From positions 1-64,000 of the IMG/VR virus record IMGVR_UViG_3300033146_004399: a stretch of 64,000 nucleotides of DNA. One strand, 5' to 3'. Below, piece by piece: positions 1-64,000 of the stretch; the first letter of the stretch is position 1; the number at the start of each line of letters is the position of its first letter. The notes beneath the pieces are model-generated. The model had not been told where the DNA came from, did no database searches, and saw only the letters and a list, made by a program, of their open reading frames with translations. This DNA comes from a virus. A program made the translations under genes and the position numbers.

Positions 1-1
1 T

Positions 2-133
2 ACTTGTTCAAATGGCTGCTCAACTAATTGTTCTTTAGGCTGTGGACAATCATGCCAAACAAGTTGTAAAGCAACATGTCTTAATGGATGTGAAAATTCA
101 TGTACTGCTTCGTGTGTAAATACTAATAGTTAA
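2..133 (+). CDS. CXXX-repeat peptide, C-terminal part (RiPP-type precursor candidate)
   Basis: Only the 3' end lies in the window; the open frame runs in from the left edge and stops with TAA at 131-133. The visible 43 residues hold ten cysteines spaced exactly every four residues (CSNG-CSTN-CSLG-CGQS-CQTS-CKAT-CLNG-CENS-CTAS-C), followed by a short VNTNS tail. The spacer residues are small or polar (S, N, G, T, A), as in peptide substrates of radical SAM maturases. The genes facing it at 169-2924 resemble the modification proteins named in databases for 'CXXX-repeat' peptides, so I infer this is their ribosomally made substrate. The leader and start codon are outside the window. A non-modified Cys-rich metal-binding or fibre segment is the alternative. 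Confidence 0.75.
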   Translation, partial: TCSNGCSTNCSLGCGQSCQTSCKATCLNGCENSCTASCVNTNS

Positions 134-137
134 AAAA

Positions 138-161
138 AATCCTCTCTTTTTAGAGAGGATT
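138..161. terminator. bidirectional intrinsic terminator
   Basis: A perfect 10-bp stem (138-147 with 152-161) and a TTTT loop, flanked by A-rich sequence on the left and a T run on the right, so it has a U tract on both strands. It lies between the converging stop codons of the Cys-repeat peptide (plus strand) and the small gene ending at 169 (minus strand), and can serve both. Confidence 0.85.
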
Positions 162-168
162 TTTTAAA

Positions 169-426
169 TTACAACAGTTGAATTTTTTTGTTATCAAAAT
201 CAACATTCCAACTATTAGTAGGCGTTGTTTGAACGTTTAATCTTTTTTCAGTTTTAGAAAACCATTCATCATATTCTTTACGTGCTGTGATCAATTTATC
301 AACAATAGATTCAGCTATATTTTTGCTGTGATCATCTTTCGCGAGATTATTTAATGCAGCTAAACGTGTATTTAACTCATTAATCTCTTCAATTTCTTTG
401 TCAGTTAAATCAAATTCTTTAATCAT
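169..426 (-). CDS. small CXXX-repeat peptide modification system protein (putative)
   Basis: An 85-residue acidic, helical protein. Features visible are an N-terminal LTDKEIEEI segment, a central R-x-ALNNLAK segment, a DEWF aromatic patch near residue 54 and a C-terminal W-x-VDF-x-x-KKIQL. From memory this order of features matches the short proteins annotated as 'CXXX repeat peptide modification system protein', which sit beside Cys-repeat peptides and a dedicated radical SAM maturase; this is not verified by search. It is the last gene of a four-gene minus-strand unit (2924 to 169) converging on the peptide gene. A leader-binding or scaffold role is inference. The next gene upstream is a diverged paralogue. 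Confidence 0.6.
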   Translation of the reverse strand: MIKEFDLTDKEIEEINELNTRLAALNNLAKDDHSKNIAESIVDKLITARKEYDEWFSKTEKRLNVQTTPTNSWNVDFDNKKIQLL

Positions 427-430
427 AATA

Positions 431-706
431 TTACTCCTTTTTCGTTATATATATTTTTTTTTTAAAATCAACATAATTGCTTGGTGAAGAAACTACATTA
501 AATTTTTTATTTAAATTTTCAATCTCTTTATCAAAAGCCATTTTTGCTTCTACATAGTCATCAATATAAATATTTTCTATATTATCTATTGTATGAAGTA
601 TGCTTAAAAGTTCATATTTATAATATGTTGCTTTTAATATTTCTGTTTCTTTTTCAGTTAATTTAAATATTGAATTAAGTTCTAATGGTTTAAGTTGTAA
701 ATCCAA
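431..706 (-). CDS. second small CXXX-system-like protein, paralogue of the 169-426 gene
   Basis: A 91-residue protein. It shares the layout of its downstream neighbour: FKLTEKETEI at the start, an A-x-x-x-x-D/E-x-E-I segment near residue 55-62, then K-K-F-NVVSSPSN-x-x-DF-KKKIYI at the end, against LNVQTTPTN-x-x-x-VDF-x-x-KKIQL in the neighbour. The first 25 nt overlap the end of the gene at 682-1662, so the two are probably translationally coupled. Two copies of this small protein in one locus suggest either two substrates or a heteromeric helper. No enzymatic motif is visible. Function is inferred only from paralogy and context. Confidence 0.55.
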   Translation of the reverse strand: MDLQLKPLELNSIFKLTEKETEILKATYYKYELLSILHTIDNIENIYIDDYVEAKMAFDKEIENLNKKFNVVSSPSNYVDFKKKIYITKKE

Positions 707-1662
707 TTTTGATTATCCTCCGCTAATTGTAAATAATTAATATAATAATTTTTTATTTTATTAACAAGACACATTTCATTATGAAGTGTAAAATATTCAG
801 TTTCAGCATCAAATTCGTCATTTAATTTATCGAGTATTTGAATCTCATCTAGTGTGATATTGTTTTGTATTTTATTAAATATATGTTTCTGGAATACTGA
901 AATAAAAGTTGTTTTTTTACATTCTGTAAATGCGGGTACTTTATATTCTGTTGTTTCGTTAAAATTAAAATAAATATTTCTATCACAGTAAAAAGTTTCA
1001 CAATTATGGCAAACTGTGTGTGGTTTTGATAAATGAATATATTTTTCATTAAAATTAAAATCTTCAATTTTAACGAAATGTGAAGATTTAGTCCAATATG
1101 ATATAGGATGTCTGTAGACATTTAATTTTGGTGATATGAATACTGAATTTTCTCCAAATGTTTCAAATTTTTCTTTATTAAAAAAACTTGTTAATTGTTT
1201 TATATGTTTATATTTTTTTTCATTAATATTTTTTATAATAAAATCTGCTAATATTTCAAATTGATCAGAAAGTATGTTTTTATCAAAATAATTTTTTATT
1301 TTAAAATCTATAAAACCAGCAGTATTATTATATAAATAAATCATTGATTTTAAAAAATTATTTTCGTCATCTACAATTAAAATAACATTATTAAAAGTAT
1401 TATTGTTAAAATCATTATATTGTGAAGTTTTTAAAATAGTAATATCAGCATTATAATTGTTTGATATCCAAGTATATTTATCAAAAAGTTTTTTTTCTGA
1501 TATATAAAAAATATTAAATTTTTCATTATTTTTTTTTAATATTTCTGACAATTTATCCATATCAGCGTTTATATTATCTTTTATATTATAATTAACGTCA
1601 TTATAATATACTAAATTTTCTGAATCTTCTATTTGAAAATAGAGATTAAATTCTTTATACAT
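682..1662 (-). CDS. CXXX-repeat peptide maturase-like protein with C-terminal Cys cluster
   Basis: A 326-residue protein. The N-terminal two thirds are K/N/I-rich without a motif I can name. Near residues 218-255 there is a cysteine cluster (CHNCETFYC followed about 30 residues later by TECKK), reminiscent of the CHNCE-x-x-x-C segment I recall in proteins annotated as 'CXXX repeat peptide maturase'. In those the cluster usually has one more Cys (C-x-R-C); here that position is Asn (CDRN). It starts at the stop codon of the radical SAM gene (overlap at 1662), so the two are probably made together. I infer an Fe-S or Zn-binding partner of the maturase. The identification needs a profile search. 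Confidence 0.55.
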   Translation of the reverse strand: MYKEFNLYFQIEDSENLVYYNDVNYNIKDNINADMDKLSEILKKNNEKFNIFYISEKKLFDKYTWISNNYNADITILKTSQYNDFNNNTFNNVILIVDDENNFLKSMIYLYNNTAGFIDFKIKNYFDKNILSDQFEILADFIIKNINEKKYKHIKQLTSFFNKEKFETFGENSVFISPKLNVYRHPISYWTKSSHFVKIEDFNFNEKYIHLSKPHTVCHNCETFYCDRNIYFNFNETTEYKVPAFTECKKTTFISVFQKHIFNKIQNNITLDEIQILDKLNDEFDAETEYFTLHNEMCLVNKIKNYYINYLQLAEDNQNWIYNLNH

Positions 1663-2924
1663 TAAGTAAGTTCCTTATTTATTTTATTAACAAGTTCTCG
1701 ATTAATTTCTCTTTTTAGTTTAACTGCATATTTATATTGTAATTTTTGAAATTCACAATGATGTGTCGTTCGATAATAAACAGATTTAGTTTCTTCCCAC
1801 GACCCGCCATAACACATATGGCAAGATGATAATAAATCACAACTTAAACATTCATAATTTGAATTGTCTAAAGCATTTATAGAATGTAACGCTCTTAAAG
1901 GTCCTTCCACAAAATGATGTTTATTGATATTATAAGGTGAAGGTTCATTTAAAGAGTATGGTGACAACCTAAAACATGGATATATTTGTCCATCTACATC
2001 AATGGATCTCATAACCGCAGCACCGCAGTATGGTTTATTAGTAAAAGCATTTTGAATATTAATCTTTTTAGAATATAAATTAGAAGAATTTTGCTTATCA
2101 CCTAATACAATTGAATTTGTTTTATATTGAGGTATATGACGATCTCCTACCACAGAAACATATTTATTTTGTTCCCATAGTTTATATTTAATAATATAAT
2201 CTGTTAATAATATTAATTGTTCTTCATATATTTCAAGCGATATTTGCTTTTCTTTTTCAGAGCCCCAAACATCTTCAAATACAACATTCATATTTACTGT
2301 ATTTAAATTTAATTCATTCCATAAATATTTTGTTGATTCAAATATATATTTTAAAGTATCTGGCCCAATTGTAACTTTAGTTCCATAAATATTAAATTTT
2401 TTTTGATATTTACGGACATTACTTACAATTTTGTCCCAACTACCAGATCCGTCTGCTTTAACACGGTATAGATCATGTTGTTCTTTTATACCATCTACAG
2501 TCACTGATACAGACACTTTTCCAATTTTATTAATTTTTTCTACAATAGGTATTTTTTTCTCTAAAAGTAAACCATTAGTTCCTAAAGAGATTACCCATTT
2601 ATCATAGAAGCGAGGATATTTATATAATAATTTAAGAGATTCTTCTATAAGTTTATTTGTTCTTTTTATATTTACCCATGGTTCTGGATAAAATTCCAAT
2701 ATTATTCCGTTTTTAGCTCTATAAGAATGATTTGAGTTATTATGATAATAATCTAATAATTCATCTAATGAATTTAACACTTTATTTATATCATAATCAT
2801 TATCAGGACTTTTGTGCAAGTAACAATAAGAACACCTTAATGAACAATCTCTTGAAGTTATAACAGAAATTGATGTATAATTATTCAAATTACTAATTTC
2901 ATCTACATATTTTTTAAATTCCAT
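1662..2924 (-). CDS. radical SAM/SPASM peptide maturase, CXXX-repeat target type (putative)
   Basis: A 420-residue radical SAM enzyme. The cluster-binding CX3CX2C motif is at residues 27-34 (C-SLR-C-SY-C), followed by a barrel with SLGTNG and SVTVDG strands. The C-terminal region (about residues 300-400) has at least six cysteines in SPASM style: PYCGAA, IYPCFR, ECLSCDLLSSCHMCYGG and HHCEF, which would bind auxiliary 4Fe-4S clusters. Such enzymes make thioether or C-C crosslinks in ribosomal peptides. It is the first gene of the minus-strand unit facing the Cys-repeat peptide at 2-133, its likely substrate. AdoMet chemistry is well supported by the motifs; substrate and bond type are inference. 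Confidence 0.85.
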   Translation of the reverse strand: MEFKKYVDEISNLNNYTSISVITSRDCSLRCSYCYLHKSPDNDYDINKVLNSLDELLDYYHNNSNHSYRAKNGIILEFYPEPWVNIKRTNKLIEESLKLLYKYPRFYDKWVISLGTNGLLLEKKIPIVEKINKIGKVSVSVTVDGIKEQHDLYRVKADGSGSWDKIVSNVRKYQKKFNIYGTKVTIGPDTLKYIFESTKYLWNELNLNTVNMNVVFEDVWGSEKEKQISLEIYEEQLILLTDYIIKYKLWEQNKYVSVVGDRHIPQYKTNSIVLGDKQNSSNLYSKKINIQNAFTNKPYCGAAVMRSIDVDGQIYPCFRLSPYSLNEPSPYNINKHHFVEGPLRALHSINALDNSNYECLSCDLLSSCHMCYGGSWEETKSVYYRTTHHCEFQKLQYKYAVKLKREINRELVNKINKELT

Positions 2925-2985
2925 ATATTTAATTATGCTTTAATTTTGGATATTTAATCAAATATGTTATAAAAAAGGAAATAAT

Positions 2986-3625
2986 ATGAAAATTATGTAT
3001 GTTTTATTATTATTGAAATTATAAATAGAGATAGTTTTGCTGTAGAAATTGATTTGTTAAGAAGTACTATCGATGGCTGGTGTGAAAAAGGTATATATGT
3101 TGAAACTCCTCAGTATAAATTTAATTATGTTGATTTAAATAGAAATTGATCAATAAAAAATTTAATTACAGATATTCATTACGGCGATAATAGCATAAAA
3201 CCTAGCACCGAAGAGTCTGCATCATTTTCAGAACCTGAAACAAAAACTATGTATTCATTTATTTTAAAATTAAAACATCAATATTTAGATTTAATTATAA
3301 TAATAAGTTATTATAGTTATACTCTTAACCATGATTCTAATTGGTATGATATAATCAGTTTATATTTATAACAATGGTAACTGTATTGCAGTAGATAAAA
3401 TCTTTAAAAATAGCTGCAATATGTTGTAACACAAATAATTACAAATTAGTAGAAAAATGGACCAAATATGAAATAAATGATGAATTTATAAATTAAACAG
3501 GAGAGTAAAATACAACAGCTATAGATGTAGAACCTCTTAATAATAAAAATATATATTTTTCATTTGAAGAAACAAATAATTATATATTAAATTTTGATGC
3601 TATTCAAACATTACGCCAACAGTAA
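2986..3625 (+). pseudogene. decayed plus-strand gene of unknown function
   Basis: This roughly 700-base stretch has no intact gene but shows gene-like remains on the plus strand. A start codon at 2986 with an AAGGAA ribosome site gives MKIMYVLLLLKL and then a stop. After a frameshift the reading continues as EIINRDSFAVEIDLLRST and WCEKGIYVETPQYKF up to a stop near 3150. Further in-frame pieces follow (for example HYGDNSIKPSTEESASF) and end at TAA 3623-3625. Several stops and frameshifts separate the pieces, so it cannot encode one protein. I do not recognise the family. Confidence 0.4.
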
Positions 3626-4130
3626 ACATAATTTATTATATTGTAATAAAAAGTGTTCTTATTTGAATTTAATTATAAATTCAACACCTTTATTTTTCTC
3701 ACTTATACATTCTATCACACCGCAAGATTTCTCATATATAAGTGTATAAACTATATTTAAGCCTAAACCAGTGAATCCTCTTCCTCTCTTAGTTGTATAG
3801 AATGGTTCATATATTTTACTTATATCTTCTATACCTATACCGTTATCTTTGTAGATTAAACACCAATTATCTCCACATTTATCAAAACTAATGTTTATTA
3901 AACCTTTTTCCACCCCTTCGAACCTATGATCAATCGAATTGGTAACAAAGTTTGTTAACACCTGTGCAAGAGCTGAAGGGAATGTCTCAATTTCAACGTC
4001 TAATATATCCAACTCATATGTATGCTTCGTCATTTTAAACCCTGGATAAAGAGAGTGCATTATTGAACTTATATACTCTTTAACATTTATAACTCTTTTG
4101 TTTTCTGTTGCTTGATCAATAGATATATCC

Positions 4131-4547
<417 letters not shown>

Positions 4548-4582
4548 ATCGATATTATCTTAAGTATTTATTAAATTAAGTT

Positions 4583-5545
4583 TTATTTATGAGGAAAACT
4601 ATAATTTTTAATATATTGAGGTATATTATATTCAATACCTAAATCGTCTTCATATAATATTTTATAAGTTAGATTATGCTCAGCGCAGTATTTTCTAGCA
4701 GCTTCTGCTTTAGCTTCTTTTTTAGTTTTATTTAAATAAAACACATTGTATGAATTTACTTCAATCAAATTTTTATTATTTATTAAAAAATCCGGTAAAT
4801 ATGTATGTTTTTCACCATTCACTTCATATGGAATACACGGATAATCTGTTTTATATTCGTTAACAGTATCATCACCTTCTAATTGTTCCATATATTTTAG
4901 TTCTAATTTTGATCTATAATGAATATATTTATTGTTTTTAATACTCCAATATTTACCAATAAATTTTCCCGTGGTCTTTCTTGTTCCGTCCGCAAAAGCT
5001 TTTCTATGCACCGCAGATATTTTTCGTTTCGTTTCTTCAGATAATGGAATACCTCGATGGCCTGCTGCAGATTTTTCTACTTGCTCTGGTGGAAGTTTTC
5101 GCCCAGTTAAAGCCTTCTTGACAGCCTCTTTTTGTTTAACAGTTTTATTTCTTTTAATAGCATTTTCAGACGCCTTCTTTCTAAATTCTTCTGTTTGTGA
5201 AGGGTGAGTACCATCTTTGGCACGTTGCCTTGTTATTTCAGCCATTTTTTTTCTTGCTTCCGGATCGTTAGCCCATCTAGCTTTACCACTTTCAGACAAT
5301 TTTAATTTAGTTTCTTTAGACGCCTTCTTACCCTTATTAGCAACAGCTGATTTTTCTGCTCTCCGTTTCTTTAATACTTCAGATGTAATTTCTGCGCCAT
5401 ACTTCTTCATATATTCACGAGGTTTAATTTCAGGATGTTTGAAACGTATATGATTCTGAATAGTTGTAGGATGAGTATACCCGCAGATTTGACATATAAC
5501 ATCTTTCTCAAATTTAATAGAACAAATTACTTTTTTATTAGTCAT
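4583..5545 (-). CDS. homing endonuclease-like protein: zinc finger, NUMOD3 repeats, PD-(D/E)xK-like nuclease domain
   Basis: A 320-residue basic protein. Residues 18-37 hold C-x2-C followed by a spaced H-x4-H pair (CQIC ... HIRFKH), a DNA-binding zinc finger. Residues 60-190 contain NUMOD3-type helices (SKETKLKLSESGKARW and SEETKRKISAVHRKAF). The C-terminal part has YRSKLELKYMEQL, YLPDFLI and LIEVNS, spaced like the E...PD...E-x-K core of the TnsA/VSR-like fold, although the last position is Asn rather than Lys. I infer a site-specific DNA endonuclease that spreads its own gene. An AAGATAT box and AGGAGA ribosome site precede the start. It stands alone between a kinase remnant and a tail gene. 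Confidence 0.7.
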   Translation of the reverse strand: MTNKKVICSIKFEKDVICQICGYTHPTTIQNHIRFKHPEIKPREYMKKYGAEITSEVLKKRRAEKSAVANKGKKASKETKLKLSESGKARWANDPEARKKMAEITRQRAKDGTHPSQTEEFRKKASENAIKRNKTVKQKEAVKKALTGRKLPPEQVEKSAAGHRGIPLSEETKRKISAVHRKAFADGTRKTTGKFIGKYWSIKNNKYIHYRSKLELKYMEQLEGDDTVNEYKTDYPCIPYEVNGEKHTYLPDFLINNKNLIEVNSYNVFYLNKTKKEAKAEAARKYCAEHNLTYKILYEDDLGIEYNIPQYIKNYSFPHK

Positions 5546-5624
5546 AGCATATCTCCTATATATCTTATAAGAAATATGCTTTTGATGTCGCTTTTAATTG
5601 AAATTGGAGAAAAGAAATAAACAT

Positions 5625-5657
5625 TTAACTCCAAGACCAATTAAATACTACGTCAAA
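5625..5657 (-). other. out-of-frame second copy of the 3' end of the neighbouring tail gene
   Basis: Read on the minus strand this segment encodes F-DVVFNWSWS-stop, directly after the real gene end DVVFNWSWKF-stop. The two copies use different codons for the same residues (GTA GTA TTT TCT here against GTG GTC TTC AGT in the gene). It is out of frame with the gene and is probably the displaced original terminus. Confidence 0.65.
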
Positions 5658-6426
5658 ATTTCCAACTCCAATTGAAGACCACGTCAATTGATTCATCTTT
5701 AACTATACCTCTGAAAGTTCTATAAGAAAGCATCATACCAGTTCTCATGTTAACATTATCACCAACTTTAAGAGCAGCATCACAAAAAAGACCAGCTTCA
5801 GATATTACTTTTCCATTATATGGGTAAGAAGCATCACCTCCTGGAAGTTTAACCGAATAAGTTACTTTATTAATAGTATTAGACGAAGCTTCTGAAAGAA
5901 CAATATGCTGTGTAGTTATTGTTCTGTCTATAACAACAAAAGGATTTGTACTATCAAAACCCACAAGTTCAGTTGCATCTGTCTGAACATCTTCTTTAGG
6001 ATTTAATGAAGCATCCAAACCACCTGTACCAAATCTCATTTTTGTAGGGAAGAAAGGATATATAGGAGTCCCGTTTACAATATTAGCATCTAACGAATCA
6101 CCAGTCAAAACATCTCTTTTCTGTACTAAACCATTAAGAGAATTACTATAAGTCCATGGGCTAGAAGTTATGAGATTAGTGTTACTGCCGTCTTCGTAAT
6201 GATTTATTGTATAAGGTGTTCCCCCAACATCATTTACTTCTTCACCGTGATTTCCCCAAGTACAAAATGGTCTTCCAGCACTAAGGAAAGCTATAGAATG
6301 TTTAGCCCAATCCTGCAATTGATTATGGTCATCATCGTGTCTTATTATTTCTCCAGTATGGTGATCACTGACAATAACCTCTAGTGAACCATATGGTAAT
6401 TTAAAATTTTCTGTAAATCCAAACAT
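5653..6426 (-). CDS. putative tail/baseplate-associated virion protein
   Basis: A 257-residue protein. N-terminal half: LPYGSLEVIVSDHHTGEIIRH and DWAKHSIAFLSAGRPF. C-terminal half: a beta-rich domain with VTYSVKLPGG, ISEAGLFCDA, MRTGMMLSYRTFRGIVKDES and the end VVFNWSWKF. The E-x-GLF ... R-x-F-x-x-IVK ... V-x-W-x-W pattern is common in small phage tail or baseplate proteins. It lies just downstream of the 1009-residue tail protein in the same direction, with a TATAAAGATAAG box and AGGAGA ribosome site ahead of its start. The last ten codons are unusually GC-rich and duplicated downstream. The exact virion position is unknown. Confidence 0.6.
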   Translation of the reverse strand: MFGFTENFKLPYGSLEVIVSDHHTGEIIRHDDDHNQLQDWAKHSIAFLSAGRPFCTWGNHGEEVNDVGGTPYTINHYEDGSNTNLITSSPWTYSNSLNGLVQKRDVLTGDSLDANIVNGTPIYPFFPTKMRFGTGGLDASLNPKEDVQTDATELVGFDSTNPFVVIDRTITTQHIVLSEASSNTINKVTYSVKLPGGDASYPYNGKVISEAGLFCDAALKVGDNVNMRTGMMLSYRTFRGIVKDESIDVVFNWSWKF

Positions 6427-6450
6427 ATATAATCTCCTTAATTCTTATCT

Positions 6451-9400
6451 TTATACATCTATTGTAAATTGCATAATATCTTGGTAGTCAGACCAATCTT
6501 TATTATGTTTTTTGTATTTGTAAGCCCAATAATATATATTATTAGGTAAGTTTAACCTCACTTCAGTTGATGTAGTTTTTAAATTAAAAACTACATCAGT
6601 AAAATTAACGTCTCGTGCAACAATAATTTCATATTTTTCGACATTTAATCCGATTTTCCATCTAATACTAAAATTTATAGATGTTAACACTCCAGTTGAT
6701 TCTTCGTATACAGGTTCTATATATTGATAATTTAAATCATTTAATATTTGCCCATCATATGGGAAAAGAATACTATTTATTTCAAATCTATATATAGGAG
6801 ACCATTGACCCCAATCAAATTTGTTAGCAGTTATTGCTAATAAACTAATAAATCTGTCTTCTTGTTGAACGGTTAAATTCACTCTTTTTGTATATACAGT
6901 TCCATCAAACGTGAAATATTCAGTTTTAAAATTTGTGTCTCCCGGCTCCAACCATCTGTCTTCGGCTAAAAAAGTAGCTTCATATATTAAGAGTTCATTT
7001 ATAGATTGTTCAATTCCATTAATTTTTTCTATAGACCACTCATTAACATTAAGATTGTTTTTAGTTCTTATTCGCCAATAATAATTATCATTATCTAGTA
7101 TAACATTTTGAATATTAGTAGTTGTATTGTTCAAGAATTCATTTAATAAAATATTACTAAAATTGATATCTTTAGACACTTGAATCCAATAACCTTCTTG
7201 CGCTAATATTTCTTCCCATATAAAATTTATATTATTAACTCCTAATACCATACTAGGTGCAGGAACTACATTTATTGGATATGATGGGTAGGGACGATAA
7301 GAATAATTGAGCCATTTATTATATCTATCGTCTATAGCATGAAACCATGTTGCCGGTTCATTATGATATATATAATATTTTTCACTATCTTCTATTTTAT
7401 ATAAATCACCATCTGTAGCTGTAAAGAGAATTAGTTCTGAATATGTAGAAAATATATGATCTTCGGCAACAACCGGTGGATTAATATAAGTTACTAATTC
7501 CCATATTGGCGCAGGGTCTTTATATATATAATATAAATTTGTCTCTTCTACATAAGCTATTGTGCCTACTTCTTCTATAGTTGGAAGGTCTATATAATTA
7601 ATGTAGATATCATCATAATCTAAATCGTTAACATTTTTAATTACTATATCTAAATTATCAAAGTTTAAATATTTTGCCCCATTGTGATAAACATTTGTTA
7701 TGTGGGATGGATGTCCTGGTTGTCTAATATAGACGCCGTCATGTTTAAGAAAAGCTCCAACAGTATCATCTCCACCTAAATTCATATTATTTGTTATTGA
7801 AACAAACATAGAATCACTTTGCATATATGACATTTTATTATTACCATCTAGTGTATAGAAATAATCTTCAACATTTTCATAAGGGAAAAATTCTCCATTT
7901 TCCGTATTACCAAATGTTTTTGTAATTTCAGCCTCTAAATACTCATCGACATTTTCCATTATATTAACATTTTCAATCCATGGTAGAAGATTAATATTAA
8001 CCCATGTAAATAAATAAGTTGGAGATAGAAAGCGTATATACTTTTTAATCGTCTCATTATCCGTTGACGAAAGATTAACTTTATCAAAGAATGGATTGAG
8101 TTGATATTCTATTAAATTAGTTTTAAAATATTTCCATGGATTAGAATGATATTTTTGTTCCAGATTGTTATATGATTCTACACCAAGCATATAATTTACA
8201 GGATTTGAACAACCATTAGTAAGAAGAGTATCGTATTCTAGTGACCAATCATTTAGATTTCTAATTTGTTCTAAATTTGGAGCTGGACTATTATAATCGG
8301 TTTCATATATAGGGTTTAAAGTTGTTAAATAATATTCTACATTTTCGACATCTATACTTGGAAAACCTTCTGGATTTTTAACGTCTCTATTGAAATAAAA
8401 TTCTTTGAGATTAACGTTAAAACCAAGGAATTTGAAAAAGAATGAGAAGGAATAATTTGTACCTTTAATTTTATAAATTTCAATTATATTTTTTAATAAT
8501 TCTCTAAATGATACATTTGAGAGAGCAAAATCTTCTTTTTCATACCCAAGCATTTGACCTAAGTATTCTAACAACTCATCCGGTGTTTCATCAATATCAT
8601 ATACGTCTTGAAGACGAATCAATTTATCTTCAAGTTGATCCAATTTTCTGCCTATACTTTCCATGAAAAGTTTTATCTTTGGCTCTTCTTTCATTAAATC
8701 TCTATCATATTCAGGAATGAATTGCCAAATATTTTTTTCATAAAAATTGTCAGTAACACCATATCTGTAAAGATATACAGTCATATTTAAAAGTTCTAAA
8801 AGATTAGTATGAAGTGCAGATTGATATTGATTCCATGGCGGAGACATGCCCATATCCACAAGACCATAAAGAGAAGCAATTATATCTATTAAATCTTCGC
8901 CTAGTACTTCATATATATCACCTAAAATAGGATTTGGCATGAGGTCAGATATTCGTATAACAGTGCCAACGGCCGTTGTACTCTCTACTTTCTCCCAAAC
9001 AACATTACCATCGTTATCTTCTACAGCCATAAAATATCCACTTTCATCTTCCCAAACTTTATATCCATGTTGCTGGTAAAGAGAATCTAAATATACAAGT
9101 CTAGATTTGTCTCTAGATTCTGGATCTTCTGCCCAAAAACCGTCCCATATATAATATTTTCCTGGGTATGGGTTGGACACAAAATAAATATCACCTTGAT
9201 TTAAATTTATTGTAGGAAGATTTGCATATTCTGTAACTTCACCTTTGACGGGATTATCTTGGTCTGGTTCAAATGATGTAGGAGTTTTAGATTTATAAAT
9301 AGTTTGCAAATCATATTCTACTATTTTATCATGATTGAGGATAAAAAATTCAGCAACTCTTTTAATACCATCGATATCAATACCAAATTCTTCATACATC

Positions 9401-9471
9401 TGAGAGAGAGCAGGATGTTTTTTGAAAAGTTGATATACACGTTGTGTTGTATCATAATATATTCTTGCCAC
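6451..9471 (-). CDS. large tail/baseplate wedge protein with P2 gpI-like region
   Basis: A protein of about 1006 residues. Residues around 270-350 (YDRDLMKEEPKIKLFMESIG, then DETPDELLEYLGQMLGYE and FRELLKNIIEIYKIKGT) resemble the phage tail protein I / Tail_P2_I region, which joins baseplate wedge to tail fibre. The N-terminal 180 residues hold a 'W-x-x-W'-type module (LNQGDIYFVSNPYPGKYYIW) also seen in the 1552-residue protein. The C-terminal third has two or three fibronectin-like beta domains (IQVSKDINFSNIL, YEIIVARDVNFTDV). GTG at 9471 overlaps the stop of the preceding small ORF (TAGTG) and has better spacing from GGGTGGGA than the alternative GTG at 9480. It follows the baseplate J-like gene, as expected for a wedge component. 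Confidence 0.75.
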   Translation of the reverse strand: MARIYYDTTQRVYQLFKKHPALSQMYEEFGIDIDGIKRVAEFFILNHDKIVEYDLQTIYKSKTPTSFEPDQDNPVKGEVTEYANLPTINLNQGDIYFVSNPYPGKYYIWDGFWAEDPESRDKSRLVYLDSLYQQHGYKVWEDESGYFMAVEDNDGNVVWEKVESTTAVGTVIRISDLMPNPILGDIYEVLGEDLIDIIASLYGLVDMGMSPPWNQYQSALHTNLLELLNMTVYLYRYGVTDNFYEKNIWQFIPEYDRDLMKEEPKIKLFMESIGRKLDQLEDKLIRLQDVYDIDETPDELLEYLGQMLGYEKEDFALSNVSFRELLKNIIEIYKIKGTNYSFSFFFKFLGFNVNLKEFYFNRDVKNPEGFPSIDVENVEYYLTTLNPIYETDYNSPAPNLEQIRNLNDWSLEYDTLLTNGCSNPVNYMLGVESYNNLEQKYHSNPWKYFKTNLIEYQLNPFFDKVNLSSTDNETIKKYIRFLSPTYLFTWVNINLLPWIENVNIMENVDEYLEAEITKTFGNTENGEFFPYENVEDYFYTLDGNNKMSYMQSDSMFVSITNNMNLGGDDTVGAFLKHDGVYIRQPGHPSHITNVYHNGAKYLNFDNLDIVIKNVNDLDYDDIYINYIDLPTIEEVGTIAYVEETNLYYIYKDPAPIWELVTYINPPVVAEDHIFSTYSELILFTATDGDLYKIEDSEKYYIYHNEPATWFHAIDDRYNKWLNYSYRPYPSYPINVVPAPSMVLGVNNINFIWEEILAQEGYWIQVSKDINFSNILLNEFLNNTTTNIQNVILDNDNYYWRIRTKNNLNVNEWSIEKINGIEQSINELLIYEATFLAEDRWLEPGDTNFKTEYFTFDGTVYTKRVNLTVQQEDRFISLLAITANKFDWGQWSPIYRFEINSILFPYDGQILNDLNYQYIEPVYEESTGVLTSINFSIRWKIGLNVEKYEIIVARDVNFTDVVFNLKTTSTEVRLNLPNNIYYWAYKYKKHNKDWSDYQDIMQFTIDV

Positions 9472-9599
9472 TATTCCCACCCTTTTATTTTACTTAAATA
9501 AGGAGCTATAGCTCCCAATGCTATTTGTGTGTTTTCTAAGTTAAATATATGATCTATTATTATATTCTTCTTTTTAAAATATCCATTATCAATTAACAT
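9471..9599 (-). CDS. small unknown ORF between two baseplate genes (42 aa)
   Basis: ATG at 9599 to TAG at 9471-9473, reading MLIDNGYFKKKNIIIDHIFN and ending in LSKIKGWE. It overlaps the 3' end of another 42-codon ORF by 11 nt and its stop overlaps the GTG of the large tail gene, the arrangement of a translationally coupled chain. It could be a real small gene, or the second half of one gene broken by a frameshift near 9595. Confidence 0.35.
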   Translation of the reverse strand: MLIDNGYFKKKNIIIDHIFNLENTQIALGAIAPYLSKIKGWE

Positions 9600-9717
9600 T
9601 TTTAACACCGCGTTTCATACAATTATTAAAATTTTTATGATTTATTACTTTATCATAATAATAATCAAGAGAGCCAAATATGAGGCCATTTTCAATATAT
9701 AAAAATATATATTTCAT
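9589..9717 (-). CDS. small unknown ORF following the baseplate J-like gene (42 aa)
   Basis: It starts at ATG 9717, overlapping the TGA of the baseplate J-like gene (ATGA), or three bases earlier at an in-frame ATG. It encodes MKYIFLYIENGLIFGSLDYY and ends KRGVKNVN. Stop-start overlap on both sides favours real translation. No family is recognised. Confidence 0.35.
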   Translation of the reverse strand: MKYIFLYIENGLIFGSLDYYYDKVINHKNFNNCMKRGVKNVN

Positions 9718-11972
9718 CATGCTTCTACAAATTTCAATATGATACCATGTCGTTTGTTTTCAAGTATTTTAACACCATCATATTCATCGTTAGCTAAAAC
9801 AATTATTTCATTATATTTTGGTATTATTTTATGTTCAACTTTATTTGCATTTACACTATTTAATTGTTCCAATGTTAATTCATTTTCAACATATTTTCTA
9901 TATATAGCATAATCTCTACCTAAATAATCTATTTCAACAAATCTAACACCACTTTGCCCCATAGTCAATGCTATTATTTCTGCTTTATTTATAGGATAAT
10001 TATAAGTGTTTGTTTCAATATTAAAATTTGCACGTAAATAATCTGGCATTGTTGATTCTACTTTTCTTTTAAAATTTTTATAACAATATATTGTTGCTAC
10101 TAAATCAAATGTACTATATACAGTTTCTTTTATATGATTATCTACACATAACATTTTTTTATCTTTAATAGAATCTAAAATAGTTTTTTCTTCACTTTCT
10201 CCTTCTACATCCCAATAATCTGCATATGTTACCAACACAGTATCTCCTTCTAATATATTACCAGATGGTATAAGTGAAATCGTATTAATCATATAATTTA
10301 TAGAATAATCTACACCCTCCCGATAAGTGATAGCCATAAATTTATCAGTTAATATTATAGGTACTGCTGGATATAGCTCTATTAATGCATTATCACTCAA
10401 TATTATTTTACCATTTGAGAAAGTTCGAAAACATTTGCTTTCAAATATTGTATTATTACTTTTTATATAAAATATTCTCAATGTTCTCGTATCAGCTGGA
10501 ATGGTCCCATTATCGATCGTTTGAATTCTTGTTATTTCACTTTTAGTATAATCCAAAGTAAAATCAACATCTGCAATAAATGTAGAAGTACAAACTCCAT
10601 TTATACCTTCCGCTGTATTTTCTAAAAGAGTTACGTGTTTATTATAGTATTGATATTTTCTTAATTTAAATAAATATGCTGTTTGTTGCACTGTCGAAAA
10701 CTCAAAATCTTCGTATTCATACCACCCATTATCAATATATGATTTAGATAATTGAAGATTTACATTATAATTTATTGGATTCATATCCTCTAAACTTTCT
10801 CTCTCTGGAGTTATATAAATCCATGTGTCTAATGGTGGAAGAAAGTACCCATAATCTTGATATAATTCGGGTGGTTCGTTTTCTTTGGCAATTATTTTAG
10901 CATGTTTTACTAGAGAATTTTCCTCAAGATGAGTTATATAATCCTCATTTGTAACAGTTTTATTGGCTGTCCTGAGACTAAGTGGAGCGGTAAGTTTCGC
11001 CTCTTCTATACTTTCAGAATCAACACCTCCAAAAGCCGCATATGGATTTGTAAAAATTGCAGTTATTCTTTCGTTATTTATAGTTAATGTCTTAGTTGTG
11101 TTAATATCACCTTTAACACTATTAGTTGTTGCACCACCACCTATACGATATATTACTTGTAATACCTCACCTTTCTCAGGAATTGTAACTATATTATTAT
11201 GACCAAAAATTACTTCAGCTTTATTTTCAGCATCTGTTTTAATCATAAAAGGTATCTGTTTTAAATTATTTGGAAGATTTTGCTGTTGAGCTTCTGGAGA
11301 AATAAATGATTCTACTTCTAAACATTCTCTACTTGTTGTTGACGAATATACACGAATAGAATTTTGAATAACTGGGCTGCTTTGAAGAGTAAAACGTTCA
11401 TTGCTCACTCCATCCATTACTATGCCTGTTTCTGTTCGTGTGCTTCCTTGATAAAAGGGGACATTATATATTTCACGAATTTTGTTATTTACGTCGCCCG
11501 TATCAACAGTATATATATAGTTATAATTTGGTTTGCCATCGTCAGCTATTTCAAGACATTCAAAGTTGATATTGGTTCCAGCAGTATTTTTGCCGGTTAT
11601 TGCAAAAAGAGCTGGAAGGTTAAACGGAGTAACCCATTTAGCTAATTTTAAATGTATTTTAACACTTGAAGCCGTAGGAAGTTTAGGCTTATAATTTATA
11701 AGTTGAAGAATATTTATTTGACTTTGTTTTTGAGTTGCTGTACCTATAAACATTTCTCGAGCAATCCAATCTAGCTTTGAAGTGAATTTCTCCATTATGA
11801 ATGCATTCATTTCAAGAAGCATTCTGCCTGCATCAGTTTCTAGAAACGAATCCCAATTCTCTAAATATTCAGGATGTTCCAATATTATACGCTGTATATC
11901 ATCTATAATAGACTCAAAATCAAGAGACGTATAATCGAAATTAGGCAACTGAATTAATGTGTTGCTCTTCAT
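9717..11972 (-). CDS. baseplate J-like / T4 gp6-like baseplate wedge protein
   Basis: A 751-residue protein. The N-terminal part has the typical opening of this family: YTSLDFESIIDDIQRIILEH, then DAGRMLLEMNAFIMEK and LDWIAREMFIGTATQKQSQI. The middle has the hallmark VDSESIEEAK ... APLSLRTANKTVTNEDYITH segment (around residues 318-350) followed by VKHAKIIAKENEPP. In related phages this protein forms the ring of the baseplate wedge that drives sheath contraction. It lies directly downstream of the gp25-like gene, the usual order. A TATAAATAAAGATAAT sequence and AAAGGAAA ribosome site stand upstream of the start, so it probably has its own promoter. Confidence 0.9.
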   Translation of the reverse strand: MKSNTLIQLPNFDYTSLDFESIIDDIQRIILEHPEYLENWDSFLETDAGRMLLEMNAFIMEKFTSKLDWIAREMFIGTATQKQSQINILQLINYKPKLPTASSVKIHLKLAKWVTPFNLPALFAITGKNTAGTNINFECLEIADDGKPNYNYIYTVDTGDVNNKIREIYNVPFYQGSTRTETGIVMDGVSNERFTLQSSPVIQNSIRVYSSTTSRECLEVESFISPEAQQQNLPNNLKQIPFMIKTDAENKAEVIFGHNNIVTIPEKGEVLQVIYRIGGGATTNSVKGDINTTKTLTINNERITAIFTNPYAAFGGVDSESIEEAKLTAPLSLRTANKTVTNEDYITHLEENSLVKHAKIIAKENEPPELYQDYGYFLPPLDTWIYITPERESLEDMNPINYNVNLQLSKSYIDNGWYEYEDFEFSTVQQTAYLFKLRKYQYYNKHVTLLENTAEGINGVCTSTFIADVDFTLDYTKSEITRIQTIDNGTIPADTRTLRIFYIKSNNTIFESKCFRTFSNGKIILSDNALIELYPAVPIILTDKFMAITYREGVDYSINYMINTISLIPSGNILEGDTVLVTYADYWDVEGESEEKTILDSIKDKKMLCVDNHIKETVYSTFDLVATIYCYKNFKRKVESTMPDYLRANFNIETNTYNYPINKAEIIALTMGQSGVRFVEIDYLGRDYAIYRKYVENELTLEQLNSVNANKVEHKIIPKYNEIIVLANDEYDGVKILENKRHGIILKFVEA

Positions 11973-12018
11973 TTTATTTCCTTTACAATTTTTTATTATC
12001 TTTATTTATATATAACAT

Positions 12019-12378
12019 TTATTCTGTTTCTATATCAAATTCTAACTTAAGTAATTTTTCATCCTCTATGAGATCACCATTTTCAATAAAACCAAGTGTT
12101 AACATTAAAGAATTGTTTAAAATTTCAGTATCAACTCTGGTTAATATTAGTTGAGGAAGGTATATATTTATTTGTTCTTTGATATCAGACTTGATAGCAC
12201 TTGTAGTTTCATCGTCCATGAGTTCAAACAAACGGCTGCGTAAACCAACGCCAAAAAAAGGTAATCCAAGCCTTTCTCCTGGATTAGTCATAACAACCCT
12301 AGTTATTGCTTCAGAATGAAGAGGCGCATTTTGTTTAATTGTAAAAAATTCATTTCCATAATAAGAAATTCCCCTCAT
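12019..12378 (-). CDS. gp25-like baseplate wedge protein
   Basis: A 119-residue protein of the gpW/gp25 family. It shows AITRVVMTNPGERLGLPFFG near residues 25-45, the most conserved segment (usually T-x-x-GER-x-x-x-P-x-x-G), then LFELMDDETTSAIKSDIKEQ and VDTEILNNSLMLTLGF. The family is a structural part of the inner baseplate; despite older names it need not have lysozyme activity. Its ATG at 12378 overlaps the stop of a 26-codon ORF (TAATG) that begins just below a GTAAAGATAAT box. Confidence 0.85.
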   Translation of the reverse strand: MRGISYYGNEFFTIKQNAPLHSEAITRVVMTNPGERLGLPFFGVGLRSRLFELMDDETTSAIKSDIKEQINIYLPQLILTRVDTEILNNSLMLTLGFIENGDLIEDEKLLKLEFDIETE

Positions 12379-12458
12379 TATTTCATTCTTCCAAGATCAT
12401 AATAAAGAAAATATTCTACTTTTTTGAAATTATCATATATACATATTTTATTTTCCAT
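12378..12458 (-). CDS. 26-residue leader-like ORF upstream of the gp25-like gene
   Basis: ATG at 12458 to TAA at 12378-12380, encoding MENKICIYDNFKKVEYFLYY then DLGRMK. Its stop overlaps the start of the gp25-like gene. A GTAAAGATAATTAC box lies four bases before its ATG, so the transcript may have almost no leader. It may act as a coupling leader peptide or be non-coding; there is no independent support. Confidence 0.3.
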   Translation of the reverse strand: MENKICIYDNFKKVEYFLYYDLGRMK

Positions 12459-12490
12459 GTAATTATCTTTACATCGAAATGGTTTTTATA

Positions 12491-13093
12491 TTACTTTTTA
12501 CCGTATAGTTGTTGTATATCTGAAGACAGTTGAGAATTATTAAATATTGTATCCATAACTTTAGTAGATATGGTGCTATAATCCATACCTGAAAGAATAG
12601 CTTCTTTAACTTGATGTTTATCTCTGAATGAAGCACCCACTAGATTGATATTGCTATTTGCAAGAGTTTTCAATTTATATGCATCATCAAACAATCCACT
12701 ATATTCATTTTTGCCTCTATATACCATAGTATAATTCGCACCTATTTCTATAGCCTGGTTTATTTGAACAATATCATATACAGTTGTAGCAGCTACTTTA
12801 AATCCGTTACTTTTTAAGTCTTGTATAACTTTATAAAATTTCGGATGCATTGTTATTTTAAATACTATGTCATCTGAAATATCTAAATCATATATTTTAC
12901 TAATTTCGTGTGCTTCTTTGCTATCAGTTATTTGTACGAATTTAGTAAATTTATAACCTTTTACCATATCTAAAAAATCATAATTTGTCATTTTTGCAGC
13001 TTCTAATAAAACAGGATTTGATGTAACTCCACTTATAATACTATGATATTTATCTATATCTTCTTTCTTGACACTGTCTAAAAAATATTTCAT
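12491..13093 (-). CDS. transaldolase / fructose-6-phosphate aldolase-like enzyme
   Basis: A 200-residue protein of the short transaldolase (TalC/FSA-like) subfamily. Motifs: FLDSV at the start, SGVTSNPVLL at 21-30 (family GxTTNPS-L), VFKITMHPKFY with the expected Schiff-base lysine at residue 79, AATTVYDIVQINQAIEIGA and GASFRDKHQVKEAILSG. The reaction is reversible transfer or aldol cleavage of a dihydroxyacetone unit. Here it ends the accessory island, next to Kdo-type sugar genes and a radical SAM gene whose stop is adjacent to its start. I infer that it makes or modifies a sugar precursor for that pathway. Phage transaldolases are otherwise known from cyanophages, where they serve the pentose pathway, so carbon rerouting is the alternative. 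Confidence 0.85.
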   Translation of the reverse strand: MKYFLDSVKKEDIDKYHSIISGVTSNPVLLEAAKMTNYDFLDMVKGYKFTKFVQITDSKEAHEISKIYDLDISDDIVFKITMHPKFYKVIQDLKSNGFKVAATTVYDIVQINQAIEIGANYTMVYRGKNEYSGLFDDAYKLKTLANSNINLVGASFRDKHQVKEAILSGMDYSTISTKVMDTIFNNSQLSSDIQQLYGKK

Positions 13094-14002
13094 TTATAAC
13101 TCCTTGTAAGTTGTTGATAATCTACCAACTCTTTCTTTTTCTGTAAATTTACTATTATAATAAATTATGCTTCCTGTGTTTTTTAGTTGGTCACAATTAT
13201 TACATATTAAACTATCTACTACTTTTCCATCTTTGTGTAAGGCTACTATTTTGTTATACATATCACTATTATATATTTCTTTTAATGTTTGAGTCTTGAA
13301 ATCTCCTATTTCTAATTCCCCATTATAATCAAAACAACACATATTTATAGTTCCATCTACCTGTATTTGAAAAGGTCCATTAAAAGGTCTTCCACATGTT
13401 TGTTTAACTTTCTCACCTTCCCTATACGATCCCCAACTTGCCCAATTATGTGGTTTCCATACCTCTAATAAATCAATTTTTCCATCTAATAACTTACGTA
13501 ATAGTTTTATCTCTTCTTCAACATTATATATTACATCTGCAGTAATAATTAATTTTGTCTTAGTTTTTTGAGTGCTTATTTTATTAATGTTGCTCAACAC
13601 TTTGTCCCATTGATCGGCAGGACATTGCATTGTTTTCATATATATAGTTTTATTAGCAGAATGAAAACTTATACGTATAGTGTCAATTTCTAATTCTATT
13701 AATCTATTAATAATATCATCTGTTAACAATGAACCATTAGTTAATATTTCAATAGTATATCCTAACTTAGAAGCTAATTCAATTTTTTCCATTATACCTT
13801 TATCAACAAAAACTTCACCCATACCAGAAAAAGTTAATTGTGTAACTTGCGGTGCTTCTTTTTTTATTTTATTTATTAAAAATTCAAACAATTTATATGA
13901 CATTATTTTATTTTCTCTAATTAATTCATCATGAGGGCAAAATACACAAGCATTATTACATATAGTGCTAATTTCCATCCTGGCTTCATTTGTTGTTGTC
14001 AT
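13094..14002 (-). CDS. radical SAM/SPASM-type enzyme
   Basis: A 302-residue protein. CX3CX2C at residues 15-22 (C-NNA-C-VF-C), a GMGE segment corresponding to the GGE SAM-amine motif, and EILTNGSLL. The C-terminal part has CGRPFNGPFQIQVDGTINMC followed by a second Cys, GDFKTQTLKEIYNS and ICNNCD, the pattern of the short SPASM-like/twitch tail that binds one auxiliary cluster. Such enzymes act on peptides, sugars or other small molecules. It lies between KdsB (16-nt overlap) and the transaldolase (adjacent), so a sugar-related reaction is as likely as peptide modification. Confidence 0.85.
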   Translation of the reverse strand: MTTTNEARMEISTICNNACVFCPHDELIRENKIMSYKLFEFLINKIKKEAPQVTQLTFSGMGEVFVDKGIMEKIELASKLGYTIEILTNGSLLTDDIINRLIELEIDTIRISFHSANKTIYMKTMQCPADQWDKVLSNINKISTQKTKTKLIITADVIYNVEEEIKLLRKLLDGKIDLLEVWKPHNWASWGSYREGEKVKQTCGRPFNGPFQIQVDGTINMCCFDYNGELEIGDFKTQTLKEIYNSDMYNKIVALHKDGKVVDSLICNNCDQLKNTGSIIYYNSKFTEKERVGRLSTTYKEL

Positions 14003-14729
14003 TTAATTTATCCTCTAATTCTTTTATTTGATTTTGAGTATCTACTCCATAATATAAATGTTTTATTTCTAATAATTGTATTTTATATCCATTATCTAAA
14101 AACATATTTTGTTCCAGTCCTTCTATGGAGGCTAATTCGCTAACGGCCCACAAATTATTATGTAATATAGCATTTGAAAATATAAATATTCCAATATGTT
14201 TTTTATAAAAATCTAAATTTTTTATAATACCGCCATTTTTTAACGTCGGTATTACAGCTCTAGAAAAATACAATGCTTGTCCATTTTTATTACAAACTAT
14301 TTTGCACGATTGCGTTCTTTGCAAATGTTCTGCAGAATAAAACCTAGAAAAAAAAGTAAATATATCACTCTTATTATGTTGAAAAGAGCTCAATTGAAAA
14401 TTTACTTGTGTAGGGTCTACTAACGGCTCATCTGCTGGTATAGACATATAATAATTGTATCCTGGATATTTGTTATATACATATTTTATTCTCTCACTAC
14501 CGCAGCAGACTTTTTTTTCCATATAAAATATTTCAATATTAAGTTTTTTGTTTGATATATAATCTATCAACTCATTGGAATCAGTAGCTATAATTAATTT
14601 ATCAACATTAAATTGTTTTGCATTTTTTATTACTCTTTCTATTATTGATTTTCCATTTAATTCAGCTAATAATTTATTTGGAAATCTTTCACTTTTTAGC
14701 CTAGCGGGGATAACTCCTAGTATACTCAT
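13986..14729 (-). CDS. kdsB: CMP-Kdo synthetase-like (3-deoxy-manno-octulosonate cytidylyltransferase)
   Basis: A 247-residue nucleotidyltransferase of the KdsB/NeuA type. Signature IPARLKSERFPNKLLAELNG at 7-26 (family IPAR-x-x-S-x-R-x-PGK), IATDSNELIDY, ERIKYVY and MSIPADEPLVDP (family QGDEP) for metal and CTP binding, then ALYFSRAVIP (family YFSR-x-xIP) and HIGIFIFSNAIL. It activates a 2-keto-3-deoxy sugar as its CMP derivative. Its gene follows the aminotransferase with a 4-nt overlap, and KdsA is one gene further upstream, so the substrate is probably Kdo or an amino-Kdo-like sugar. Gln-Gly of the QGDEP motif is Pro-Ala here, a minor departure. Confidence 0.85.
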   Translation of the reverse strand: MSILGVIPARLKSERFPNKLLAELNGKSIIERVIKNAKQFNVDKLIIATDSNELIDYISNKKLNIEIFYMEKKVCCGSERIKYVYNKYPGYNYYMSIPADEPLVDPTQVNFQLSSFQHNKSDIFTFFSRFYSAEHLQRTQSCKIVCNKNGQALYFSRAVIPTLKNGGIIKNLDFYKKHIGIFIFSNAILHNNLWAVSELASIEGLEQNMFLDNGYKIQLLEIKHLYYGVDTQNQIKELEDKLNDNNK

Positions 14730-15688
14730 TTTAACAACCTTAATATTTTTTTCATTACTTTATTAGAACCAATACTTACCCGCAACACACCATCCATATA
14801 TGGGTGATTAAATTTTATACGTGTCAATATTTTATTTTCATATAGTTTATTATAATAATAAATATGCTTATTATCATTAAATCTTAAAATTATAAAATTA
14901 GTATATGTTATTTCATAATTATCCGGAAATTTTTTCATAAATATATTATGCCATTTTATTGCATGTTTTTTGTTTTTATTCGCTATGCTGGAATTAATAG
15001 CTTTGACACCTTCTATAACGGCTAAATCGTTGACTTCATCCATAGGACGATGTGTTCGTAATTCATTTATTATTTTTTTGTTTGCGTTAATACAACCTAC
15101 TCTTAAACCAGCTAGTCCATGACTTTTAGACAAAGAGTCTACTATAATAACATCTTCTGGTATAGTAGATTTAATAGTCATATATGAATAGTAGGTAAGA
15201 TCTAAAAGCACCTTTATTTTATATTTTTTTGCTCTTGAGACTATAGCTTTAAATAATGTATCTCCCATAAATATTCCGGTAGGATTATCAGGATATGCTA
15301 TATATATCAAAGATATTTTACTTTTATACTTTTCAATTGTTTTAAGCCAACTATATTCTATATTTTGACTATCATAACTTATAGTAATAACTTTAGCTTC
15401 ATTCATTTGCTCAAATACTTCAACCATACCAAATGTAGGGTCTGGCCGTAGAACAATTGAATTTGGAATTACGTATCTATTATATATAATTCTTAGACCT
15501 TCTTCTGCGCCTCTTGTAATAAGTATATTATCTATATTAGTATTCCACTTTTTGGCGAAAGCTTCATAAAGAGGGTAAGTATAGGGATATTTTTTATATT
15601 TTCCATATGCTGCTTGATTATTAGATAAATTAATAAAATTTTTTTCTTCCCATCTTTTAATTTTTGGCCTTTTAATATTATAATTCAT
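14726..15688 (-). CDS. PLP-dependent class I/II aminotransferase (HisC-like)
   Basis: A 320-residue protein of fold type I. Visible motifs: ILITRGAEEGLRII (cofactor pocket), IYIAYPDNPTGIF (N-P-T-G), LLDLTYYSY (Asp for PLP N1), VDSLSKSHGLAGLRVGC (Schiff-base Lys in SLSKS-x-G-x-AGLR-x-G) and VLRVSIGS (substrate-binding Arg). Closest in style to histidinol-phosphate or threonine-phosphate aminotransferases. It lies between KdsA (11-nt overlap) and KdsB (4-nt overlap). I infer amination of a Kdo-pathway intermediate, giving an amino sugar such as an amino-Kdo, but amino-acid metabolism cannot be excluded. Confidence 0.8.
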   Translation of the reverse strand: MNYNIKRPKIKRWEEKNFINLSNNQAAYGKYKKYPYTYPLYEAFAKKWNTNIDNILITRGAEEGLRIIYNRYVIPNSIVLRPDPTFGMVEVFEQMNEAKVITISYDSQNIEYSWLKTIEKYKSKISLIYIAYPDNPTGIFMGDTLFKAIVSRAKKYKIKVLLDLTYYSYMTIKSTIPEDVIIVDSLSKSHGLAGLRVGCINANKKIINELRTHRPMDEVNDLAVIEGVKAINSSIANKNKKHAIKWHNIFMKKFPDNYEITYTNFIILRFNDNKHIYYYNKLYENKILTRIKFNHPYMDGVLRVSIGSNKVMKKILRLLK

Positions 15689-16448
15689 TAATAAATTCCC
15701 ACAGCCTATAAAATTTATTAATCATTTTTTTTAATTCATTATTATATAACATTACTTCGCTATCACACAACGCTTCCTTACAGTTAGGATGCGTTTCTAA
15801 AAATAAACCATCTGCCCCGGCGGCTAAAGCGGTTACACCCAGTGTCTTTATTCTTTTTGTTTGGTTACCAGACCATCCCTTATTGGGATGCGTAATATCC
15901 CATAAAACTGGCATGTTATTTTCTTTCATAATTTCTATGTGCCGTGGGTCCATAAACACTTTATCATATCCTAACATAGTTCCTCTGTCAGTAAGTATGA
16001 TATCTTTAGCTCCAAATTCCAAAACATTATTTACTATATTCTTCATTTCCCATGGACTAACAAATTGAGGTTTTTTTATATGTAATTGCTTATCATATAC
16101 TTTACAATGATAAGCTGATGCTTTTAGTAAAGATTGTTGTTTGGCAAGATAGGCTGGTATCTGTATAACATCTACAAACTTTAATTCCTCCATTAGAAGA
16201 TGCTCAACATTGTGAACATCAGTACATATTTTTACATTATATTCATTTTTAATTTCTTGTAATAGAGATAAGGCCTCCTTCTCACATAAACCAGAAAATC
16301 CAGTGGAAAGAGTTCTATTATCTTTTTTAAACGATGATTTAAAAGTAAAATCTATATCTTTCCCTTTGACAGCTTCCAAAATAGATTCAATACTTTTTTT
16401 TAATTCATCCTTACTTTCTACTACACATGGTCCTGCTATCAATTTCAT
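15678..16448 (-). CDS. kdsA: KdsA-like 3-deoxy-8-phosphooctulonate synthase
   Basis: A 256-residue protein of the DAHP/Kdo-8-P synthase family, near the usual 260-280. Motifs: LIAGPCVVES at 3-12, FTFKSSFKKDNRTLSTGFSG (family FK-x-SFDKANR), ICTDVHN, VIQIPAYLAKQ (family LQIPAFLCRQ), IKKPQFVSPWEM, LTDRGTMLGYDK and the C-terminal WDITHPNKGWSG and GADGLFLETHPN. The family condenses phosphoenolpyruvate with arabinose-5-phosphate. No KdsC or KdsD is seen in the window, so these may come from the host. The first 38 nt overlap the end of the upstream radical SAM gene. Confidence 0.9.
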   Translation of the reverse strand: MKLIAGPCVVESKDELKKSIESILEAVKGKDIDFTFKSSFKKDNRTLSTGFSGLCEKEALSLLQEIKNEYNVKICTDVHNVEHLLMEELKFVDVIQIPAYLAKQQSLLKASAYHCKVYDKQLHIKKPQFVSPWEMKNIVNNVLEFGAKDIILTDRGTMLGYDKVFMDPRHIEIMKENNMPVLWDITHPNKGWSGNQTKRIKTLGVTALAAGADGLFLETHPNCKEALCDSEVMLYNNELKKMINKFYRLWEFINEL

Positions 16449-17292
16449 TTTCGTCTCCTTCTGTTACTGCTAACTCGCAACTTTTACATATAAAATCTTC
16501 TGAAGATTTTATTTTACCATTAATTTTACTCATAATGGTTTTATATAATTTTGAATTATATATATCTTCCAACGTTTGATGTTTAATATTCCCTAAAACT
16601 ATAGATTTTGTATAATCCATGCAACAAAGAATTAACGAACCATCTGCTAACAAATTAAACCATTCGTATGGTATACCTTTTGTACAACCTTTAATTTTAT
16701 TATGAATAACTTTATCGATATGTTTTAATATTCCTCCACGAGTATAATTATAATTTTTTGATATAAAATATCGTTTTAAAAATTCTGCAGGTGTTTCATT
16801 TCTTTCATAATAACGATTTTTTATAACATTAAAATTTTTGTTATTTATTGAATAGTCATAAAGACTATTATATGCTTCAACCATTTTATTCCAATCAAAT
16901 TCGGTTATATTTGTATTATGAACAATGTTATACGTATCAGCGTTATATCCATCCAACGATACCATAATTTGATTTATTTTACTATTTTTAATATTATCAA
17001 TATTTTTATGTAATAATAGTCCATTAGTTACAAACCCGATATTAGAATTGGGTATAATATTTTTAATATATTCAACTCTATTAAATAAATATGGGTCTAA
17101 AAGTGGTTCATTTTCTAAATGTAAAAATATGTTTATATTATTAGCAGCGACTTCTTTCAATTCTTCAATAAATTTATTAAATACATATGATCTTATTGTA
17201 TCGTTATTATGATACACTAATCTATGTGGACATGAAATGCATTTTGCATTACAACTATCTATTGTTTGTATTTGAACATTGTTAATTTTCAT
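16411..17292 (-). CDS. radical SAM/SPASM-type enzyme
   Basis: A 293-residue protein. CX3CX2C at residues 14-21 (C-NAK-C-IS-C), HLENEPLL in place of the GGEP motif, and VTNGLLL. The C-terminal half has CTKGIPYEWFNLLADGSLIL followed by a Cys pair, VLGNIKHQTLEDIYNSKLYK and FICKSCEL, the layout of the one-cluster SPASM-like tail, similar to the gene at 13094-14002. It sits between the HemN-like radical SAM gene (11-nt overlap) and KdsA (38-nt overlap). The long overlap into KdsA indicates tight co-expression. The substrate is unknown. Confidence 0.85.
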   Translation of the reverse strand: MKINNVQIQTIDSCNAKCISCPHRLVYHNNDTIRSYVFNKFIEELKEVAANNINIFLHLENEPLLDPYLFNRVEYIKNIIPNSNIGFVTNGLLLHKNIDNIKNSKINQIMVSLDGYNADTYNIVHNTNITEFDWNKMVEAYNSLYDYSINNKNFNVIKNRYYERNETPAEFLKRYFISKNYNYTRGGILKHIDKVIHNKIKGCTKGIPYEWFNLLADGSLILCCMDYTKSIVLGNIKHQTLEDIYNSKLYKTIMSKINGKIKSSEDFICKSCELAVTEGDENEIDSRTMCSRK

Positions 17293-18238
17293 TTTTTATT
17301 AAAAATTCCTCTCTATTAACCATTTTAGTATAATATTCAATTTGAGTATTTATAGTACTATATATATTTACATTATTCCATGATCCTATTCCAAGGGTAG
17401 AAATATTCGGTTTATTTTTTGTTATTTTTGTATTAAATGTATATTTAATAATATCATCATGGTTTAGTTCGTTTAGCGTTAATTGTATACCATTTTTTTT
17501 ATTCATCCAATCTAAAATATTAATAACATTATCTTGTTTTTTATAGTTACTTTCTTTAATAAATTTATTTATAACATTAACAAAATTTTCATTTATATTA
17601 CTATTACCTTTCCATTTATAATCATAAGCTGCAACTATTTCATCTACGTTAAATTTAGAAATTATATCTAAATCATTATAAAATAATTTTGAGCTAGAAC
17701 CTTCTAATACTAATAAATCAACAACAACAAACATCTTCCTAGAGTGTGCATATTCAATTAATTTTTTGAGCCTTTTTATATCTATTGAAATTCTATTATG
17801 AGCATCTAATATATTTTTATTAAATGTTTGCACTCCAATAATAATAGTATTTATATTATAATATTTAAATATATCAATTTGTTCAAAAGTTAATAACGAA
17901 GGATGTACCTCTATAGTTTTATGATTATCAATTTTATCAAAACTTAATAAAGAAAAAATATTATTCATATCACTAATTTTCATAATATTTGGTGTACCAC
18001 CACCAATCCAATAATATTGATTTTTAAACAAGCTAATTATAGAAAAATATTTTTTTATTAATTCAGGTAAATATTTTTTATAGTAAAAATCATAATCTTG
18101 TTTATTATATTTATATCCGCCATATGCACAAAAACTACATACTTTTTCACAAAATGGATTATGTAAATATACTTGAAAAATATCTTTATTTGTAATATTA
18201 TTATTCCAAATATTTTTAAGTTTATCATAATCAATCAT
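17282..18238 (-). CDS. HemN/HemW-like radical SAM protein
   Basis: A 318-residue protein. YLHNPFCEKVCSFCAYGG at 24-41 carries the CX3CX2C motif in the form typical of the HemN/HemW group (YIHIPFC-x-x-x-C-x-YC), and WIGGGTPN matches the WIGGGTP-type SAM motif of that group. TIIIGVQTFNKNILDAHNR corresponds to the family segment R-x-S-x-GVQ-x-x-x-x-x-L-x-x-x-x-R-x-H, with the strongly conserved leading Arg/Ser replaced. Shorter than HemN (about 450) and HemW (about 380), and I see no HemN C-terminal domain, so it is unlikely to be a haem enzyme. Members of this group also include methylases and cyclopropanases. It is nested in a run of overlapping radical SAM genes. Confidence 0.75.
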   Translation of the reverse strand: MIDYDKLKNIWNNNITNKDIFQVYLHNPFCEKVCSFCAYGGYKYNKQDYDFYYKKYLPELIKKYFSIISLFKNQYYWIGGGTPNIMKISDMNNIFSLLSFDKIDNHKTIEVHPSLLTFEQIDIFKYYNINTIIIGVQTFNKNILDAHNRISIDIKRLKKLIEYAHSRKMFVVVDLLVLEGSSSKLFYNDLDIISKFNVDEIVAAYDYKWKGNSNINENFVNVINKFIKESNYKKQDNVINILDWMNKKNGIQLTLNELNHDDIIKYTFNTKITKNKPNISTLGIGSWNNVNIYSTINTQIEYYTKMVNREEFLIKNEN

Positions 18239-19079
18239 ATATTTTTACCCATTCATTAAAAAAGCTTTTACCTAAAAAATGACCATCCACGTCACAATGT
18301 TTACACGCGTCTATATCATGTCTTTTATTATTTATCATTTTTAATCTAATATCATCATTTTTCCATATATTAAAAATAGTAGTGTTTTTAATGTTTCCGA
18401 GTATATTTAATTTTGCAAAATTATGAGAACAAAACGTTACATCACCATTTAAGTCTAACATTAAAAAGTAAAATGGATAATAACAAGAAGTGTTATTGTT
18501 TGTATTGCTATTTAATAATCCACCTCTATTTGTTTTTTTAAATTCGCCATATCTTTTTCTAAAGAGTATATTATCAAAATTTACATTTTTATTCATATGA
18601 TTAAATTTTTTAATTTGCCAATCACCATCATATAAACTAATTAATAATACTTTTAAATTTACTTTTTTAAACTTTAACAACATATCATCGTTTAAAAGAT
18701 CACCATTTGTTACTATAACAGATTTTGCTTCAGGAATTTCGTGAGATATTATCTCTAAAAACTCTATAATATTTTTATGAAGTAAAGGCTCACACCAGCC
18801 TGAAAATACTAATTCTCCAGAATAATTAATTTGTTTTAAATTTTTAATAAAAATTTTAAAAATTTTCATAGTCATATAGTTTTTAACATATTTAAATTGT
18901 TCATAAAACCCATCTAATGAAACTGGGCAAAAAGAACAGGAACGAGTACAACCTGCAATAACATTTATTTCAATTTGGTTGGGTAATAATACACCATTAT
19001 AATATTGTTTTTTTATTTTTAAAATATTATTTTTATTTATAGGCCAATTACTAATTTTAGATTCCATTTTTTTATCCAT
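18231..19079 (-). CDS. radical SAM/SPASM-type enzyme, first gene of the sugar/radical SAM unit
   Basis: I choose the ATG at 19079 (282 residues) because upstream in-frame codons would run across the divergent palindromic promoter region and into the opposite gene. CX3CX2C lies at residues 44-51 (C-TRS-C-SF-C). Other landmarks are ELVFSGWCEPLL (SAM motif region), VIVTNGDLL, CYYPFYFLMLDLNGDVTFCS, LGNIKNTTIFNIWKND and DACKHCDVDG, again a short one-cluster SPASM-like tail. The gene reads leftward in a chain of overlapping genes down to 12491. The divergent partner is the carbamoyltransferase at 19128. The substrate is unknown. Confidence 0.8.
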   Translation of the reverse strand: MDKKMESKISNWPINKNNILKIKKQYYNGVLLPNQIEINVIAGCTRSCSFCPVSLDGFYEQFKYVKNYMTMKIFKIFIKNLKQINYSGELVFSGWCEPLLHKNIIEFLEIISHEIPEAKSVIVTNGDLLNDDMLLKFKKVNLKVLLISLYDGDWQIKKFNHMNKNVNFDNILFRKRYGEFKKTNRGGLLNSNTNNNTSCYYPFYFLMLDLNGDVTFCSHNFAKLNILGNIKNTTIFNIWKNDDIRLKMINNKRHDIDACKHCDVDGHFLGKSFFNEWVKIYD

Positions 19080-19091
19080 TATTTTTATATT

Positions 19092-19129
19092 ATATAAATA
19101 ATTATGCTTTAAGGCATAATTATTTATAT
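19092..19129. promoter_or_regulatory. perfect palindrome with two divergent TATAAATA boxes
   Basis: Arms of 16 bp (19092-19107 and 19114-19129; left arm ATATAAATAATTATGC) around a 6-bp centre. Each arm contains TATAAATA, the core of T4-type late promoters, at 19093-19100 (plus) and 19128-19121 (minus). It occupies nearly the whole gap between the divergent radical SAM and carbamoyltransferase genes. It could act as two back-to-back late promoters, a dimeric operator or a transcript hairpin. Confidence 0.6.
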
Positions 19130-20123
19130 GAATAATTATATATGTTTCCAAGAATTTGGCCATGACGCTAATATAGCATTATATTTTAATAATCAATTAC
19201 TTCATTTAGAGGCTGAAAGATTTTCAAAAATTAAAAATGATGATAATATATCTAATATCAAATTGAATATGGATTTAACAAATTTTAAGCAGATATATAT
19301 TACCCATCGAACAAATGTAAGTTATTATGGCTTAAATAATATTAATTTTAATTTTCATGATAATATCATTAAAACTCGAAATAGATATCATCTTGAACAT
19401 CACACAGCTCATGCTGCATATGCCTATTATACTAAACCTCGAAATATGAATAAATGTGATATTCTTGTTCATGATGGATGGGGACTAATTACGGATCGTG
19501 TTTTTTTTGATGAAAATTTAAATAGAATTGATGATACTATTTCTGGAATTGGATTGTTATATAGTAGTATTGCTAAATTAATATTTGATAACACTCATCA
19601 TGCTGGAAAAGTAATGGGTTTATCTGCATATGGAAAATTTGATAATGAAATAACAAATTTATATCATACTCATTTGAATCAATATATAAATTTAAATCAA
19701 CATAAAAATAATATAAATTTACTTTTTGAAGAAAAAGCCCGAATAGGAGGTAGAAGAAGTATTATTGCTAATTTTTACGATAACAATAATAAACCAGATG
19801 CAGATTATGCATATGCTGTTCAAAAAATGTTTGAACAGTCCACTTTAAATTATTTAAAAAAATTTAAAACATCAAATAATTTATGTATAGCTGGTGGTTT
19901 AGGATTAAATGGCTATCTAAATAAAAAAATAATAGATGAAGGAATATATGAAAAAGTATACGTACCACCGGCATGTGGTGACTCTGGCCTTGCATTGGGC
20001 GGTGTATTATGGTTACTTAATAAATTAGAATCTAAAAATATAAACGATGATTTTATTGCGTATTTAGGAAATAATTATAATGTTAATGATAAAATAATTG
20101 AGGATATAATAAATGAATTATAA
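19128..20123 (+). CDS. carbamoyltransferase (NodU/CmcH family), N-terminal half
   Basis: A 331-residue protein equal to the N-terminal ASKHA-fold domain of NodU/TobZ-type O-carbamoyltransferases. Motifs: FGHDANIALYFNNQLLHLEAERFSK-like opening (at about residues 10-35), HHTAHAAYAYY (metal-binding His cluster), DGWG, AGKVMGLSAYGKF, NLCIAGGLGLNGYLN and VPPACGDSGLALGG. The family makes carbamoyl-adenylate and transfers the carbamoyl group to a sugar hydroxyl. It ends at 20123, eleven bases into the next gene, which holds the C-terminal half. It is the only plus-strand unit inside the minus-strand island, driven from the palindrome. Confidence 0.85.
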   Translation: MNNYICFQEFGHDANIALYFNNQLLHLEAERFSKIKNDDNISNIKLNMDLTNFKQIYITHRTNVSYYGLNNINFNFHDNIIKTRNRYHLEHHTAHAAYAYYTKPRNMNKCDILVHDGWGLITDRVFFDENLNRIDDTISGIGLLYSSIAKLIFDNTHHAGKVMGLSAYGKFDNEITNLYHTHLNQYINLNQHKNNINLLFEEKARIGGRRSIIANFYDNNNKPDADYAYAVQKMFEQSTLNYLKKFKTSNNLCIAGGLGLNGYLNKKIIDEGIYEKVYVPPACGDSGLALGGVLWLLNKLESKNINDDFIAYLGNNYNVNDKIIEDIINEL

Positions 20124-20670
20124 AAAATATTCATATTCAGATATATATGACATTATATCTGATAAAATTATTGATGGTAAAATTATAGGGTGGTATCAAG
20201 GCAGAAGTGAATCTGGACCTAGAGCTTTGGGTAATCGTAGTATATTATGCGATCCGAGAGATCCAAAAATGAAAGATTATTTAAATGAAAGAATAAAACA
20301 TAGAGAAAACTTTAGGCCATTTGCGCCAACAATTATGAAAGATTATATTACAGAATGGTTTGAAGATATAGAAGAAGCTCCATATATGTTGAAAATTGCT
20401 AAATATATTAAAGGTATGGGTGAGAAAGTCCCGTCTGTTTGTCATATAGATTATACCGGAAGATTACAATCTATTACAGAAAATGATAATGTTTACTTTT
20501 ATAATTTAATAAAAACTTTTTACAATAAAACTGGTTGTCCAATATTATTAAATACATCATTTAATGATAACGGACAACCTATAATAGAAACGCCTGCAGA
20601 TGCTATACATACTTTTAATAATATCGATTTAGATTATTTAGTCTTGAAAAATTATATATTAACTAAATAA
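20113..20670 (+). CDS. carbamoyltransferase (NodU/CmcH family), C-terminal half
   Basis: A 185-residue protein matching the C-terminal domain of the same family: IIGWYQGRSESGPRALGNRS (about 24-43), ILCDPRDPKMKDYLNERIKH, NFRPFAPTI, VCHIDYTGRLQSI and CPILLNTSFNDNGQPIIETP, all highly conserved. Together the two products total about 516 residues, close to an intact enzyme. The ATG overlaps the stop of the N-terminal gene (ATGAATTATAA), so the halves may be made by coupled translation and assemble. A simple one-base frameshift in a formerly single gene is the alternative; all key motifs are intact in both halves. Confidence 0.85.
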   Translation: MNYKKYSYSDIYDIISDKIIDGKIIGWYQGRSESGPRALGNRSILCDPRDPKMKDYLNERIKHRENFRPFAPTIMKDYITEWFEDIEEAPYMLKIAKYIKGMGEKVPSVCHIDYTGRLQSITENDNVYFYNLIKTFYNKTGCPILLNTSFNDNGQPIIETPADAIHTFNNIDLDYLVLKNYILTK

Positions 20671-20671
20671 T

Positions 20672-21655
20672 TTAATTACGGCCTAAATTAATATTATCTA
20701 AATTATAAAATCCTAAACATGGGCCATTACACAAACCTTTATAAAATCTACATTCTAAACAAGGAGCTGGTGGTGTTATTATAGATTCTATTATTTTATA
20801 TCTAATAATAAGATCATTGGCTACTATATCGAGACTATCATATTTAGTAGAATCAACAGCTATAGTATCTTTTAATGGATAACAATAACTTACAGTATTA
20901 TCAGGAAAAATATCAGCTGGTACGCCATCCACACCGCACTTTAAACTAAGTCTATTTACAAATTTTTTAATATATTTATATTCTTCTTTGTTTTCGAACA
21001 TACATGGAAATAAAATGCAATCAATTGAAGGAGCAATTCCATTATGAACTGCTCCGCTCACAAGAGCTAAAACTATTTTACCTAATTCTTTATTATTTAT
21101 AAAGTAAAAATCTTCTTTATCCTCTTTATTTCCTGGAAAATTTATACTTATTCGCAGCCTTTCTAGAGCAGGCACATTATTTATTAAAAAATTTAAATAA
21201 TTTATATAATATTTTTTATCATTATTATATATAGTTAATCCAACAGATATATTTTCTTCCTGATCATTTGGATATGCTGCCTTATATAAAGCAGTGTAAT
21301 TTTTACTCCATAATTTTATTCTATTAAATTTATCTAAATCTGTAGCATTAACTAAATATTGAATATTAATTTTTTTACCAGCATCAATTAATAATTCTAA
21401 AATATCGTTGTTAAATAAAAAATTACTTATTAGTGTAAAAGGTCTATTTTTTTTAATTAAAAGTTCAACAAATTCTTTAAATAATGGATGCTGAGTCGGT
21501 TCACCCCCTAAAAGTTTAATTCTCGTATTTGTTTTATCAATTAAATTTTCAAATTGTTCTAAACTCATTGTACTATTAGGATTATTTTCTTTATTTTCAT
21601 GTGCAAAACAATATGGACAACCCTTGTTACAAGACGTGGTTAAAATAAAATTCAT
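20672..21655 (-). CDS. radical SAM enzyme with C-terminal Cys cluster
   Basis: A 327-residue protein. CX3CX2C at residues 9-16 (C-NKG-C-PY-C), then RIKLLGGEPTQHP (canonical GGEP) and FTLISNFLF. The tail has IDCILFPCMFE, LKCGVDGVPADIFPDNTVSYC, and PCLECRFYKGLCNGPCLGFY, a SPASM-like cluster set. The stop is one base away from the converging carbamoyltransferase end. It is the last gene of the minus-strand unit containing the Cys-repeat protein (24768), so peptide modification is a reasonable inference. Confidence 0.85.
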   Translation of the reverse strand: MNFILTTSCNKGCPYCFAHENKENNPNSTMSLEQFENLIDKTNTRIKLLGGEPTQHPLFKEFVELLIKKNRPFTLISNFLFNNDILELLIDAGKKINIQYLVNATDLDKFNRIKLWSKNYTALYKAAYPNDQEENISVGLTIYNNDKKYYINYLNFLINNVPALERLRISINFPGNKEDKEDFYFINNKELGKIVLALVSGAVHNGIAPSIDCILFPCMFENKEEYKYIKKFVNRLSLKCGVDGVPADIFPDNTVSYCYPLKDTIAVDSTKYDSLDIVANDLIIRYKIIESIITPPAPCLECRFYKGLCNGPCLGFYNLDNINLGRN

Positions 21656-21672
21656 ATTTTCTCCGTTATATA

Positions 21673-22290
21673 TTATATTTTCATTATAGATATTAATAAA
21701 GATTTCCGTAGACTCAAATTTACATTTTTATTTTGACCAAAAAACAATTTTTTACTAGATTTAAATAAAAATTCATTAGTATAGTCTAAATCAACAATAT
21801 CAAAATTATCATAATTAGTTTCAGCATTTTTTATATTATTATTAATTTTAAATATTTTAATAAAGTCTCCTATTAAAGGTATAACATGAAAGCCATAAAT
21901 CATATCTTCTATTTTATTTTTAATATGTGTTGTAATTAAATCTAAATGTTCATCTTTACTCTGTACTATTGAAAATACAAATTCGTATTTTGCATCGGTA
22001 GGAACATTAAAAAATGTTTTTAATACATTAACATATTTTTCATTATTTAAAAATAATGAAAATAAATTTTTATCCTCAACTTCAAGTCTATCAAGTTGAT
22101 TACTTGAAAATTTGAATTCTTTAAAAAACACAAGTGGTCCATTGATTCCGGATTTATATTTATTAATATTAATTGCATTAACTGCTGTTTTGATATCTTC
22201 ATTAATTAAATTTGTTGTTAAAAACTCTTTATCACTATTATTTAAAATATATTGTAATTTATCTGTTTCATCAACATTAAATATTTCCAT
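21673..22290 (-). CDS. unknown protein in the radical SAM / repeat-protein unit
   Basis: A 205-residue, acidic-to-neutral, K/N/I-rich protein with no motif I recognise. It lies between two radical SAM genes: its ATG overlaps the stop of the 442-residue SPASM enzyme at 22290, and 17 bases separate it from the next gene. No cysteines, membrane segment or signal peptide are evident. Its position suggests an accessory role for the neighbouring maturases, for example substrate recognition, but nothing in the sequence proves this. Confidence 0.55.
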   Translation of the reverse strand: MEIFNVDETDKLQYILNNSDKEFLTTNLINEDIKTAVNAININKYKSGINGPLVFFKEFKFSSNQLDRLEVEDKNLFSLFLNNEKYVNVLKTFFNVPTDAKYEFVFSIVQSKDEHLDLITTHIKNKIEDMIYGFHVIPLIGDFIKIFKINNNIKNAETNYDNFDIVDLDYTNEFLFKSSKKLFFGQNKNVNLSLRKSLLISIMKI

Positions 22291-23618
22291 TATGTTCTCC
22301 TTTTAATCATTAAAGATTGATTAAAATTAATCCCCAAACTACTTTTAAAATTCGGATCAATCGAAATCTCAAATCCCCTATTTTTTAAATCATTAATAAA
22401 TTTACTTTTAGCCATATTAATAATATTAGTTTTAGCATTAAAATACCAAATACCATCATTATTTTTGTTGGTTTCATACATTCTTTCAAATAATTTTATT
22501 TCATTTTTTATTAGAAATGTATGTAAAGGTTTAAATATATTACAAACTAAATTATCTCTTATACCAAATTCACCATATTTACTATAATGAAAAGCTATAC
22601 AACCATGATCGCAAATATTGTCGGCTGGGCATAAATCACAACCCAAATCATGCACTAATTTATCTTTAATCTTTATTGTGCTGAAAAATCTTTTTATTTG
22701 TTTTAATTCTAAAAATTCATCATCTTTAACATTTTGAACAAATGTTTCTTCAAAATCTTGAGAATATCTACCGCAAAAATGTACATCTCCGTTGGGATTA
22801 ATTTCTATAATATGCATTCCGCCGCCGCATAATTTTAATCCACAATTACTTTTATGTTCTTCAATTATTAAATTACCACTAATTATTTTAGCGAAATGTC
22901 TTTTAACTATTGTTTCAATATTATCTTCAACAATAGTTTGATATTTACCGTTAATAAAATTATTTAGTATTGGTATCCATGCTTTATTTACAAAATCTTC
23001 TCCGGATACTTCACTATTGCCCACATTATTAACATCTTCTGCATAATTTACTTTAATACCTGAAATATTATATTTATTAAGAACATAATCTATACTTTCC
23101 TCAATATTTTTAATATTTGCTTGGTTTACCACTATTAAAAATCCATATTTAATATTAAACTCTTCTAACATTAAAAAATATTTTTCAAATTTATCGGTAT
23201 TTATTTCTGTTCTAGCAGAATTAGATTCTCTAATCCCATCAAACGATACTCCAACACTAACATCAAAATCATGTAATATTGTTAATAATTCTTTATTTAT
23301 TAAAGTAAGATTTGTTTGTATACCAAAATTATAAACAATATTATTTGCTTTAAAAGCTCGTGAAGAATACGATAAAAATTTCATAAACTTTTGTACACCT
23401 AATAATAATGGTTCACCCCCATGAAAAATTAAAGTAAATGTGCCATTATATTTGTTTTTTTTTCTATCACTAATAATTCTTTGTATAATAATTTTAAAAG
23501 TATCAAACTCCATCATTTCACCTTTAAAATTATCTTTATTTTTTACATAACAGTAAGAACATCTTAAATTGCAATCACGAGTGACTTTGAGTATTAACAT
23601 GTTTGTATTTCCAAACAT
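22290..23618 (-). CDS. radical SAM/SPASM peptide maturase
   Basis: A 442-residue protein of the anSME/peptide-maturase size class. CX3CX2C at 16-23 (C-NLR-C-SY-C), FHGGEPLL (SAM motif), FGIQTNLTL and SVGVSFDGIRES. The SPASM domain is complete: NCGLKLCGGGMHIIEINPNG, VHFCGRYS, LGCDLCPADNICDHGC and VCNIF, enough to bind two auxiliary clusters. This is the strongest peptide-maturase candidate in the island. It overlaps a small zinc-ribbon gene, which in turn follows the Cys-repeat protein by 20 bases, so that repeat protein is its likely substrate (inference). Confidence 0.9.
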   Translation of the reverse strand: MFGNTNMLILKVTRDCNLRCSYCYVKNKDNFKGEMMEFDTFKIIIQRIISDRKKNKYNGTFTLIFHGGEPLLLGVQKFMKFLSYSSRAFKANNIVYNFGIQTNLTLINKELLTILHDFDVSVGVSFDGIRESNSARTEINTDKFEKYFLMLEEFNIKYGFLIVVNQANIKNIEESIDYVLNKYNISGIKVNYAEDVNNVGNSEVSGEDFVNKAWIPILNNFINGKYQTIVEDNIETIVKRHFAKIISGNLIIEEHKSNCGLKLCGGGMHIIEINPNGDVHFCGRYSQDFEETFVQNVKDDEFLELKQIKRFFSTIKIKDKLVHDLGCDLCPADNICDHGCIAFHYSKYGEFGIRDNLVCNIFKPLHTFLIKNEIKLFERMYETNKNNDGIWYFNAKTNIINMAKSKFINDLKNRGFEISIDPNFKSSLGINFNQSLMIKRRT

Positions 23619-23824
23619 TATTTTTTCCTCTTAAGCATTTCTGCGTTTAATCCTTCGGTGAAAGCATCAAAACATTCACTACATAAAATTTCTGTAGTTG
23701 TTATATCCATATTCGGAATATGTTCCCAGGTATCGTCTGTTCTTATTCTTTGAGAATTGATATTAAAATTAACTTCAACCTTAATATTATTAAATTGTTT
23801 ACCGCAAAATGTACATTTTTCCAT
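23618..23824 (-). CDS. small zinc-ribbon protein
   Basis: A 68-residue protein with two CX2C knuckles (C4-C7 in KCTFCGK and C48-C51 in LCSECFD), the usual geometry of a zinc ribbon or rubredoxin-like metal site. It lies between the Cys-repeat protein (21 bases upstream) and the SPASM maturase (overlap at 23618). It might carry metal, shuttle electrons to the radical SAM enzymes, or bind the substrate; none of this is shown by sequence. Confidence 0.65.
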   Translation of the reverse strand: MEKCTFCGKQFNNIKVEVNFNINSQRIRTDDTWEHIPNMDITTTEILCSECFDAFTEGLNAEMLKRKK

Positions 23825-23844
23825 TTTTTCTCCTATAAAATATA

Positions 23845-24768
23845 TTATATTGTATTTGCATAATTAGCATGATTAGTATAAGCCGCAGCTGTATAACTTA
23901 TTGTATTTGAATAAGAAGGATCAACATACCCAGCAAGTTCATCAGTTTTTATTTTTAAATTCTCCCAATCTGATTTAGTTATTATATCTCCAGGAGCTTT
24001 ATCAGCTAAGGCTGGGGTAGATGAGTCATCGTCACCTCTGATCTCAGCCCATAAACTATATAAACTATCTCTTAACGCAATATATTGATTATCTTCTACA
24101 AATTCAGGAGTAGCAGGATTTGCGTCGTTAAATTTTGCATCACCAACATTAGCAGAGGAAGCAGCAACATCAACAGAAGCATTCTGTTGACTTTTTATTG
24201 TACTTAAAATATTAATATTATCTCTAATATTTTTTATGGCTTCAATACCATCTGATATGAGGGTTGTATTTAAAACATTTTCAGTCCAAGGTTCACTCCA
24301 AGTTAATGTTTGGGCGTTACCACTATCTTGATTAGCATAATTGACATGATTTGTATAATCTTGAGAAGTATTACAGTTATCTGACGCATTATTATAATAT
24401 GTCGAGCATGCATTATTTGAATTTGAATAGGATGTCGAGCATGCATTATTTGAATTTGAATGGGATGTTGAACAATAATTATTTGTATTCGCGTGGTATG
24501 TTGAACAATAATTATTTGAATTCGCGTGGGACGTCGACCAACTATTATCATGAGATGTTGCACAGGCATTATTTGAATTTGAATAGGATGTCGAGCATGC
24601 ATTATTTGAATTTGAATGGGATGTTGAACAATAATTATTTGTATTCCCGTAGTATGTTGAACAATAATTATTTGAATTCGAATATGCGACGTTACACACG
24701 TTTGTGTAATCTGTATATACTATACCTGTTGTACAATTATTATAATCGAAATATTCATTATAAGCCAC
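23845..24768 (-). CDS. Cys-repeat protein, candidate substrate of the neighbouring radical SAM maturases
   Basis: A 307-residue protein starting at GTG 24768 behind AGGAGA. Residues 26-132 consist of 11-residue repeats of the form (S/Y)-(Y/H)-(S/A/G/D)-N-(S/T)-N-N-(Y/A)-C-(S/A)-T. Cysteines are at 12, 25, 36, 47, 58, 69, 88, 99, 110, 121 and 132. A higher-order 52-residue duplication (27-69 against 79-121) is visible. Residues 150-307 are an ordinary, mixed domain (LTWSEPWTENVLNTTLISDG, ALADKAPGDIITKSDWENLK) ending in YTNHANYANTI, which echoes the repeat edge YTNHVNYAN. Radical SAM/SPASM genes lie on both sides. I infer a repeat substrate whose Cys, Asn or Tyr/His side chains are crosslinked; it may be displayed on the virion. 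A plain fibre protein is the alternative. Confidence 0.75.
   Translation of the reverse strand: MAYNEYFDYNNCTTGIVYTDYTNVCNVAYSNSNNYCSTYYGNTNNYCSTSHSNSNNACSTSYSNSNNACATSHDNSWSTSHANSNNYCSTYHANTNNYCSTSHSNSNNACSTSYSNSNNACSTYYNNASDNCNTSQDYTNHVNYANQDSGNAQTLTWSEPWTENVLNTTLISDGIEAIKNIRDNINILSTIKSQQNASVDVAASSANVGDAKFNDANPATPEFVEDNQYIALRDSLYSLWAEIRGDDDSSTPALADKAPGDIITKSDWENLKIKTDELAGYVDPSYSNTISYTAAAYTNHANYANTI
24373..24693 (-). repeat. 33-bp coding tandem repeats of the Cys-repeat protein
   Basis: Ten units, nine of 33 bp and one shortened to 24 bp by loss of the Cys-containing part (SHDNSWST), encode residues 26-132. Blocks of four units are duplicated with a 156-bp period, so the array grew by duplication of a multi-unit block. 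Units remain very similar at the DNA level, which points to recent expansion or ongoing recombination. Confidence 0.85.
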
Positions 24769-24778
24769 GTTAATTCTC

Positions 24779-25849
24779 CTAAGTTCTAAAAATTTTATTT
24801 AATATTAAATTTATCTTACATAAAACAGGAGAAATAATGTTATAATTTCCAGAATTTATTCGCATAGCTGCTAAGCATCCCCCCTTACACCAATCTACAG
24901 CAGGGCATGTTTCACAAATTTTATTAATTTTAAACTTATCGATATTAACTCTTTCTGTAAGTTTTGAATAATATTCATTATTATAATAACCGGTATATAT
25001 ATCACCGTAAAACTCGTTATAATTATCATCAAAATCTTTCATTTTAGGAACTAACTGGTGACAAAAGAATAATTTACCATTGGGGGCAATAGTTGTCACG
25101 GAATTTGGTTTATGACAAAAATTTTGTTGCATATAAAAATTATTATTTAATATACGATTTATTGCGTCAACATATGGCGGTAACTTCTTAATTTTAAACA
25201 ATGATGTTAATTGTTTTTCTATTGATGTATATGCTTCATCTGTATATTCAACATTAAAATTATATAATATATTAACATTTACTCCAAGACTAATTAAAAA
25301 TTCATAACTTTCTTCTAAATATTGATAATTATTATTACTAACCACCATAAGAACTGTCGGTATTATACCGATATATTTAAATTTAGAAATTAATTCTGGA
25401 AATATTTTCATTGTTTGATCCCAACTGCCAGTGTTATTTTGTGTTATTCTGTTGATATCGTGTGATTTTCGAGTACCATCTAAAGATATAATTGGATATA
25501 TTTTATGTTTTAACATAAATTCAATCATATCACTATTTAATAACAATAAATTTGAATTCATAGTATATTTAAATTTATTGTTTAAAGATTTTTCAACGAA
25601 TTTTTTTATAAATTCCCAGTTCATAGTAGGTTCACCACCAAAAAAACTTATCGACGGTGATTCAGAGCACGTTTCTTTAATAAATAAAAGTATATCATCG
25701 ATCATGTCTAACTGCATAGTATAATTATAGTTACATATTGTACGGTCTGAGAATGCGTCATCAAAGCAATATTTACATCTTAAATTACAATTTTCAGTTA
25801 ATATTAACTCATAATAATTTATAGATAAATTTTTCGGTTTATTAATCAT
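24779..25849 (-). CDS. radical SAM/SPASM peptide maturase
   Basis: A 356-residue protein. CX3CX2C at 21-28 (C-NLR-C-KY-C), SISFFGGEPTMNW (SAM motif), YTMNSNLLLL and PIISLDGTRKSHD. The SPASM tail shows NFCHKPNSVTTIAPNGKLFF-C-HQ, KICETCPAVDWCKGGC and VLCKIN, seven Cys in the canonical spacing. It lies ten bases upstream of the Cys-repeat protein gene in the same direction, and two bases after the next radical SAM gene, so it is a second strong maturase candidate for that substrate. Confidence 0.9.
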   Translation of the reverse strand: MINKPKNLSINYYELILTENCNLRCKYCFDDAFSDRTICNYNYTMQLDMIDDILLFIKETCSESPSISFFGGEPTMNWEFIKKFVEKSLNNKFKYTMNSNLLLLNSDMIEFMLKHKIYPIISLDGTRKSHDINRITQNNTGSWDQTMKIFPELISKFKYIGIIPTVLMVVSNNNYQYLEESYEFLISLGVNVNILYNFNVEYTDEAYTSIEKQLTSLFKIKKLPPYVDAINRILNNNFYMQQNFCHKPNSVTTIAPNGKLFFCHQLVPKMKDFDDNYNEFYGDIYTGYYNNEYYSKLTERVNIDKFKINKICETCPAVDWCKGGCLAAMRINSGNYNIISPVLCKINLILNKIFRT

Positions 25850-25851
25850 TT

Positions 25852-26760
25852 TTATTCCTTTATTGGTATTAAGTCTAAATTATTTTTATATTTTTCATAG
25901 TATTCTTTCCATACTCCAATGCAACGTTTATTATAGATGCAATCTTCACATGTTTTTGGCTTTCTATATTCTTCACGAATAAGTTTATTGTAATCTTCAA
26001 TGGCAACATCATTAATAGCATGGTCATGGCCTCTATTACCATTAGATAATAATCTATCTCCATCAGAATAATATACTTGATTTACATATGGATGAATATA
26101 ACACAATGGTATCGCTTCAACATATAATAAATTACCATATTTTTCAAAACATTGATGTATTGATTTTTTTATAGTAATGTATTGAGGGACAACAACATCA
26201 ATGTTTGTAAATGCGTTACCATTAGGATGCGGAAATGTCATATTCATAGCATTTATTCCTAAAACATTATGTATAAAATCATATGTTTTTAATAAATTAT
26301 CCACGTTCATTTTAGATAAAACTGTTTGCGAATTTATGATAGAATTTGTTTTATATTTATTTAAATATTTAATACCTTGTATTGTTTCGGCCCAACTACC
26401 TTTTCTATCCGTAATAGCATCATGTATAAATTCATTATGAGAATGAATAGCTATTAAATAATAATCTATATATTTTACAGATTCTTTTGTGAATTCTTCA
26501 TCATTAAAACGTCTCCCATTAGTTTGTAATATTATTGGACTTTTAGTTTCTTCTTTTATATATTTTATTATTTCTATAAAATCTTTTCGTATAGTTGGTT
26601 CTCCGCCTGTTATTACAATTCTTTCACCTGGTTTTACTTCTTTATATATAATATCTTTTATTTGTTGCGTTGATAAATTTCCAGAATTAATTTTATCAGT
26701 TATTACGCAATGAACGCAATTATTATTACAAGAAAAACCAACTTTTAAATCAAACGACAT
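25852..26760 (-). CDS. radical SAM/SPASM-type enzyme
   Basis: A 302-residue protein. CX3CX2C at 11-18 (C-NNN-C-VH-C), RIVITGGEPTIRKDF (SAM motif), PIILQTNGRRF, then a TIM-barrel-like continuation. The C-terminal KTCEDCIYNKRCIGVWKEYY supplies three Cys for an auxiliary cluster, and PLCYIHPY adds one more. It resembles the heme-d1/PQQ-type maturases in general layout. The gene starts ten bases after the end of the 663-residue protein gene and leads into the repeat-protein unit. Confidence 0.85.
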   Translation of the reverse strand: MSFDLKVGFSCNNNCVHCVITDKINSGNLSTQQIKDIIYKEVKPGERIVITGGEPTIRKDFIEIIKYIKEETKSPIILQTNGRRFNDEEFTKESVKYIDYYLIAIHSHNEFIHDAITDRKGSWAETIQGIKYLNKYKTNSIINSQTVLSKMNVDNLLKTYDFIHNVLGINAMNMTFPHPNGNAFTNIDVVVPQYITIKKSIHQCFEKYGNLLYVEAIPLCYIHPYVNQVYYSDGDRLLSNGNRGHDHAINDVAIEDYNKLIREEYRKPKTCEDCIYNKRCIGVWKEYYEKYKNNLDLIPIKE

Positions 26761-26770
26761 TTTGTCTCCT

Positions 26771-28762
26771 TTAATATGCTATTTTTATATCTTTATCATA
26801 TAAATTAGAAATAATAATTTCATCAAGTTTTTGTTTGCCTTGTTGATAAGTATTAAATATGTCAATTAATTTATATAGTCCACCAGATATATTATAATGT
26901 TCATTTGTTACAAAACTTTTTTGTTTTTGAAACATCGAATAATAATTAAAAATTATACTATTTTCAACAAATTGTACTATAGATATATTTTTATTTTTAT
27001 CTGATTGTAAATTCATATTATATGCTACAAAAAAATCTGTATTCATTTGAAGGTTAATATATTTTTTTAATTCTTTCATATATATATCAGTTAAGTTTTT
27101 TCTTTTATAAAATGGTAATGCGTTATATAGCCCTTGAACTTCACCCAACGTCTGAATGGTTTTCATAAAAACACCAGAAGTGGTGGTATGAAAATTATTA
27201 TTTATAAAATTTAATACATCATCTTCAAAATTTTGAATAATTATTTCTGTATCAAGTTTATTATTATCTAAATTATAACGGGCTTGAATAATATGCGTTG
27301 CGCTAATTAACGATATTAATCGTTGCAACGAATGCTGGTGAGCTATATCTTTAATTTTAAACATATTTTTAATTATTAAATTTGACTTTTTTAATATATA
27401 TTCAATATAATAATTATTGTGTTTCCACTTATATGTATTTACAATATTCCTAGTAAATACATATAAAAATTTAGTTAAACTTACAATTTTTAAATTTAAT
27501 TGCCAATTAATATCTTTTAATTCTGATTCGTCAAATGATTTCCCATTATTTATATAATTTATTGTTAACCTTATAAATGGAGATTTATTACTCATTTCGT
27601 CCATATGAAATCTATTTTTCATTGTAAAAAAATTATTATTAATATTGTATTTATTTAAAAATATTTCATAATCTTTGTCATTATTTAATTTATCTAATTT
27701 TAATGTAGATAAGTATTCATTAGTTAAAAATTTATAAGCTAAATCATCTTTATATTCTATATCTGGATATATATGTATAAAATGTTTTAATATAATTTGT
27801 TTAAAATAATTTACAAAATAAATATCAACGCTATTGCATTCTTTTATAAATTCATTTAATCCTTTTATCATTAACACATACATTTTATAGTTGTATGATA
27901 AATAAAATATTCGTATAAATATTTTATTATAATGTATAAAATTATCATCATGTAATATCATTTTATCTAGTAAATATTGCATCATGGCCATAATATATTC
28001 TATATTTTTATATTGAAATAAATATGTAAACTGTCTATCATCTTGCAATTTATTTGCCAAATCTATATAATTTATATCTTCTATATTTTCCATAATAGAA
28101 TAAGGTTCAATATCGAAAAATTTAAACACATAATCAATATGAGATTTGTAATTATATTTAAATTCTTTATTAAACCAATACATGATATTATCGCTATCAA
28201 CTTCATTTACATAATTAATGTTATTTTCTTTTAATAAATTTTTAAGATATTCTGCATAATATTGATTGTTTCCAGTTATTTTATATTCTTTATTTTCAAC
28301 TTTAAAATTTTGTAACTTAGTAAAAGTTAAAGTATCAACATTAATATGTATATTTTTTTTATTTGATGTAGTATTATCGGTATAAGGTAATAAGTCAAAT
28401 AAATCAATAATAAATTTATTTTTAATGTTAATTTCATCAAAATGAGTAATCTTATTTTTAAATATAATATTATCCATTTTAGTTTTAATAAACATTACAA
28501 CAGAATTTATTTTTGATTCAACAAATATATTATAATTAATAATAATGTCGGTAATTTCTATTTGGTCTGTTATATTAAAAATAGAATCATATAGCTCTTT
28601 ATTATAATTGTTTGTATTTAAAATAGATTTAACCCATTTAATATCAACGTTATAATAATATAAAATATCATTAAACAATTTAAAAATATTTATATTAAAA
28701 ATATTTTTATCAGTTTTACGAGTTGTTAAAATATTTTTATTATTTTTATTAAAACTATACAT
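26771..28762 (-). CDS. large unknown protein, paralogue of the 610-residue neighbour
   Basis: A 663-residue, strongly K/N/I/Y-rich, mainly helical protein. No signal peptide, membrane segment or catalytic motif is evident. The C-terminal third (NYYIEYILKKSNLIIKNMFK, IQARYNLDNNKLDTE, TLGEVQGLYNALPFYKRKN, then a NTDFFVAYNM segment) can be matched by eye with the end of the upstream protein (NIEYIILRLEKIINKVMLNH, IKYRYNMDNKKWDN, ISQIQSLYNAQHILKRVD). It overlaps that gene by 8 nt and precedes the radical SAM unit by ten bases. A helical toroid-type fold is possible. Function is unknown; an enzyme or scaffold for the modified repeat protein would fit the position. Confidence 0.6.
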   Translation of the reverse strand: MYSFNKNNKNILTTRKTDKNIFNINIFKLFNDILYYYNVDIKWVKSILNTNNYNKELYDSIFNITDQIEITDIIINYNIFVESKINSVVMFIKTKMDNIIFKNKITHFDEINIKNKFIIDLFDLLPYTDNTTSNKKNIHINVDTLTFTKLQNFKVENKEYKITGNNQYYAEYLKNLLKENNINYVNEVDSDNIMYWFNKEFKYNYKSHIDYVFKFFDIEPYSIMENIEDINYIDLANKLQDDRQFTYLFQYKNIEYIMAMMQYLLDKMILHDDNFIHYNKIFIRIFYLSYNYKMYVLMIKGLNEFIKECNSVDIYFVNYFKQIILKHFIHIYPDIEYKDDLAYKFLTNEYLSTLKLDKLNNDKDYEIFLNKYNINNNFFTMKNRFHMDEMSNKSPFIRLTINYINNGKSFDESELKDINWQLNLKIVSLTKFLYVFTRNIVNTYKWKHNNYYIEYILKKSNLIIKNMFKIKDIAHQHSLQRLISLISATHIIQARYNLDNNKLDTEIIIQNFEDDVLNFINNNFHTTTSGVFMKTIQTLGEVQGLYNALPFYKRKNLTDIYMKELKKYINLQMNTDFFVAYNMNLQSDKNKNISIVQFVENSIIFNYYSMFQKQKSFVTNEHYNISGGLYKLIDIFNTYQQGKQKLDEIIISNLYDKDIKIAY

Positions 28763-30587
28763 ATATATAACTCATATTTAATACATTTTTTGTTAAATGA
28801 AAAGTATTAGGAATAATTTTATTATTAGACTTATCAATTCCCTCATGAATTATTTCTAATAAATATTCACCATCATATATATGATTTTGTATAAATCTAT
28901 ATGGTATAGTCATAGATGGAAACATTGTATACGAAGCTAATAAAAATATTTGTTCATATATATCATGACGATTATTAATCTCATATTTTTCATTAACATT
29001 TGATATATCATTTTGCTTAAATCCATACATTGAAGCTACAAAGTCATAATGATTAAGTGAAATAATATTTTTGAATTCATTTAATATATCATTAAAAATA
29101 TTTGATACATCTACTCTTTTTAAAATATGTTGAGCATTATATAATGATTGTATTTGAGAAATTATTTCTATTACTTTATATATTGCTAATGGCAAATAAT
29201 GATATTTATTATCAGTAATAAATTTGATTTCTTTTACATAATCTTCTAATAAAGAAATATTATCCCATTTTTTATTATCCATATTATATCTATATTTTAT
29301 AGAATTTTTAAAATATATTAAACTAATAAATCTTTGATAAAAAAATGTATTAAATTTATCATGGTTTAACATTACTTTATTAATTATTTTTTCTAATCTT
29401 AGTATAATATATTCTATATTTATATTATTTTTTTTCCAACCTTGAAAAGAATATTTTCTAGCATATGATATTGCTGCAACACCTAAGATTATCATTTTAA
29501 CGTTTTCATTTTCAAGATCAACATCAGGTATATTAAAATTTTCAGATATGCAATTAATATAATCATAAATATCATAGTTTGTTTGCATATCTGCATTTCC
29601 ATATTTTTCCGGTATTAAACTATACATATCCATTCCAAACACATATAATTCTTTCATCAATTCTTTCTTATTAAAATCCATATCATATTTTGGTAATTTC
29701 ATATAAATATTTATTATTTTATATGAAACATTATTATCATTTTTAATATATTCAATCATAGCAAGATAATATCGAATTATTAGTTTTTGATAATGATAAA
29801 TATATTTTTTATTTTTAACAAAATGTAACATTTTATTTGTTACCAATAATATTGAATATATTATTTTTTCATTTGTTATATAGTTCAATAAATGAAAAAA
29901 ATTTTTAATATATTTTTTTAATAATATTTCGTTATTTTCCGTATGTATTATTACTGCTAATTCACTTAAACTATCAATATAATTAGTTTTATTAATATAC
30001 ATAAAATTTTTTATAAAAAATTTATTATTAATATCAATATCAATATTTTTAATTAAATCATTGCATGTAATATGCTTAGTAACAATTTTTGGTTCTAATA
30101 CATCAAATAATTTATCTATTCTTTCTTTTTCATTATTACCGATAATATTAAGCTCAGACTGCTCAGACTGCTCAGACTGCTCAGACTGCTCAGACTGCTC
30201 AGACTGCTCAGACTGCTCAGACTGCTTAAGCTTTATATTATTATAATCATTAATTATTAATAATTCATAAAGTGTTTCTGAATCAGTATACACTTCCACA
30301 TTTTTATTTGTTAAAACAATAAAATCAAATATATATTTGTTGATTGTACTTATAAACAAATGCGTATCAATATCAAAACTTAAAGCTGATAATATTTTAA
30401 TATACAAATTTCCTTCAGCATTATACTGTTTTAAACTTTGATACCATTCTTTGTTATATTTATTTATAGTAAATCTTAAATATTCTTCTTTTGTAATATT
30501 TCCATATTGTTTAATTAAATCTATAATATATGCAGGATTAAATCCCTTAGCTTTTTTATTACATTTATCATAAAATACTTTATTCAT
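28755..30587 (-). CDS. large unknown protein with Ser-Glu-Gln repeat, paralogue of the 663-residue neighbour
   Basis: A 610-residue, K/N/I-rich, helical protein, first gene of the minus-strand unit running into the radical SAM genes. Around residues 122-146 it carries a pure QSE tripeptide repeat encoded by a 9-bp microsatellite, which separates an N-terminal domain of about 120 residues from the rest like a flexible linker. The C-terminal third is similar to that of the downstream 663-residue protein. No known motif is visible. The pair probably arose by gene duplication. Confidence 0.6.
   Translation of the reverse strand: MNKVFYDKCNKKAKGFNPAYIIDLIKQYGNITKEEYLRFTINKYNKEWYQSLKQYNAEGNLYIKILSALSFDIDTHLFISTINKYIFDFIVLTNKNVEVYTDSETLYELLIINDYNNIKLKQSEQSEQSEQSEQSEQSEQSEQSELNIIGNNEKERIDKLFDVLEPKIVTKHITCNDLIKNIDIDINNKFFIKNFMYINKTNYIDSLSELAVIIHTENNEILLKKYIKNFFHLLNYITNEKIIYSILLVTNKMLHFVKNKKYIYHYQKLIIRYYLAMIEYIKNDNNVSYKIINIYMKLPKYDMDFNKKELMKELYVFGMDMYSLIPEKYGNADMQTNYDIYDYINCISENFNIPDVDLENENVKMIILGVAAISYARKYSFQGWKKNNINIEYIILRLEKIINKVMLNHDKFNTFFYQRFISLIYFKNSIKYRYNMDNKKWDNISLLEDYVKEIKFITDNKYHYLPLAIYKVIEIISQIQSLYNAQHILKRVDVSNIFNDILNEFKNIISLNHYDFVASMYGFKQNDISNVNEKYEINNRHDIYEQIFLLASYTMFPSMTIPYRFIQNHIYDGEYLLEIIHEGIDKSNNKIIPNTFHLTKNVLNMSYIYV
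30152..30223. repeat. 9-bp microsatellite, eight perfect units
   Basis: Eight copies of GCTCAGACT in tandem. On the minus strand they encode the QSE repeat of the 610-residue protein. Because the unit is a multiple of three, length changes keep the frame. Confidence 0.95.
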
Positions 30588-30610
30588 ATTATTATATATG
30601 CTTTTAAGCC

Positions 30611-30626
30611 CCCCGATTTTTCGGGG
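30611..30626 (-). terminator. GC-rich hairpin between the 901-residue fibre gene and the next unit
   Basis: CCCCGA-TTTT-TCGGGG, a 6-bp GC-rich stem in a very AT-rich intergenic stretch just after the fibre gene stop at 30639. It lacks a clean U run on the minus strand (GGCTTAAAAG follows), so it may be a terminator, an attenuator or an mRNA-stabilising hairpin. Confidence 0.5.
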
Positions 30627-30638
30627 AACTTAAAGATA

Positions 30639-33344
30639 TTAAGCCATTAATATTAATACTTCTACTCTTTGTGGAGAAGAATCTGTTTTTTCTTCCATTA
30701 CTTTAGCAAATACTTTACCAAGTCCATCTTCAGTATTTTGCTTAACTGTACCAAATCCAACCTTTTCAGAAGTTATCAATAAGTCGCCGAAAAAACAAGG
30801 TTCTTCAACCCACACCCATACTCTACCAGATAATCCAACTGGTACCTTACCTTCACTTTTTTCATCACCACCTAAAGCATAACCATAAGAATCTGAATAA
30901 ACACCAACAACCGTTCCATCACCCCTTTTACTTGCAGGTTTGACACCATCAGCAGTTTGAACTAATACTTGTCCAACTTCACATTCTTCGGCAGCTGGAA
31001 AAAATTCTGCAAGGTCATTGTAAACTGCGTTATAAACTCTTGTTGCATAAAAATAACCATCATAGTTAAGTCTCGTCGAAGATGAAGGGGCTGTAGCTCC
31101 ACCATAAAGTTTACCAGCTGCTTTTGTGTTTCCGTTGTAAGCAAGAAAACCAACACTTGCAGTACCAGCAGCATAATCTGGTAGAGTAGCATTGCTATGT
31201 GTATGCGAATCATTATTAACCGCTGCGCTTATTGCTATATTAGCACTTCCATCGAAGGCAACTGCAGTTGCAGTTATATCACCAGTAATATCAATAGTTC
31301 TAGCAGTTGCTAATTTAGTAGCTGTAGAAGCATTACCCGTAAGAGTACCACTTATGCCTGCAGAAGCTGTAACAGCTTTAGAAAGTGTAATGAGTGAAGG
31401 TGTAAGAGTCATCACATTTGCAAGTGCAGCTGTTTCACCAACTGCTTGAGAAGTAGGTGTTATCTTAAAACTCCAGATACCGTTAGTTTGGTCCCAAATT
31501 TCATGAAATCCATATCCAGTTTCTGTCATCTCGTGTTGCGAATTGATAAATCTGTTACCAATTCTAAAATTAAAGTTACCACCGCCGTCGTTTGATGTTA
31601 TTTGATGCTTTCCAGCTTCAAACAATATACCTCCACCTAAGCCACCACTTACTTCCAAACCAGTTACTTCAAGATCAGTACCGTTAAATTTTATAGCTGC
31701 TGTTGTTTTAAAACTTTGAGAAGTTCCATCCCAATAAGGTACTCCATTTGTTATAGGCGTGTCTTCTCTTGTTGCTACTGCTTGAAGGGAACCTACCATA
31801 CCAACTTCAAAGGTATCGCTTGCTTCATCGAAAAGGAATTGATAATTTGTTTCTGTACCTCTTTCAATTTCCAACCCAGCATTTTGTGAAGGAGTACCAG
31901 CTTCATTACTATTAAGAATGATTATATTATCAGCCATAGCAATAGTTTCAGTATTAATAGTGGTAGTGGTGCCGGAAACAGTTAAATCACCTTGAACTAT
32001 AAGAGAGCCAGACATAGTATCACCATTTATATTAATAAATCTAGCATCACTTTCAGTCTCTGTATAATATCTAGTATCATGAGTATGTGAATCATTGTTA
32101 ACTGATGCGGTGATTGTTATATTAGTACTCCCATCAAAAATTACCGCATCTGATGTTATATCACCACTAATATTAATAGTTCTACCTGTTTCAAGTATTG
32201 TCGCTGTTGAAGCATTACCATTTATTGTATTTATATAAGCTGAAGAAAATATTTGTGTAGCAGAACCTATGTTTCTTACAGAAATATTGCCAATTGCACC
32301 AGTCATTTCTGGGAGTATATCACCATCAATAAATATACCAGTATCCGAAGTTAACGTTATTGTTTCTCCGGTAGGAGTTTCCATATTAATAGCTGCAGGC
32401 GAAACTGCGCCTGATAAAACAACTTCATTGTATGTAGAGCCGTCATAACTAACATTGAACGTGTCGTTGGTACCAGATATAGCGACTCCACCTAAATAAA
32501 TAGTGTTAGCGGCAAAATGACCTTCATCAGCATAAACATTACCAAAAGGTTTTGTTGCAGAACCCAAATCAACAGCATTAGTATTAGGGATAATATTATG
32601 TACAACAGCATTCAAAGACGTAGCTGTTATTGCTGTGTTAAAATCTAATTGATTTGAATCTATACCATCATGATCGTGACCTGATTGACCAAAGAATTTT
32701 TCATCAACATATATTTTAGTTGCATAATTTACTAAGTCTGAAGCTGAATTTATAACAGCTGTTAATTTTTGATCTGGTCCTTCAATATTATATGTAAATT
32801 GAATTTTATCAGTTTGTGGATCCCCATCTGAATAAATAAGATAATCATTCCCTGAACCTTGCTCTTGTAAAACACCATTTAAAAAAACCATAAGGTTTGA
32901 CCCATCTGCCGCAGCAGTATCTGAACCTAAATCAAAAATACTACCTGTTCCTTGGGGATCATTATCATCAACACCAGTCCAATTTGTAGCTTCATAAGAC
33001 ATTTTTAATACTAATTCTCTATCTTCATCACCTGAAGCAACACCAGTACCTGCTATTAATTGGTGATAAGGTTCTGTTGATAAACCAATCCACAATTCAT
33101 TCGTATTAATATCATAATACATTTGACCTGCCTGAGAGCCATCCCAAATTGGAAGTTCTGCAGTTGTAACCATCTTGATAAGACCTTCGGTTATCCAACC
33201 AGTAGCATCATTTTGCCATGCTTCTATTTTAGATTGTTTAATTTCTGCGTCATTTGCTATATGTGCGTTAGTAAGTCTGTGATCTATCCCATTAACTATA
33301 TCATTACCAATACCAAATATTTGTTCTGCTCGTAATCTCGGCAT
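30639..33344 (-). CDS. tail fibre protein with self-cleaving chaperone-like C-terminus
   Basis: A 901-residue protein. N-terminus MPRLRAEQIFGIGNDIVNGI followed by a head domain (SKIEAWQNDATGWITEGLIK). The middle is beta-rich, with Thr/Ala/Gly repeats such as NASTATKLATARTIDITGDI appearing in two similar copies (near residues 380 and 680), and segments VSGTTTTINTETIAMADNII typical of trimeric fibres. The last 110 residues (NDLAEFFPAAEECEVGQVLV, SKRGDGTVVGVYSDSYGYAL, GKVPVGLSGRVWV) resemble the intramolecular chaperone/peptidase G2-like domain that trims itself off after trimerisation. Probable role: host receptor binding. It is preceded by GTAAAGATATAT and AGAGGAGA, so it has its own promoter and a strong ribosome site. 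Confidence 0.8.
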   Translation of the reverse strand: MPRLRAEQIFGIGNDIVNGIDHRLTNAHIANDAEIKQSKIEAWQNDATGWITEGLIKMVTTAELPIWDGSQAGQMYYDINTNELWIGLSTEPYHQLIAGTGVASGDEDRELVLKMSYEATNWTGVDDNDPQGTGSIFDLGSDTAAADGSNLMVFLNGVLQEQGSGNDYLIYSDGDPQTDKIQFTYNIEGPDQKLTAVINSASDLVNYATKIYVDEKFFGQSGHDHDGIDSNQLDFNTAITATSLNAVVHNIIPNTNAVDLGSATKPFGNVYADEGHFAANTIYLGGVAISGTNDTFNVSYDGSTYNEVVLSGAVSPAAINMETPTGETITLTSDTGIFIDGDILPEMTGAIGNISVRNIGSATQIFSSAYINTINGNASTATILETGRTINISGDITSDAVIFDGSTNITITASVNNDSHTHDTRYYTETESDARFININGDTMSGSLIVQGDLTVSGTTTTINTETIAMADNIIILNSNEAGTPSQNAGLEIERGTETNYQFLFDEASDTFEVGMVGSLQAVATREDTPITNGVPYWDGTSQSFKTTAAIKFNGTDLEVTGLEVSGGLGGGILFEAGKHQITSNDGGGNFNFRIGNRFINSQHEMTETGYGFHEIWDQTNGIWSFKITPTSQAVGETAALANVMTLTPSLITLSKAVTASAGISGTLTGNASTATKLATARTIDITGDITATAVAFDGSANIAISAAVNNDSHTHSNATLPDYAAGTASVGFLAYNGNTKAAGKLYGGATAPSSSTRLNYDGYFYATRVYNAVYNDLAEFFPAAEECEVGQVLVQTADGVKPASKRGDGTVVGVYSDSYGYALGGDEKSEGKVPVGLSGRVWVWVEEPCFFGDLLITSEKVGFGTVKQNTEDGLGKVFAKVMEEKTDSSPQRVEVLILMA

Positions 33345-33430
33345 CTTATATCTCCTCTATGATAAATTTTTAATTTAATTTTCTAATATATCTTTACAAA
33401 TAGAATGCCTTTGTGAGCATTTTTATAAAA

Positions 33431-33459
33431 AAAGAGCCAGGAAAATCTCCTGGCTCTTT
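33431..33459 (-). terminator. strong intrinsic terminator after the giant fibre gene
   Basis: A 12-bp perfect stem (33431-33442 with 33448-33459, AAAGAGCCAGGA arm) and a 5-base loop, followed on the minus strand by a run of T. It lies 21 bases after the stop of the 2300-residue gene and before the 901-residue gene. Confidence 0.9.
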
Positions 33460-33479
33460 AAGTTCAATTAAATCAATTA

Positions 33480-36400
33480 CTATGCAGTAGCTGATCTATT
33501 ATAAGTACAATCAAACACAATATGATCAGTTACACTTAAAGCAATAGCGTCAACAGCGTTAGCCGCGGTGGCCCAAGTGAAGTCTGAGGTTGAGTGATCG
33601 TTGTTAAATGTTACATATTTTTCGCCAGAAGCTTGATCATAGATATATCCCCATTCTGAATCGGAGAGTCTTAAACCATTTAAATATACAACAAGATAAA
33701 CACCATATGTAGCTCTTAACTGACTAGGTGTTAGTGCGAGGTTTGAACCTCCACCAGGTAAGTCATAAGCATCATTTGTACCAGCAGCAGCAACAGCAAG
33801 ACCGTTAAAAGTAAATGTTTCATCTGAAACCTGAAGGTAAGCTTTAGATACATCAGTAGAACTGAGTGTAGGAGCTTCCATGTAAGATTTCTTAGATACA
33901 TCACCAGTATTACTATATGCTCTGTTAATAGCATCGTAAATTGATACAGGAGCAGAAGCTTGAGCATCAAACGTAAAGGCAACGTTTGAAGGATCAGTAA
34001 GTGGCATAGCAGCAGCCATATCCCAATCTTTAAATGCTATTCCACCAGAACCAATTGTCTGGAGAGTTAAATCAGCAGCAGTTGTTCTAATAAAAGAATT
34101 AGCAGCACCGTCAAGAGTGAAAGCGCCAGAAGCATTCATATCGAATGTAGTAACATTTTGAGTTAATGTTGTTGAAGTTTCAACTATATCACCGGCAGAT
34201 GTAATATTAACATCACCAGAAGTAGTAGTACTAAGAGTTAGTGCAGCACCATCAACTGTAAAATTAGAAGCAGAAGAAGCATCAAGTGAAATACCACCAG
34301 CCATAAGAGCATCAAAAGTTGTACCATCAATATCAAAAGTAACAGCATCCATATCCATAACTGCAGCAGTTACAAGATTAAGTCCGGTTGCACCGTCAAC
34401 AGTAACTGTGGACGCACCGTCAACAAGAACAGCATTATTAGCAACAATATCAAATGTTGAAGTACTAATATCAAAATCTGCAGTAGCAAGACTTATTTTT
34501 GAAGTTGTGCTTACAAAGAATTCAGCATCGCCCATAGGTCTAGCAGAACCATGTACATAATCCCAATCAACGCCTTCGGCAGTTGCAAGACCTTGAACTT
34601 TAACAATAGCAGTTCTATTAGTATCAAGTATGTGAATATGTTCATTTAATTTAAAGAAAGTGCCCGCAGCTTTAGCAGCTAAAAATGTAGCTTCATCAGT
34701 ATAAGTTTTACCACCACCACCTGCAAGAGCAAGACCTTCTAACATAGCTTGAAGATTTGAATCGTCACCTACAGAACCACCAGTTGGTAGAATACCAGTT
34801 ATACCATCAACACCAATAAGGTTTGCACCAGCAGCTGTACCAAAAGCAGCACCTTGTGTAGATAATAATTCGATGTATTCCCACATATCTTCTCTATTAA
34901 CGTTAATAGCGCCAAGTACAGAAGTAATAGCATCTGTTCCAGTTTCTCGTGTGGTAAAATCAAAATCAGTTTGAGAATTATAAGCAAAATCAGTTACAAG
35001 ACCATCAACGAGATTTTGAGCGAACGTAATAGGAACTGTTTGATATTGATCACTGAATGTAACGTTAGCAGCAGAATCAATAACAACATCACCAGAAGTA
35101 GCAGTACTTACAGTTAAATTAGCACCGTTTACGTTAATTGAAGAAGCAGCATCAGCTTCAGCAACAAGAGCACCAGTTCCAGCTTCGATTGTAATACCAA
35201 CAGCAGTTAAGCTAGCAGCATCAGCAGAAGAAAGAGCTAAGTGTGTTCCACCAGTTCCAGCAGCAGCGATGTTAATATCGGTACCGTCGGCATCAATAGA
35301 ACCATCAAGGTCCATATCACCAACAACTTGCGTAGCACCAGTTTGAAGGAGTATACCAGTTGTATTTATATTTGTGGCGCCTAAGTCAAAGGAAGAAGCA
35401 GCAACAACATCCATACCACCAGCAGAAGTAATGCTTACAGCATCAGCTGCAGTAGCAGTTGTATTAATTAAGAAAGTATAGTTACCTGATTGATCAAATG
35501 AACCATCAAGGTCTAAATCACCAACTATTTGAGCATTACCAGTTTGTGTAAGTACACCAGTTGTATCAATAGCAGGAGCATCAACAGTTACAGAAGTAAC
35601 AGCATCAATGTCTACAGTAGTAGCAGCAGATATACCGACATTACCAGAAGTTGTAGTTGAAAGAGTTAAATTAGCTTCGGCAACAGTAAAATTTGAAGCA
35701 ACAGTTGAATCAAGTTCGATACCAGCAGCATCAACGTCGACCTTAAGAGTCGCATTAACATCAATTCCGCCACCAGTAGAATTAATAAATATTGAATCGG
35801 CATCTGATGAGCCAGCTATATTTAACTTAATTTGTTCATCAGTAATTAAAAGTTGTTTTAACCCGTCACTAGTAGCAATATCAACATCTCCACCAGTATT
35901 ACCCGCTCTTACTAATACTGTACCGTCAATACCAATAAATCCTACGGAGTTTGCAGCTAACGAATTTCCAAATGTCATTTTAGAAGCAAGGAATGACACT
36001 CCACCAGTTGTATCAATTTTTACAGAATCAGCAGCAGAACCAGCAGTAACAACAAATTTAGCTGTATCAACAGCATCAGCAAGTATAAATGATTTAGTAG
36101 TATCCATTGTAAAGGTAACATCTGTGTCATCGACGTCAACTGCAGAACCACCATCATATGCAATATCCATACTTATAGTAGTTGACCCGGTAGCAGATGT
36201 CATAATAGTTTCAAATTGTGTGTTAGAATGATTATAAAGTTCCCACGTGTCAGTGCTTTCATTCCATTTAATTTGTGCGTTAGTTTCATCACCTCTTTCA
36301 ACTGTATAAAAAGCATCAAGAGTAGGAGAGCCAGTAACATTTGTATTAAGAACGATTTGATTATCAGCAACCAATAAATCTTGTGAATTAATAGTAGTTG

Positions 36401-39400
36401 TTGTACCAGTAACATTTAAATCACCAAGAATTTCAACTGTATCTTGGTTAATTCTCATAAGGTCAGAAGTAGCTGTACCTTCAGATCTAAATATAATTTG
36501 ATCATTATCTTCATCACCAACAGTAAATACAAGGTTGGAAAAGTAAGTTGTAAAATAATCTGTAGCAGCGCCAGAACCAGTTTCAAGCATAGCAGCATCA
36601 AAGAATATATCTGATTCTTCGGTACCAGCATTAACAATTTGAACAACTATATCTTCGTTAGTAGCACCAGCAACAGCAACCGCTTCATATCTTACCCACG
36701 CACCAGTAGCAGCACCAGTTGCAATAAGCTCAACAGCAGTTCCACCACCAAGACTAACTTGTACAGGAGCAGCGTTTACACCTTTAGCGTAAATTGAAAA
36801 CACATAACTAGCAGCATCAGTAAGAGGAGCATCAGCAGTTTGTGTAAGAATAGCAACAGTTCCAGCAGCAGCAGGAGCAGCGTTAAAATATCTTAAAGAA
36901 TAAGCATTATAAAACTGTTCAGCACCTGTTCTAAGGGCTTCAGCATCTTGTGTCCAGTTATCAGCGACAACAGCAGAACCAGCTTCAAAACCACTATTAA
37001 CAAGTAGGTTGGCAACATTTAAATCACCACCACGAGTACCTGTAATTGTAGCATAATCGGAAGGGTCTACAGAAGTAATATTAATTTTATCGACATAAAG
37101 CTGTTTATTAGATTCGATAACTACGTCGCCGTGGATATCTACCAGCGGAGCGTTAAGATCAACTTCTACTTCAGAGTTAACTTGAACTTGACCTGTGCCA
37201 GTTGTATTCATAATAATATTATCATTAAGAGCACCAGTCGCAGTAAGTTGTCCATCAATAGTAATTGTAGTTGCATTAATGTCTACAACATCAGCTGTAA
37301 TATCAGCTTCGGTATCACTAGTTGTGATAGCAGCACCACCAGTAGTTGCCATAGAAGCAGTTTGTCCTGTAGCAGAATGTAAATCTAATGAACCGTTAAT
37401 ATTAAGTTTAACTTGATTACCAGAATCATCAGTAAGAGCAATACCTTCATCAGAATTGATAATAACACCGCCAACCGTTTCAATAGTAAAAGAATCAATA
37501 CCAGTATCAGTAAGTGTAGAGTTAAAAGTAGCACCATCATGGTCAATAGAACCATCAAGATCCATATCACCAATAACTTGTGTAGCACCTGTTTGTGTTA
37601 AAATACCGTCAGTTGTAATGTTAGTAGCGTCTATGTCTACAAGAGCTCCGCCATTAATTTGAACTTCAGTATCAGAATCGATAAATACTTCTTTACCAGC
37701 ACCTGCGTTAATATCAATAATTCCACCAGTAAGGTCGATTTCATCAGCAGCAGAAAGTTGAATTTGACCAGTTCCAGAAGTTGTAACAACCATGTTATCG
37801 TCAGCAGCACCAGTTGCAGTTAATTGACCGTCCATAGTAATAGCAGCACCATCAATATCTACAAGAGTTCCACCATTAAGTTCAATTTCAGTATCAGAAG
37901 CTACAGTAATTGTTTGACCAGCAGCAGAATCTATATCAACTTGACCAACAGCACTTATATTTACATGAGCACCAGAGTCATCAGCAAGAATTAAACCACC
38001 ATCAACGTTTACAGTCATAGCACCAGTCGTATCGACAGTAACAGCATCAGAAGTTACATTAAATTCATCTCCGCCCATAGGTTCATTAGAACCCCATAAA
38101 TAATCCCAATCTGTTCCTTCAACAAGAGCAGTGGTTCCAGTTTTAACTATAACATATCTGTTTGTATCTAATACATAAACTATTTCATTATTTTTAAAAT
38201 ACATTCCAGAAGCTTTTTCATCAAGTAAATTACCAGGGTTAGTTGGATCACCACTTTCTGTACCACCAGCTCCAGTTCCTAATGAAGGAAATACTTTTCC
38301 ACCAGCAGAGCCAAGTGCAATACCTTCTAACATAGCTTGTACTGTAGCATCGCCACCAAGAGTTCCACCTGTTGGGATAACGCCAGTAATACCAGTTGCA
38401 CCAACTTGGTCAGCACCAGCGGAACCGTCAAGAGTTGCAGGGAGTGTTGTGTTTATTAAGTAATAAAGGTCGTCAGCATTCTCATTAATACCACCAATAA
38501 TAGAAGTAGCAGTATCAAAATTAGCAGAAAGACTAGTTGTTCCACTTTGTGAAAGAGGAAGCGCAGCGCCAAGGAAACTATCTTTAACAAGAAGATTAGC
38601 AACAGATTTAACTGTTAAATCTCCAGAAGTTACAGTTTCAATATTAAGTGGAGCACCAGTTGTTTTAAAAGATGAAGCAGCAGTACCATCAATGGTTACG
38701 TTTGCAGCATCAATATCTACACCGTCAACAGCATTAAGTATAACGTTACCAGAAGTAGTTGTTATAATAGAAGTGTCAGCACCAACATTTGTAAACACAG
38801 AATTATCAGCAGCGTTTACTGTAAAACGTGCAACATCAAACTCAACCACATCACCAGTCGCTAATGCTTCTACATTAATTAAATTAGTAGCGCCAGTATC
38901 AGCTGTAATTTTAAATGATTTAGTATCAGTTAATTGCCAATCAACAAGCGTGTCATCAACAGCAACTACAGAACCATCATCATAAGCATCATCAAGAGAA
39001 AAGTTAATATTTGCTGTACCATCAAGTATATTATCAATATCACCTTGTAATTCTTCAAGAGCATTTTGAACTGTGGCAGAAGCCATAGAACCTGTTGGTG
39101 TTACTCCAACTAAATCAGCACCAGAAGAACCATTAGACGTAGATATAAGTTCACTTTCTAAAAAGTATCTTGTATCAAGTTTAGCTGTACCTGTATCTGT
39201 ACCTGGATTAGGGTCAATTTCACTTTCAGTATAATATCTATTATCTAATTGTCCGCCATCCATTTGTGTTTTATTATAGTATCTGTTATCTAATTGTCCA
39301 GATTCTAATTCAATTTTTGTGTAATAAAGATCATGGTGGTTATGTGAACCAGAAATACCTACAACATCTGCAAATCCAATACCAGTAATAAAAGCAGTAT

Positions 39401-40382
39401 AAGGAGCAGTTAAATAAGAATAAATTTCTGAGAACATAAAGTCAATTAACACTGGAGAACCAGCGGTAACAACTTCAATACCAAAACCCGTTTCCATTCC
39501 GCCAGCACCATCTTGAGGGACTGTAGGTATGCCCGAAACGGCATTAGTAATTGTTACAACAGCCATAGAAGAAGATGCACTAAAAGCTGCATTTGTACCA
39601 ATAGCACTTGCTGTAGCAGAAGCAACCGTATTAGCATCCGCAAGAGGTGCTACTGTAACAGCAATACCTGTTCTTCCAGGATTCGACATTGCAGGGTCTA
39701 TAGAACTTTCACCTGAAACGGTATACCAAACATAGTAATCTATTGAAGGAGAAGAGATTCTAAAATATTTACCATTAAGAGAATGGTAATAAGTTGGCGA
39801 AGCAGTACCAGTAGCAACATTTTCTACTGAATAATCTGCAACAGTTGTAATTTCGGTTACTTCTGCGACAGCCATTGTAAAAGCTGTACCATCAGTTTTC
39901 TTAAATGCAAGAGTATAATTTCCTACACCACCACCAATGTCATCATTGGAAAGTTCACCGTAAACTTGTCCACCAAGACCATCTTGTATAGGGTCCTTAG
40001 TTGATGCATCTCTAATTTGAACTTGATAATTTTCTGTACCAGTACCAGATCCAGACGTACCTGTTGTAAGTACACCTTTTTCAGTACCTGCTAGTACTGC
40101 TGTATCTGTTGTTGCAGTAGATGAAACTACTGTTGTTACATCTATTGATGCTCCAGATACGGCTTGAGATGTTGCGACATCCCATAGTGCGATTAATTGA
40201 GAGTCGAGAACCGCTTGGTGTACTGATTCATTTGAATGTAAATCAGTTGCAACAAGTGAATTGGTTAAGTTTAATTTTTCGTAAACTATACCACTATCCC
40301 ATCGACTGTCTGTATTACCCGCAACATTGTAATTGTTAATTTGACCACCTTGAATTTGGTCACCACGAATGGCTGTTAACAT
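33480..40382 (-). CDS. giant tail fibre / adhesin-like virion protein (2300 aa)
   Basis: A 2300-residue protein made largely of short beta repeats rich in Ala, Thr, Asp, Val and Gly: units such as LTLSTTTSGDVNITSAGDI, DIDGAAITMDGQLTATGAAD and QTGATQVIGDMDLDGSID recur dozens of times, typical of beta-helical fibre shafts. Two copies of a module ending in NEHIHILDTNRTAIVKV / NEIVYVLDTNRYVIVKT with a WDY...G pattern occur near residues 735 and 1940. ELESGQLDNRYYNKTQMDGG resembles repeats in the 512-residue protein. Base composition is richer in G+C than its neighbours, consistent with horizontal exchange of fibre genes. The start has AGGAGG five bases ahead and a GTAAGATAATAT box. Confidence 0.8.
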   Translation of the reverse strand: MLTAIRGDQIQGGQINNYNVAGNTDSRWDSGIVYEKLNLTNSLVATDLHSNESVHQAVLDSQLIALWDVATSQAVSGASIDVTTVVSSTATTDTAVLAGTEKGVLTTGTSGSGTGTENYQVQIRDASTKDPIQDGLGGQVYGELSNDDIGGGVGNYTLAFKKTDGTAFTMAVAEVTEITTVADYSVENVATGTASPTYYHSLNGKYFRISSPSIDYYVWYTVSGESSIDPAMSNPGRTGIAVTVAPLADANTVASATASAIGTNAAFSASSSMAVVTITNAVSGIPTVPQDGAGGMETGFGIEVVTAGSPVLIDFMFSEIYSYLTAPYTAFITGIGFADVVGISGSHNHHDLYYTKIELESGQLDNRYYNKTQMDGGQLDNRYYTESEIDPNPGTDTGTAKLDTRYFLESELISTSNGSSGADLVGVTPTGSMASATVQNALEELQGDIDNILDGTANINFSLDDAYDDGSVVAVDDTLVDWQLTDTKSFKITADTGATNLINVEALATGDVVEFDVARFTVNAADNSVFTNVGADTSIITTTSGNVILNAVDGVDIDAANVTIDGTAASSFKTTGAPLNIETVTSGDLTVKSVANLLVKDSFLGAALPLSQSGTTSLSANFDTATSIIGGINENADDLYYLINTTLPATLDGSAGADQVGATGITGVIPTGGTLGGDATVQAMLEGIALGSAGGKVFPSLGTGAGGTESGDPTNPGNLLDEKASGMYFKNNEIVYVLDTNRYVIVKTGTTALVEGTDWDYLWGSNEPMGGDEFNVTSDAVTVDTTGAMTVNVDGGLILADDSGAHVNISAVGQVDIDSAAGQTITVASDTEIELNGGTLVDIDGAAITMDGQLTATGAADDNMVVTTSGTGQIQLSAADEIDLTGGIIDINAGAGKEVFIDSDTEVQINGGALVDIDATNITTDGILTQTGATQVIGDMDLDGSIDHDGATFNSTLTDTGIDSFTIETVGGVIINSDEGIALTDDSGNQVKLNINGSLDLHSATGQTASMATTGGAAITTSDTEADITADVVDINATTITIDGQLTATGALNDNIIMNTTGTGQVQVNSEVEVDLNAPLVDIHGDVVIESNKQLYVDKINITSVDPSDYATITGTRGGDLNVANLLVNSGFEAGSAVVADNWTQDAEALRTGAEQFYNAYSLRYFNAAPAAAGTVAILTQTADAPLTDAASYVFSIYAKGVNAAPVQVSLGGGTAVELIATGAATGAWVRYEAVAVAGATNEDIVVQIVNAGTEESDIFFDAAMLETGSGAATDYFTTYFSNLVFTVGDEDNDQIIFRSEGTATSDLMRINQDTVEILGDLNVTGTTTTINSQDLLVADNQIVLNTNVTGSPTLDAFYTVERGDETNAQIKWNESTDTWELYNHSNTQFETIMTSATGSTTISMDIAYDGGSAVDVDDTDVTFTMDTTKSFILADAVDTAKFVVTAGSAADSVKIDTTGGVSFLASKMTFGNSLAANSVGFIGIDGTVLVRAGNTGGDVDIATSDGLKQLLITDEQIKLNIAGSSDADSIFINSTGGGIDVNATLKVDVDAAGIELDSTVASNFTVAEANLTLSTTTSGNVGISAATTVDIDAVTSVTVDAPAIDTTGVLTQTGNAQIVGDLDLDGSFDQSGNYTFLINTTATAADAVSITSAGGMDVVAASSFDLGATNINTTGILLQTGATQVVGDMDLDGSIDADGTDINIAAAGTGGTHLALSSADAASLTAVGITIEAGTGALVAEADAASSINVNGANLTVSTATSGDVVIDSAANVTFSDQYQTVPITFAQNLVDGLVTDFAYNSQTDFDFTTRETGTDAITSVLGAINVNREDMWEYIELLSTQGAAFGTAAGANLIGVDGITGILPTGGSVGDDSNLQAMLEGLALAGGGGKTYTDEATFLAAKAAGTFFKLNEHIHILDTNRTAIVKVQGLATAEGVDWDYVHGSARPMGDAEFFVSTTSKISLATADFDISTSTFDIVANNAVLVDGASTVTVDGATGLNLVTAAVMDMDAVTFDIDGTTFDALMAGGISLDASSASNFTVDGAALTLSTTTSGDVNITSAGDIVETSTTLTQNVTTFDMNASGAFTLDGAANSFIRTTAADLTLQTIGSGGIAFKDWDMAAAMPLTDPSNVAFTFDAQASAPVSIYDAINRAYSNTGDVSKKSYMEAPTLSSTDVSKAYLQVSDETFTFNGLAVAAAGTNDAYDLPGGGSNLALTPSQLRATYGVYLVVYLNGLRLSDSEWGYIYDQASGEKYVTFNNDHSTSDFTWATAANAVDAIALSVTDHIVFDCTYNRSATA

Positions 40383-40423
40383 AATTATTGCCTCCTAAAA
40401 TTTCTTTTTGTAAAGATTCAATA

Positions 40424-40439
40424 TTATCTTACAAGATAG
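40424..40439. promoter_or_regulatory. divergent AAGATA promoter-like boxes
   Basis: TTATCTT-AC-AAGATAG forms an inverted repeat between the divergent giant fibre gene (minus) and an endonuclease gene (plus). Read outward, each half gives the TGTAAGATAAT / TACAAGATAG motif seen upstream of many other genes here. The plus-side box is followed by TATAATAG. Confidence 0.45.
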
Positions 40440-40467
40440 TTATATAATAGTTGATTTAGGAGAAAAA

Positions 40468-42060
40468 ATGTTATTAAAAATAAATGATGAAAAAATATTA
40501 AATATTAAAACAACAGATGGTAAACTATTTTTAAATGAGAAAAAGGTAAAAAAATATGATAAAATTGAATATAGGTGCGATAAATGTTCAATTACGGAAA
40601 CCATACATTATAGATATAATAAAAAATTTAATAATCATATAATTCTTTGTACAAAATGTGCTCGAAAACAAACTAATATAGAACACTTCGGTGTAGAAAA
40701 TATATCACAATCTTCTATTATACAAAAAACTATAAGAGAAAAATCAATAGAAAAATATGGCACTAAGCATTTTCTATCTTCACCTAAAGTAAGAAAGAAA
40801 ATAAAACAAACTAATATAGAGAAATATGGTGTAGACGAAATATTTAAACTAAAAGGTTTTAAAGAAGAAACAAAAAAAATTATGATTGAAAGGTATGGTG
40901 TTGAGTATTCTCTTCAATCTAATGAAATTAAGAATAAATATAAAACTACAATGCTTGAAAAATATAAAGTAGATAAACCAATGCATTCTACTATTATTAA
41001 AGATAAAAGACGTTTAACTATACAAAGCAATATTAAAAATGAATTGATGAATTTCAAAGAATTCGAACCTCTTTTTGCACTAAACAGATTTCGTGGAATA
41101 AATCATATCTATATGTGGAAATGTAATAAATGTAATTCAAAATTTGAAGACCATCTTAAAAATGGACATATACCTAGATGCCCTAAGTGTTATCCTCGTA
41201 ATATTAAAATAGATAGAAAGGTAAATAATCTTCACGAGTGGTTAAAGACATTAAATATAGGAGAAATACAATTAAACAATAAAGAGTTAATTAAACCTTT
41301 TAATATAAGTATATATCTCCCTAATCATAATTTGGCTATAGAGTTAGTAAGTCTTTATTGGCACTCTGAGATACAAGGCAGAAGTAAAGATTACCATTTA
41401 ATTAAGTCATTACGTTGCTCTGCGCAAAACATTCAAATGATTTATATATTTGAAGATGAGTGGGTTTATAAACAGGAAGCCGTTAAATCTATTATAAAAA
41501 GAAAATTAAATTTAATCACAAACAATATAAATGCAAAAGAATGTAAAGTTGGTATTATTAGCAACAAACAAGCAAAAGCATTTTATGTAATAAATAATAT
41601 TAAAAGTTTTATATATAATAAAATTAATATAGCTCTTTTTTATAATAATGAAATTGTAAGTTGTTTAAGTATATCTAAACCTAGATTTAATAAAAATTAT
41701 AACTGGGAAATAACACGTTTCTCTAACAAAACAGATTTATATATTATAAATGGTTTTAATAAAATGTTGCAATATTTTAAGAAAGAACACAATGGTTCTA
41801 TTATTGCTTACGGTGATTGTCGTTATTATGATTCTAATATATATGAGAATAATAATTTTGAACATATTAATCAATCTGAACCAAATTATCATTATACAAA
41901 TTATGTAGAGAGATTTGCAAGATTTAAGTTTAATAAAAAAAAGTTGAAAAAAATAATTACAAATTATAATCCTAATTTAACTGAATGGCAAAACATGCAA
42001 CTAGAAGGGTGGGATAGAGTATGGGACGTGGGTAATGATGTTTATGTTCTCATTTCATAA
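40468..42060 (+). CDS. KYG-repeat homing endonuclease-like protein (530 aa)
   Basis: N-terminal zinc-ribbon (YRCDKCS and LCTKCAR), then several repeats of the form N-x-x-KYGV-x-x-x-x-Q-S-x-x-x-K-x-K-x-x-T (residues about 70-185) that probably wrap DNA. A second Zn-binding segment (WKCNKCNSKFEDH, PRCPKCYPR) follows. Next comes a nuclease-like core with IYLPNHNLAIELVSLYWHSE and IQMIYIFEDEW, and a C-terminal domain ending in LTEWQNMQLEGWDRVWDVGN. The paralogue at 59323-61041 has NLAIEFNGLYWHSE, so the Glu and Trp-His-Ser-Glu are conserved. The Leu-Val-Ser in place of Phe-Asn-Gly may weaken activity. It is preceded by TTTAGGAGAA and stands alone on the plus strand between virion genes. Confidence 0.7.
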   Translation: MLLKINDEKILNIKTTDGKLFLNEKKVKKYDKIEYRCDKCSITETIHYRYNKKFNNHIILCTKCARKQTNIEHFGVENISQSSIIQKTIREKSIEKYGTKHFLSSPKVRKKIKQTNIEKYGVDEIFKLKGFKEETKKIMIERYGVEYSLQSNEIKNKYKTTMLEKYKVDKPMHSTIIKDKRRLTIQSNIKNELMNFKEFEPLFALNRFRGINHIYMWKCNKCNSKFEDHLKNGHIPRCPKCYPRNIKIDRKVNNLHEWLKTLNIGEIQLNNKELIKPFNISIYLPNHNLAIELVSLYWHSEIQGRSKDYHLIKSLRCSAQNIQMIYIFEDEWVYKQEAVKSIIKRKLNLITNNINAKECKVGIISNKQAKAFYVINNIKSFIYNKINIALFYNNEIVSCLSISKPRFNKNYNWEITRFSNKTDLYIINGFNKMLQYFKKEHNGSIIAYGDCRYYDSNIYENNNFEHINQSEPNYHYTNYVERFARFKFNKKKLKKIITNYNPNLTEWQNMQLEGWDRVWDVGNDVYVLIS

Positions 42061-42333
42061 TTTATAATCAATACTTGAATGCCATTCACATTCGAATAAC
42101 TGTCTTATTAAAGAAGTAGGTAAGGAACCTTTAGTATTTTCTATATCAACTAATTCACATTCTTGTTCAAACCATTCAAGCCAATCGTTTTTAGTAATAT
42201 AATCAATTTCAATAATGTCACCAAAGAAACCAAATCCATAAAAAGTATTTTCATCTTTTTTAAATATAGCCATATATGGTGGTGGAGAAAACTTTCTAAA
42301 AACCATTCCATCTTTTAAGTCTTCAAACTTCAT
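42055..42333 (-). CDS. small unknown protein, MKFxDLKxGM type
   Basis: A 92-residue acidic protein with MKFEDLKDGMVFRKFSPPPY at the start and FEQECELVD in the middle. The same opening (MKFNDLKVGM) starts the 98-residue protein at 56139, so the two may be distant paralogues with a small beta domain. Its last 6 nt overlap the end of the converging endonuclease gene. AGGAGA precedes the start. Function unknown. Confidence 0.5.
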   Translation of the reverse strand: MKFEDLKDGMVFRKFSPPPYMAIFKKDENTFYGFGFFGDIIEIDYITKNDWLEWFEQECELVDIENTKGSLPTSLIRQLFECEWHSSIDYKL

Positions 42334-42505
42334 ATAATCTCCTCAAAATTGGGACATGTATAAATTACAAGTTCCATAACCGACTCATTATTATTTTGTA
42401 TATCTTTTGTTGATGCTTTAATTGCTTTTTGTATACTACAATTATTATGTTTTTACAGATAGAGCATACACCGGTATCTTTTGATGAAAAAGCTATTTTT
42501 ACCAA
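42330..42505 (-). pseudogene. frameshifted small CxxC protein
   Basis: Fills the gap between the 1552-residue gene and the next small gene. From about 42505 the minus strand reads VKIAFSSKDTGVCSICK. After a run of five A at the K codon the frame shifts, and the text continues as KHNNCSIQKAIKASTKDI and ends ELVIYTCPNFEEII-stop, overlapping the ATG at 42333. Joined, this would be a compact protein with CxxC-x5-C and a later CP motif, similar to common small Zn proteins. Either a decayed gene or one read by slippage on the A run. Confidence 0.35.
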
Positions 42506-45500
42506 TCTTCCATCCTTATACCTTCAATATAGTTTGTATCTGCGAAAAGGGTTATTTTTAATATAATTAAATAACTTGAATTAGCTGTGTTAAATATACC
42601 AGAAGTCCATTCATAACTCTCCCCTTTGTTATGTATTAGACAACCATCACCATTGGCACCTGTAAAATCTGCTTCGTTATATAAGGTGGCTAAATCCAAC
42701 CAACCAGTAAGACCCGGAAGTTTTATTTCAGCTTTTATATTTGAATCAGCATTGTAAAAATTCTGTATTATTAACTTTCCATTACTGTGTGGATTTGCAT
42801 GATGAAAAACACGATAATAATATTTAGGTCCTGAACAATTCTCATAATTAACAGTTTGTGAAGGGAAATAATTTGTGAAATTTTGGTTAGGATATATTAG
42901 TCTCCCTCCAAAAACTTGTAAATCATCTGGTGTTAATTGTTGTTCAGAATTCCATTGACCAGTATATGCAGTGATAGAATTATAATCTCCATGAAGAAGA
43001 CGATAATATTCATCTACAAATTGTTCTGTTAAAGGTGTTGATTTAACATCTACAGTATTGATTAAAATTTGAGTATTTGTTTTAGAATGTTGTTGAACAC
43101 CAAATGGGTTTTTTGCTTCCAATTTTAAATTAGGTTGAGAAGAATAAACACCGCTCAACTCTAGTTCAAGTGTATTCATATAATATATATCTTCTCCTAT
43201 TCTTGTAACTGGAACACCAAGAATATTAATATCTTCATAGTTTATATAGAAGGGAGTAATCCCAAATTCATCTAAATTGAGAAATATTTGTTCATCTTTT
43301 ACAAATGTATTATTGAATAAATTTTCAACTTTAAAACGGAAACGCAATTTATCACCCATAGAATAATATCTAACTCCAGATAAATATTTATTTGAATTCA
43401 ATTCCATCTCATCTATATATATTTCTTTGAAACCCATATATCCATCAAATTCGTCCCAAAAGACAGTGAAATCTTCTGTTGAATTTATATCACCTGCTGA
43501 ATTACCTATTTCATGTACCAATTTAATATTATTTTCCCCTTGCAGTAAAAGTCTTGATTTTATGTTAAGTTGAAAATCTGCTCTCTGATATATAGGATAT
43601 TGATTATAAGGACCAACCGAAAGAATTTCTATGATATTGTTTAAACCAAATTGTCTAGGATATGTTTGTCCATTTATTCTTTCATCTTCATTAAACCATT
43701 CAGCTAAATTGAATTCATCAACTTGCTCACCGTTTATGTAACAATATAAAATACCTTTGTCTGCGTCTTTAAATTGTGTAACATCATTGTTAGAGAGAAT
43801 AAAAGATGTATCTTTTATTATTTTATTAAAATAATCTCCTGCTGCTAAAGTATTATATCTTAATATAGACCTACCTTCTGAAAGATAACCAGAATATATT
43901 TTAGTACCAGTTATAGCAAAATTACCAGATAAAGGTTGAGCATCTTTAGGCTTTAAAGATTCTAATAAATTTAATCTTTCTTCCATAGTTCCATGATATT
44001 CATCAAGTTCTGATTTAGGATAATAACGTGCGTCGTGGTCATCAACTATTTCCCAATCTTCATCTCTTAATTCCTCATGAATAAGATCTACATCTGCAAT
44101 TATAGGTTTCCATTCCCTATCCCAAGCAAACCATCGATACAATTTATTTTCATTTAATACAAGACGTAAATCTCCTTCACCATTATTTGACATTGGAAGG
44201 TCTGTGACATTATTTACTAAATCTCTTAGATAAGATGAAGAAGATGCACTCGTTACACGAATCCATTCATTTTGTGTTGAACTCCATCTATAAAAACTTT
44301 CTTCAGAAATTATAAATACAACAGTACCATTAGATAACGTATTAGATTCTATTTCTAACAAATCATCAGAAGTATCTACGGGTGGTAACCAACTACCACC
44401 AGTTGACCCAGATATTTTAACCCATTCTTCTTGAGCTGAAACCCATCTATAAAGGGTTGATGAATCTAATACCATTCTAATATCACCATCAACATTTAAA
44501 GAAGTCGGTAATTGTGTAAATGAGTTTACAGGATCACGCCATATAGATGAACCATTTGGGTCTCCGACTAGACGCCATTCACCAGGAGGATCAACCCATT
44601 GATAATAAGCACCAGGGGACGGCTCTTCCACAAAATATATATCTCCGTTTTCTACATCAGGTGGAAATGGTAAATCACCATATACGGAGACAGTTCCATA
44701 ATCGCCGCTTTTAGCAAAACTTCTTAAGAAAACTACTAAGTTTACTTCAGAGTCTATTGCTATATTCAAGTTAAATCTTATTTTATATATATCAAGTAAT
44801 TCGTAATCACCTTCATCTTCTGTTAAACCTTGATTTTTAAACTCACCATCAACAAATACCATAAGGTTTGAGCCTGTAGAATCAAACGGAGCTTCAGATT
44901 CAAATAATCTTCTTTCAAAGTCTAAACTTTCTCCACCTTTGAAAGTAGTAACCCATGCAAGTGTGTTAGGCGGAATAGAAGGACCCGTTGGTGTTGTAGT
45001 TACAGCTTTTTGTGCTGTTCCTCTAGGCCCTGAATGCTGTGCAGTAGAATCTCCTCCAAAAGGGAAAGCAGCAGGATTTTGAGGTTCGCACTCCTCGGAC
45101 ATTGTATCACTTCTATCATAATCACCACTTCCAGCGTTCACATCATATGCTTTAACTTTATAATATGGATGTGTTATTGTAGCTGGATCTACATCGTTAG
45201 GTATTGGGTCCACATCACCATCTATAATATAAGTTAGGACCTTCCCGGTATTCGCGTCAATATCAGTCATTGTATAATTAGTATTACTAACTTCTAATTT
45301 ATTCCATGTACCTTGTTTTGTTTCAGGGTCGTAATCATCACTTTTCCAAACATCATAACCGTTGCAATGTGTTTGTCCACCCCACGCAACCAACCAACCA
45401 CCAATTTCCATTTCAAACGTTGTTTGGTTCATAACAGGGTAAGCTTCAATACCAACTATTATCGGAGTTGGTATAAATTTAGGTTCTGTTATACCAAACA

Positions 45501-47157
45501 TATATAACTCTTCTTCAGCTTTTTTCAACTTCTTTTCCATAATGTCAATAGCCATACCAGTAGCATTTACTGCTGTTTTAGAACCTTCATTGGGATCTAC
45601 AATAGATCTAATCCACATAAATCTATGACCATATAAAGTTAAAGGATTATCTATTGTACCAAATATAGAAGTACTATCTATTGCAGCTCCTAAAGCAGTT
45701 ACTGTCGTAAGAGCCCCTAAAAGGTAAGCTTTTATACTAATTAATTCTTGATCCACAATATTACGCGCTGAAGCATTGGTAAGAGAAGAACCATTTTTAT
45801 GCACATCAATAAAATCAAGTGATTGTTGTATTCTATCTTTTATCGTTGTTAATGTATTTATCCATCCATTTTGTAAATTCCATGAAAAACCTATATTACT
45901 ATTTACATCATCTGGATCATAATTTGGGTCTATGCCTGGTATAATCATATAATTAACAAAATATGTAAAATTAGTTATTTTAGTATAATCAATATAAGTT
46001 ATTATATCATTTATTTTAGAAATAATAGCTAACGCAGCTGAATCATATGATGAAGTCCAATAATCTTGAGATGGAGTATAACCTGGTGGATATGAGTATT
46101 GTGTCCCATTAACATCCCAAGTTCCATTACCAAACACCGTTTCTCCATCAACGTCATGAGTTAAAAACCCTTCAGTGCGGGGGGTATTAATAGCATTTGG
46201 AAGATTAATAATTCCAGGAGAATCATTAATCTCTAACAAACTAGTAGCATCAGTACTAACAATATTATTAATAAGAATATTATTTGTTTTATCGGTACCA
46301 CTACCAAAAAAAGAAAATGTTCTTGTTGGCTCAGTATAAGTATAAGGCGCGACGTCTCTATGCCTTATACCTAAAAGAGTATTATTAGTATAATAAGTAT
46401 ATGGAACTGGAGAAGAACCATAAGATACCGATTTTATATGAGGGCCAACAGGACTCTCTGTACCTATAACTGCAAGAAGATCATCAATTTTACCAAGAAG
46501 AGACTGTGACCTTTCATCTGGAGGATATATCCAAATTAAACTTCCAGGCGTAGGGCCTGGAGGATCATACCAAATTTGATATTTATCTCTGTTAATAGTA
46601 AATGAAGTACTATAATTTGGTTTGCCTAATTGTGAAGCTAATGTTGTCCACCCTTTAGTCATAGGTACATCAAATTCACCTTTTCTTCCTCGGCTTAATA
46701 CGTTATTTAATTTTATTTTCGTAGTTGTGTTACTGGTATTTGCAATTTCTGATTCTAATGTCTTCCAGCCGATATAAAAACCTGATTTATATCCTTGACC
46801 ATCTGTAAGATTATTAGCAGCTGCCCGTAAACCAGATCTTTCTGTCGAATTATGAGAAGTAAACGAAGTATTATTACCACCTTCTTTAATTATATTATTT
46901 CTTACTGTACCCCGAAGTTTATATATTATTTCGTAATAACATCGTATTAAGCCTTCAACGCCCATACTTGTCCATGTAATATTTTCATTTCTTGAATAAC
47001 CAAATAAAAGACCTAAATTAAATAAATCTTCATCAGCCATAGAATCAATTGGGGGAGCAACAGAACCATCTCTTGCCATCAATACATTTAATTTAGCCAT
47101 AAGAGCATCAGAACGTTTTTGTTTCAGTTCAAATTTTCTTTCATTTATTGTTGGCAT
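42499..47157 (-). CDS. very large virion protein (baseplate or tail fibre region, 1552 aa)
   Basis: N-terminus MPTINERKFELKQKRSDALM leads a long helical/beta part. A fibronectin-like domain lies near residues 565-690 (GGWLVAWGGQTHCNGYDVWK, THPYYKVKAYDVN). Then come four copies of a module with the pattern G-D-(I/L)-(Y/R)-x-V-x-x-x-x-x-Y-x-W-x-x-x-x-W-x-x-(V/I) (for example NGDIYFVEEPSPGAYYQWV and EGDLRLVLNENKLYRWFAWD), a tail-associated module also present in the 1009-residue tail protein. The end (WTSGIFNTANSSYLIIL) looks like a small beta domain. I infer a tail component, possibly carbohydrate-binding. Its start region is duplicated in the endonuclease gene just upstream, which overlaps by 17 nt. 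Confidence 0.7.
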   Translation of the reverse strand: MPTINERKFELKQKRSDALMAKLNVLMARDGSVAPPIDSMADEDLFNLGLLFGYSRNENITWTSMGVEGLIRCYYEIIYKLRGTVRNNIIKEGGNNTSFTSHNSTERSGLRAAANNLTDGQGYKSGFYIGWKTLESEIANTSNTTTKIKLNNVLSRGRKGEFDVPMTKGWTTLASQLGKPNYSTSFTINRDKYQIWYDPPGPTPGSLIWIYPPDERSQSLLGKIDDLLAVIGTESPVGPHIKSVSYGSSPVPYTYYTNNTLLGIRHRDVAPYTYTEPTRTFSFFGSGTDKTNNILINNIVSTDATSLLEINDSPGIINLPNAINTPRTEGFLTHDVDGETVFGNGTWDVNGTQYSYPPGYTPSQDYWTSSYDSAALAIISKINDIITYIDYTKITNFTYFVNYMIIPGIDPNYDPDDVNSNIGFSWNLQNGWINTLTTIKDRIQQSLDFIDVHKNGSSLTNASARNIVDQELISIKAYLLGALTTVTALGAAIDSTSIFGTIDNPLTLYGHRFMWIRSIVDPNEGSKTAVNATGMAIDIMEKKLKKAEEELYMFGITEPKFIPTPIIVGIEAYPVMNQTTFEMEIGGWLVAWGGQTHCNGYDVWKSDDYDPETKQGTWNKLEVSNTNYTMTDIDANTGKVLTYIIDGDVDPIPNDVDPATITHPYYKVKAYDVNAGSGDYDRSDTMSEECEPQNPAAFPFGGDSTAQHSGPRGTAQKAVTTTPTGPSIPPNTLAWVTTFKGGESLDFERRLFESEAPFDSTGSNLMVFVDGEFKNQGLTEDEGDYELLDIYKIRFNLNIAIDSEVNLVVFLRSFAKSGDYGTVSVYGDLPFPPDVENGDIYFVEEPSPGAYYQWVDPPGEWRLVGDPNGSSIWRDPVNSFTQLPTSLNVDGDIRMVLDSSTLYRWVSAQEEWVKISGSTGGSWLPPVDTSDDLLEIESNTLSNGTVVFIISEESFYRWSSTQNEWIRVTSASSSSYLRDLVNNVTDLPMSNNGEGDLRLVLNENKLYRWFAWDREWKPIIADVDLIHEELRDEDWEIVDDHDARYYPKSELDEYHGTMEERLNLLESLKPKDAQPLSGNFAITGTKIYSGYLSEGRSILRYNTLAAGDYFNKIIKDTSFILSNNDVTQFKDADKGILYCYINGEQVDEFNLAEWFNEDERINGQTYPRQFGLNNIIEILSVGPYNQYPIYQRADFQLNIKSRLLLQGENNIKLVHEIGNSAGDINSTEDFTVFWDEFDGYMGFKEIYIDEMELNSNKYLSGVRYYSMGDKLRFRFKVENLFNNTFVKDEQIFLNLDEFGITPFYINYEDINILGVPVTRIGEDIYYMNTLELELSGVYSSQPNLKLEAKNPFGVQQHSKTNTQILINTVDVKSTPLTEQFVDEYYRLLHGDYNSITAYTGQWNSEQQLTPDDLQVFGGRLIYPNQNFTNYFPSQTVNYENCSGPKYYYRVFHHANPHSNGKLIIQNFYNADSNIKAEIKLPGLTGWLDLATLYNEADFTGANGDGCLIHNKGESYEWTSGIFNTANSSYLIILKITLFADTNYIEGIRMEDW

Positions 47158-48229
47158 TTAACACCTCTAATATATTTTCTATATTATATTTTTCATTAAA
47201 GTATAATATATTCACTTGTTTTTTTATTTCTTTCATTTTCCACTTAAACTTATCATCCCAATAATAATTTGAATGAGGCTCTAAATACAAATCATAATCA
47301 AGCAAATAAAAGTCTGGGGCATAAAGTCCATCTAATTTATTTTCTTTTTTATATTTTATAAATTTTAAACCATTATGAGCAATAAAATTTATATTATTAT
47401 TTACAAGAAATTTTGCAACTTTTAGTTCGAACTTACCTTGTACTTTTTGACCATTTATATTAAACCATGCACATTTATTGTTTGAATTATTCTCTCTTGC
47501 AGTTTTCATCATTTTTATCTTAAATTCATATAACTGAGCCGGTCTCTTAACACCATATTTATTCATAAAATAAGATGTCATCCTGTCTTGCATGCCTTCA
47601 ATCTTTGAAGGGTGAGTAACACCATAATTATTATATAATGTTTGTTTACATTTCTCTTTTACGTCTTTATTCTGTAATGAACATTTAGTACCATACTTGT
47701 CTAAATTGGTATTTTGTGCTTTTAATATATTATTATATTTTTTATTTCCGTATTTTTTTAATTTAGTTTCTTCAGATTTATTTATTATAATTTTATTACC
47801 TAAACTACAAATATTACCGTATCTTTTTAAATTAGTTTTTTGTGCTTTTTTGAGTAATTTATTCGATTGTCCACTATATTCAACACCATATCGTTTTAAC
47901 ATTGTTTTAGTACGTTTCTCTGTATTAAAAGCTAATTTACCGTTATTATTTAATCTTTGAGTATTTTGAGCTTTTCTAGATATATCTTTATTCATCATAC
48001 AATTTTTAACTCCATAATTTAACATGTGCACATATTCAGTTTGATGTTTTTGACATAAACATTTCTCATGTTCTTTATAAAATTTTTTAAAACGCTTGAT
48101 GGCTTTAGATACTTTTATCCCGCATTCTTCACATATAATATCTAAACGGTCATAATTATTAAGTTTTTTACCATTTACATATATACAATTCTGCTTCAGT
48201 TCAAATTTTCTTTTATCTATTGTAGGCAT
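47141..48229 (-). CDS. KYG-repeat homing endonuclease-like protein fused to the start of the next gene's reading frame
   Basis: A 362-residue protein. The first 13 residues, MPTIDKRKFELKQ, are nearly those of the downstream 1552-residue gene (MPTINERKFELKQ); from NCIYVNGKK on it is a normal family member. Zinc ribbon: ICEECG and CLCQKHQ. KYGV-type repeats occupy about 70-235. The nuclease-like C-terminus shows CAWFNINGQKVQGKFELKVA, YAPDFYLLDYDLYLEPHSNY and YWDDKFKWKMKEI, an E...PD...E-x-H arrangement similar to PD-(D/E)xK enzymes. So the endonuclease uses the host gene's own start and ribosome site. A GTAAAGATAAAAT box lies upstream. Confidence 0.75.
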   Translation of the reverse strand: MPTIDKRKFELKQNCIYVNGKKLNNYDRLDIICEECGIKVSKAIKRFKKFYKEHEKCLCQKHQTEYVHMLNYGVKNCMMNKDISRKAQNTQRLNNNGKLAFNTEKRTKTMLKRYGVEYSGQSNKLLKKAQKTNLKRYGNICSLGNKIIINKSEETKLKKYGNKKYNNILKAQNTNLDKYGTKCSLQNKDVKEKCKQTLYNNYGVTHPSKIEGMQDRMTSYFMNKYGVKRPAQLYEFKIKMMKTARENNSNNKCAWFNINGQKVQGKFELKVAKFLVNNNINFIAHNGLKFIKYKKENKLDGLYAPDFYLLDYDLYLEPHSNYYWDDKFKWKMKEIKKQVNILYFNEKYNIENILEVLNANNK

Positions 48230-48258
48230 TTATATTTTCCTAAATATTTTATATGATT

Positions 48259-48280
48259 TTATCTTTACCAAACAAGATAA
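48259..48280. promoter_or_regulatory. divergent AAGATAA promoter-like boxes
   Basis: TTATCTT at 48259-48265 (minus-strand AAGATAA, preceding the endonuclease/1552-residue gene) and AAGATAA at 48274-48280 (plus, preceding the 512-residue gene) stand back to back, 8 bases apart, in the only intergenic space between the divergent units. Confidence 0.45.
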
Positions 48281-48285
48281 ATTTA

Positions 48286-48363
48286 TAGTGAATTGTAAAA
48301 GATTAAATATATAGTGAATTGTAAAAGATTAAATATATAGTGAATTGTAAAAGATTAAATATA
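48286..48363 (+). repeat. three tandem 26-bp repeats in a leader region
   Basis: Three identical 26-bp units beginning TAGTGAATTGTAAAAGATTA, plus the first bases of a fourth, between the plus-strand promoter-like box and the start of the 512-residue gene at 48386. Each unit contains TTGTAAAAGATTAAATATA, itself close to the promoter-like motif of this genome, so the array may be multiple promoter or binding sites. There are no spacers, so it is not a CRISPR. Confidence 0.85.
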
Positions 48364-48385
48364 TAGTAAATGATTAGGAGTTAAA

Positions 48386-49924
48386 ATGTCAATAATAGTA
48401 AATAGAATGATGGCCTTAGAATTAGAATTTGTTAATTCAGAAGCGTTTGGATATATCGCTTGGTTCGATGTACCACCAGAACCGGAAAACGAAAACGACC
48501 CAATAATACCTCAAACGCAAGTCGCAACACTTGGCTTGGGGTCTACTACAGATAAATTTATAACATGGTCTTTAGCTGAATTAGATTATATTAAAATAAC
48601 AGGTGGAGGCTTACAATTTGATTCTACAGCTTGGTTTAAAACAAAAAATTCAAAACCTCAGTTTAATGAATATGGTGATCCAATAGAAGATAAAATATTT
48701 ACAAATTGTAAAGTTAGTTTTAATCAAGATCTTACAGGTATGGAATATGCATCATATTTACCGATTGGTCCTGATTTAACTATAGACCCAGAGAATTATA
48801 CAGATGAAGAAAAAAGATATGAAGAATTAAAAGCTATAAAAGAAGAATATGCTAATAATAATACAGCTCTCCTTATTGAACATGAAAATGCTATAGCTTT
48901 TTCTAATCCTGTAACTGGCAGACTTATAGGTTCTATAGATACTGTAGGCGAAGCATTTAATTGGTATGGTGCTTTCTCCTTGGGTTCTGAAACAGAAGAT
49001 TCAACATTTGAAGTTAAAAGAGTTGACGTAAATAAATTTAATATAACTCTTAATGCTGATACTAATTTAATGCCAGAATTAGCTTTTAAATATGAAAATA
49101 TTAAGTCATGGAGTATTTATATGGATACAGACCTTCATATAAAAAATAATAATGATAATGGAATAATAATAAAAAACACTGAAATAGAATTTACTGGCGA
49201 GATAATTTATCAAGATGTATTTTTATCAGATTATTTTTACGCACAAACTGAATTAAATGACGGAATACTAGATGAAAGATATTATACTGAAACTGAATTA
49301 AATGACGGAATACTAGATGAAAGATATTATACTGAAACCGAATTAAATGACGGAATACTAGATGAAAGATATTATACTAAAACTGAAGTTGATGATATAA
49401 TTTCCGCATTAGATTTAAATTCTTTAAAACCAATATATTATGAATTTATAAATGATGAATGGGTTGAGATTACTCTTAATATTACTGATGAATATTATGA
49501 TCTTCAAAATGAAACTGTAGAAGATGACGAATATTGGCTGGCAGAGTTAGAAGACGATATTTATAAACGTGTATCTGATTCTTGGGTCTCAATTATTCAA
49601 GTCGAAATAACATATCCAGAACTTTTACCTCACGTTTTAGTAATAGGAGAAACTGGAATTACTAATGATAAATTATATGAATGGAATGGGAACAATTGGC
49701 AATTTATTAAAAATGAAAATGAATTAACATATACTATAGTATTACACAAATCAGATATTATTGATCCTATGGAAGGCGACGAATTTAAAATCAATGCAAC
49801 AAATAAATTTTATAGATACGAAAATGGTGAACTTGTAATTATGGATACACCACATCCTCTATATGATAGTCTTCCGTCACAATATGACATTATTAATAAA
49901 GTAGTAAAATACTCATTCACATAA
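48386..49924 (+). CDS. putative virion fibre/tail protein (512 aa)
   Basis: An acidic 512-residue protein with beta-rich composition. Residues 285-335 hold three perfect 15-residue repeats, TETELNDGILDERYY, ending with TKTEVDDIISAL, the 'D-x-RYYT-(K/E)-(T/S)-E' fibre motif that also occurs in the 2300- and 901-residue proteins. The C-terminal 170 residues contain tail modules of the W-x-x-I type (NNWQFIKNENELTY, GDEFKINATNKFYRYENGEL). It is the only large virion gene on the plus strand here and has its own leader with tandem repeats and TTAGGAGTT before the start. A fibre or fibre-attachment role is inferred. Confidence 0.65.
   Translation: MSIIVNRMMALELEFVNSEAFGYIAWFDVPPEPENENDPIIPQTQVATLGLGSTTDKFITWSLAELDYIKITGGGLQFDSTAWFKTKNSKPQFNEYGDPIEDKIFTNCKVSFNQDLTGMEYASYLPIGPDLTIDPENYTDEEKRYEELKAIKEEYANNNTALLIEHENAIAFSNPVTGRLIGSIDTVGEAFNWYGAFSLGSETEDSTFEVKRVDVNKFNITLNADTNLMPELAFKYENIKSWSIYMDTDLHIKNNNDNGIIIKNTEIEFTGEIIYQDVFLSDYFYAQTELNDGILDERYYTETELNDGILDERYYTETELNDGILDERYYTKTEVDDIISALDLNSLKPIYYEFINDEWVEITLNITDEYYDLQNETVEDDEYWLAELEDDIYKRVSDSWVSIIQVEITYPELLPHVLVIGETGITNDKLYEWNGNNWQFIKNENELTYTIVLHKSDIIDPMEGDEFKINATNKFYRYENGELVIMDTPHPLYDSLPSQYDIINKVVKYSFT
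49247..49381 (+). repeat. three tandem 45-bp coding repeats
   Basis: Three nearly identical 45-bp units encode TETELNDGILDERYY in the 512-residue protein; only one or two bases differ, so the expansion is recent. Confidence 0.9.
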
Positions 49925-49962
49925 TGAACATGTATATTCATATAGTGAAGAGTGTCTTCATA

Positions 49963-49984
49963 CTATGAACACTAGTGTTCATAG
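49963..49984. other. 22-bp perfect palindrome in a cluster of inverted repeats
   Basis: Two 11-bp arms (left arm CTATGAACACT) form a perfect palindrome just after the 512-residue gene. Two weaker inverted repeats precede it: ATGAA-N8-TTCAT at 49924-49941 and TGAAG-N5-CTTCA near 49946-49960. All share the half-site TGAA/TTCA. Without a U run it is not a normal terminator; a protein-binding site or cruciform is possible. Confidence 0.6.
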
Positions 49985-50127
49985 GATGAACCGATAAATA
50001 TATAATAAATAGATCTTATATAAACATAATACTACTATAGAATTTTACCTTTATACTAAATATATTATATTATTAAATTCAATACTAGTGAATTAATCAC
50101 TGCTTAAAATTTGTATAATATTGTATT

Positions 50128-51231
50128 TTATCCATTTAATAGTTCCTTAATTTTTTCTATATTATATTCTTCATCAAAGTAAAATATCTTTACTTGTTTC
50201 TCTATTTCCTGCATCTTCCACTCAAATTTATCATCCCACCAATATTTAGCATGTGGTTCTAAATATAAATCGTATTCTGGTAAATAAAAATCTGGGTGAT
50301 AATAATGTTTATTACCATCTTCTGCATAATATTTTATACTTTTTAATCCTTTATGCGCTATAAATTTAATTCCATTTTTTAATAAATAATTTGCCACTTT
50401 TAATTCAAACATACCTTGGAGCTTATGGTCTTCAATTAAATACCACTTGCATCTACCACCTTTCCCCCACGAATTATTTTTGTTTTTAGTTTTGCGGATT
50501 TTTTGTTTTATTTCTTCAATTTGTGTACAACTTTTTGCACCATATTTTTTTAACATTGTTGCCTGCGATTTCAACATCATATCAGCTACAACTTTTGGGT
50601 CTTTCATTCTATGTTCATAGCCATATTTCTCAAGATTAGTTTTCTTTATTCTCTCTTTTATTTCTTCAGATTGAAAACCATTTTTAACACCATATTTTTT
50701 AATCATACCTTCTTCTAATAAATCTCTTCTCTTTAATATTTCATTTACACCGTATTTCTTTAATACGGTAGCTGTTTGCTTTTCTTTTAATTCTTTATTT
50801 TGTGTCGCGTACTTTACACCATATCGTTTTATCATAGTATTTTCTTGTTTCATTTTAACATCTTTAATTTGTAAAGCATGTTCAACACCATATCGTTTTA
50901 ACATGGTATTTTTGCCCTTATTTTTTACATCTTCAATTTGCATAGGATTAGAGACACCATACTTTTCCATATTGGTATGTTTCTGCTGACAAGCTTTACA
51001 ATATTGTTTCACATTAAGGAAATTTTTATTATAATCAAAATAAGACTTAAATTTTTTTTTACATTCATCACAAATGTATATTACTTTATCTCTTTGAGTA
51101 AGATTAATTTTATTATTTATAAGGAGTGTTTTTACTTTCTCTTTTCGATGGTAAGGTAAAAAATCTACAATATTTATAGATTTAATATCTACTATTTCTT
51201 TAGTTTTATACAATTTAATTTGTTTTATCAT
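50128..51231 (-). CDS. KYG-repeat homing endonuclease-like protein (367 aa)
   Basis: N-terminal zinc ribbon (YICDECKKKF, YCKACQQKH), then six or more KYGV-type repeats (about residues 90-225: EKYGVSNPMQIEDVKNK, KRYGVEHALQIKDVKMK and so on), and the nuclease-like end CKWYLIEDHKLQGMFELKVA, YHPDFYLPEYDLYLEPHAKY and WWDDKFEWKMQEI. All proposed core residues (E, PD, E-x-H) are kept, so it is probably active. A TATAAGATAACTATATG sequence places the promoter-like box only four bases before the ATG and no ribosome site is visible, so it may be poorly expressed or leaderless. It follows the coiled-coil protein gene by 29 bases. Confidence 0.75.
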   Translation of the reverse strand: MIKQIKLYKTKEIVDIKSINIVDFLPYHRKEKVKTLLINNKINLTQRDKVIYICDECKKKFKSYFDYNKNFLNVKQYCKACQQKHTNMEKYGVSNPMQIEDVKNKGKNTMLKRYGVEHALQIKDVKMKQENTMIKRYGVKYATQNKELKEKQTATVLKKYGVNEILKRRDLLEEGMIKKYGVKNGFQSEEIKERIKKTNLEKYGYEHRMKDPKVVADMMLKSQATMLKKYGAKSCTQIEEIKQKIRKTKNKNNSWGKGGRCKWYLIEDHKLQGMFELKVANYLLKNGIKFIAHKGLKSIKYYAEDGNKHYYHPDFYLPEYDLYLEPHAKYWWDDKFEWKMQEIEKQVKIFYFDEEYNIEKIKELLNG

Positions 51232-51260
51232 ATAGTTATCTTATAAAATAGTGTCAAGCT

Positions 51261-52127
51261 TTAGATCACAATTCCTAAACTTTTAACAATTCCATCCGTT
51301 ATAGATTCCATTTTAGCTGCAGCAGGAGGTGGCAATGTAGGCATTTGTGCTCTAACACATTCTAACATTCCACCTATAGCTAGACCTATAGGGAGGATCA
51401 TTGGACATGTAATCCATTTCCCTAACATTTGTCTTACTTTATCTGTTATACAATTACCTTTAGGGAGTACAGGGAGAGTTGGTAAAGATGGAGGATCTGG
51501 AAGATCAGGATAGTATGGTACAGGAACTTCAAAATCATCTGCATAATCTTCCAAGAATTCCCAATCTTTTTTTAATTGAATAAGAGTTAAAGGGGTTATT
51601 CTTTTGACAGCTCGTTCCATTTCCCACACTTCCAACTTTTTATTCATAATTTCTATAGTTATAAGGAGAATGGCAACAAGCCATTCATCAAGAGAAGTTA
51701 TCATATCTTGCCATGTTTGTGACATCTCTTCGTTACCTTCCTCTTCTGCAGCTTTAGCTTTTTCTGAGTATTTAAATACTGTATCTTTATATTTAGCTAA
51801 TTCTGCAGCTTGATAAACCTTTAATTCATCCATCTCAATATATATTTCTGGTATTCTTTCTTCATATTCTTTGAGTTGAATTTTCATTTTATCTTGAGCT
51901 TCTTTTTCGTCTATGTAGAGTTTTTTTAATGCAGCAGCCCTTTGCGTTTTTGCTTTTCTCAATTGTTTAGCATACATTTCAACCATTTTCTGAATAATTT
52001 TAGCAATTAATTCAAAAAAGAAATTTATTAAATACTCTAACAATTGTAAGATAAAAGATATTGCAGCACCGAAAGGGATTGCTGGTATTGCTATAATACC
52101 CATAGGTATAAGCCCCATAGAATCCAT
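51261..52127 (-). CDS. unknown protein with hydrophobic N-terminus, coiled coil and Pro-rich segment
   Basis: From the first ATG (52127) it is 288 residues: MGLIPMGIIAIPAIPFGAAI plus SFILQLLEYLINFFFELIAK make one or two hydrophobic segments, residues 45-175 form a charged coiled coil (QLRKAKTQRAAALKKLYIDE and following), then a Pro-rich stretch (YYPDLPDPPSLPTLPVLP) and a Cys-containing hydrophobic end. The open, protein-like frame continues 36 codons further upstream without an ATG (see 52128-52235), so the true N-terminus was probably longer and was disturbed by the adjacent endonuclease gene. It lies among virion genes. A tail or membrane-active virion protein is possible; I do not recognise it. 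Confidence 0.6.
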   Translation of the reverse strand: MDSMGLIPMGIIAIPAIPFGAAISFILQLLEYLINFFFELIAKIIQKMVEMYAKQLRKAKTQRAAALKKLYIDEKEAQDKMKIQLKEYEERIPEIYIEMDELKVYQAAELAKYKDTVFKYSEKAKAAEEEGNEEMSQTWQDMITSLDEWLVAILLITIEIMNKKLEVWEMERAVKRITPLTLIQLKKDWEFLEDYADDFEVPVPYYPDLPDPPSLPTLPVLPKGNCITDKVRQMLGKWITCPMILPIGLAIGGMLECVRAQMPTLPPPAAAKMESITDGIVKSLGIVI

Positions 52128-52235
52128 TATAACTTCAGATATAGTTTTAATACCTGCAACAAGGATTGGAGGAGCTGCTGCTGTAAAATCTAAGCCTAAT
52201 TTAATCGCTTCGCCTATGCTGGGTAGAACCGGGAT
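52128..52235 (-). other. in-frame upstream extension of the coiled-coil gene lacking an ATG/GTG/TTG start
   Basis: Reads IPVLPSIGEAIKLGLDF, TAAAPPILVAGIKTI and SEVI directly into the ATG at 52127. The first codons (ATC CCG GTT CTA CCC AGC) are GC-rich compared with the neighbourhood. A near-perfect ribosome site AGAGGAGGT ends seven bases before ATC at 52235, so initiation at ATC is possible. The stretch overlaps the last codons of the endonuclease gene in another frame. Confidence 0.5.
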
Positions 52236-53392
52236 AGTAGTACCTCCTCTATATTATATTTTTCATTAAAGTATAATATTTTCACTTGTTTTTTTACCTC
52301 TTTCATTTTCCACTTAAACTTATCATCCCACCAATACTTAGCATGTGGTTCTAAATATAAATTATATTCAGGTAAATAAAAATCTGGATAATAATTACTT
52401 TCTACATTATCTTCATTTAAATATTTAATTGATGCTATATTATCATGTGTAATAAATTTAATTTTATTTTCTACCAACCAGTTAGCTACTTCTAATTCAA
52501 AAGTACCTTGTATTTGTTGCCCCTCTATTTTAAACCATTTACAGGAATTTTTAACAGAAGTACCATAACGTTTTAACATTGTTTCTTTTGATTTATCAAG
52601 CCGGGCAATTGAAGTAACGCCATGATTTTTAATAAATGTTTCTTGCCTCCGCTTAACTATATCAGGATGTTTAGAGGGGTTATCAACTCCCCAATTATTT
52701 AACATAGTTTGTTTCATTTTGTCTTTTACCTCTTTCAGTTGTGTAGTGCTTTCAACACCATATTTATTTAAGTTGTTTTCTTTTATTTTATTTTGTATTT
52801 CTTTTGATTGTGACGGGTTTTCTACACCCCAATTATTTAACATAGTTTGCTTTATTTTATTTTGTATTTTTTCCGATTGAAAAGGATTTTTCACTCCGTA
52901 TTTTTTAAGATTAGTTTTCTCCATTTTTTCTATATTATGGTATCCTTCATTACCATATCTCTCTAATTTAGTTTGTTTAATTTTAACTTTGACAAAATCT
53001 AATGTATTTACATTATTTGTTCCATACTTCTTGTTTATAAGATTGTTATGTTCTTTAGTCCCATAACCATAAGCCACTTTTGAGCCATATCGTTCTATAC
53101 ATGTTTGTTCTGTTTTGTCTCTTACTATTTTTGATTGTGTTGGCCATTCAGTACCATACTTATTTAGATTCGCTTCTTTTCTATGACATTTGGTACATAG
53201 AATTTTATCATTCCAGTATCTTGGTCTTCGTTTGAATACAGCCTTTTCTTCTTTACCACATTCATCACACTCAATAACAATATAATCAATAGCATTTATT
53301 TTTTTATTATTTACATGAATGTTTTTATCATCTATAACTATATTGCCTTTTACTGTCTCGTTTGTTTTTCTATCTATAAAATATTTTATCAT
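52214..53392 (-). CDS. KYG-repeat homing endonuclease-like protein (392 aa)
   Basis: N-terminal zinc ribbon (IECDECGKEEK, LCTKCHRKE), KYGV/NWGV-type repeats at about 80-270 (LKKYGVKNPFQSEKIQNKIK and similar), then CKWFKIEGQQIQGTFELEVA, YYPDFYLPEYNLYLEPHAKY and WWDDKFKWKMKEVKKQVKIL, the same nuclease-like core as the genes at 47141 and 50128. The natural end of the family (…YNIEEVL) runs on as LSRFYPA through the start of the next gene, so the original stop was lost on insertion. The ribosome site TAGGAGAA lies in a leftover coding fragment of the invaded gene (53397-53423). Confidence 0.75.
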   Translation of the reverse strand: MIKYFIDRKTNETVKGNIVIDDKNIHVNNKKINAIDYIVIECDECGKEEKAVFKRRPRYWNDKILCTKCHRKEANLNKYGTEWPTQSKIVRDKTEQTCIERYGSKVAYGYGTKEHNNLINKKYGTNNVNTLDFVKVKIKQTKLERYGNEGYHNIEKMEKTNLKKYGVKNPFQSEKIQNKIKQTMLNNWGVENPSQSKEIQNKIKENNLNKYGVESTTQLKEVKDKMKQTMLNNWGVDNPSKHPDIVKRRQETFIKNHGVTSIARLDKSKETMLKRYGTSVKNSCKWFKIEGQQIQGTFELEVANWLVENKIKFITHDNIASIKYLNEDNVESNYYPDFYLPEYNLYLEPHAKYWWDDKFKWKMKEVKKQVKILYFNEKYNIEEVLLSRFYPA

Positions 53393-53396
53393 TACA

Positions 53397-53423
53397 TTCT
53401 CCTATAGTAGGTATTACAGGATT
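53397..53423 (-). other. leftover 5' fragment of the coiled-coil gene upstream of the endonuclease
   Basis: Nine codons read NPVIPTIGE, matching IPVLPSIGE at 52209-52235 on the other side of the endonuclease gene. Codons differ mostly in third positions (CCT/CCG, GTA/GTT, CCT/CCC, GGA/GGC). A CTAAGATAATCC box lies at its upstream edge. Confidence 0.55.
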
Positions 53424-53544
53424 ATCTTAGTAAAAAATAATAAAAAGTGGTATTTTCCAAAGCATATCTTGTTATGAAATGACAGATGATAAAAAAGCTA
53501 AAAAATGCTTACAGACTCCATACTGAAAGTTTTATATTTTTTGA

Positions 53545-53733
53545 ATGGTAACCACTACAACACTCTATGAACAAGCAGACCCGCAGCATATCCCAAAAAA
53601 AGATGATTATGTGGTTATTGATGGGGAAGAATATATAGTACGTTATAATATATTTGAACCTACAAGAGAACAAATTACTATCAGCTTAATGTCTTTAGCT
53701 GAATACAATAAATACCAAAGAAGAAAAAACTAA
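53545..53733 (+). CDS. small unknown protein (62 aa)
   Basis: Encodes MVTTTTLYEQADPQHIPKKD then DYVVIDGEEYIVRYNIFEPT, a compact beta-type protein resembling small head or neck-associated phage proteins of about 60-110 residues. The ribosome site is weak. First gene of the long plus-strand series. Function unknown. Confidence 0.5.
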   Translation: MVTTTTLYEQADPQHIPKKDDYVVIDGEEYIVRYNIFEPTREQITISLMSLAEYNKYQRRKN

Positions 53734-53793
53734 CCTCCTTTTAATCATTTTATTCCTTTCACGTAAAGATAATTTTATAGGAAGGGGGATAAT

Positions 53794-54180
53794 ATGAATG
53801 ATCAAACAGGTATGCTCACACCGCAACAATACCAAGATCAAGTGGCAGCACGGAATGGGCTTAACCAGAGATTAGGTTCAAGTAGTATGCATTATGAGAT
53901 GGGCACAGAAAATCTTAACGTAAATAAAAAAAGTAAATCAACATCTAAATTATTAATAAATATAGCTTTTATGGCGATACTCACTGCTGGGATAGGGGGC
54001 TCATTTGTATCATTTTTTGATATGGATAAATTTGTTTCTTTCCTTGAAGTGTTTGGATATATATGGGCTCCTTTAATCATAGCAGTAGGTGGAGGCAGAG
54101 CTCTAAAGGGCTATACTGAAAAAAAGTATTTAGCTAATAAAAATCAACAACAAATGGACATGACACAACCACCAGTATAA
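53794..54180 (+). CDS. small membrane protein with two transmembrane segments (holin-like topology)
   Basis: 128 residues. A polar, Gln-rich N-terminus of about 52 residues is followed by LLINIAFMAILTAGIGGSFV (about 53-72), a short DMDK turn, and VFGYIWAPLIIAVGGGRAL (about 84-103), then a basic tail. Two membrane helices with a short turn fit a class II holin or another small phage membrane protein. The gene has a strong ribosome site (AGGAAGGGGG) and a CGTAAAGATAATTTTATAG box just upstream, consistent with high late expression. No endolysin gene is seen next to it, so the lysis role is only a suggestion. Confidence 0.6.
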   Translation: MNDQTGMLTPQQYQDQVAARNGLNQRLGSSSMHYEMGTENLNVNKKSKSTSKLLINIAFMAILTAGIGGSFVSFFDMDKFVSFLEVFGYIWAPLIIAVGGGRALKGYTEKKYLANKNQQQMDMTQPPV

Positions 54181-54193
54181 AACGGAGAAGAAA

Positions 54194-54466
54194 ATGAAAT
54201 TTGTAATTTTAATTGAAGAAAGTGGGTATGAACTTAGATATTGGGACGAAGTAAACGAAGAAATAAGAGATTCAATTGTTACATGTTGGGATAAGAATGA
54301 ATTTTATGATAAACTTGTTGAAATGGGTTTTCATATGAGTAAAAGAGTATTAGAGCGTGTGTTCTTTTTGATTGAGGATGGTAAACCATTTGTAGTACTT
54401 TCCTCAGTAAATAATCTAAACCATTTAGACAATCTTCATTATGATGAATTTGTGATAGAAGAATAA
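54194..54466 (+). CDS. small unknown acidic protein (90 aa)
   Basis: Encodes MKFVILIEESGYELRYWDEV at the start; 13 bases after the membrane protein gene, with ribosome site CGGAGAAG. Acidic, with a likely small alpha/beta fold. No family recognised. Confidence 0.5.
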   Translation: MKFVILIEESGYELRYWDEVNEEIRDSIVTCWDKNEFYDKLVEMGFHMSKRVLERVFFLIEDGKPFVVLSSVNNLNHLDNLHYDEFVIEE

Positions 54467-54546
54467 TATTAAGTGAATGGAATCAAGATATTGAACTTGA
54501 TAGTGGAGATATATAACAGAAGAAATAATAATGTTTAAGAGAGGAC

Positions 54547-54807
54547 ATGATGCCGAAAAACATACCATTGAAAATAAAGCCAACAAAAGCAACAACGACT
54601 ATAGCAATATCACAAATTGATTTTTTAAATAAATTTAAAGAAAAATTTAAAAATAAGCAAGTTTATAACTTCTTCATATTTGGAAAAACCACAGTTGGTC
54701 ATGATATATATTTCGAAATACGTTCTATGCGTGTTAATGAGTTTGTATATATGTTGGACGATTTTTCTATTCGCTGGAAGCACATAACTGATAGGAGGTA
54801 TAAATAA
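54547..54807 (+). CDS. small unknown protein (86 aa)
   Basis: Starts at ATG 54547 (or the next ATG, 54550) after AAGAGAGGAC: MMPKNIPLKIKPTKATTTIA. Its end overlaps the start of the following gene by one base. A shortened, decayed copy of its first codons recurs at 55407, showing that this stretch was duplicated. Function unknown. Confidence 0.5.
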   Translation: MMPKNIPLKIKPTKATTTIAISQIDFLNKFKEKFKNKQVYNFFIFGKTTVGHDIYFEIRSMRVNEFVYMLDDFSIRWKHITDRRYK

Positions 54808-55070
54808 TGTTATACGAGGATACTGAAACTGCCAGATTATTTTTAATGTTAAAACCTTTAACCGGAGTGAAAAGTCATTTATATAGTTGCATAGAAATAT
54901 CACGTAAAAATAAAGTTAAATATTCGCAAGTTGGTATGCATTGGATAAATCAAGGGTTAAGAGAGGGTATTTTAACAGAAGTAGAAGTAGATGATGCTTT
55001 GGGTAAATTACATGGTAAAAAGATATTTAAACATCTTTTTAAAAATAAACCGTCTAAGGAACGGGAATGA
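54807..55070 (+). CDS. small unknown protein, possible winged-helix-like (87 aa)
   Basis: Encodes MLYEDTETARLFLMLKPLTG, then CIEISRKNKVKYSQVGMHWI and NQGLREGILTEVEVDDALGK. The helix-rich middle could be a small DNA-binding fold, but this is uncertain. It overlaps both neighbours by 1-4 bases. The segment KSHLYS recurs in the decayed copy at 55407-55517. Confidence 0.45.
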   Translation: MLYEDTETARLFLMLKPLTGVKSHLYSCIEISRKNKVKYSQVGMHWINQGLREGILTEVEVDDALGKLHGKKIFKHLFKNKPSKERE

Positions 55071-55318
55071 AAAGTAAATATATAAATAAAATATGTTTTG
55101 ATAGTATTGGAAAGGATTATAAAAATAAATCAGATTATATGGTTATTACTAGTATAGAGAAGAAAGAAAATAGTATGGTGAGAATAGAAGGTATCTATTT
55201 TAATGGTAAAGAGTTTAATAGATATATGCCATTAAATCTTTTGTATAAAAAGTTAAAAATATTAGATCCACCGCCTTCTCATTTAATAAAAGAATTTATA
55301 AAGAGGATATTTATATAA
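55067..55318 (+). CDS. small unknown protein, copy 1 of a duplicated gene (83 aa)
   Basis: MKSKYINKICFDSIGKDYKN at the start and LDPPPSHLIKEFIKRIFI at the end. The gene at 55520-55768 has the same start (MKSKYLNKIC) and an identical 18-residue end, so they are tandem duplicates. The middle has diverged. Function unknown. Confidence 0.5.
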   Translation: MKSKYINKICFDSIGKDYKNKSDYMVITSIEKKENSMVRIEGIYFNGKEFNRYMPLNLLYKKLKILDPPPSHLIKEFIKRIFI

Positions 55319-55519
55319 TAGAAAAAATGAAAGATATAATAACACTATGTGGCTTCCAGTGGAGTAAAGCCCAAGAAATAATAATAACAGTATTTAAGAG
55401 GATATAATGCCGAAAAATATACCATGGAAAATAAAACTTTTAGACGGAACGAAAAGTCATTTATATAGTAAGAAAATAATCAAAACATTTTTTCAAGAGA
55501 AATTATTCAAGGGATAGAA
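55319..55519 (+). pseudogene. decayed duplicate of the 54.5-55.1 kb genes
   Basis: Contains a short fused ORF (55407-55517) that joins the start of the 54547 gene (MPKNIPWKIK) to a piece of the 54807 gene (GTKSHLYS) and then stops. The leader AAATAATAAT...TTTAAGAGGATATAATG also matches the upstream region of the 54547 gene. Internal deletion after segmental duplication explains it. Confidence 0.6.
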
Positions 55520-55768
55520 GTGAAAAGTAAATATTTAAATAAAATATGTATTGATAATAATATTAGTAAAAATAATAGATCAGGTTATATATTTATTATT
55601 AATATAAAGAATAAAAAAAATAATATGATTATGTTAAAAGGGGTTTATCTTGATGGTAAAAAGTTTCAAAACAATATATCATTAAATATTTTATACAAAA
55701 AAGTAGAAATATTAGATCCGCCGCCTTCTCATTTAATAAAAGAGTTTATAAAGAGGATATTTATATGA
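55520..55768 (+). CDS. small unknown protein, copy 2 of a duplicated gene (82 aa)
   Basis: Starts at GTG 55520 just after GGATAGAA: MKSKYLNKICIDNNISKNNR, ending with the same LDPPPSHLIKEFIKRIFI as the 55067 gene. The 3' ends are also nearly identical in DNA. Its stop overlaps the next ATG (ATGATA). Confidence 0.5.
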   Translation: MKSKYLNKICIDNNISKNNRSGYIFIINIKNKKNNMIMLKGVYLDGKKFQNNISLNILYKKVEILDPPPSHLIKEFIKRIFI

Positions 55769-56142
55769 TAATTAAAAAATCAGACTTTAACACAAAAATG
55801 TTTAGCACCCTATTTAATCCTAATGTGGGGTCTTCACATAAAGGTGATAGGTTTGTTACTTATGTATTAGAAATGAACAAATTATTTGTAGATGGGAGTT
55901 TTAGTTTAGGAAAGGCGATAAGTACTATCGATTTTAAATCTGATATAGTTAAAATATCTAATTACGAATATTTAGAAATAGATTTAAACAGGATTTCATG
56001 TTTAGGTATGATGAGTTTAAATGGTGATGAGAAAATAAGGTGTTTCATTGATATTCACCCCAGTGAAGTTGAAAATATATTTTATATATCTGTCATGATA
56101 ACCAGTACTGGTTATACAGTAAATGGAATATATAAAGTATGA
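55765..56142 (+). CDS. small unknown protein (125 aa)
   Basis: MIIKKSDFNTKMFSTLFNPN, mixed alpha/beta with alternating hydrophobic residues and an end ITSTGYTVNGIYKV. Overlaps both neighbours by 4 nt, as in a coupled operon. No family recognised. Confidence 0.5.
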   Translation: MIIKKSDFNTKMFSTLFNPNVGSSHKGDRFVTYVLEMNKLFVDGSFSLGKAISTIDFKSDIVKISNYEYLEIDLNRISCLGMMSLNGDEKIRCFIDIHPSEVENIFYISVMITSTGYTVNGIYKV

Positions 56143-56435
56143 AATTTAATGATTTAAAAGTAGGTATGGTAGTAGGCGAAGTAGTATTTAAAGACGATCC
56201 TCAAACAAGTACCTATTATACAATTAAAATTATTAATAGCATTAAAGATGGAAGAGCAGATATAACAGTTTATGGTTATTCTGAAGATGGTGGAGAGTAT
56301 CACTTTTTTACGGGGAAGTTACCTAAAACTGGAGGACTTAAAGATTTTGGTCTCTCCAGAAATATAAATGATTTTGGCGATGACGATAAAATGGAATTTA
56401 TTAAAGCAGTATTTGAGAGTAATTCAAGATGGTAG
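56139..56435 (+). CDS. small unknown protein, MKFxDLKxGM type (98 aa)
   Basis: Opens MKFNDLKVGMVVGEVVFKDD and continues as a likely beta barrel (TYYTIKIINSIKDGRADITV). The opening resembles the 92-residue protein at 42055-42333. Overlaps the previous gene by 4 nt and the next by 7 nt. Function unknown. Confidence 0.5.
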   Translation: MKFNDLKVGMVVGEVVFKDDPQTSTYYTIKIINSIKDGRADITVYGYSEDGGEYHFFTGKLPKTGGLKDFGLSRNINDFGDDDKMEFIKAVFESNSRW

Positions 56436-56656
56436 GAATAGTTGGATTAAAGGGTAATTTTACAATATTTGAATTTTATAATGATACTATATATAGTGAT
56501 TATAAAGTATTATTTACAGTATTGAATAAATATCAAGTATCTAACCTAAGAAATAGAAAGGATTTTAAAGATATTATACATCTCGAGTTCAATGATGAAT
56601 TTGATAATAAAACATTTATAAGAAAATTATTTCGTTCAAAGGAATATGATGATTAG
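56429..56656 (+). CDS. small unknown protein (75 aa)
   Basis: MVGIVGLKGNFTIFEFYNDT at the start; basic, beta then alpha. It overlaps the preceding gene by 7 nt. No family recognised. Confidence 0.45.
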   Translation: MVGIVGLKGNFTIFEFYNDTIYSDYKVLFTVLNKYQVSNLRNRKDFKDIIHLEFNDEFDNKTFIRKLFRSKEYDD

Positions 56657-56753
56657 AATATGTAATTCTGATAGTGAGAAATATATAGATTCTAATCTTC
56701 CACTTAACAAATGTAAGAGTATCACATGGAAAATGAAAATTTATGAACATTAA
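56649..56753 (+). CDS. very small ORF between coupled genes (34 aa)
   Basis: ATG at 56649 overlaps the end of the previous gene by 8 nt, and the TAA at 56751-56753 lies 11 nt into the next gene. Encodes MIRICNSDSEKYIDSNLPLN and ends CKSITWKMKIYEH. It fills the only gap in this run of overlapping genes, which favours a real gene; there is no other support. Confidence 0.35.
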   Translation: MIRICNSDSEKYIDSNLPLNKCKSITWKMKIYEH

Positions 56754-56931
56754 TTATTATAAAAGTGATATAGTTAAACGTTCTCCAGGAGCTCGTGGTA
56801 CAATTGTTGGTTCTGAAATGTTTTTCTATACTAAAGACGAAGATTATAGAGTCATTAAACATACTGTTAAGACAGTAGTAGATTTAAAGCGTTTCATTAA
56901 AAAAGTGAATGCTAAAGAGGTAATATTATGA
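56743..56931 (+). CDS. small unknown basic protein (62 aa)
   Basis: MNINYYKSDIVKRSPGARGT then IVGSEMFFYTKDEDYRVIKH, a basic, mostly beta protein. Overlaps the next gene by 4 nt (ATGA). Function unknown. Confidence 0.45.
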   Translation: MNINYYKSDIVKRSPGARGTIVGSEMFFYTKDEDYRVIKHTVKTVVDLKRFIKKVNAKEVIL

Positions 56932-57206
56932 TAGAGTGGAAAACAATACATGAAGACTCACGGTATAGAGAATTTCGGGGTATTATTGGTGATAAAACTA
57001 TTTTACATTTAGAATGTCAAAAAAATAAAGATGGTAGCTGGTCTATATTTATTATAAGTAGAAAAATATCAAATTTTAAAATGATATCTTGGAACAATAG
57101 ATGGAATAAAGATAAAGTATTAGCTTATGTATGGGAAAAAGCTCAAGAAAACGGTGAAATAAGAGATTTAATATTTGATATGATATTCAACGGAGGAATA
57201 CAATGA
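56928..57206 (+). CDS. small unknown protein (92 aa)
   Basis: MIEWKTIHEDSRYREFRGII at the start, Trp-rich in the middle (ISWNNRWNKDKVLAYVWEKA). It overlaps both neighbours by 4 nt; AAAGAGGTAA precedes the start. No family recognised. Confidence 0.45.
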   Translation: MIEWKTIHEDSRYREFRGIIGDKTILHLECQKNKDGSWSIFIISRKISNFKMISWNNRWNKDKVLAYVWEKAQENGEIRDLIFDMIFNGGIQ

Positions 57207-57826
57207 AATTAGAAAATGCAGTAGGTGAAACACAGTTATATGAAGCAAAAATAAAGAAATTATTATTACTTGATATAGATGATACTATAGTAAGTGCTAG
57301 AAATATTTACATATATAAAAAAATGCCTAATGGTAGAGAGATGGCTTTAACACCTGAAGAATTTTCTAAGGAAAATGTAAATTCAGAAACTAATCATTTA
57401 TATGACTTTAGGGAATTCAAAGATGCAGAAATTGTTAAAAATTCCATTCGTACTGGTAAACCTATATTACATGTCCTTCAGTATATGGATCATATGATTA
57501 CTAAAGGTTATAAAATAGGTATACTTACAGCACGTGGTATGGAGCCAGTTATTCGGGACACTCTTCAGTCTTGGTTAATGTATAAGAAGAGAGGTAAATT
57601 GAGAGCTATAGGTGCTAAACTTAAAGAAGTATTTGCTATCAGTGATGAGATTAAAAATTATGATGGTGATACATCATTTGTAAAGAAAGCTAATGTAATT
57701 AAGAGCTTAGTTAAAAAATATCATAAAATTATTTTTATAGATGATGATATAAAAAATATAAATGCAGTAAATGATTTAAGACTTCGTGGTGTGGTATCAA
57801 AACATATTAATGACGTAACATTCTAA
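57203..57826 (+). CDS. HAD-superfamily phosphatase-like protein
   Basis: A 207-residue protein. Motif I LLLLDIDDTIV at 20-30 with nucleophile Asp24 and acid/base Asp26, motif II GILTARGM near 109-116 (Thr), a Lys in KKANVIKSL near 169, and motif III KIIFIDDDIKN near 176-186. This is a full HAD set, in the style of phage polynucleotide 3'-phosphatase or 5'-nucleotidase domains. A longer cap insert lies between motifs I and II (residues 35-100). Likely substrates are nucleotides or nucleic-acid ends. It is flanked by coupled small genes (4-nt overlap before, 1-nt after). Confidence 0.75.
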   Translation: MKLENAVGETQLYEAKIKKLLLLDIDDTIVSARNIYIYKKMPNGREMALTPEEFSKENVNSETNHLYDFREFKDAEIVKNSIRTGKPILHVLQYMDHMITKGYKIGILTARGMEPVIRDTLQSWLMYKKRGKLRAIGAKLKEVFAISDEIKNYDGDTSFVKKANVIKSLVKKYHKIIFIDDDIKNINAVNDLRLRGVVSKHINDVTF

Positions 57827-58092
57827 TGATTGAATTATTTCAGGTATATACCAATGACGGTAAAGATTTATATATCCCTATATTGATAAAACAGATTCAT
57901 GTAGGAGTAAAAATATTTGTTTATAAATATAAAAGTTTCGTTAAAAAATGGGTGTTATCAAGTGTTTTATATGACACAGAAAACGAATTTAATAAGTATA
58001 CAACTAAATATAAAGGAAGTATAGATTATCATAAATTATTTAAATGTGTGTTTATTTATGAAAACAAAACTGAGTATGGAGATATGATATAA
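57826..58092 (+). CDS. small unknown protein (88 aa)
   Basis: MIELFQVYTNDGKDLYIPIL, a basic small protein; its start overlaps the phosphatase gene stop (TAATG). No family recognised. Confidence 0.45.
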   Translation: MIELFQVYTNDGKDLYIPILIKQIHVGVKIFVYKYKSFVKKWVLSSVLYDTENEFNKYTTKYKGSIDYHKLFKCVFIYENKTEYGDMI

Positions 58093-58143
58093 AATTTGTT
58101 ATTTTTAATGGCAAATTATTAAGATAAGCAGAGAGGTATAAAA

Positions 58144-58818
58144 ATGAAAGAAAAAATGTTAAGATTATATGAAGATTGGGAACGATCACAAGATATCAGT
58201 AAAGTAAGAGAAGCAAGACGAGCACTAAAAGCTTCACAAACAAATCCTGCTCACTTTAGTAAAGTTGGTAAGATGATGGGTTTAGATGGTTCAAGATTTA
58301 ATAAATATTTCGAGGAGTCTAAATCTGAATTTTCTGATAATGTGTTTGCAGCTAAAAGAGCAGCAGCAACATTTATTCTTGAGGCTAAGGATATAGAAGT
58401 TGCAAAGCCTATAACTGCTCTTGGTATAGATAATTTTGCTCTTGCTTATGAACCAGTAACTAGCGGAGGTAGTAAGTCTATGACTTCCCATATTGAAGCT
58501 GGTACAGCAAATGGAACTGTAACAAAAATTCTTAGAGCTATTGTTGGTGGTAACATACAGCTGGCATCTGCTCTCACTATGGCAGCTTGGGGACATTTAT
58601 CTATAGGTGATCGAAACACTATATTAAATTTAGCTAAAGTGCATGGGCAGTACAATATAGGGTCTGATGTTGATAAAGATGCTGGTAACACAGTATTTTA
58701 TGGTGTTGAAGCAAAAGATGAAATTAAGAAAAAAGGTGATGTATCTAAAAATGAATTTTTAGCAATGGCTTTTCCTATGGCTGATCCACAACATACAAAA
58801 ATATATGGTGAGAAATAG
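58144..58818 (+). CDS. unknown protein (224 aa)
   Basis: MKEKMLRLYEDWERSQDISK leads an N-terminal helical part with KASQTNPAHFSKVGKMMGLD, followed by an Ala/Gly/Thr-rich region (LRAIVGGNIQLASALTMAAW). Composition and codon use are richer in G+C than the genes around it. TTAAGATAAGC and AGAGAGGTATAAAA lie upstream of the start, giving it a promoter-like box and ribosome site of its own. I do not recognise it; an abundant virion or DNA-associated protein would fit. Confidence 0.5.
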   Translation: MKEKMLRLYEDWERSQDISKVREARRALKASQTNPAHFSKVGKMMGLDGSRFNKYFEESKSEFSDNVFAAKRAAATFILEAKDIEVAKPITALGIDNFALAYEPVTSGGSKSMTSHIEAGTANGTVTKILRAIVGGNIQLASALTMAAWGHLSIGDRNTILNLAKVHGQYNIGSDVDKDAGNTVFYGVEAKDEIKKKGDVSKNEFLAMAFPMADPQHTKIYGEK

Positions 58819-58976
58819 TAATAATTTTACCATTTTTACTATGGAGGCGAAGACTATTAAAAATTTTAACGATGAATTGGTAGATATACGGAAATATATA
58901 AATATTATATAAGTAAAAAATAGTACAAAAATAAGCATATTTATTCTTAAGTTGATCTATATTTAAGGGGTAAAAA

Positions 58977-59321
58977 ATGGAAATGTTTAATAAAGATGGT
59001 GATCCAACTAAAGAATTTTTTGTATTTTTAAAATATAATACTATACCTTCAACTGAAGTTAAATTATTAGAATCAGACATAATGCTATATAATGATTTTT
59101 CTAGTAAAATGAGATTATTAACAAAATATGTTAATAATGATGATGATAGAATGAAAGTTATCTCGTCCTCATTGTTTTCTATGTTTGGTTATAGTAGACA
59201 CTATTGCAGTATGACTGGTTCACCTATAATCGGGAAGTATTTCAAAATTAATGGTAAAGTTGTAAGTCGTGAAGCCTATGAGTCATATAAAATAATTCAA
59301 GAAATTGAGGATAAATATTAA
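58977..59321 (+). CDS. small unknown protein with conserved-looking C-terminus (114 aa)
   Basis: MEMFNKDGDPTKEFFVFLKY at the start and RHYCSMTGSPIIGKYFKING then KVVSREAYESYKII at the end. The C-x-x-TG-x-PI-x-GK-Y segment looks like half of a zinc or nucleotide site, but I cannot name the family. TTTAAGGGGT is the ribosome site. The endonuclease gene follows after one base. Confidence 0.5.
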   Translation: MEMFNKDGDPTKEFFVFLKYNTIPSTEVKLLESDIMLYNDFSSKMRLLTKYVNNDDDRMKVISSSLFSMFGYSRHYCSMTGSPIIGKYFKINGKVVSREAYESYKIIQEIEDKY

Positions 59322-59322
59322 A

Positions 59323-61041
59323 ATGACTATTGAAATTGATAATAAATTTGTAGAATACAATCATGATTTATTATTAGAAGATAAAAATAAAAAACGAAAT
59401 AAATTTACATATGATAACAAATCAATTTCAGTAACAAATAGAATGCAATTTTATTGTTCTAAGTGTGGCAAAACCGTAAATACTATATTTAGATACTATA
59501 ATGATTCTTTTGTAACTTTATGCAAAAATTGTAAAAAAGAATCAACTATGATAAAAAATTATGGTGTAAAATCTAATTTTTCTCGTGAAAAAGTTTTAAA
59601 CAAAATAAAACAAACTAATTTAAAACGATATGGTGTTGAAAATCCTTTTCAGTCTGAAGAAATAAAAGAGAAGATAAAGCAAACTAATTTAAAAAAATAC
59701 GGACATGTTCATGCGATGAACAATGATAATATAAAAAATAAATGTAAAGCAACTCAATTTAAAAATAATAATGGGAAATTTGCTTTTAACAGTAAAAAAC
59801 AAGAATTGACTATGATTAAAAAATATGATGTCAAACATGCTTTACAGAACAAAGAAGTTTGCCAGAAACAAAAAGAAATAATGATTAGCAAATATGGCAA
59901 CAAAAATAATTTTAATAAAATTAAAAAAACAAATTTAAAACGATATGGTGTTGAAAATCAATTTAATAGAAATTCTATAAAACAACGAATAGCAAAACAA
60001 AAAAAAATAAATTTTTTTAAATATTTAAAAAAACGAAATGAAAATATAGTTCCATTGTTTAATATTGAAGAATATACTAATGTTAGTTTAAGCTATAAAT
60101 GGCAATGTAACAAATGTAATACTAAATTTAAAGACAATATAGATGACGGTCATATACCTAGATGTCCTACTTGTTTTCCTAAATACAAATCTAAACCTGA
60201 AAAAGAAATTACTGAGTGGATTAAATCTTTAAACATTTCTAACATCATTGAAAATGACAGATCTATTTTAAGCGGTAAAGAGTTAGACATTTATTTACCT
60301 GATTATAATCTAGCTATTGAATTTAATGGACTTTACTGGCATTCAGAATTAAATGGTAAAGACAGAAATTATCATTTTAATAAAACTATTGAATGTGAGA
60401 AACAAGGTATACAATTGCTTCATATATTTGAAGATGAATGGATCGATAAACAGAATATTATAAAGAATATAATTAAAGTTAAATTAGGTTTAATAGATAA
60501 AAAAATATCTGCTAACGAGTGCACAATAAAAGAAATAGATAATCAAGAAGACTTTTTAAATGTAAACCACGTACAAGGATATATACCTGCTGAAATAAAT
60601 ATAGGTTTATATCATGAAGAAGAATTGGTTGGTCTTCTTACGTTTAGTAAATTTAGATATAATGAAGATTATGACTGGGAAATACTTAGATGTGTTGATA
60701 GATTAGATACACATGTGGTCGGTGGGTTTGCTAAAATATTGAAATATTTTACAAATAAATACAAAGGTAGTATAATAGCATACTCAGACAGAAGATTATG
60801 CAGTGTGAATATATATGAAAATAATGGATTTATGAAATTAAAATTTACCAGGCCAAGGTGTTATTATTTAAATAATAATAATTATTTTATACGCTACAAC
60901 AGACAACAATTTCAAAAACATAAACTAGATACTTTTGATCCTTCGTTAACAGAATGGCAAAATATGCAGTTAAATGGTTGGGATAGAATATGGGATGTTG
61001 GCAACAATATATTTATATATAAAGGAGAACTATATGTCTAA
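59323..61041 (+). CDS. KYG-repeat homing endonuclease-like protein (572 aa), probably intact
   Basis: I take ATG 59323 rather than the upstream TTG 59305, giving 572 residues (MTIEIDNKFVEYNHDLLLED). Zinc ribbon FYCSKCGKTV and LCKNCKKES, then KYGV-type repeats to about residue 225, a second Zn segment (WQCNKCNTKFKDN, PRCPTCFPK), then the nuclease core: DIYLPDYNLAIEFNGLYWHS, ECEKQGIQLLHIFEDEW. The last part (YIPAEINIGLYHEEELVGLL, GGFAKILKYF, CSVNIYENNGFMKL) has an acetyltransferase-like order and ends LTEWQNMQLNGWDRIWDVGN. It is a full-length relative of the 40468-42060 gene. It inserted between two small genes and overlaps the next one by 8 nt. Confidence 0.75.
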   Translation: MTIEIDNKFVEYNHDLLLEDKNKKRNKFTYDNKSISVTNRMQFYCSKCGKTVNTIFRYYNDSFVTLCKNCKKESTMIKNYGVKSNFSREKVLNKIKQTNLKRYGVENPFQSEEIKEKIKQTNLKKYGHVHAMNNDNIKNKCKATQFKNNNGKFAFNSKKQELTMIKKYDVKHALQNKEVCQKQKEIMISKYGNKNNFNKIKKTNLKRYGVENQFNRNSIKQRIAKQKKINFFKYLKKRNENIVPLFNIEEYTNVSLSYKWQCNKCNTKFKDNIDDGHIPRCPTCFPKYKSKPEKEITEWIKSLNISNIIENDRSILSGKELDIYLPDYNLAIEFNGLYWHSELNGKDRNYHFNKTIECEKQGIQLLHIFEDEWIDKQNIIKNIIKVKLGLIDKKISANECTIKEIDNQEDFLNVNHVQGYIPAEINIGLYHEEELVGLLTFSKFRYNEDYDWEILRCVDRLDTHVVGGFAKILKYFTNKYKGSIIAYSDRRLCSVNIYENNGFMKLKFTRPRCYYLNNNNYFIRYNRQQFQKHKLDTFDPSLTEWQNMQLNGWDRIWDVGNNIFIYKGELYV

Positions 61042-61651
61042 TTATACAATGGATGACTTACTTGATGAATGTTTATATGGTAAAAAGAAAAAAAAGAAAA
61101 AGAAAATCAAAAAAATAATAGAAACAAAAGTAAATGTAAAAGAAATACTAGGTGAAGCTGAGGATAAAGATAAGGCTGAAAATGAAAAAACAGCTGATGA
61201 TGCCTCTACTCTTGATGCTAAAGATGCTACAGCTGAAAAATCGAAAGAAGACGCTGATAAAAAAGAATTAAAAGGTGATTTAGTAATGACTATCTCTTTA
61301 ACTATTTCAAACTCTAATCAAGGTAAGTTAGAAATTGGTGAGGAAGAATACGCGTCTATAACTAATATAAATTCGCTCTTAAGTCTTTACGATATTGATA
61401 CTAAAAATCTTATAGACCCTGAAAAGGCTACAGATACACTTACGTTAACTATTGAGGAACAGGTATCAAAATCAGATAAAAATAATATAGCATTAGTAAT
61501 GCGTTCTAACGTAGATGGAACTCTCTCTATTAATATTCTTATAAATGAAATGGGTCAACCATTTGATAATATAGAAGCAGCAATAGTATATTTTAACCAA
61601 CAATACCAAAATAATATTTTAAATATTATTAATAAAGAAGTCAGAGCTTAG
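61034..61651 (+). CDS. unknown protein with Lys-rich and acidic N-terminal region (205 aa)
   Basis: ATG 61034 is chosen because AAAGGAGAAC precedes it; the frame is open further upstream but lies inside the endonuclease gene. MSNYTMDDLLDECLYGKKKK is followed by a Lys run, an acidic Ala/Glu/Asp-rich stretch (residues 40-85) and a folded C-terminal domain (VMTISLTISNSNQGKLEIGE, VDGTLSINILINEMGQPFDN). The charge-segregated N-terminus suggests nucleic-acid or partner binding. Function unknown. Confidence 0.5.
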   Translation: MSNYTMDDLLDECLYGKKKKKKKKIKKIIETKVNVKEILGEAEDKDKAENEKTADDASTLDAKDATAEKSKEDADKKELKGDLVMTISLTISNSNQGKLEIGEEEYASITNINSLLSLYDIDTKNLIDPEKATDTLTLTIEEQVSKSDKNNIALVMRSNVDGTLSINILINEMGQPFDNIEAAIVYFNQQYQNNILNIINKEVRA

Positions 61652-61754
61652 TGTTAAATTACATTATTATTAAAAAAGAAAAAATAAAAGTTAATTCAAT
61701 AGATGGTATAGTTATCAAAATCTTTCAGAATTTCAATGTATTGAATATTGCTAA

Positions 61755-61982
61755 AATAATAATATTAACATATGGGATGGTTCTTCTATACCATATAGAT
61801 TTGAAAATAAAAAACACATTTATCATATAGATTTCGAAACTAATAAATATTTAATAGAAATTAAAGGTTCACACCATTGGTATAAAGAAAATTTAGCCTT
61901 AGGTAAAATAGAAGCCAAAAATAAAGCAGCTAAAGAATATGCTTCATCTATAAATAAAGAATTTTTTTCTTTTAGATGTTAA
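61755..61982 (+). pseudogene. remnant of a PD-(D/E)xK-type homing endonuclease C-terminal domain
   Basis: This occupies the 374-base gap between two plus-strand genes. The open frame reads IPYRFENKKHIYHIDFETNK, YLIEIKGSHHWYKENLALGK and IEAKNKAAKEYASSINKEFF before a stop. It lines up with the end of the 4583-5545 endonuclease (IPYEVNGEKHTYLPDFLINN, NLIEVNSYNVFYLNKTKKEA, KAEAARKYCAEH). Here the E-x-K of the active site (EIK) is present, but PD has become ID. There is no start codon or N-terminal domain, so it is a decayed fragment. Confidence 0.65.
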
Positions 61983-62025
61983 AGATTATTCTAAACATCT
62001 ATAAATCATTACAGGAGTAAAACTA

Positions 62026-62679
62026 GTGGCAAATTATTATAATAACGACGAAGTACAAAATTGGGTAGTCTCATATTTAGATTATGAAAAAGAAGAAAGA
62101 AAGACAGAAGAAGGAGCATTATTTTTACGTCAAAAAATAATGATTGAGGTAGGTAAAATAGTAAACGGAATAATATTTAAACATAGATTTACAGTATGGG
62201 AATCATATGATGATTTATATCAAGAAGCTATGGAAGCATGTACTAAAGCATTAGAGAAGTTTAACCCTTTCTTTGTCACCTCTAAAGGTGAATATGCTAC
62301 TACTTTTAACTACTTCTCTTTAACTGCAAAGAGATGTTTGAAGTTTTATACCATGCGTAATCAAAAGAATAGAAATAATTACGCTCTCGAAGATTATTCC
62401 AATACTCTTCAATATACAGAAGAATTGACAGAACACTCTCAAGAAATGATTTCAGAAGAATTTATAAAACATTTAAAGGAAATTTTTATGGAATCAGGAC
62501 ATAAAAAATTTCTACCTCTTATAGATATACTCAAAGAATATTTAGAAAAAATTGGTTCATTTAATAAACGTGATTTCTTCAGATTTTCAAAATCGTATGG
62601 ATGGAGTCCCAACCTTATACGTAAATTTCTTAAAATAATTAAAGATAATAAAGACGCATTTTATGAAGTAAATGTATAA
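62026..62679 (+). CDS. gp55-like sigma factor (sigma-70 family, late transcription)
   Basis: A 217-residue protein from GTG 62026 after CAGGAGTAAAACTA. Residues 60-118 look like sigma region 2: WESYDDLYQEAMEACTKALE, KFNP, TTFNYFSLTAKRCLKFYTMR, which matches the helix pair contacting core RNA polymerase and the -10 element. The rest is helical and ends with a possible DNA-binding segment (FSKSYGWSPNLIRKFLKIIK). T4 gp55 (185 residues) has the same compact plan and reads TATAAATA. I infer it directs host RNA polymerase to the phage's late promoters, for which TATAAATA and TRTAAGATAA-type boxes are candidates. Confidence 0.75.
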   Translation: MANYYNNDEVQNWVVSYLDYEKEERKTEEGALFLRQKIMIEVGKIVNGIIFKHRFTVWESYDDLYQEAMEACTKALEKFNPFFVTSKGEYATTFNYFSLTAKRCLKFYTMRNQKNRNNYALEDYSNTLQYTEELTEHSQEMISEEFIKHLKEIFMESGHKKFLPLIDILKEYLEKIGSFNKRDFFRFSKSYGWSPNLIRKFLKIIKDNKDAFYEVNV

Positions 62680-62711
62680 GATAATTGTATAATCGCGTAA
62701 GGAGTAATATA

Positions 62712-63872
62712 ATGTTTAACGAAAAACCAATCGATCAATTCTTATTTGAATTAGATAACAGATATCCAAATATGACCATAACAGATGACGACTCAGGTAG
62801 TCAAACTATGTTTTCTGCCAATTCTTTTAACGGTGTTAAAAGTGATCTTGGCTCATTTGAGAAAATGATGGCCATTCTAACAGGTCAGGAGAAGTTTGAA
62901 TATGGTCTACTAGATGATAAAAGAAATGTTCGAGTTCTTATTGATCAAATTAAAAATATTAATGACAGAAAAGAAGAATTAAAAAAACAAAATAAAACTG
63001 TTAATGATCAAATTAAGAGTTTAGAAAGTAATGAACATAGAAGTCCAGAAGAAAGTGAAATACTAGATAATCTTAAAAGTAAATATAAAACTTATCAACT
63101 ACAAAAACGTTTGACTCAATTTGGAACTAAAATTAAAGACCTTGATGATATTCTTAAAGATATTGAAGATGGTGTTAACGTCGGTGAAAAGAGAATAGAT
63201 AAGTATGATAGTATTGTTGGTGATCTTGAAGATGCTCTCTTCGATGAAACTTACGTTAAAAGAAATCTCAACTCTCCTAAAGGTGAAATAGGACCTAAAA
63301 ATATACGTCCTAAAGTTATGAATAATTTTCCTATAAAATATATTTCAGATACCGGAATAACATACTTTGGTATAGTTAGACCCCCATCTGGTATAATAAC
63401 CTGGGAAGGTTCAGAAGCAAGACAGGCTTGGTTGGCAGATGAAGATATTAAATCTCTGTTTCGAAGTTTTGAAAATTCAAAACGTTTTTCAAAGAATGAC
63501 ATTCTTAAAATAAGACTTAATTCAGATTATACTGTCGCTAAAGAACAAATTAATGATGCACTTTTATCTATGCGAGCTAAAACTAGTATCAGAAAGATAA
63601 CTGTTAAAGATGACAGTTCGACCATTTTGGCAGTTAAAGATTACATATTTAATGGTATGGAAAATACTGGTCTACATCCAGGTAGAGCAGATAAATTACC
63701 TGGTATTGAAACAAGAAGTAAATCTCTCGGCAGCTTCATGGATAAAATGAAAGATACAACTTCCGATAAAGAAATAAGTGTTGGTATTGACAAAAGAACT
63801 GCATATTCTAAAGGTGTTATTGAAGTAATTGATACAGTAGAATTTTGGCGGTTTATTAGAAGTCTATTCTAA
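62712..63872 (+). CDS. unknown coiled-coil protein (386 aa)
   Basis: ATG 62712 is chosen because GTAAGGAG stands just upstream; earlier in-frame codons are unsupported. The N-terminal part (FLFELDNRYPNMTITDDDSG) is followed by a long coiled coil at about 80-170 (IDQIKNINDRKEELKKQNKT and on) and a mixed C-terminal domain (ITYFGIVRPPSGIITWEGSE, SMRAKTSIRKITVKDD). A GTATAAGATAATTGTATAAT sequence at 62675-62694 is a good promoter candidate. Function unknown; its place after the sigma factor gives no firm hint. Confidence 0.55.
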   Translation: MFNEKPIDQFLFELDNRYPNMTITDDDSGSQTMFSANSFNGVKSDLGSFEKMMAILTGQEKFEYGLLDDKRNVRVLIDQIKNINDRKEELKKQNKTVNDQIKSLESNEHRSPEESEILDNLKSKYKTYQLQKRLTQFGTKIKDLDDILKDIEDGVNVGEKRIDKYDSIVGDLEDALFDETYVKRNLNSPKGEIGPKNIRPKVMNNFPIKYISDTGITYFGIVRPPSGIITWEGSEARQAWLADEDIKSLFRSFENSKRFSKNDILKIRLNSDYTVAKEQINDALLSMRAKTSIRKITVKDDSSTILAVKDYIFNGMENTGLHPGRADKLPGIETRSKSLGSFMDKMKDTTSDKEISVGIDKRTAYSKGVIEVIDTVEFWRFIRSLF

Positions 63873-64000
63873 TGTTCTATCCTGTATATGAAAATGACAA
63901 TAAATTAATTGTTGCTATATTTGAATTTACTGAAGATGATATAAATTATGAACCTGCACCGGCAAGTGGTTCCGATTATGATGAATATGTTTATTCAGAT
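63872..64000 (+). CDS. unknown protein, N-terminal part only
   Basis: ATG 63872 overlaps the stop of the previous gene (TAATG) and the frame stays open to the window edge: MFYPVYENDNKLIVAIFEFT then EDDINYEPAPASGSDYDEYV. Acidic. Truncated by the end of the window. Confidence 0.6.
   Translation, partial: MFYPVYENDNKLIVAIFEFTEDDINYEPAPASGSDYDEYVYSD

Follow-up and report, generated by a model that had tools for sequence, protein, structure and literature searches.

Small secreted peptides and a handful of enzymes are the settings in which radical-SAM crosslinking has hitherto been described; at the present locus it would probably be directed at large phage proteins encoded alongside tail genes. 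The locus encodes a tandem repeat protein embedded among radical-SAM/SPASM genes in a virus with T4-like baseplate genes (gp6-like and gp25-like), and it raises the question whether this protein is the substrate of its neighbours and which bonds it would receive. The analysed stretch (the window) comprises positions 1 to 64,000 of the IMG/VR record IMGVR_UViG_3300033146_004399 (179,366 bp in total) and has a GC content of 28 %. Nine radical-SAM genes were recognised, all of them located at 1.6–26.8 kb, and a search for the CX3CX2C motif flagged none in the other 115 kb of the genome. The best explanation, held to be rather probable, is a tail-linked protein that would be crosslinked many times by the surrounding radical-SAM cassette.

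Architecture of the repeat protein and its cassette

On the minus strand two fibre-type proteins of 2300 and 901 aa come first, followed by two helical paralogues (610 and 663 aa). Next are an HxsC-like enzyme and a PapB/CteB-like SPASM enzyme, immediately before the repeat protein; behind it lie a 68-aa CxxC-CxxC protein, another SPASM enzyme, a protein of 205 aa and one more radical-SAM protein. The packing is operon-like, with overlapping or short gene junctions. L024 denotes a related virus described below.

30639–33344, minus strand: long-tail-fibre-like protein, 901 aa; phrog_11011 (long tail fibre distal subunit) 1.1e-28
28755–30587, minus strand: 610-aa paralogue of the 663-aa helical protein
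26771–28762, minus strand: 663-aa helical protein, paralogue of 28755–30587; relative L024:13519-15720
25852–26760, minus strand: HxsC-like radical-SAM enzyme; HxsC4 1.1e-32, HxsC 3e-30, both below cut-off
24779–25849, minus strand: PapB/CteB-like radical-SAM enzyme of the SPASM type; may form the Cys-Asn thioethers
23845–24768, minus strand: repeat (substrate-like) protein, 307 aa
23618–23824, minus strand: 68-aa CxxC...CxxC protein; TAATG couples its gene to that of the second SPASM enzyme
22290–23618, minus strand: second SPASM radical-SAM enzyme, near DynA, YhhB, DarE and AmcB (cyclophane formers) and AnSME
21673–22290, minus strand: 205-aa protein with a putative counterpart, L024:9231-9977
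20672–21655, minus strand: cassette-specific radical-SAM protein with a CX2CX6CX3C tail

The 901-aa product, encoded directly upstream of the cassette, gave tblastn matches to distal fibres of Vibrio phages. A low-confidence model of the 663-aa protein (pLDDT 42) found nothing at E ≤ 0.001 in Foldseek; its 610-aa paralogue contains an internal SEQSEQSEQ repeat. The identity of the 205-aa protein to its putative counterpart L024:9231-9977 is 24 % in a forced alignment.

The repeat protein starts with GTG preceded by AGGAG, 10 nt after the stop codon of the SPASM gene 24779–25849. Its N-terminus reads MxYxEYFxY, its middle region is helical, and its 11 Cys are found at residues 12, 25, 36, 47, 58, 69, 88, 99, 110, 121 and 132. 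The initial annotation had described an array of 11-residue units with one Cys each. This applies to eight regular 11-mers of the form [YH]-x-N-[ST]-N-N-[YA]-C-[SA]-T-x within residues 26–132; a further unit, HDNSWSTS, is shortened to 8 residues and Cys-less, the NNxC part being gone and His-x-Asn kept. The duplication of a 52-residue block, which had also been noticed, was borne out: residues 26–77 and 78–129 correspond to each other with 131 of 156 nt identical (84 %) and 15 differing codons. A second run of motifs at the C-terminus, YSNT..YTNHANYAN (YSNTISYTAAAYTNHANYAN), is free of Cys; the initial annotation mentions neither this run nor the HxsC-like enzyme nor the CXXX genes described below. 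Chance as the origin of the array is excluded by the tandem duplication and by a comparison with 235 control ORFs, all of which stay below the repeat protein in the share of aromatic residues that have Asn, Asp or Ser at +2.

The repeat protein had no match in the families of Pfam, NCBIfam, PHROG and PADLOC, in particular none to the HxsA models, and no homologue among the INPHARED phages. Direct IMG/VR scans with the protein, a two-row alignment and a DNA pattern returned nothing or chance low-complexity matches only. Its structure model is of low confidence (mean pLDDT 31).

Complete SPASM maturases on both sides of the repeat protein, as originally proposed, are indeed present. Such maturases were defined by a CX3CX2C core, GGE, CX9-15GX4C and CX2CX5CX3C, and both 24779 and 22290 contain the core, GGE, CX12GX4C and CX2CX5CX3C. 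Both score above the Pfam Radical_SAM cut-off, and the PDB comparison of the two led to 5wgg/4k36 (24779 against 5wgg, CteB: 3.4e-16). Assignment to a particular family is less firm. The 24779 enzyme matches NCBIfam PapB at 1.7e-39, with 136 bits against a cut-off of 340; for 22290 the values are 125.5 against 450 (DynA) and 98.6 against 445 (YhhB), and for the His-Xaa-Ser enzymes 105 against 267.9 (HxsC), 113.5 against 500 (HxsC4) and 89 against 370 (HxsB). As all specific maturase-family matches lie below their curated cut-offs, the chemistry is guessed from the motifs. The 22290 enzyme is the probable counterpart of HxsB. For the 20672 protein a role as prokaryotic viperin in defence was considered and rejected (37 against 180 bits; partial matches below cut-off, in the N-terminal part only).

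Elsewhere in the window, a sugar-type module (12491–17292) contains transaldolase-like, Kdo cytidylyltransferase-like, HisC-like aminotransferase and Kdo8P synthase-like genes with further radical-SAM genes interspersed, and parts of it recur in L024 and in a second related virus, L101. A carbamoyltransferase at 19128–20670, encoded on the strand opposite to the cassette, is split into two overlapping ORFs, one with the N-terminal and one with the C-terminal Pfam domain. The ORF 4131–4547 carries a poly-Asp run.

The cassette might serve a host glycan, a nucleotide sugar, DNA or a lipid, the repeat protein being an unmodified Ser/Asn/Cys-rich fibre or a metal-binder. Kdo-type sugar genes, the carbamoyltransferase and other radical-SAM genes share the region, metal binding is possible via His, Cys and Asn, and metabolic roles are proposed for the radical-SAM genes of Campylobacter phages by the authors of PMC2853527. 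However, 22290 and 24779 carry complete SPASM domains of the peptide-maturase type and have peptide maturases as their top-ranking matches, the array protein is a recurrent member of the cassette, and the array of one related phage (L132) resembles HxsA, a predicted radical-SAM target. A target other than the repeat protein is accordingly considered improbable.

Conservation of the cassette and of its motifs

Relatives of the cassette were collected by IMG/VR scans with the SPASM enzymes and then with the HxsC-like enzyme, the latter adding L130 and L132. The closest is L024, a 201-kb virus in which orthologues of the cassette enzymes (41–44 % identity) lie behind tail genes together with a relative of the helical proteins. 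It encodes a 233-aa homologue of the repeat protein (L024:8526-9224, BLASTP 9e-07) with the common MxYxEYFxY start and an N-rich end, and its CxxC...CxxC domain occurs both alone and fused to the HxsC-like enzyme. L101 (178 kb) contains the cassette with a 220-aa array protein (L101:13391-14050) that begins with MGYVNYANYSN and ends in YAN, YSN, YTD, YLN, YQN, HSN, HRN, HGN, HSN, HLN, YAN, YLN and FTN; its match to the C-terminal part of the repeat protein is weak (7e-04). In the same virus the HxsC-like enzyme L101:15420-16949 has a C-terminal region that resembles a SAM methyltransferase (ILDICCNNG motif). L130 carries a WGNWGN...HSSHSSYS protein, preceded by an ORF of 1700 aa that weakly matches collagen-like sequence. 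Arrays of HSS, HSD and HSN are found in L132, whose cassette enzyme is HxsC-like and whose array protein is of the His-x-Ser/Asp kind. The L132 array protein matches HxsA4 at 2.6e-08 (34.6 against 55 bits) and HxsA at 6e-06 (26 against 122), both below cut-off.

Orthologues of the HxsC-like enzyme occur in L024, L101, L130, L132 and L134 at 36–44 %, those of 22290 in L024, L101, L132 and L130, and those of 20672 in L024 (44 %), L101 (36 %) and L132 (29 %); a close orthologue of the PapB-like enzyme 24779 was found in L024 only (43 %). Both core enzymes (HxsC-like and 22290-type) are thus present in L024, L101, L130 and L132, with an array protein nearby in each. The secure sequence homologue of the repeat protein is the one in L024, that of L101 being weak and those of L130 and L132 assigned by context and motif. 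The repeat protein had originally been tied to its radical-SAM neighbours, a view to be given up if homologues occurred widely without them; in both phages with a detectable homologue (L024, L101) the homologue lies within the cassette, and the tie holds. Among bacteria, L136 (47 % identity) has H-x-N/D array ORFs near its HxsC-like gene. Most of the 28 bacterial HxsC-like loci checked had no recognisable array; L136 and L143 had one.

What the five phage array proteins have in common is the spacing of aromatic and polar residues. The fraction of aromatic residues with Asn, Asp or Ser at +2 is 0.71 in the window, 0.53 in L024, 0.72 in L101, 0.79 in L132 and 0.50 in L130, the maximum in the 235 control proteins being 0.48 (shuffle p ≤ 0.002 for all five). 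Three of the proteins prefer +2 strongly; for L024 and L130 the preference is modest, with margins of 0.08 and 0.06 over other offsets. Asn or Asp stands at +2 of 18 of the 25 Tyr/His in the first 150 residues of the window protein, which hold the repeat region, and of 13 of 15 in the C-terminal array of L101. Since internal repeats are not independent observations, the agreement between the phages outweighs the p-values. The repeat protein stays with radical-SAM enzymes in related phages and carries aromatic-x-Asn/Asp/Ser motifs, which makes it probable that it is crosslinked; that it is a substrate of the cassette at all is regarded as very likely.

The initial annotation had proposed a substrate with many crosslinks, based on Cys. 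The motifs do match known radical-SAM targets; the Cys, however, are not conserved. Their number is 11 in the window and 3 in L024, both with a close orthologue of the PapB-like enzyme, and 1, 1 and 0 in the three cassettes that lack it. As these other cassettes are poor in Cys and yet keep aromatic-x-Asn/Asp/Ser, Cys crosslinking appears not to be the conserved part, and cyclophanes would be at least as likely as thioethers. The core enzymes occur in all five phages and a close PapB-like orthologue only in L024 with its several Cys, and these five genomes suggest a division of labour in which the core pair would act on aromatic-x-Asn and the PapB-like enzyme on Cys.

Modification mainly at Cys, by thioethers only, would turn the aromatic-x-Asn motifs into a by-product of a tail-fibre-like repeat. 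The NxxC motif is present in eight of eight regular units, the PapB/CteB-like enzyme is the nearest enzyme, and hyper-Cys arrays lie near SPASM genes at 66 of 80 phage loci (see below). Against this stand the nearly Cys-free proteins of the other cassettes, which retain aromatic-x-N/D/S, the resemblance of the conserved core enzymes to cyclophane formers and HxsC, and the HDN retained in the Cys-less unit. A Cys-only modification is hence judged unlikely.

For the preferred reading, a protein crosslinked by the cassette, the following course can be proposed. The [Tyr/His]-x-Asn motifs would be the target of two enzymes, the HxsC-like 25852 and the SPASM protein 22290; in the simplest case these would form three-residue cyclophanes between the aromatic ring at i and C-beta of Asn at i+2, as in triceptides. 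Known triceptide enzymes link Trp, Phe, Tyr or His to C-beta of Asn, Asp, Arg, Ser or Ala at i+2 (PMC11002830), and 'Aro-Xaa-Asn' is the triceptide motif (PMC9062424); an aromatic-x-X3 motif of this kind is present in the repeat protein. Such aromatic-x-Asn crosslinks are given an even chance. The PapB/CteB-like enzyme 24779 would add Cys-Asn thioethers within the N-N-[YA]-C (NxxC) segment of every unit, comparable to NxxcB, which joins Cys23 to Asn20 in the N-x-x-C of NxxcA (PMC8326336). The thioethers are proposed more tentatively. Because each regular unit offers one aromatic-x-Asn and one NxxC, the protein may be expected to acquire as many as about 18 links of the aromatic-Asn type and 8 of the Cys-Asn type. 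The helical middle and the C-terminal region would serve as its anchor, with the tail or fibre encoded directly upstream as the probable attachment site, and the outcome would be a stiff, protease-resistant appendage that is part of the tail or attached to it. Against this reading stands that YAxx-type repeats can also occur in tail fibres that carry no modification.

The arrays might instead undergo other radical-SAM chemistry such as epimerisation, C-methylation or oxidation. The chemistry of the SPASM family is diverse, and epimerised peptides can also have Asn-rich repeats. The nearest named families are mostly crosslinkers, though, and the i/i+2 and i/i+3 spacings fit known crosslinks (PMC11002830; PMC8326336); a modification other than crosslinking seems correspondingly improbable.

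Concerning the location of the product, the virion surface element suggested as a possibility by the initial annotation is based on the position of the gene behind tail-fibre genes, and a place in the virion is given about an even chance. The cassettes of the window, L024 and L130 all come after tail genes; the array proteins received no tail annotation from Pfam or PHROGs. The gene set as such is RiPP-like and would also suit a secreted effector or signal, but transporter and peptidase were not recognised in the cassette, a 307-aa protein is unlike a leader with a short core, and the preceding tail genes do not favour secretion either. A secreted RiPP-like product is therefore thought to be of low probability.

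Array proteins beside SPASM genes in other phages

A second system lies at the start of the contig:

2–130, plus strand: CXXX-repeat ORF of which the contig start leaves only the end (TCSNGCSTNCSLGCGQSCQTSCKATCLNGCENSCTASCVNTNS)
682–1662, minus strand: CXXX-repeat peptide maturase partner; TIGR04119 1.1e-14
1662–2924, minus strand: SPASM enzyme of the CXXX-repeat maturase type; TIGR04115 1.2e-53

The truncated ORF consists mostly of C-x-x-x units, and the two enzyme genes score below the cut-offs (TIGR04115 182.8 against 350 bits, TIGR04119 54.3 against 150). Owing to their convergent orientation the ORF and the maturase genes do not form one operon; to judge by their sequences, array type and enzyme type agree. 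A relative of the SPASM enzyme, L134:14916-16097, adjoins two Cys-array ORFs.

The combination is frequent among phages. When loci were fetched by SPASM similarity, a separate hyper-Cys ORF (at least 10 Cys in 60 residues) was found nearby at 66 of 80 viral loci (50 of 62 without near-duplicates), compared with 1 of 23 control tail loci with gp25. These ORFs are on the same strand as the SPASM gene in 65 of 66 cases, at a median distance of 601 bp. The association is strong, but the SPASM and control samples stem from different queries and do not amount to a full survey. Aromatic-x-N/D arrays are present at four (L024, L087, L100, L101) of the 14 SPASM loci that have no Cys array; in L087 and L100, two unrelated phages, HTD/HSD/FSN arrays adjoin SPASM genes.

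Several side observations belong to these loci. The hyper-Cys ORFs (L025–L103) fall into several classes: CDCNYCTC, CxCNSRT, CNTCQNCDSCQ, SCSGCSGGC and TCTCTC. In L100:8467-11914 two SPASM ORFs contain HGD/HTD motifs inside the enzymes and are flanked by separate H-x-D/F-x-N array ORFs. The Cys-array proteins of the gut type have a common N-terminal leader-like domain, LKAKVKAEMxRR..GSV..YGG..YDYT..P..G....EH..K...P..A(I/V)N, carried by L022, L044, L052, L054, L057, L059, L061, L063, L068, L069, L074, L082, L083 and L102; the idea that the C-terminal domain of the window repeat protein is the same domain was dropped when an HMM gave no match. In L079, L098 and L103 the CDCNYCTC arrays are followed by SDxRLKxEI, resembling the start of the S74 intramolecular chaperone of tail spikes; this putative S74 start received no Pfam confirmation. 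The Phass-1 region at its SPASM match contains gyrase/topoisomerase-like genes and no array, and in L015:3555-6512 a DnaK-like gene is apparently interrupted by a homing-endonuclease-like ORF.

The pairing is also seen in the Campylobacter phage CP220, whose gp140 (L002:11146-12747; found in 15 records) consists of CDCNYCT repeats, is annotated as hypothetical and lies four genes from a SPASM enzyme. CP220 and CPt10 possess 11–12 radical-SAM genes, termed highly unusual by the authors (PMC2853527), and phage radical-SAM genes are noted as rare and unexplained (PMC2853527; PMC3322345). The accessible Campylobacter phage literature proposes no link between repeat protein and enzymes, and the main text on the IBB_35 proteome does not name the gp140 gene.

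Seen together, diverse tailed phages may crosslink tail-linked hyper-repetitive arrays (aromatic-x-Asn/Asp/Ser, CXXX, NxxC, CNYC, CxxCQ) with radical-SAM/SPASM enzymes of their own, as a general and so far undescribed hardening of the virion of which the window would hold two systems. This generalisation falls just short of an even chance. If true, it would account for phages with many radical-SAM genes (11–12 in CP220 and CPt10; PMC2853527), phage proteomes would have mass-shifted or missing peptides, and enzyme-substrate pairs with many crosslink sites would be at hand for protein engineering.

Comparison with known systems

The initial annotation knew of no described phage system of this kind. 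For the accessible literature this holds: searches of openly available papers turned up none that links phage radical-SAM genes to repeat proteins. The radical-SAM genes of Campylobacter phages are known, however (PMC2853527), and the pairing is common. The ingredients are each known; what is new is that a phage unites them on one large tail-linked protein whose units each carry two types of motif.

With the Hxs systems (HxsA/B/C/D, TIGR03977-79, HxsC4/HxsA4) the window shares an HxsC-like protein paired with a SPASM enzyme, together with a tandem array of aromatic-x-polar motifs. It differs in scores below cut-off, an HxsD that was not seen, an added CxxC mini-protein and a target of about 300 aa that lies beside phage tail genes and combines Y/H-x-N with Cys. 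Triceptide enzymes (XncB, OscB, YxdB, YhhB, HaaB) act on Omega-x-Asn/Asp/Ser at i, i+2 as proposed here, and 22290 matches DynA, YhhB and AmcB; unlike triceptides, the window has about 18 motifs in one large phage-borne protein, and the crosslink is deduced from motifs. Ranthipeptides (NxxcA; PapB/freyrasin; CteB/thermocellin) have in common with it the NxxC motif and a PapB/CteB-like SPASM enzyme, whereas the window offers eight tandem NxxC units plus aromatic motifs and an enzyme far below the PapB cut-off. Its second system resembles the CXXX-repeat systems (TIGR04115/TIGR04119) in SPASM enzyme, partner and C-x-x-x repeat ORF, but with scores below cut-off, a truncated ORF and a phage context. 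The Campylobacter phages CP220, CPt10 and IBB_35 (Firehammervirus) are likewise AT-rich and T4-like, with many radical-SAM genes and the Cys-repeat protein gp140, which in sequence has no similarity to the repeat protein of the window.
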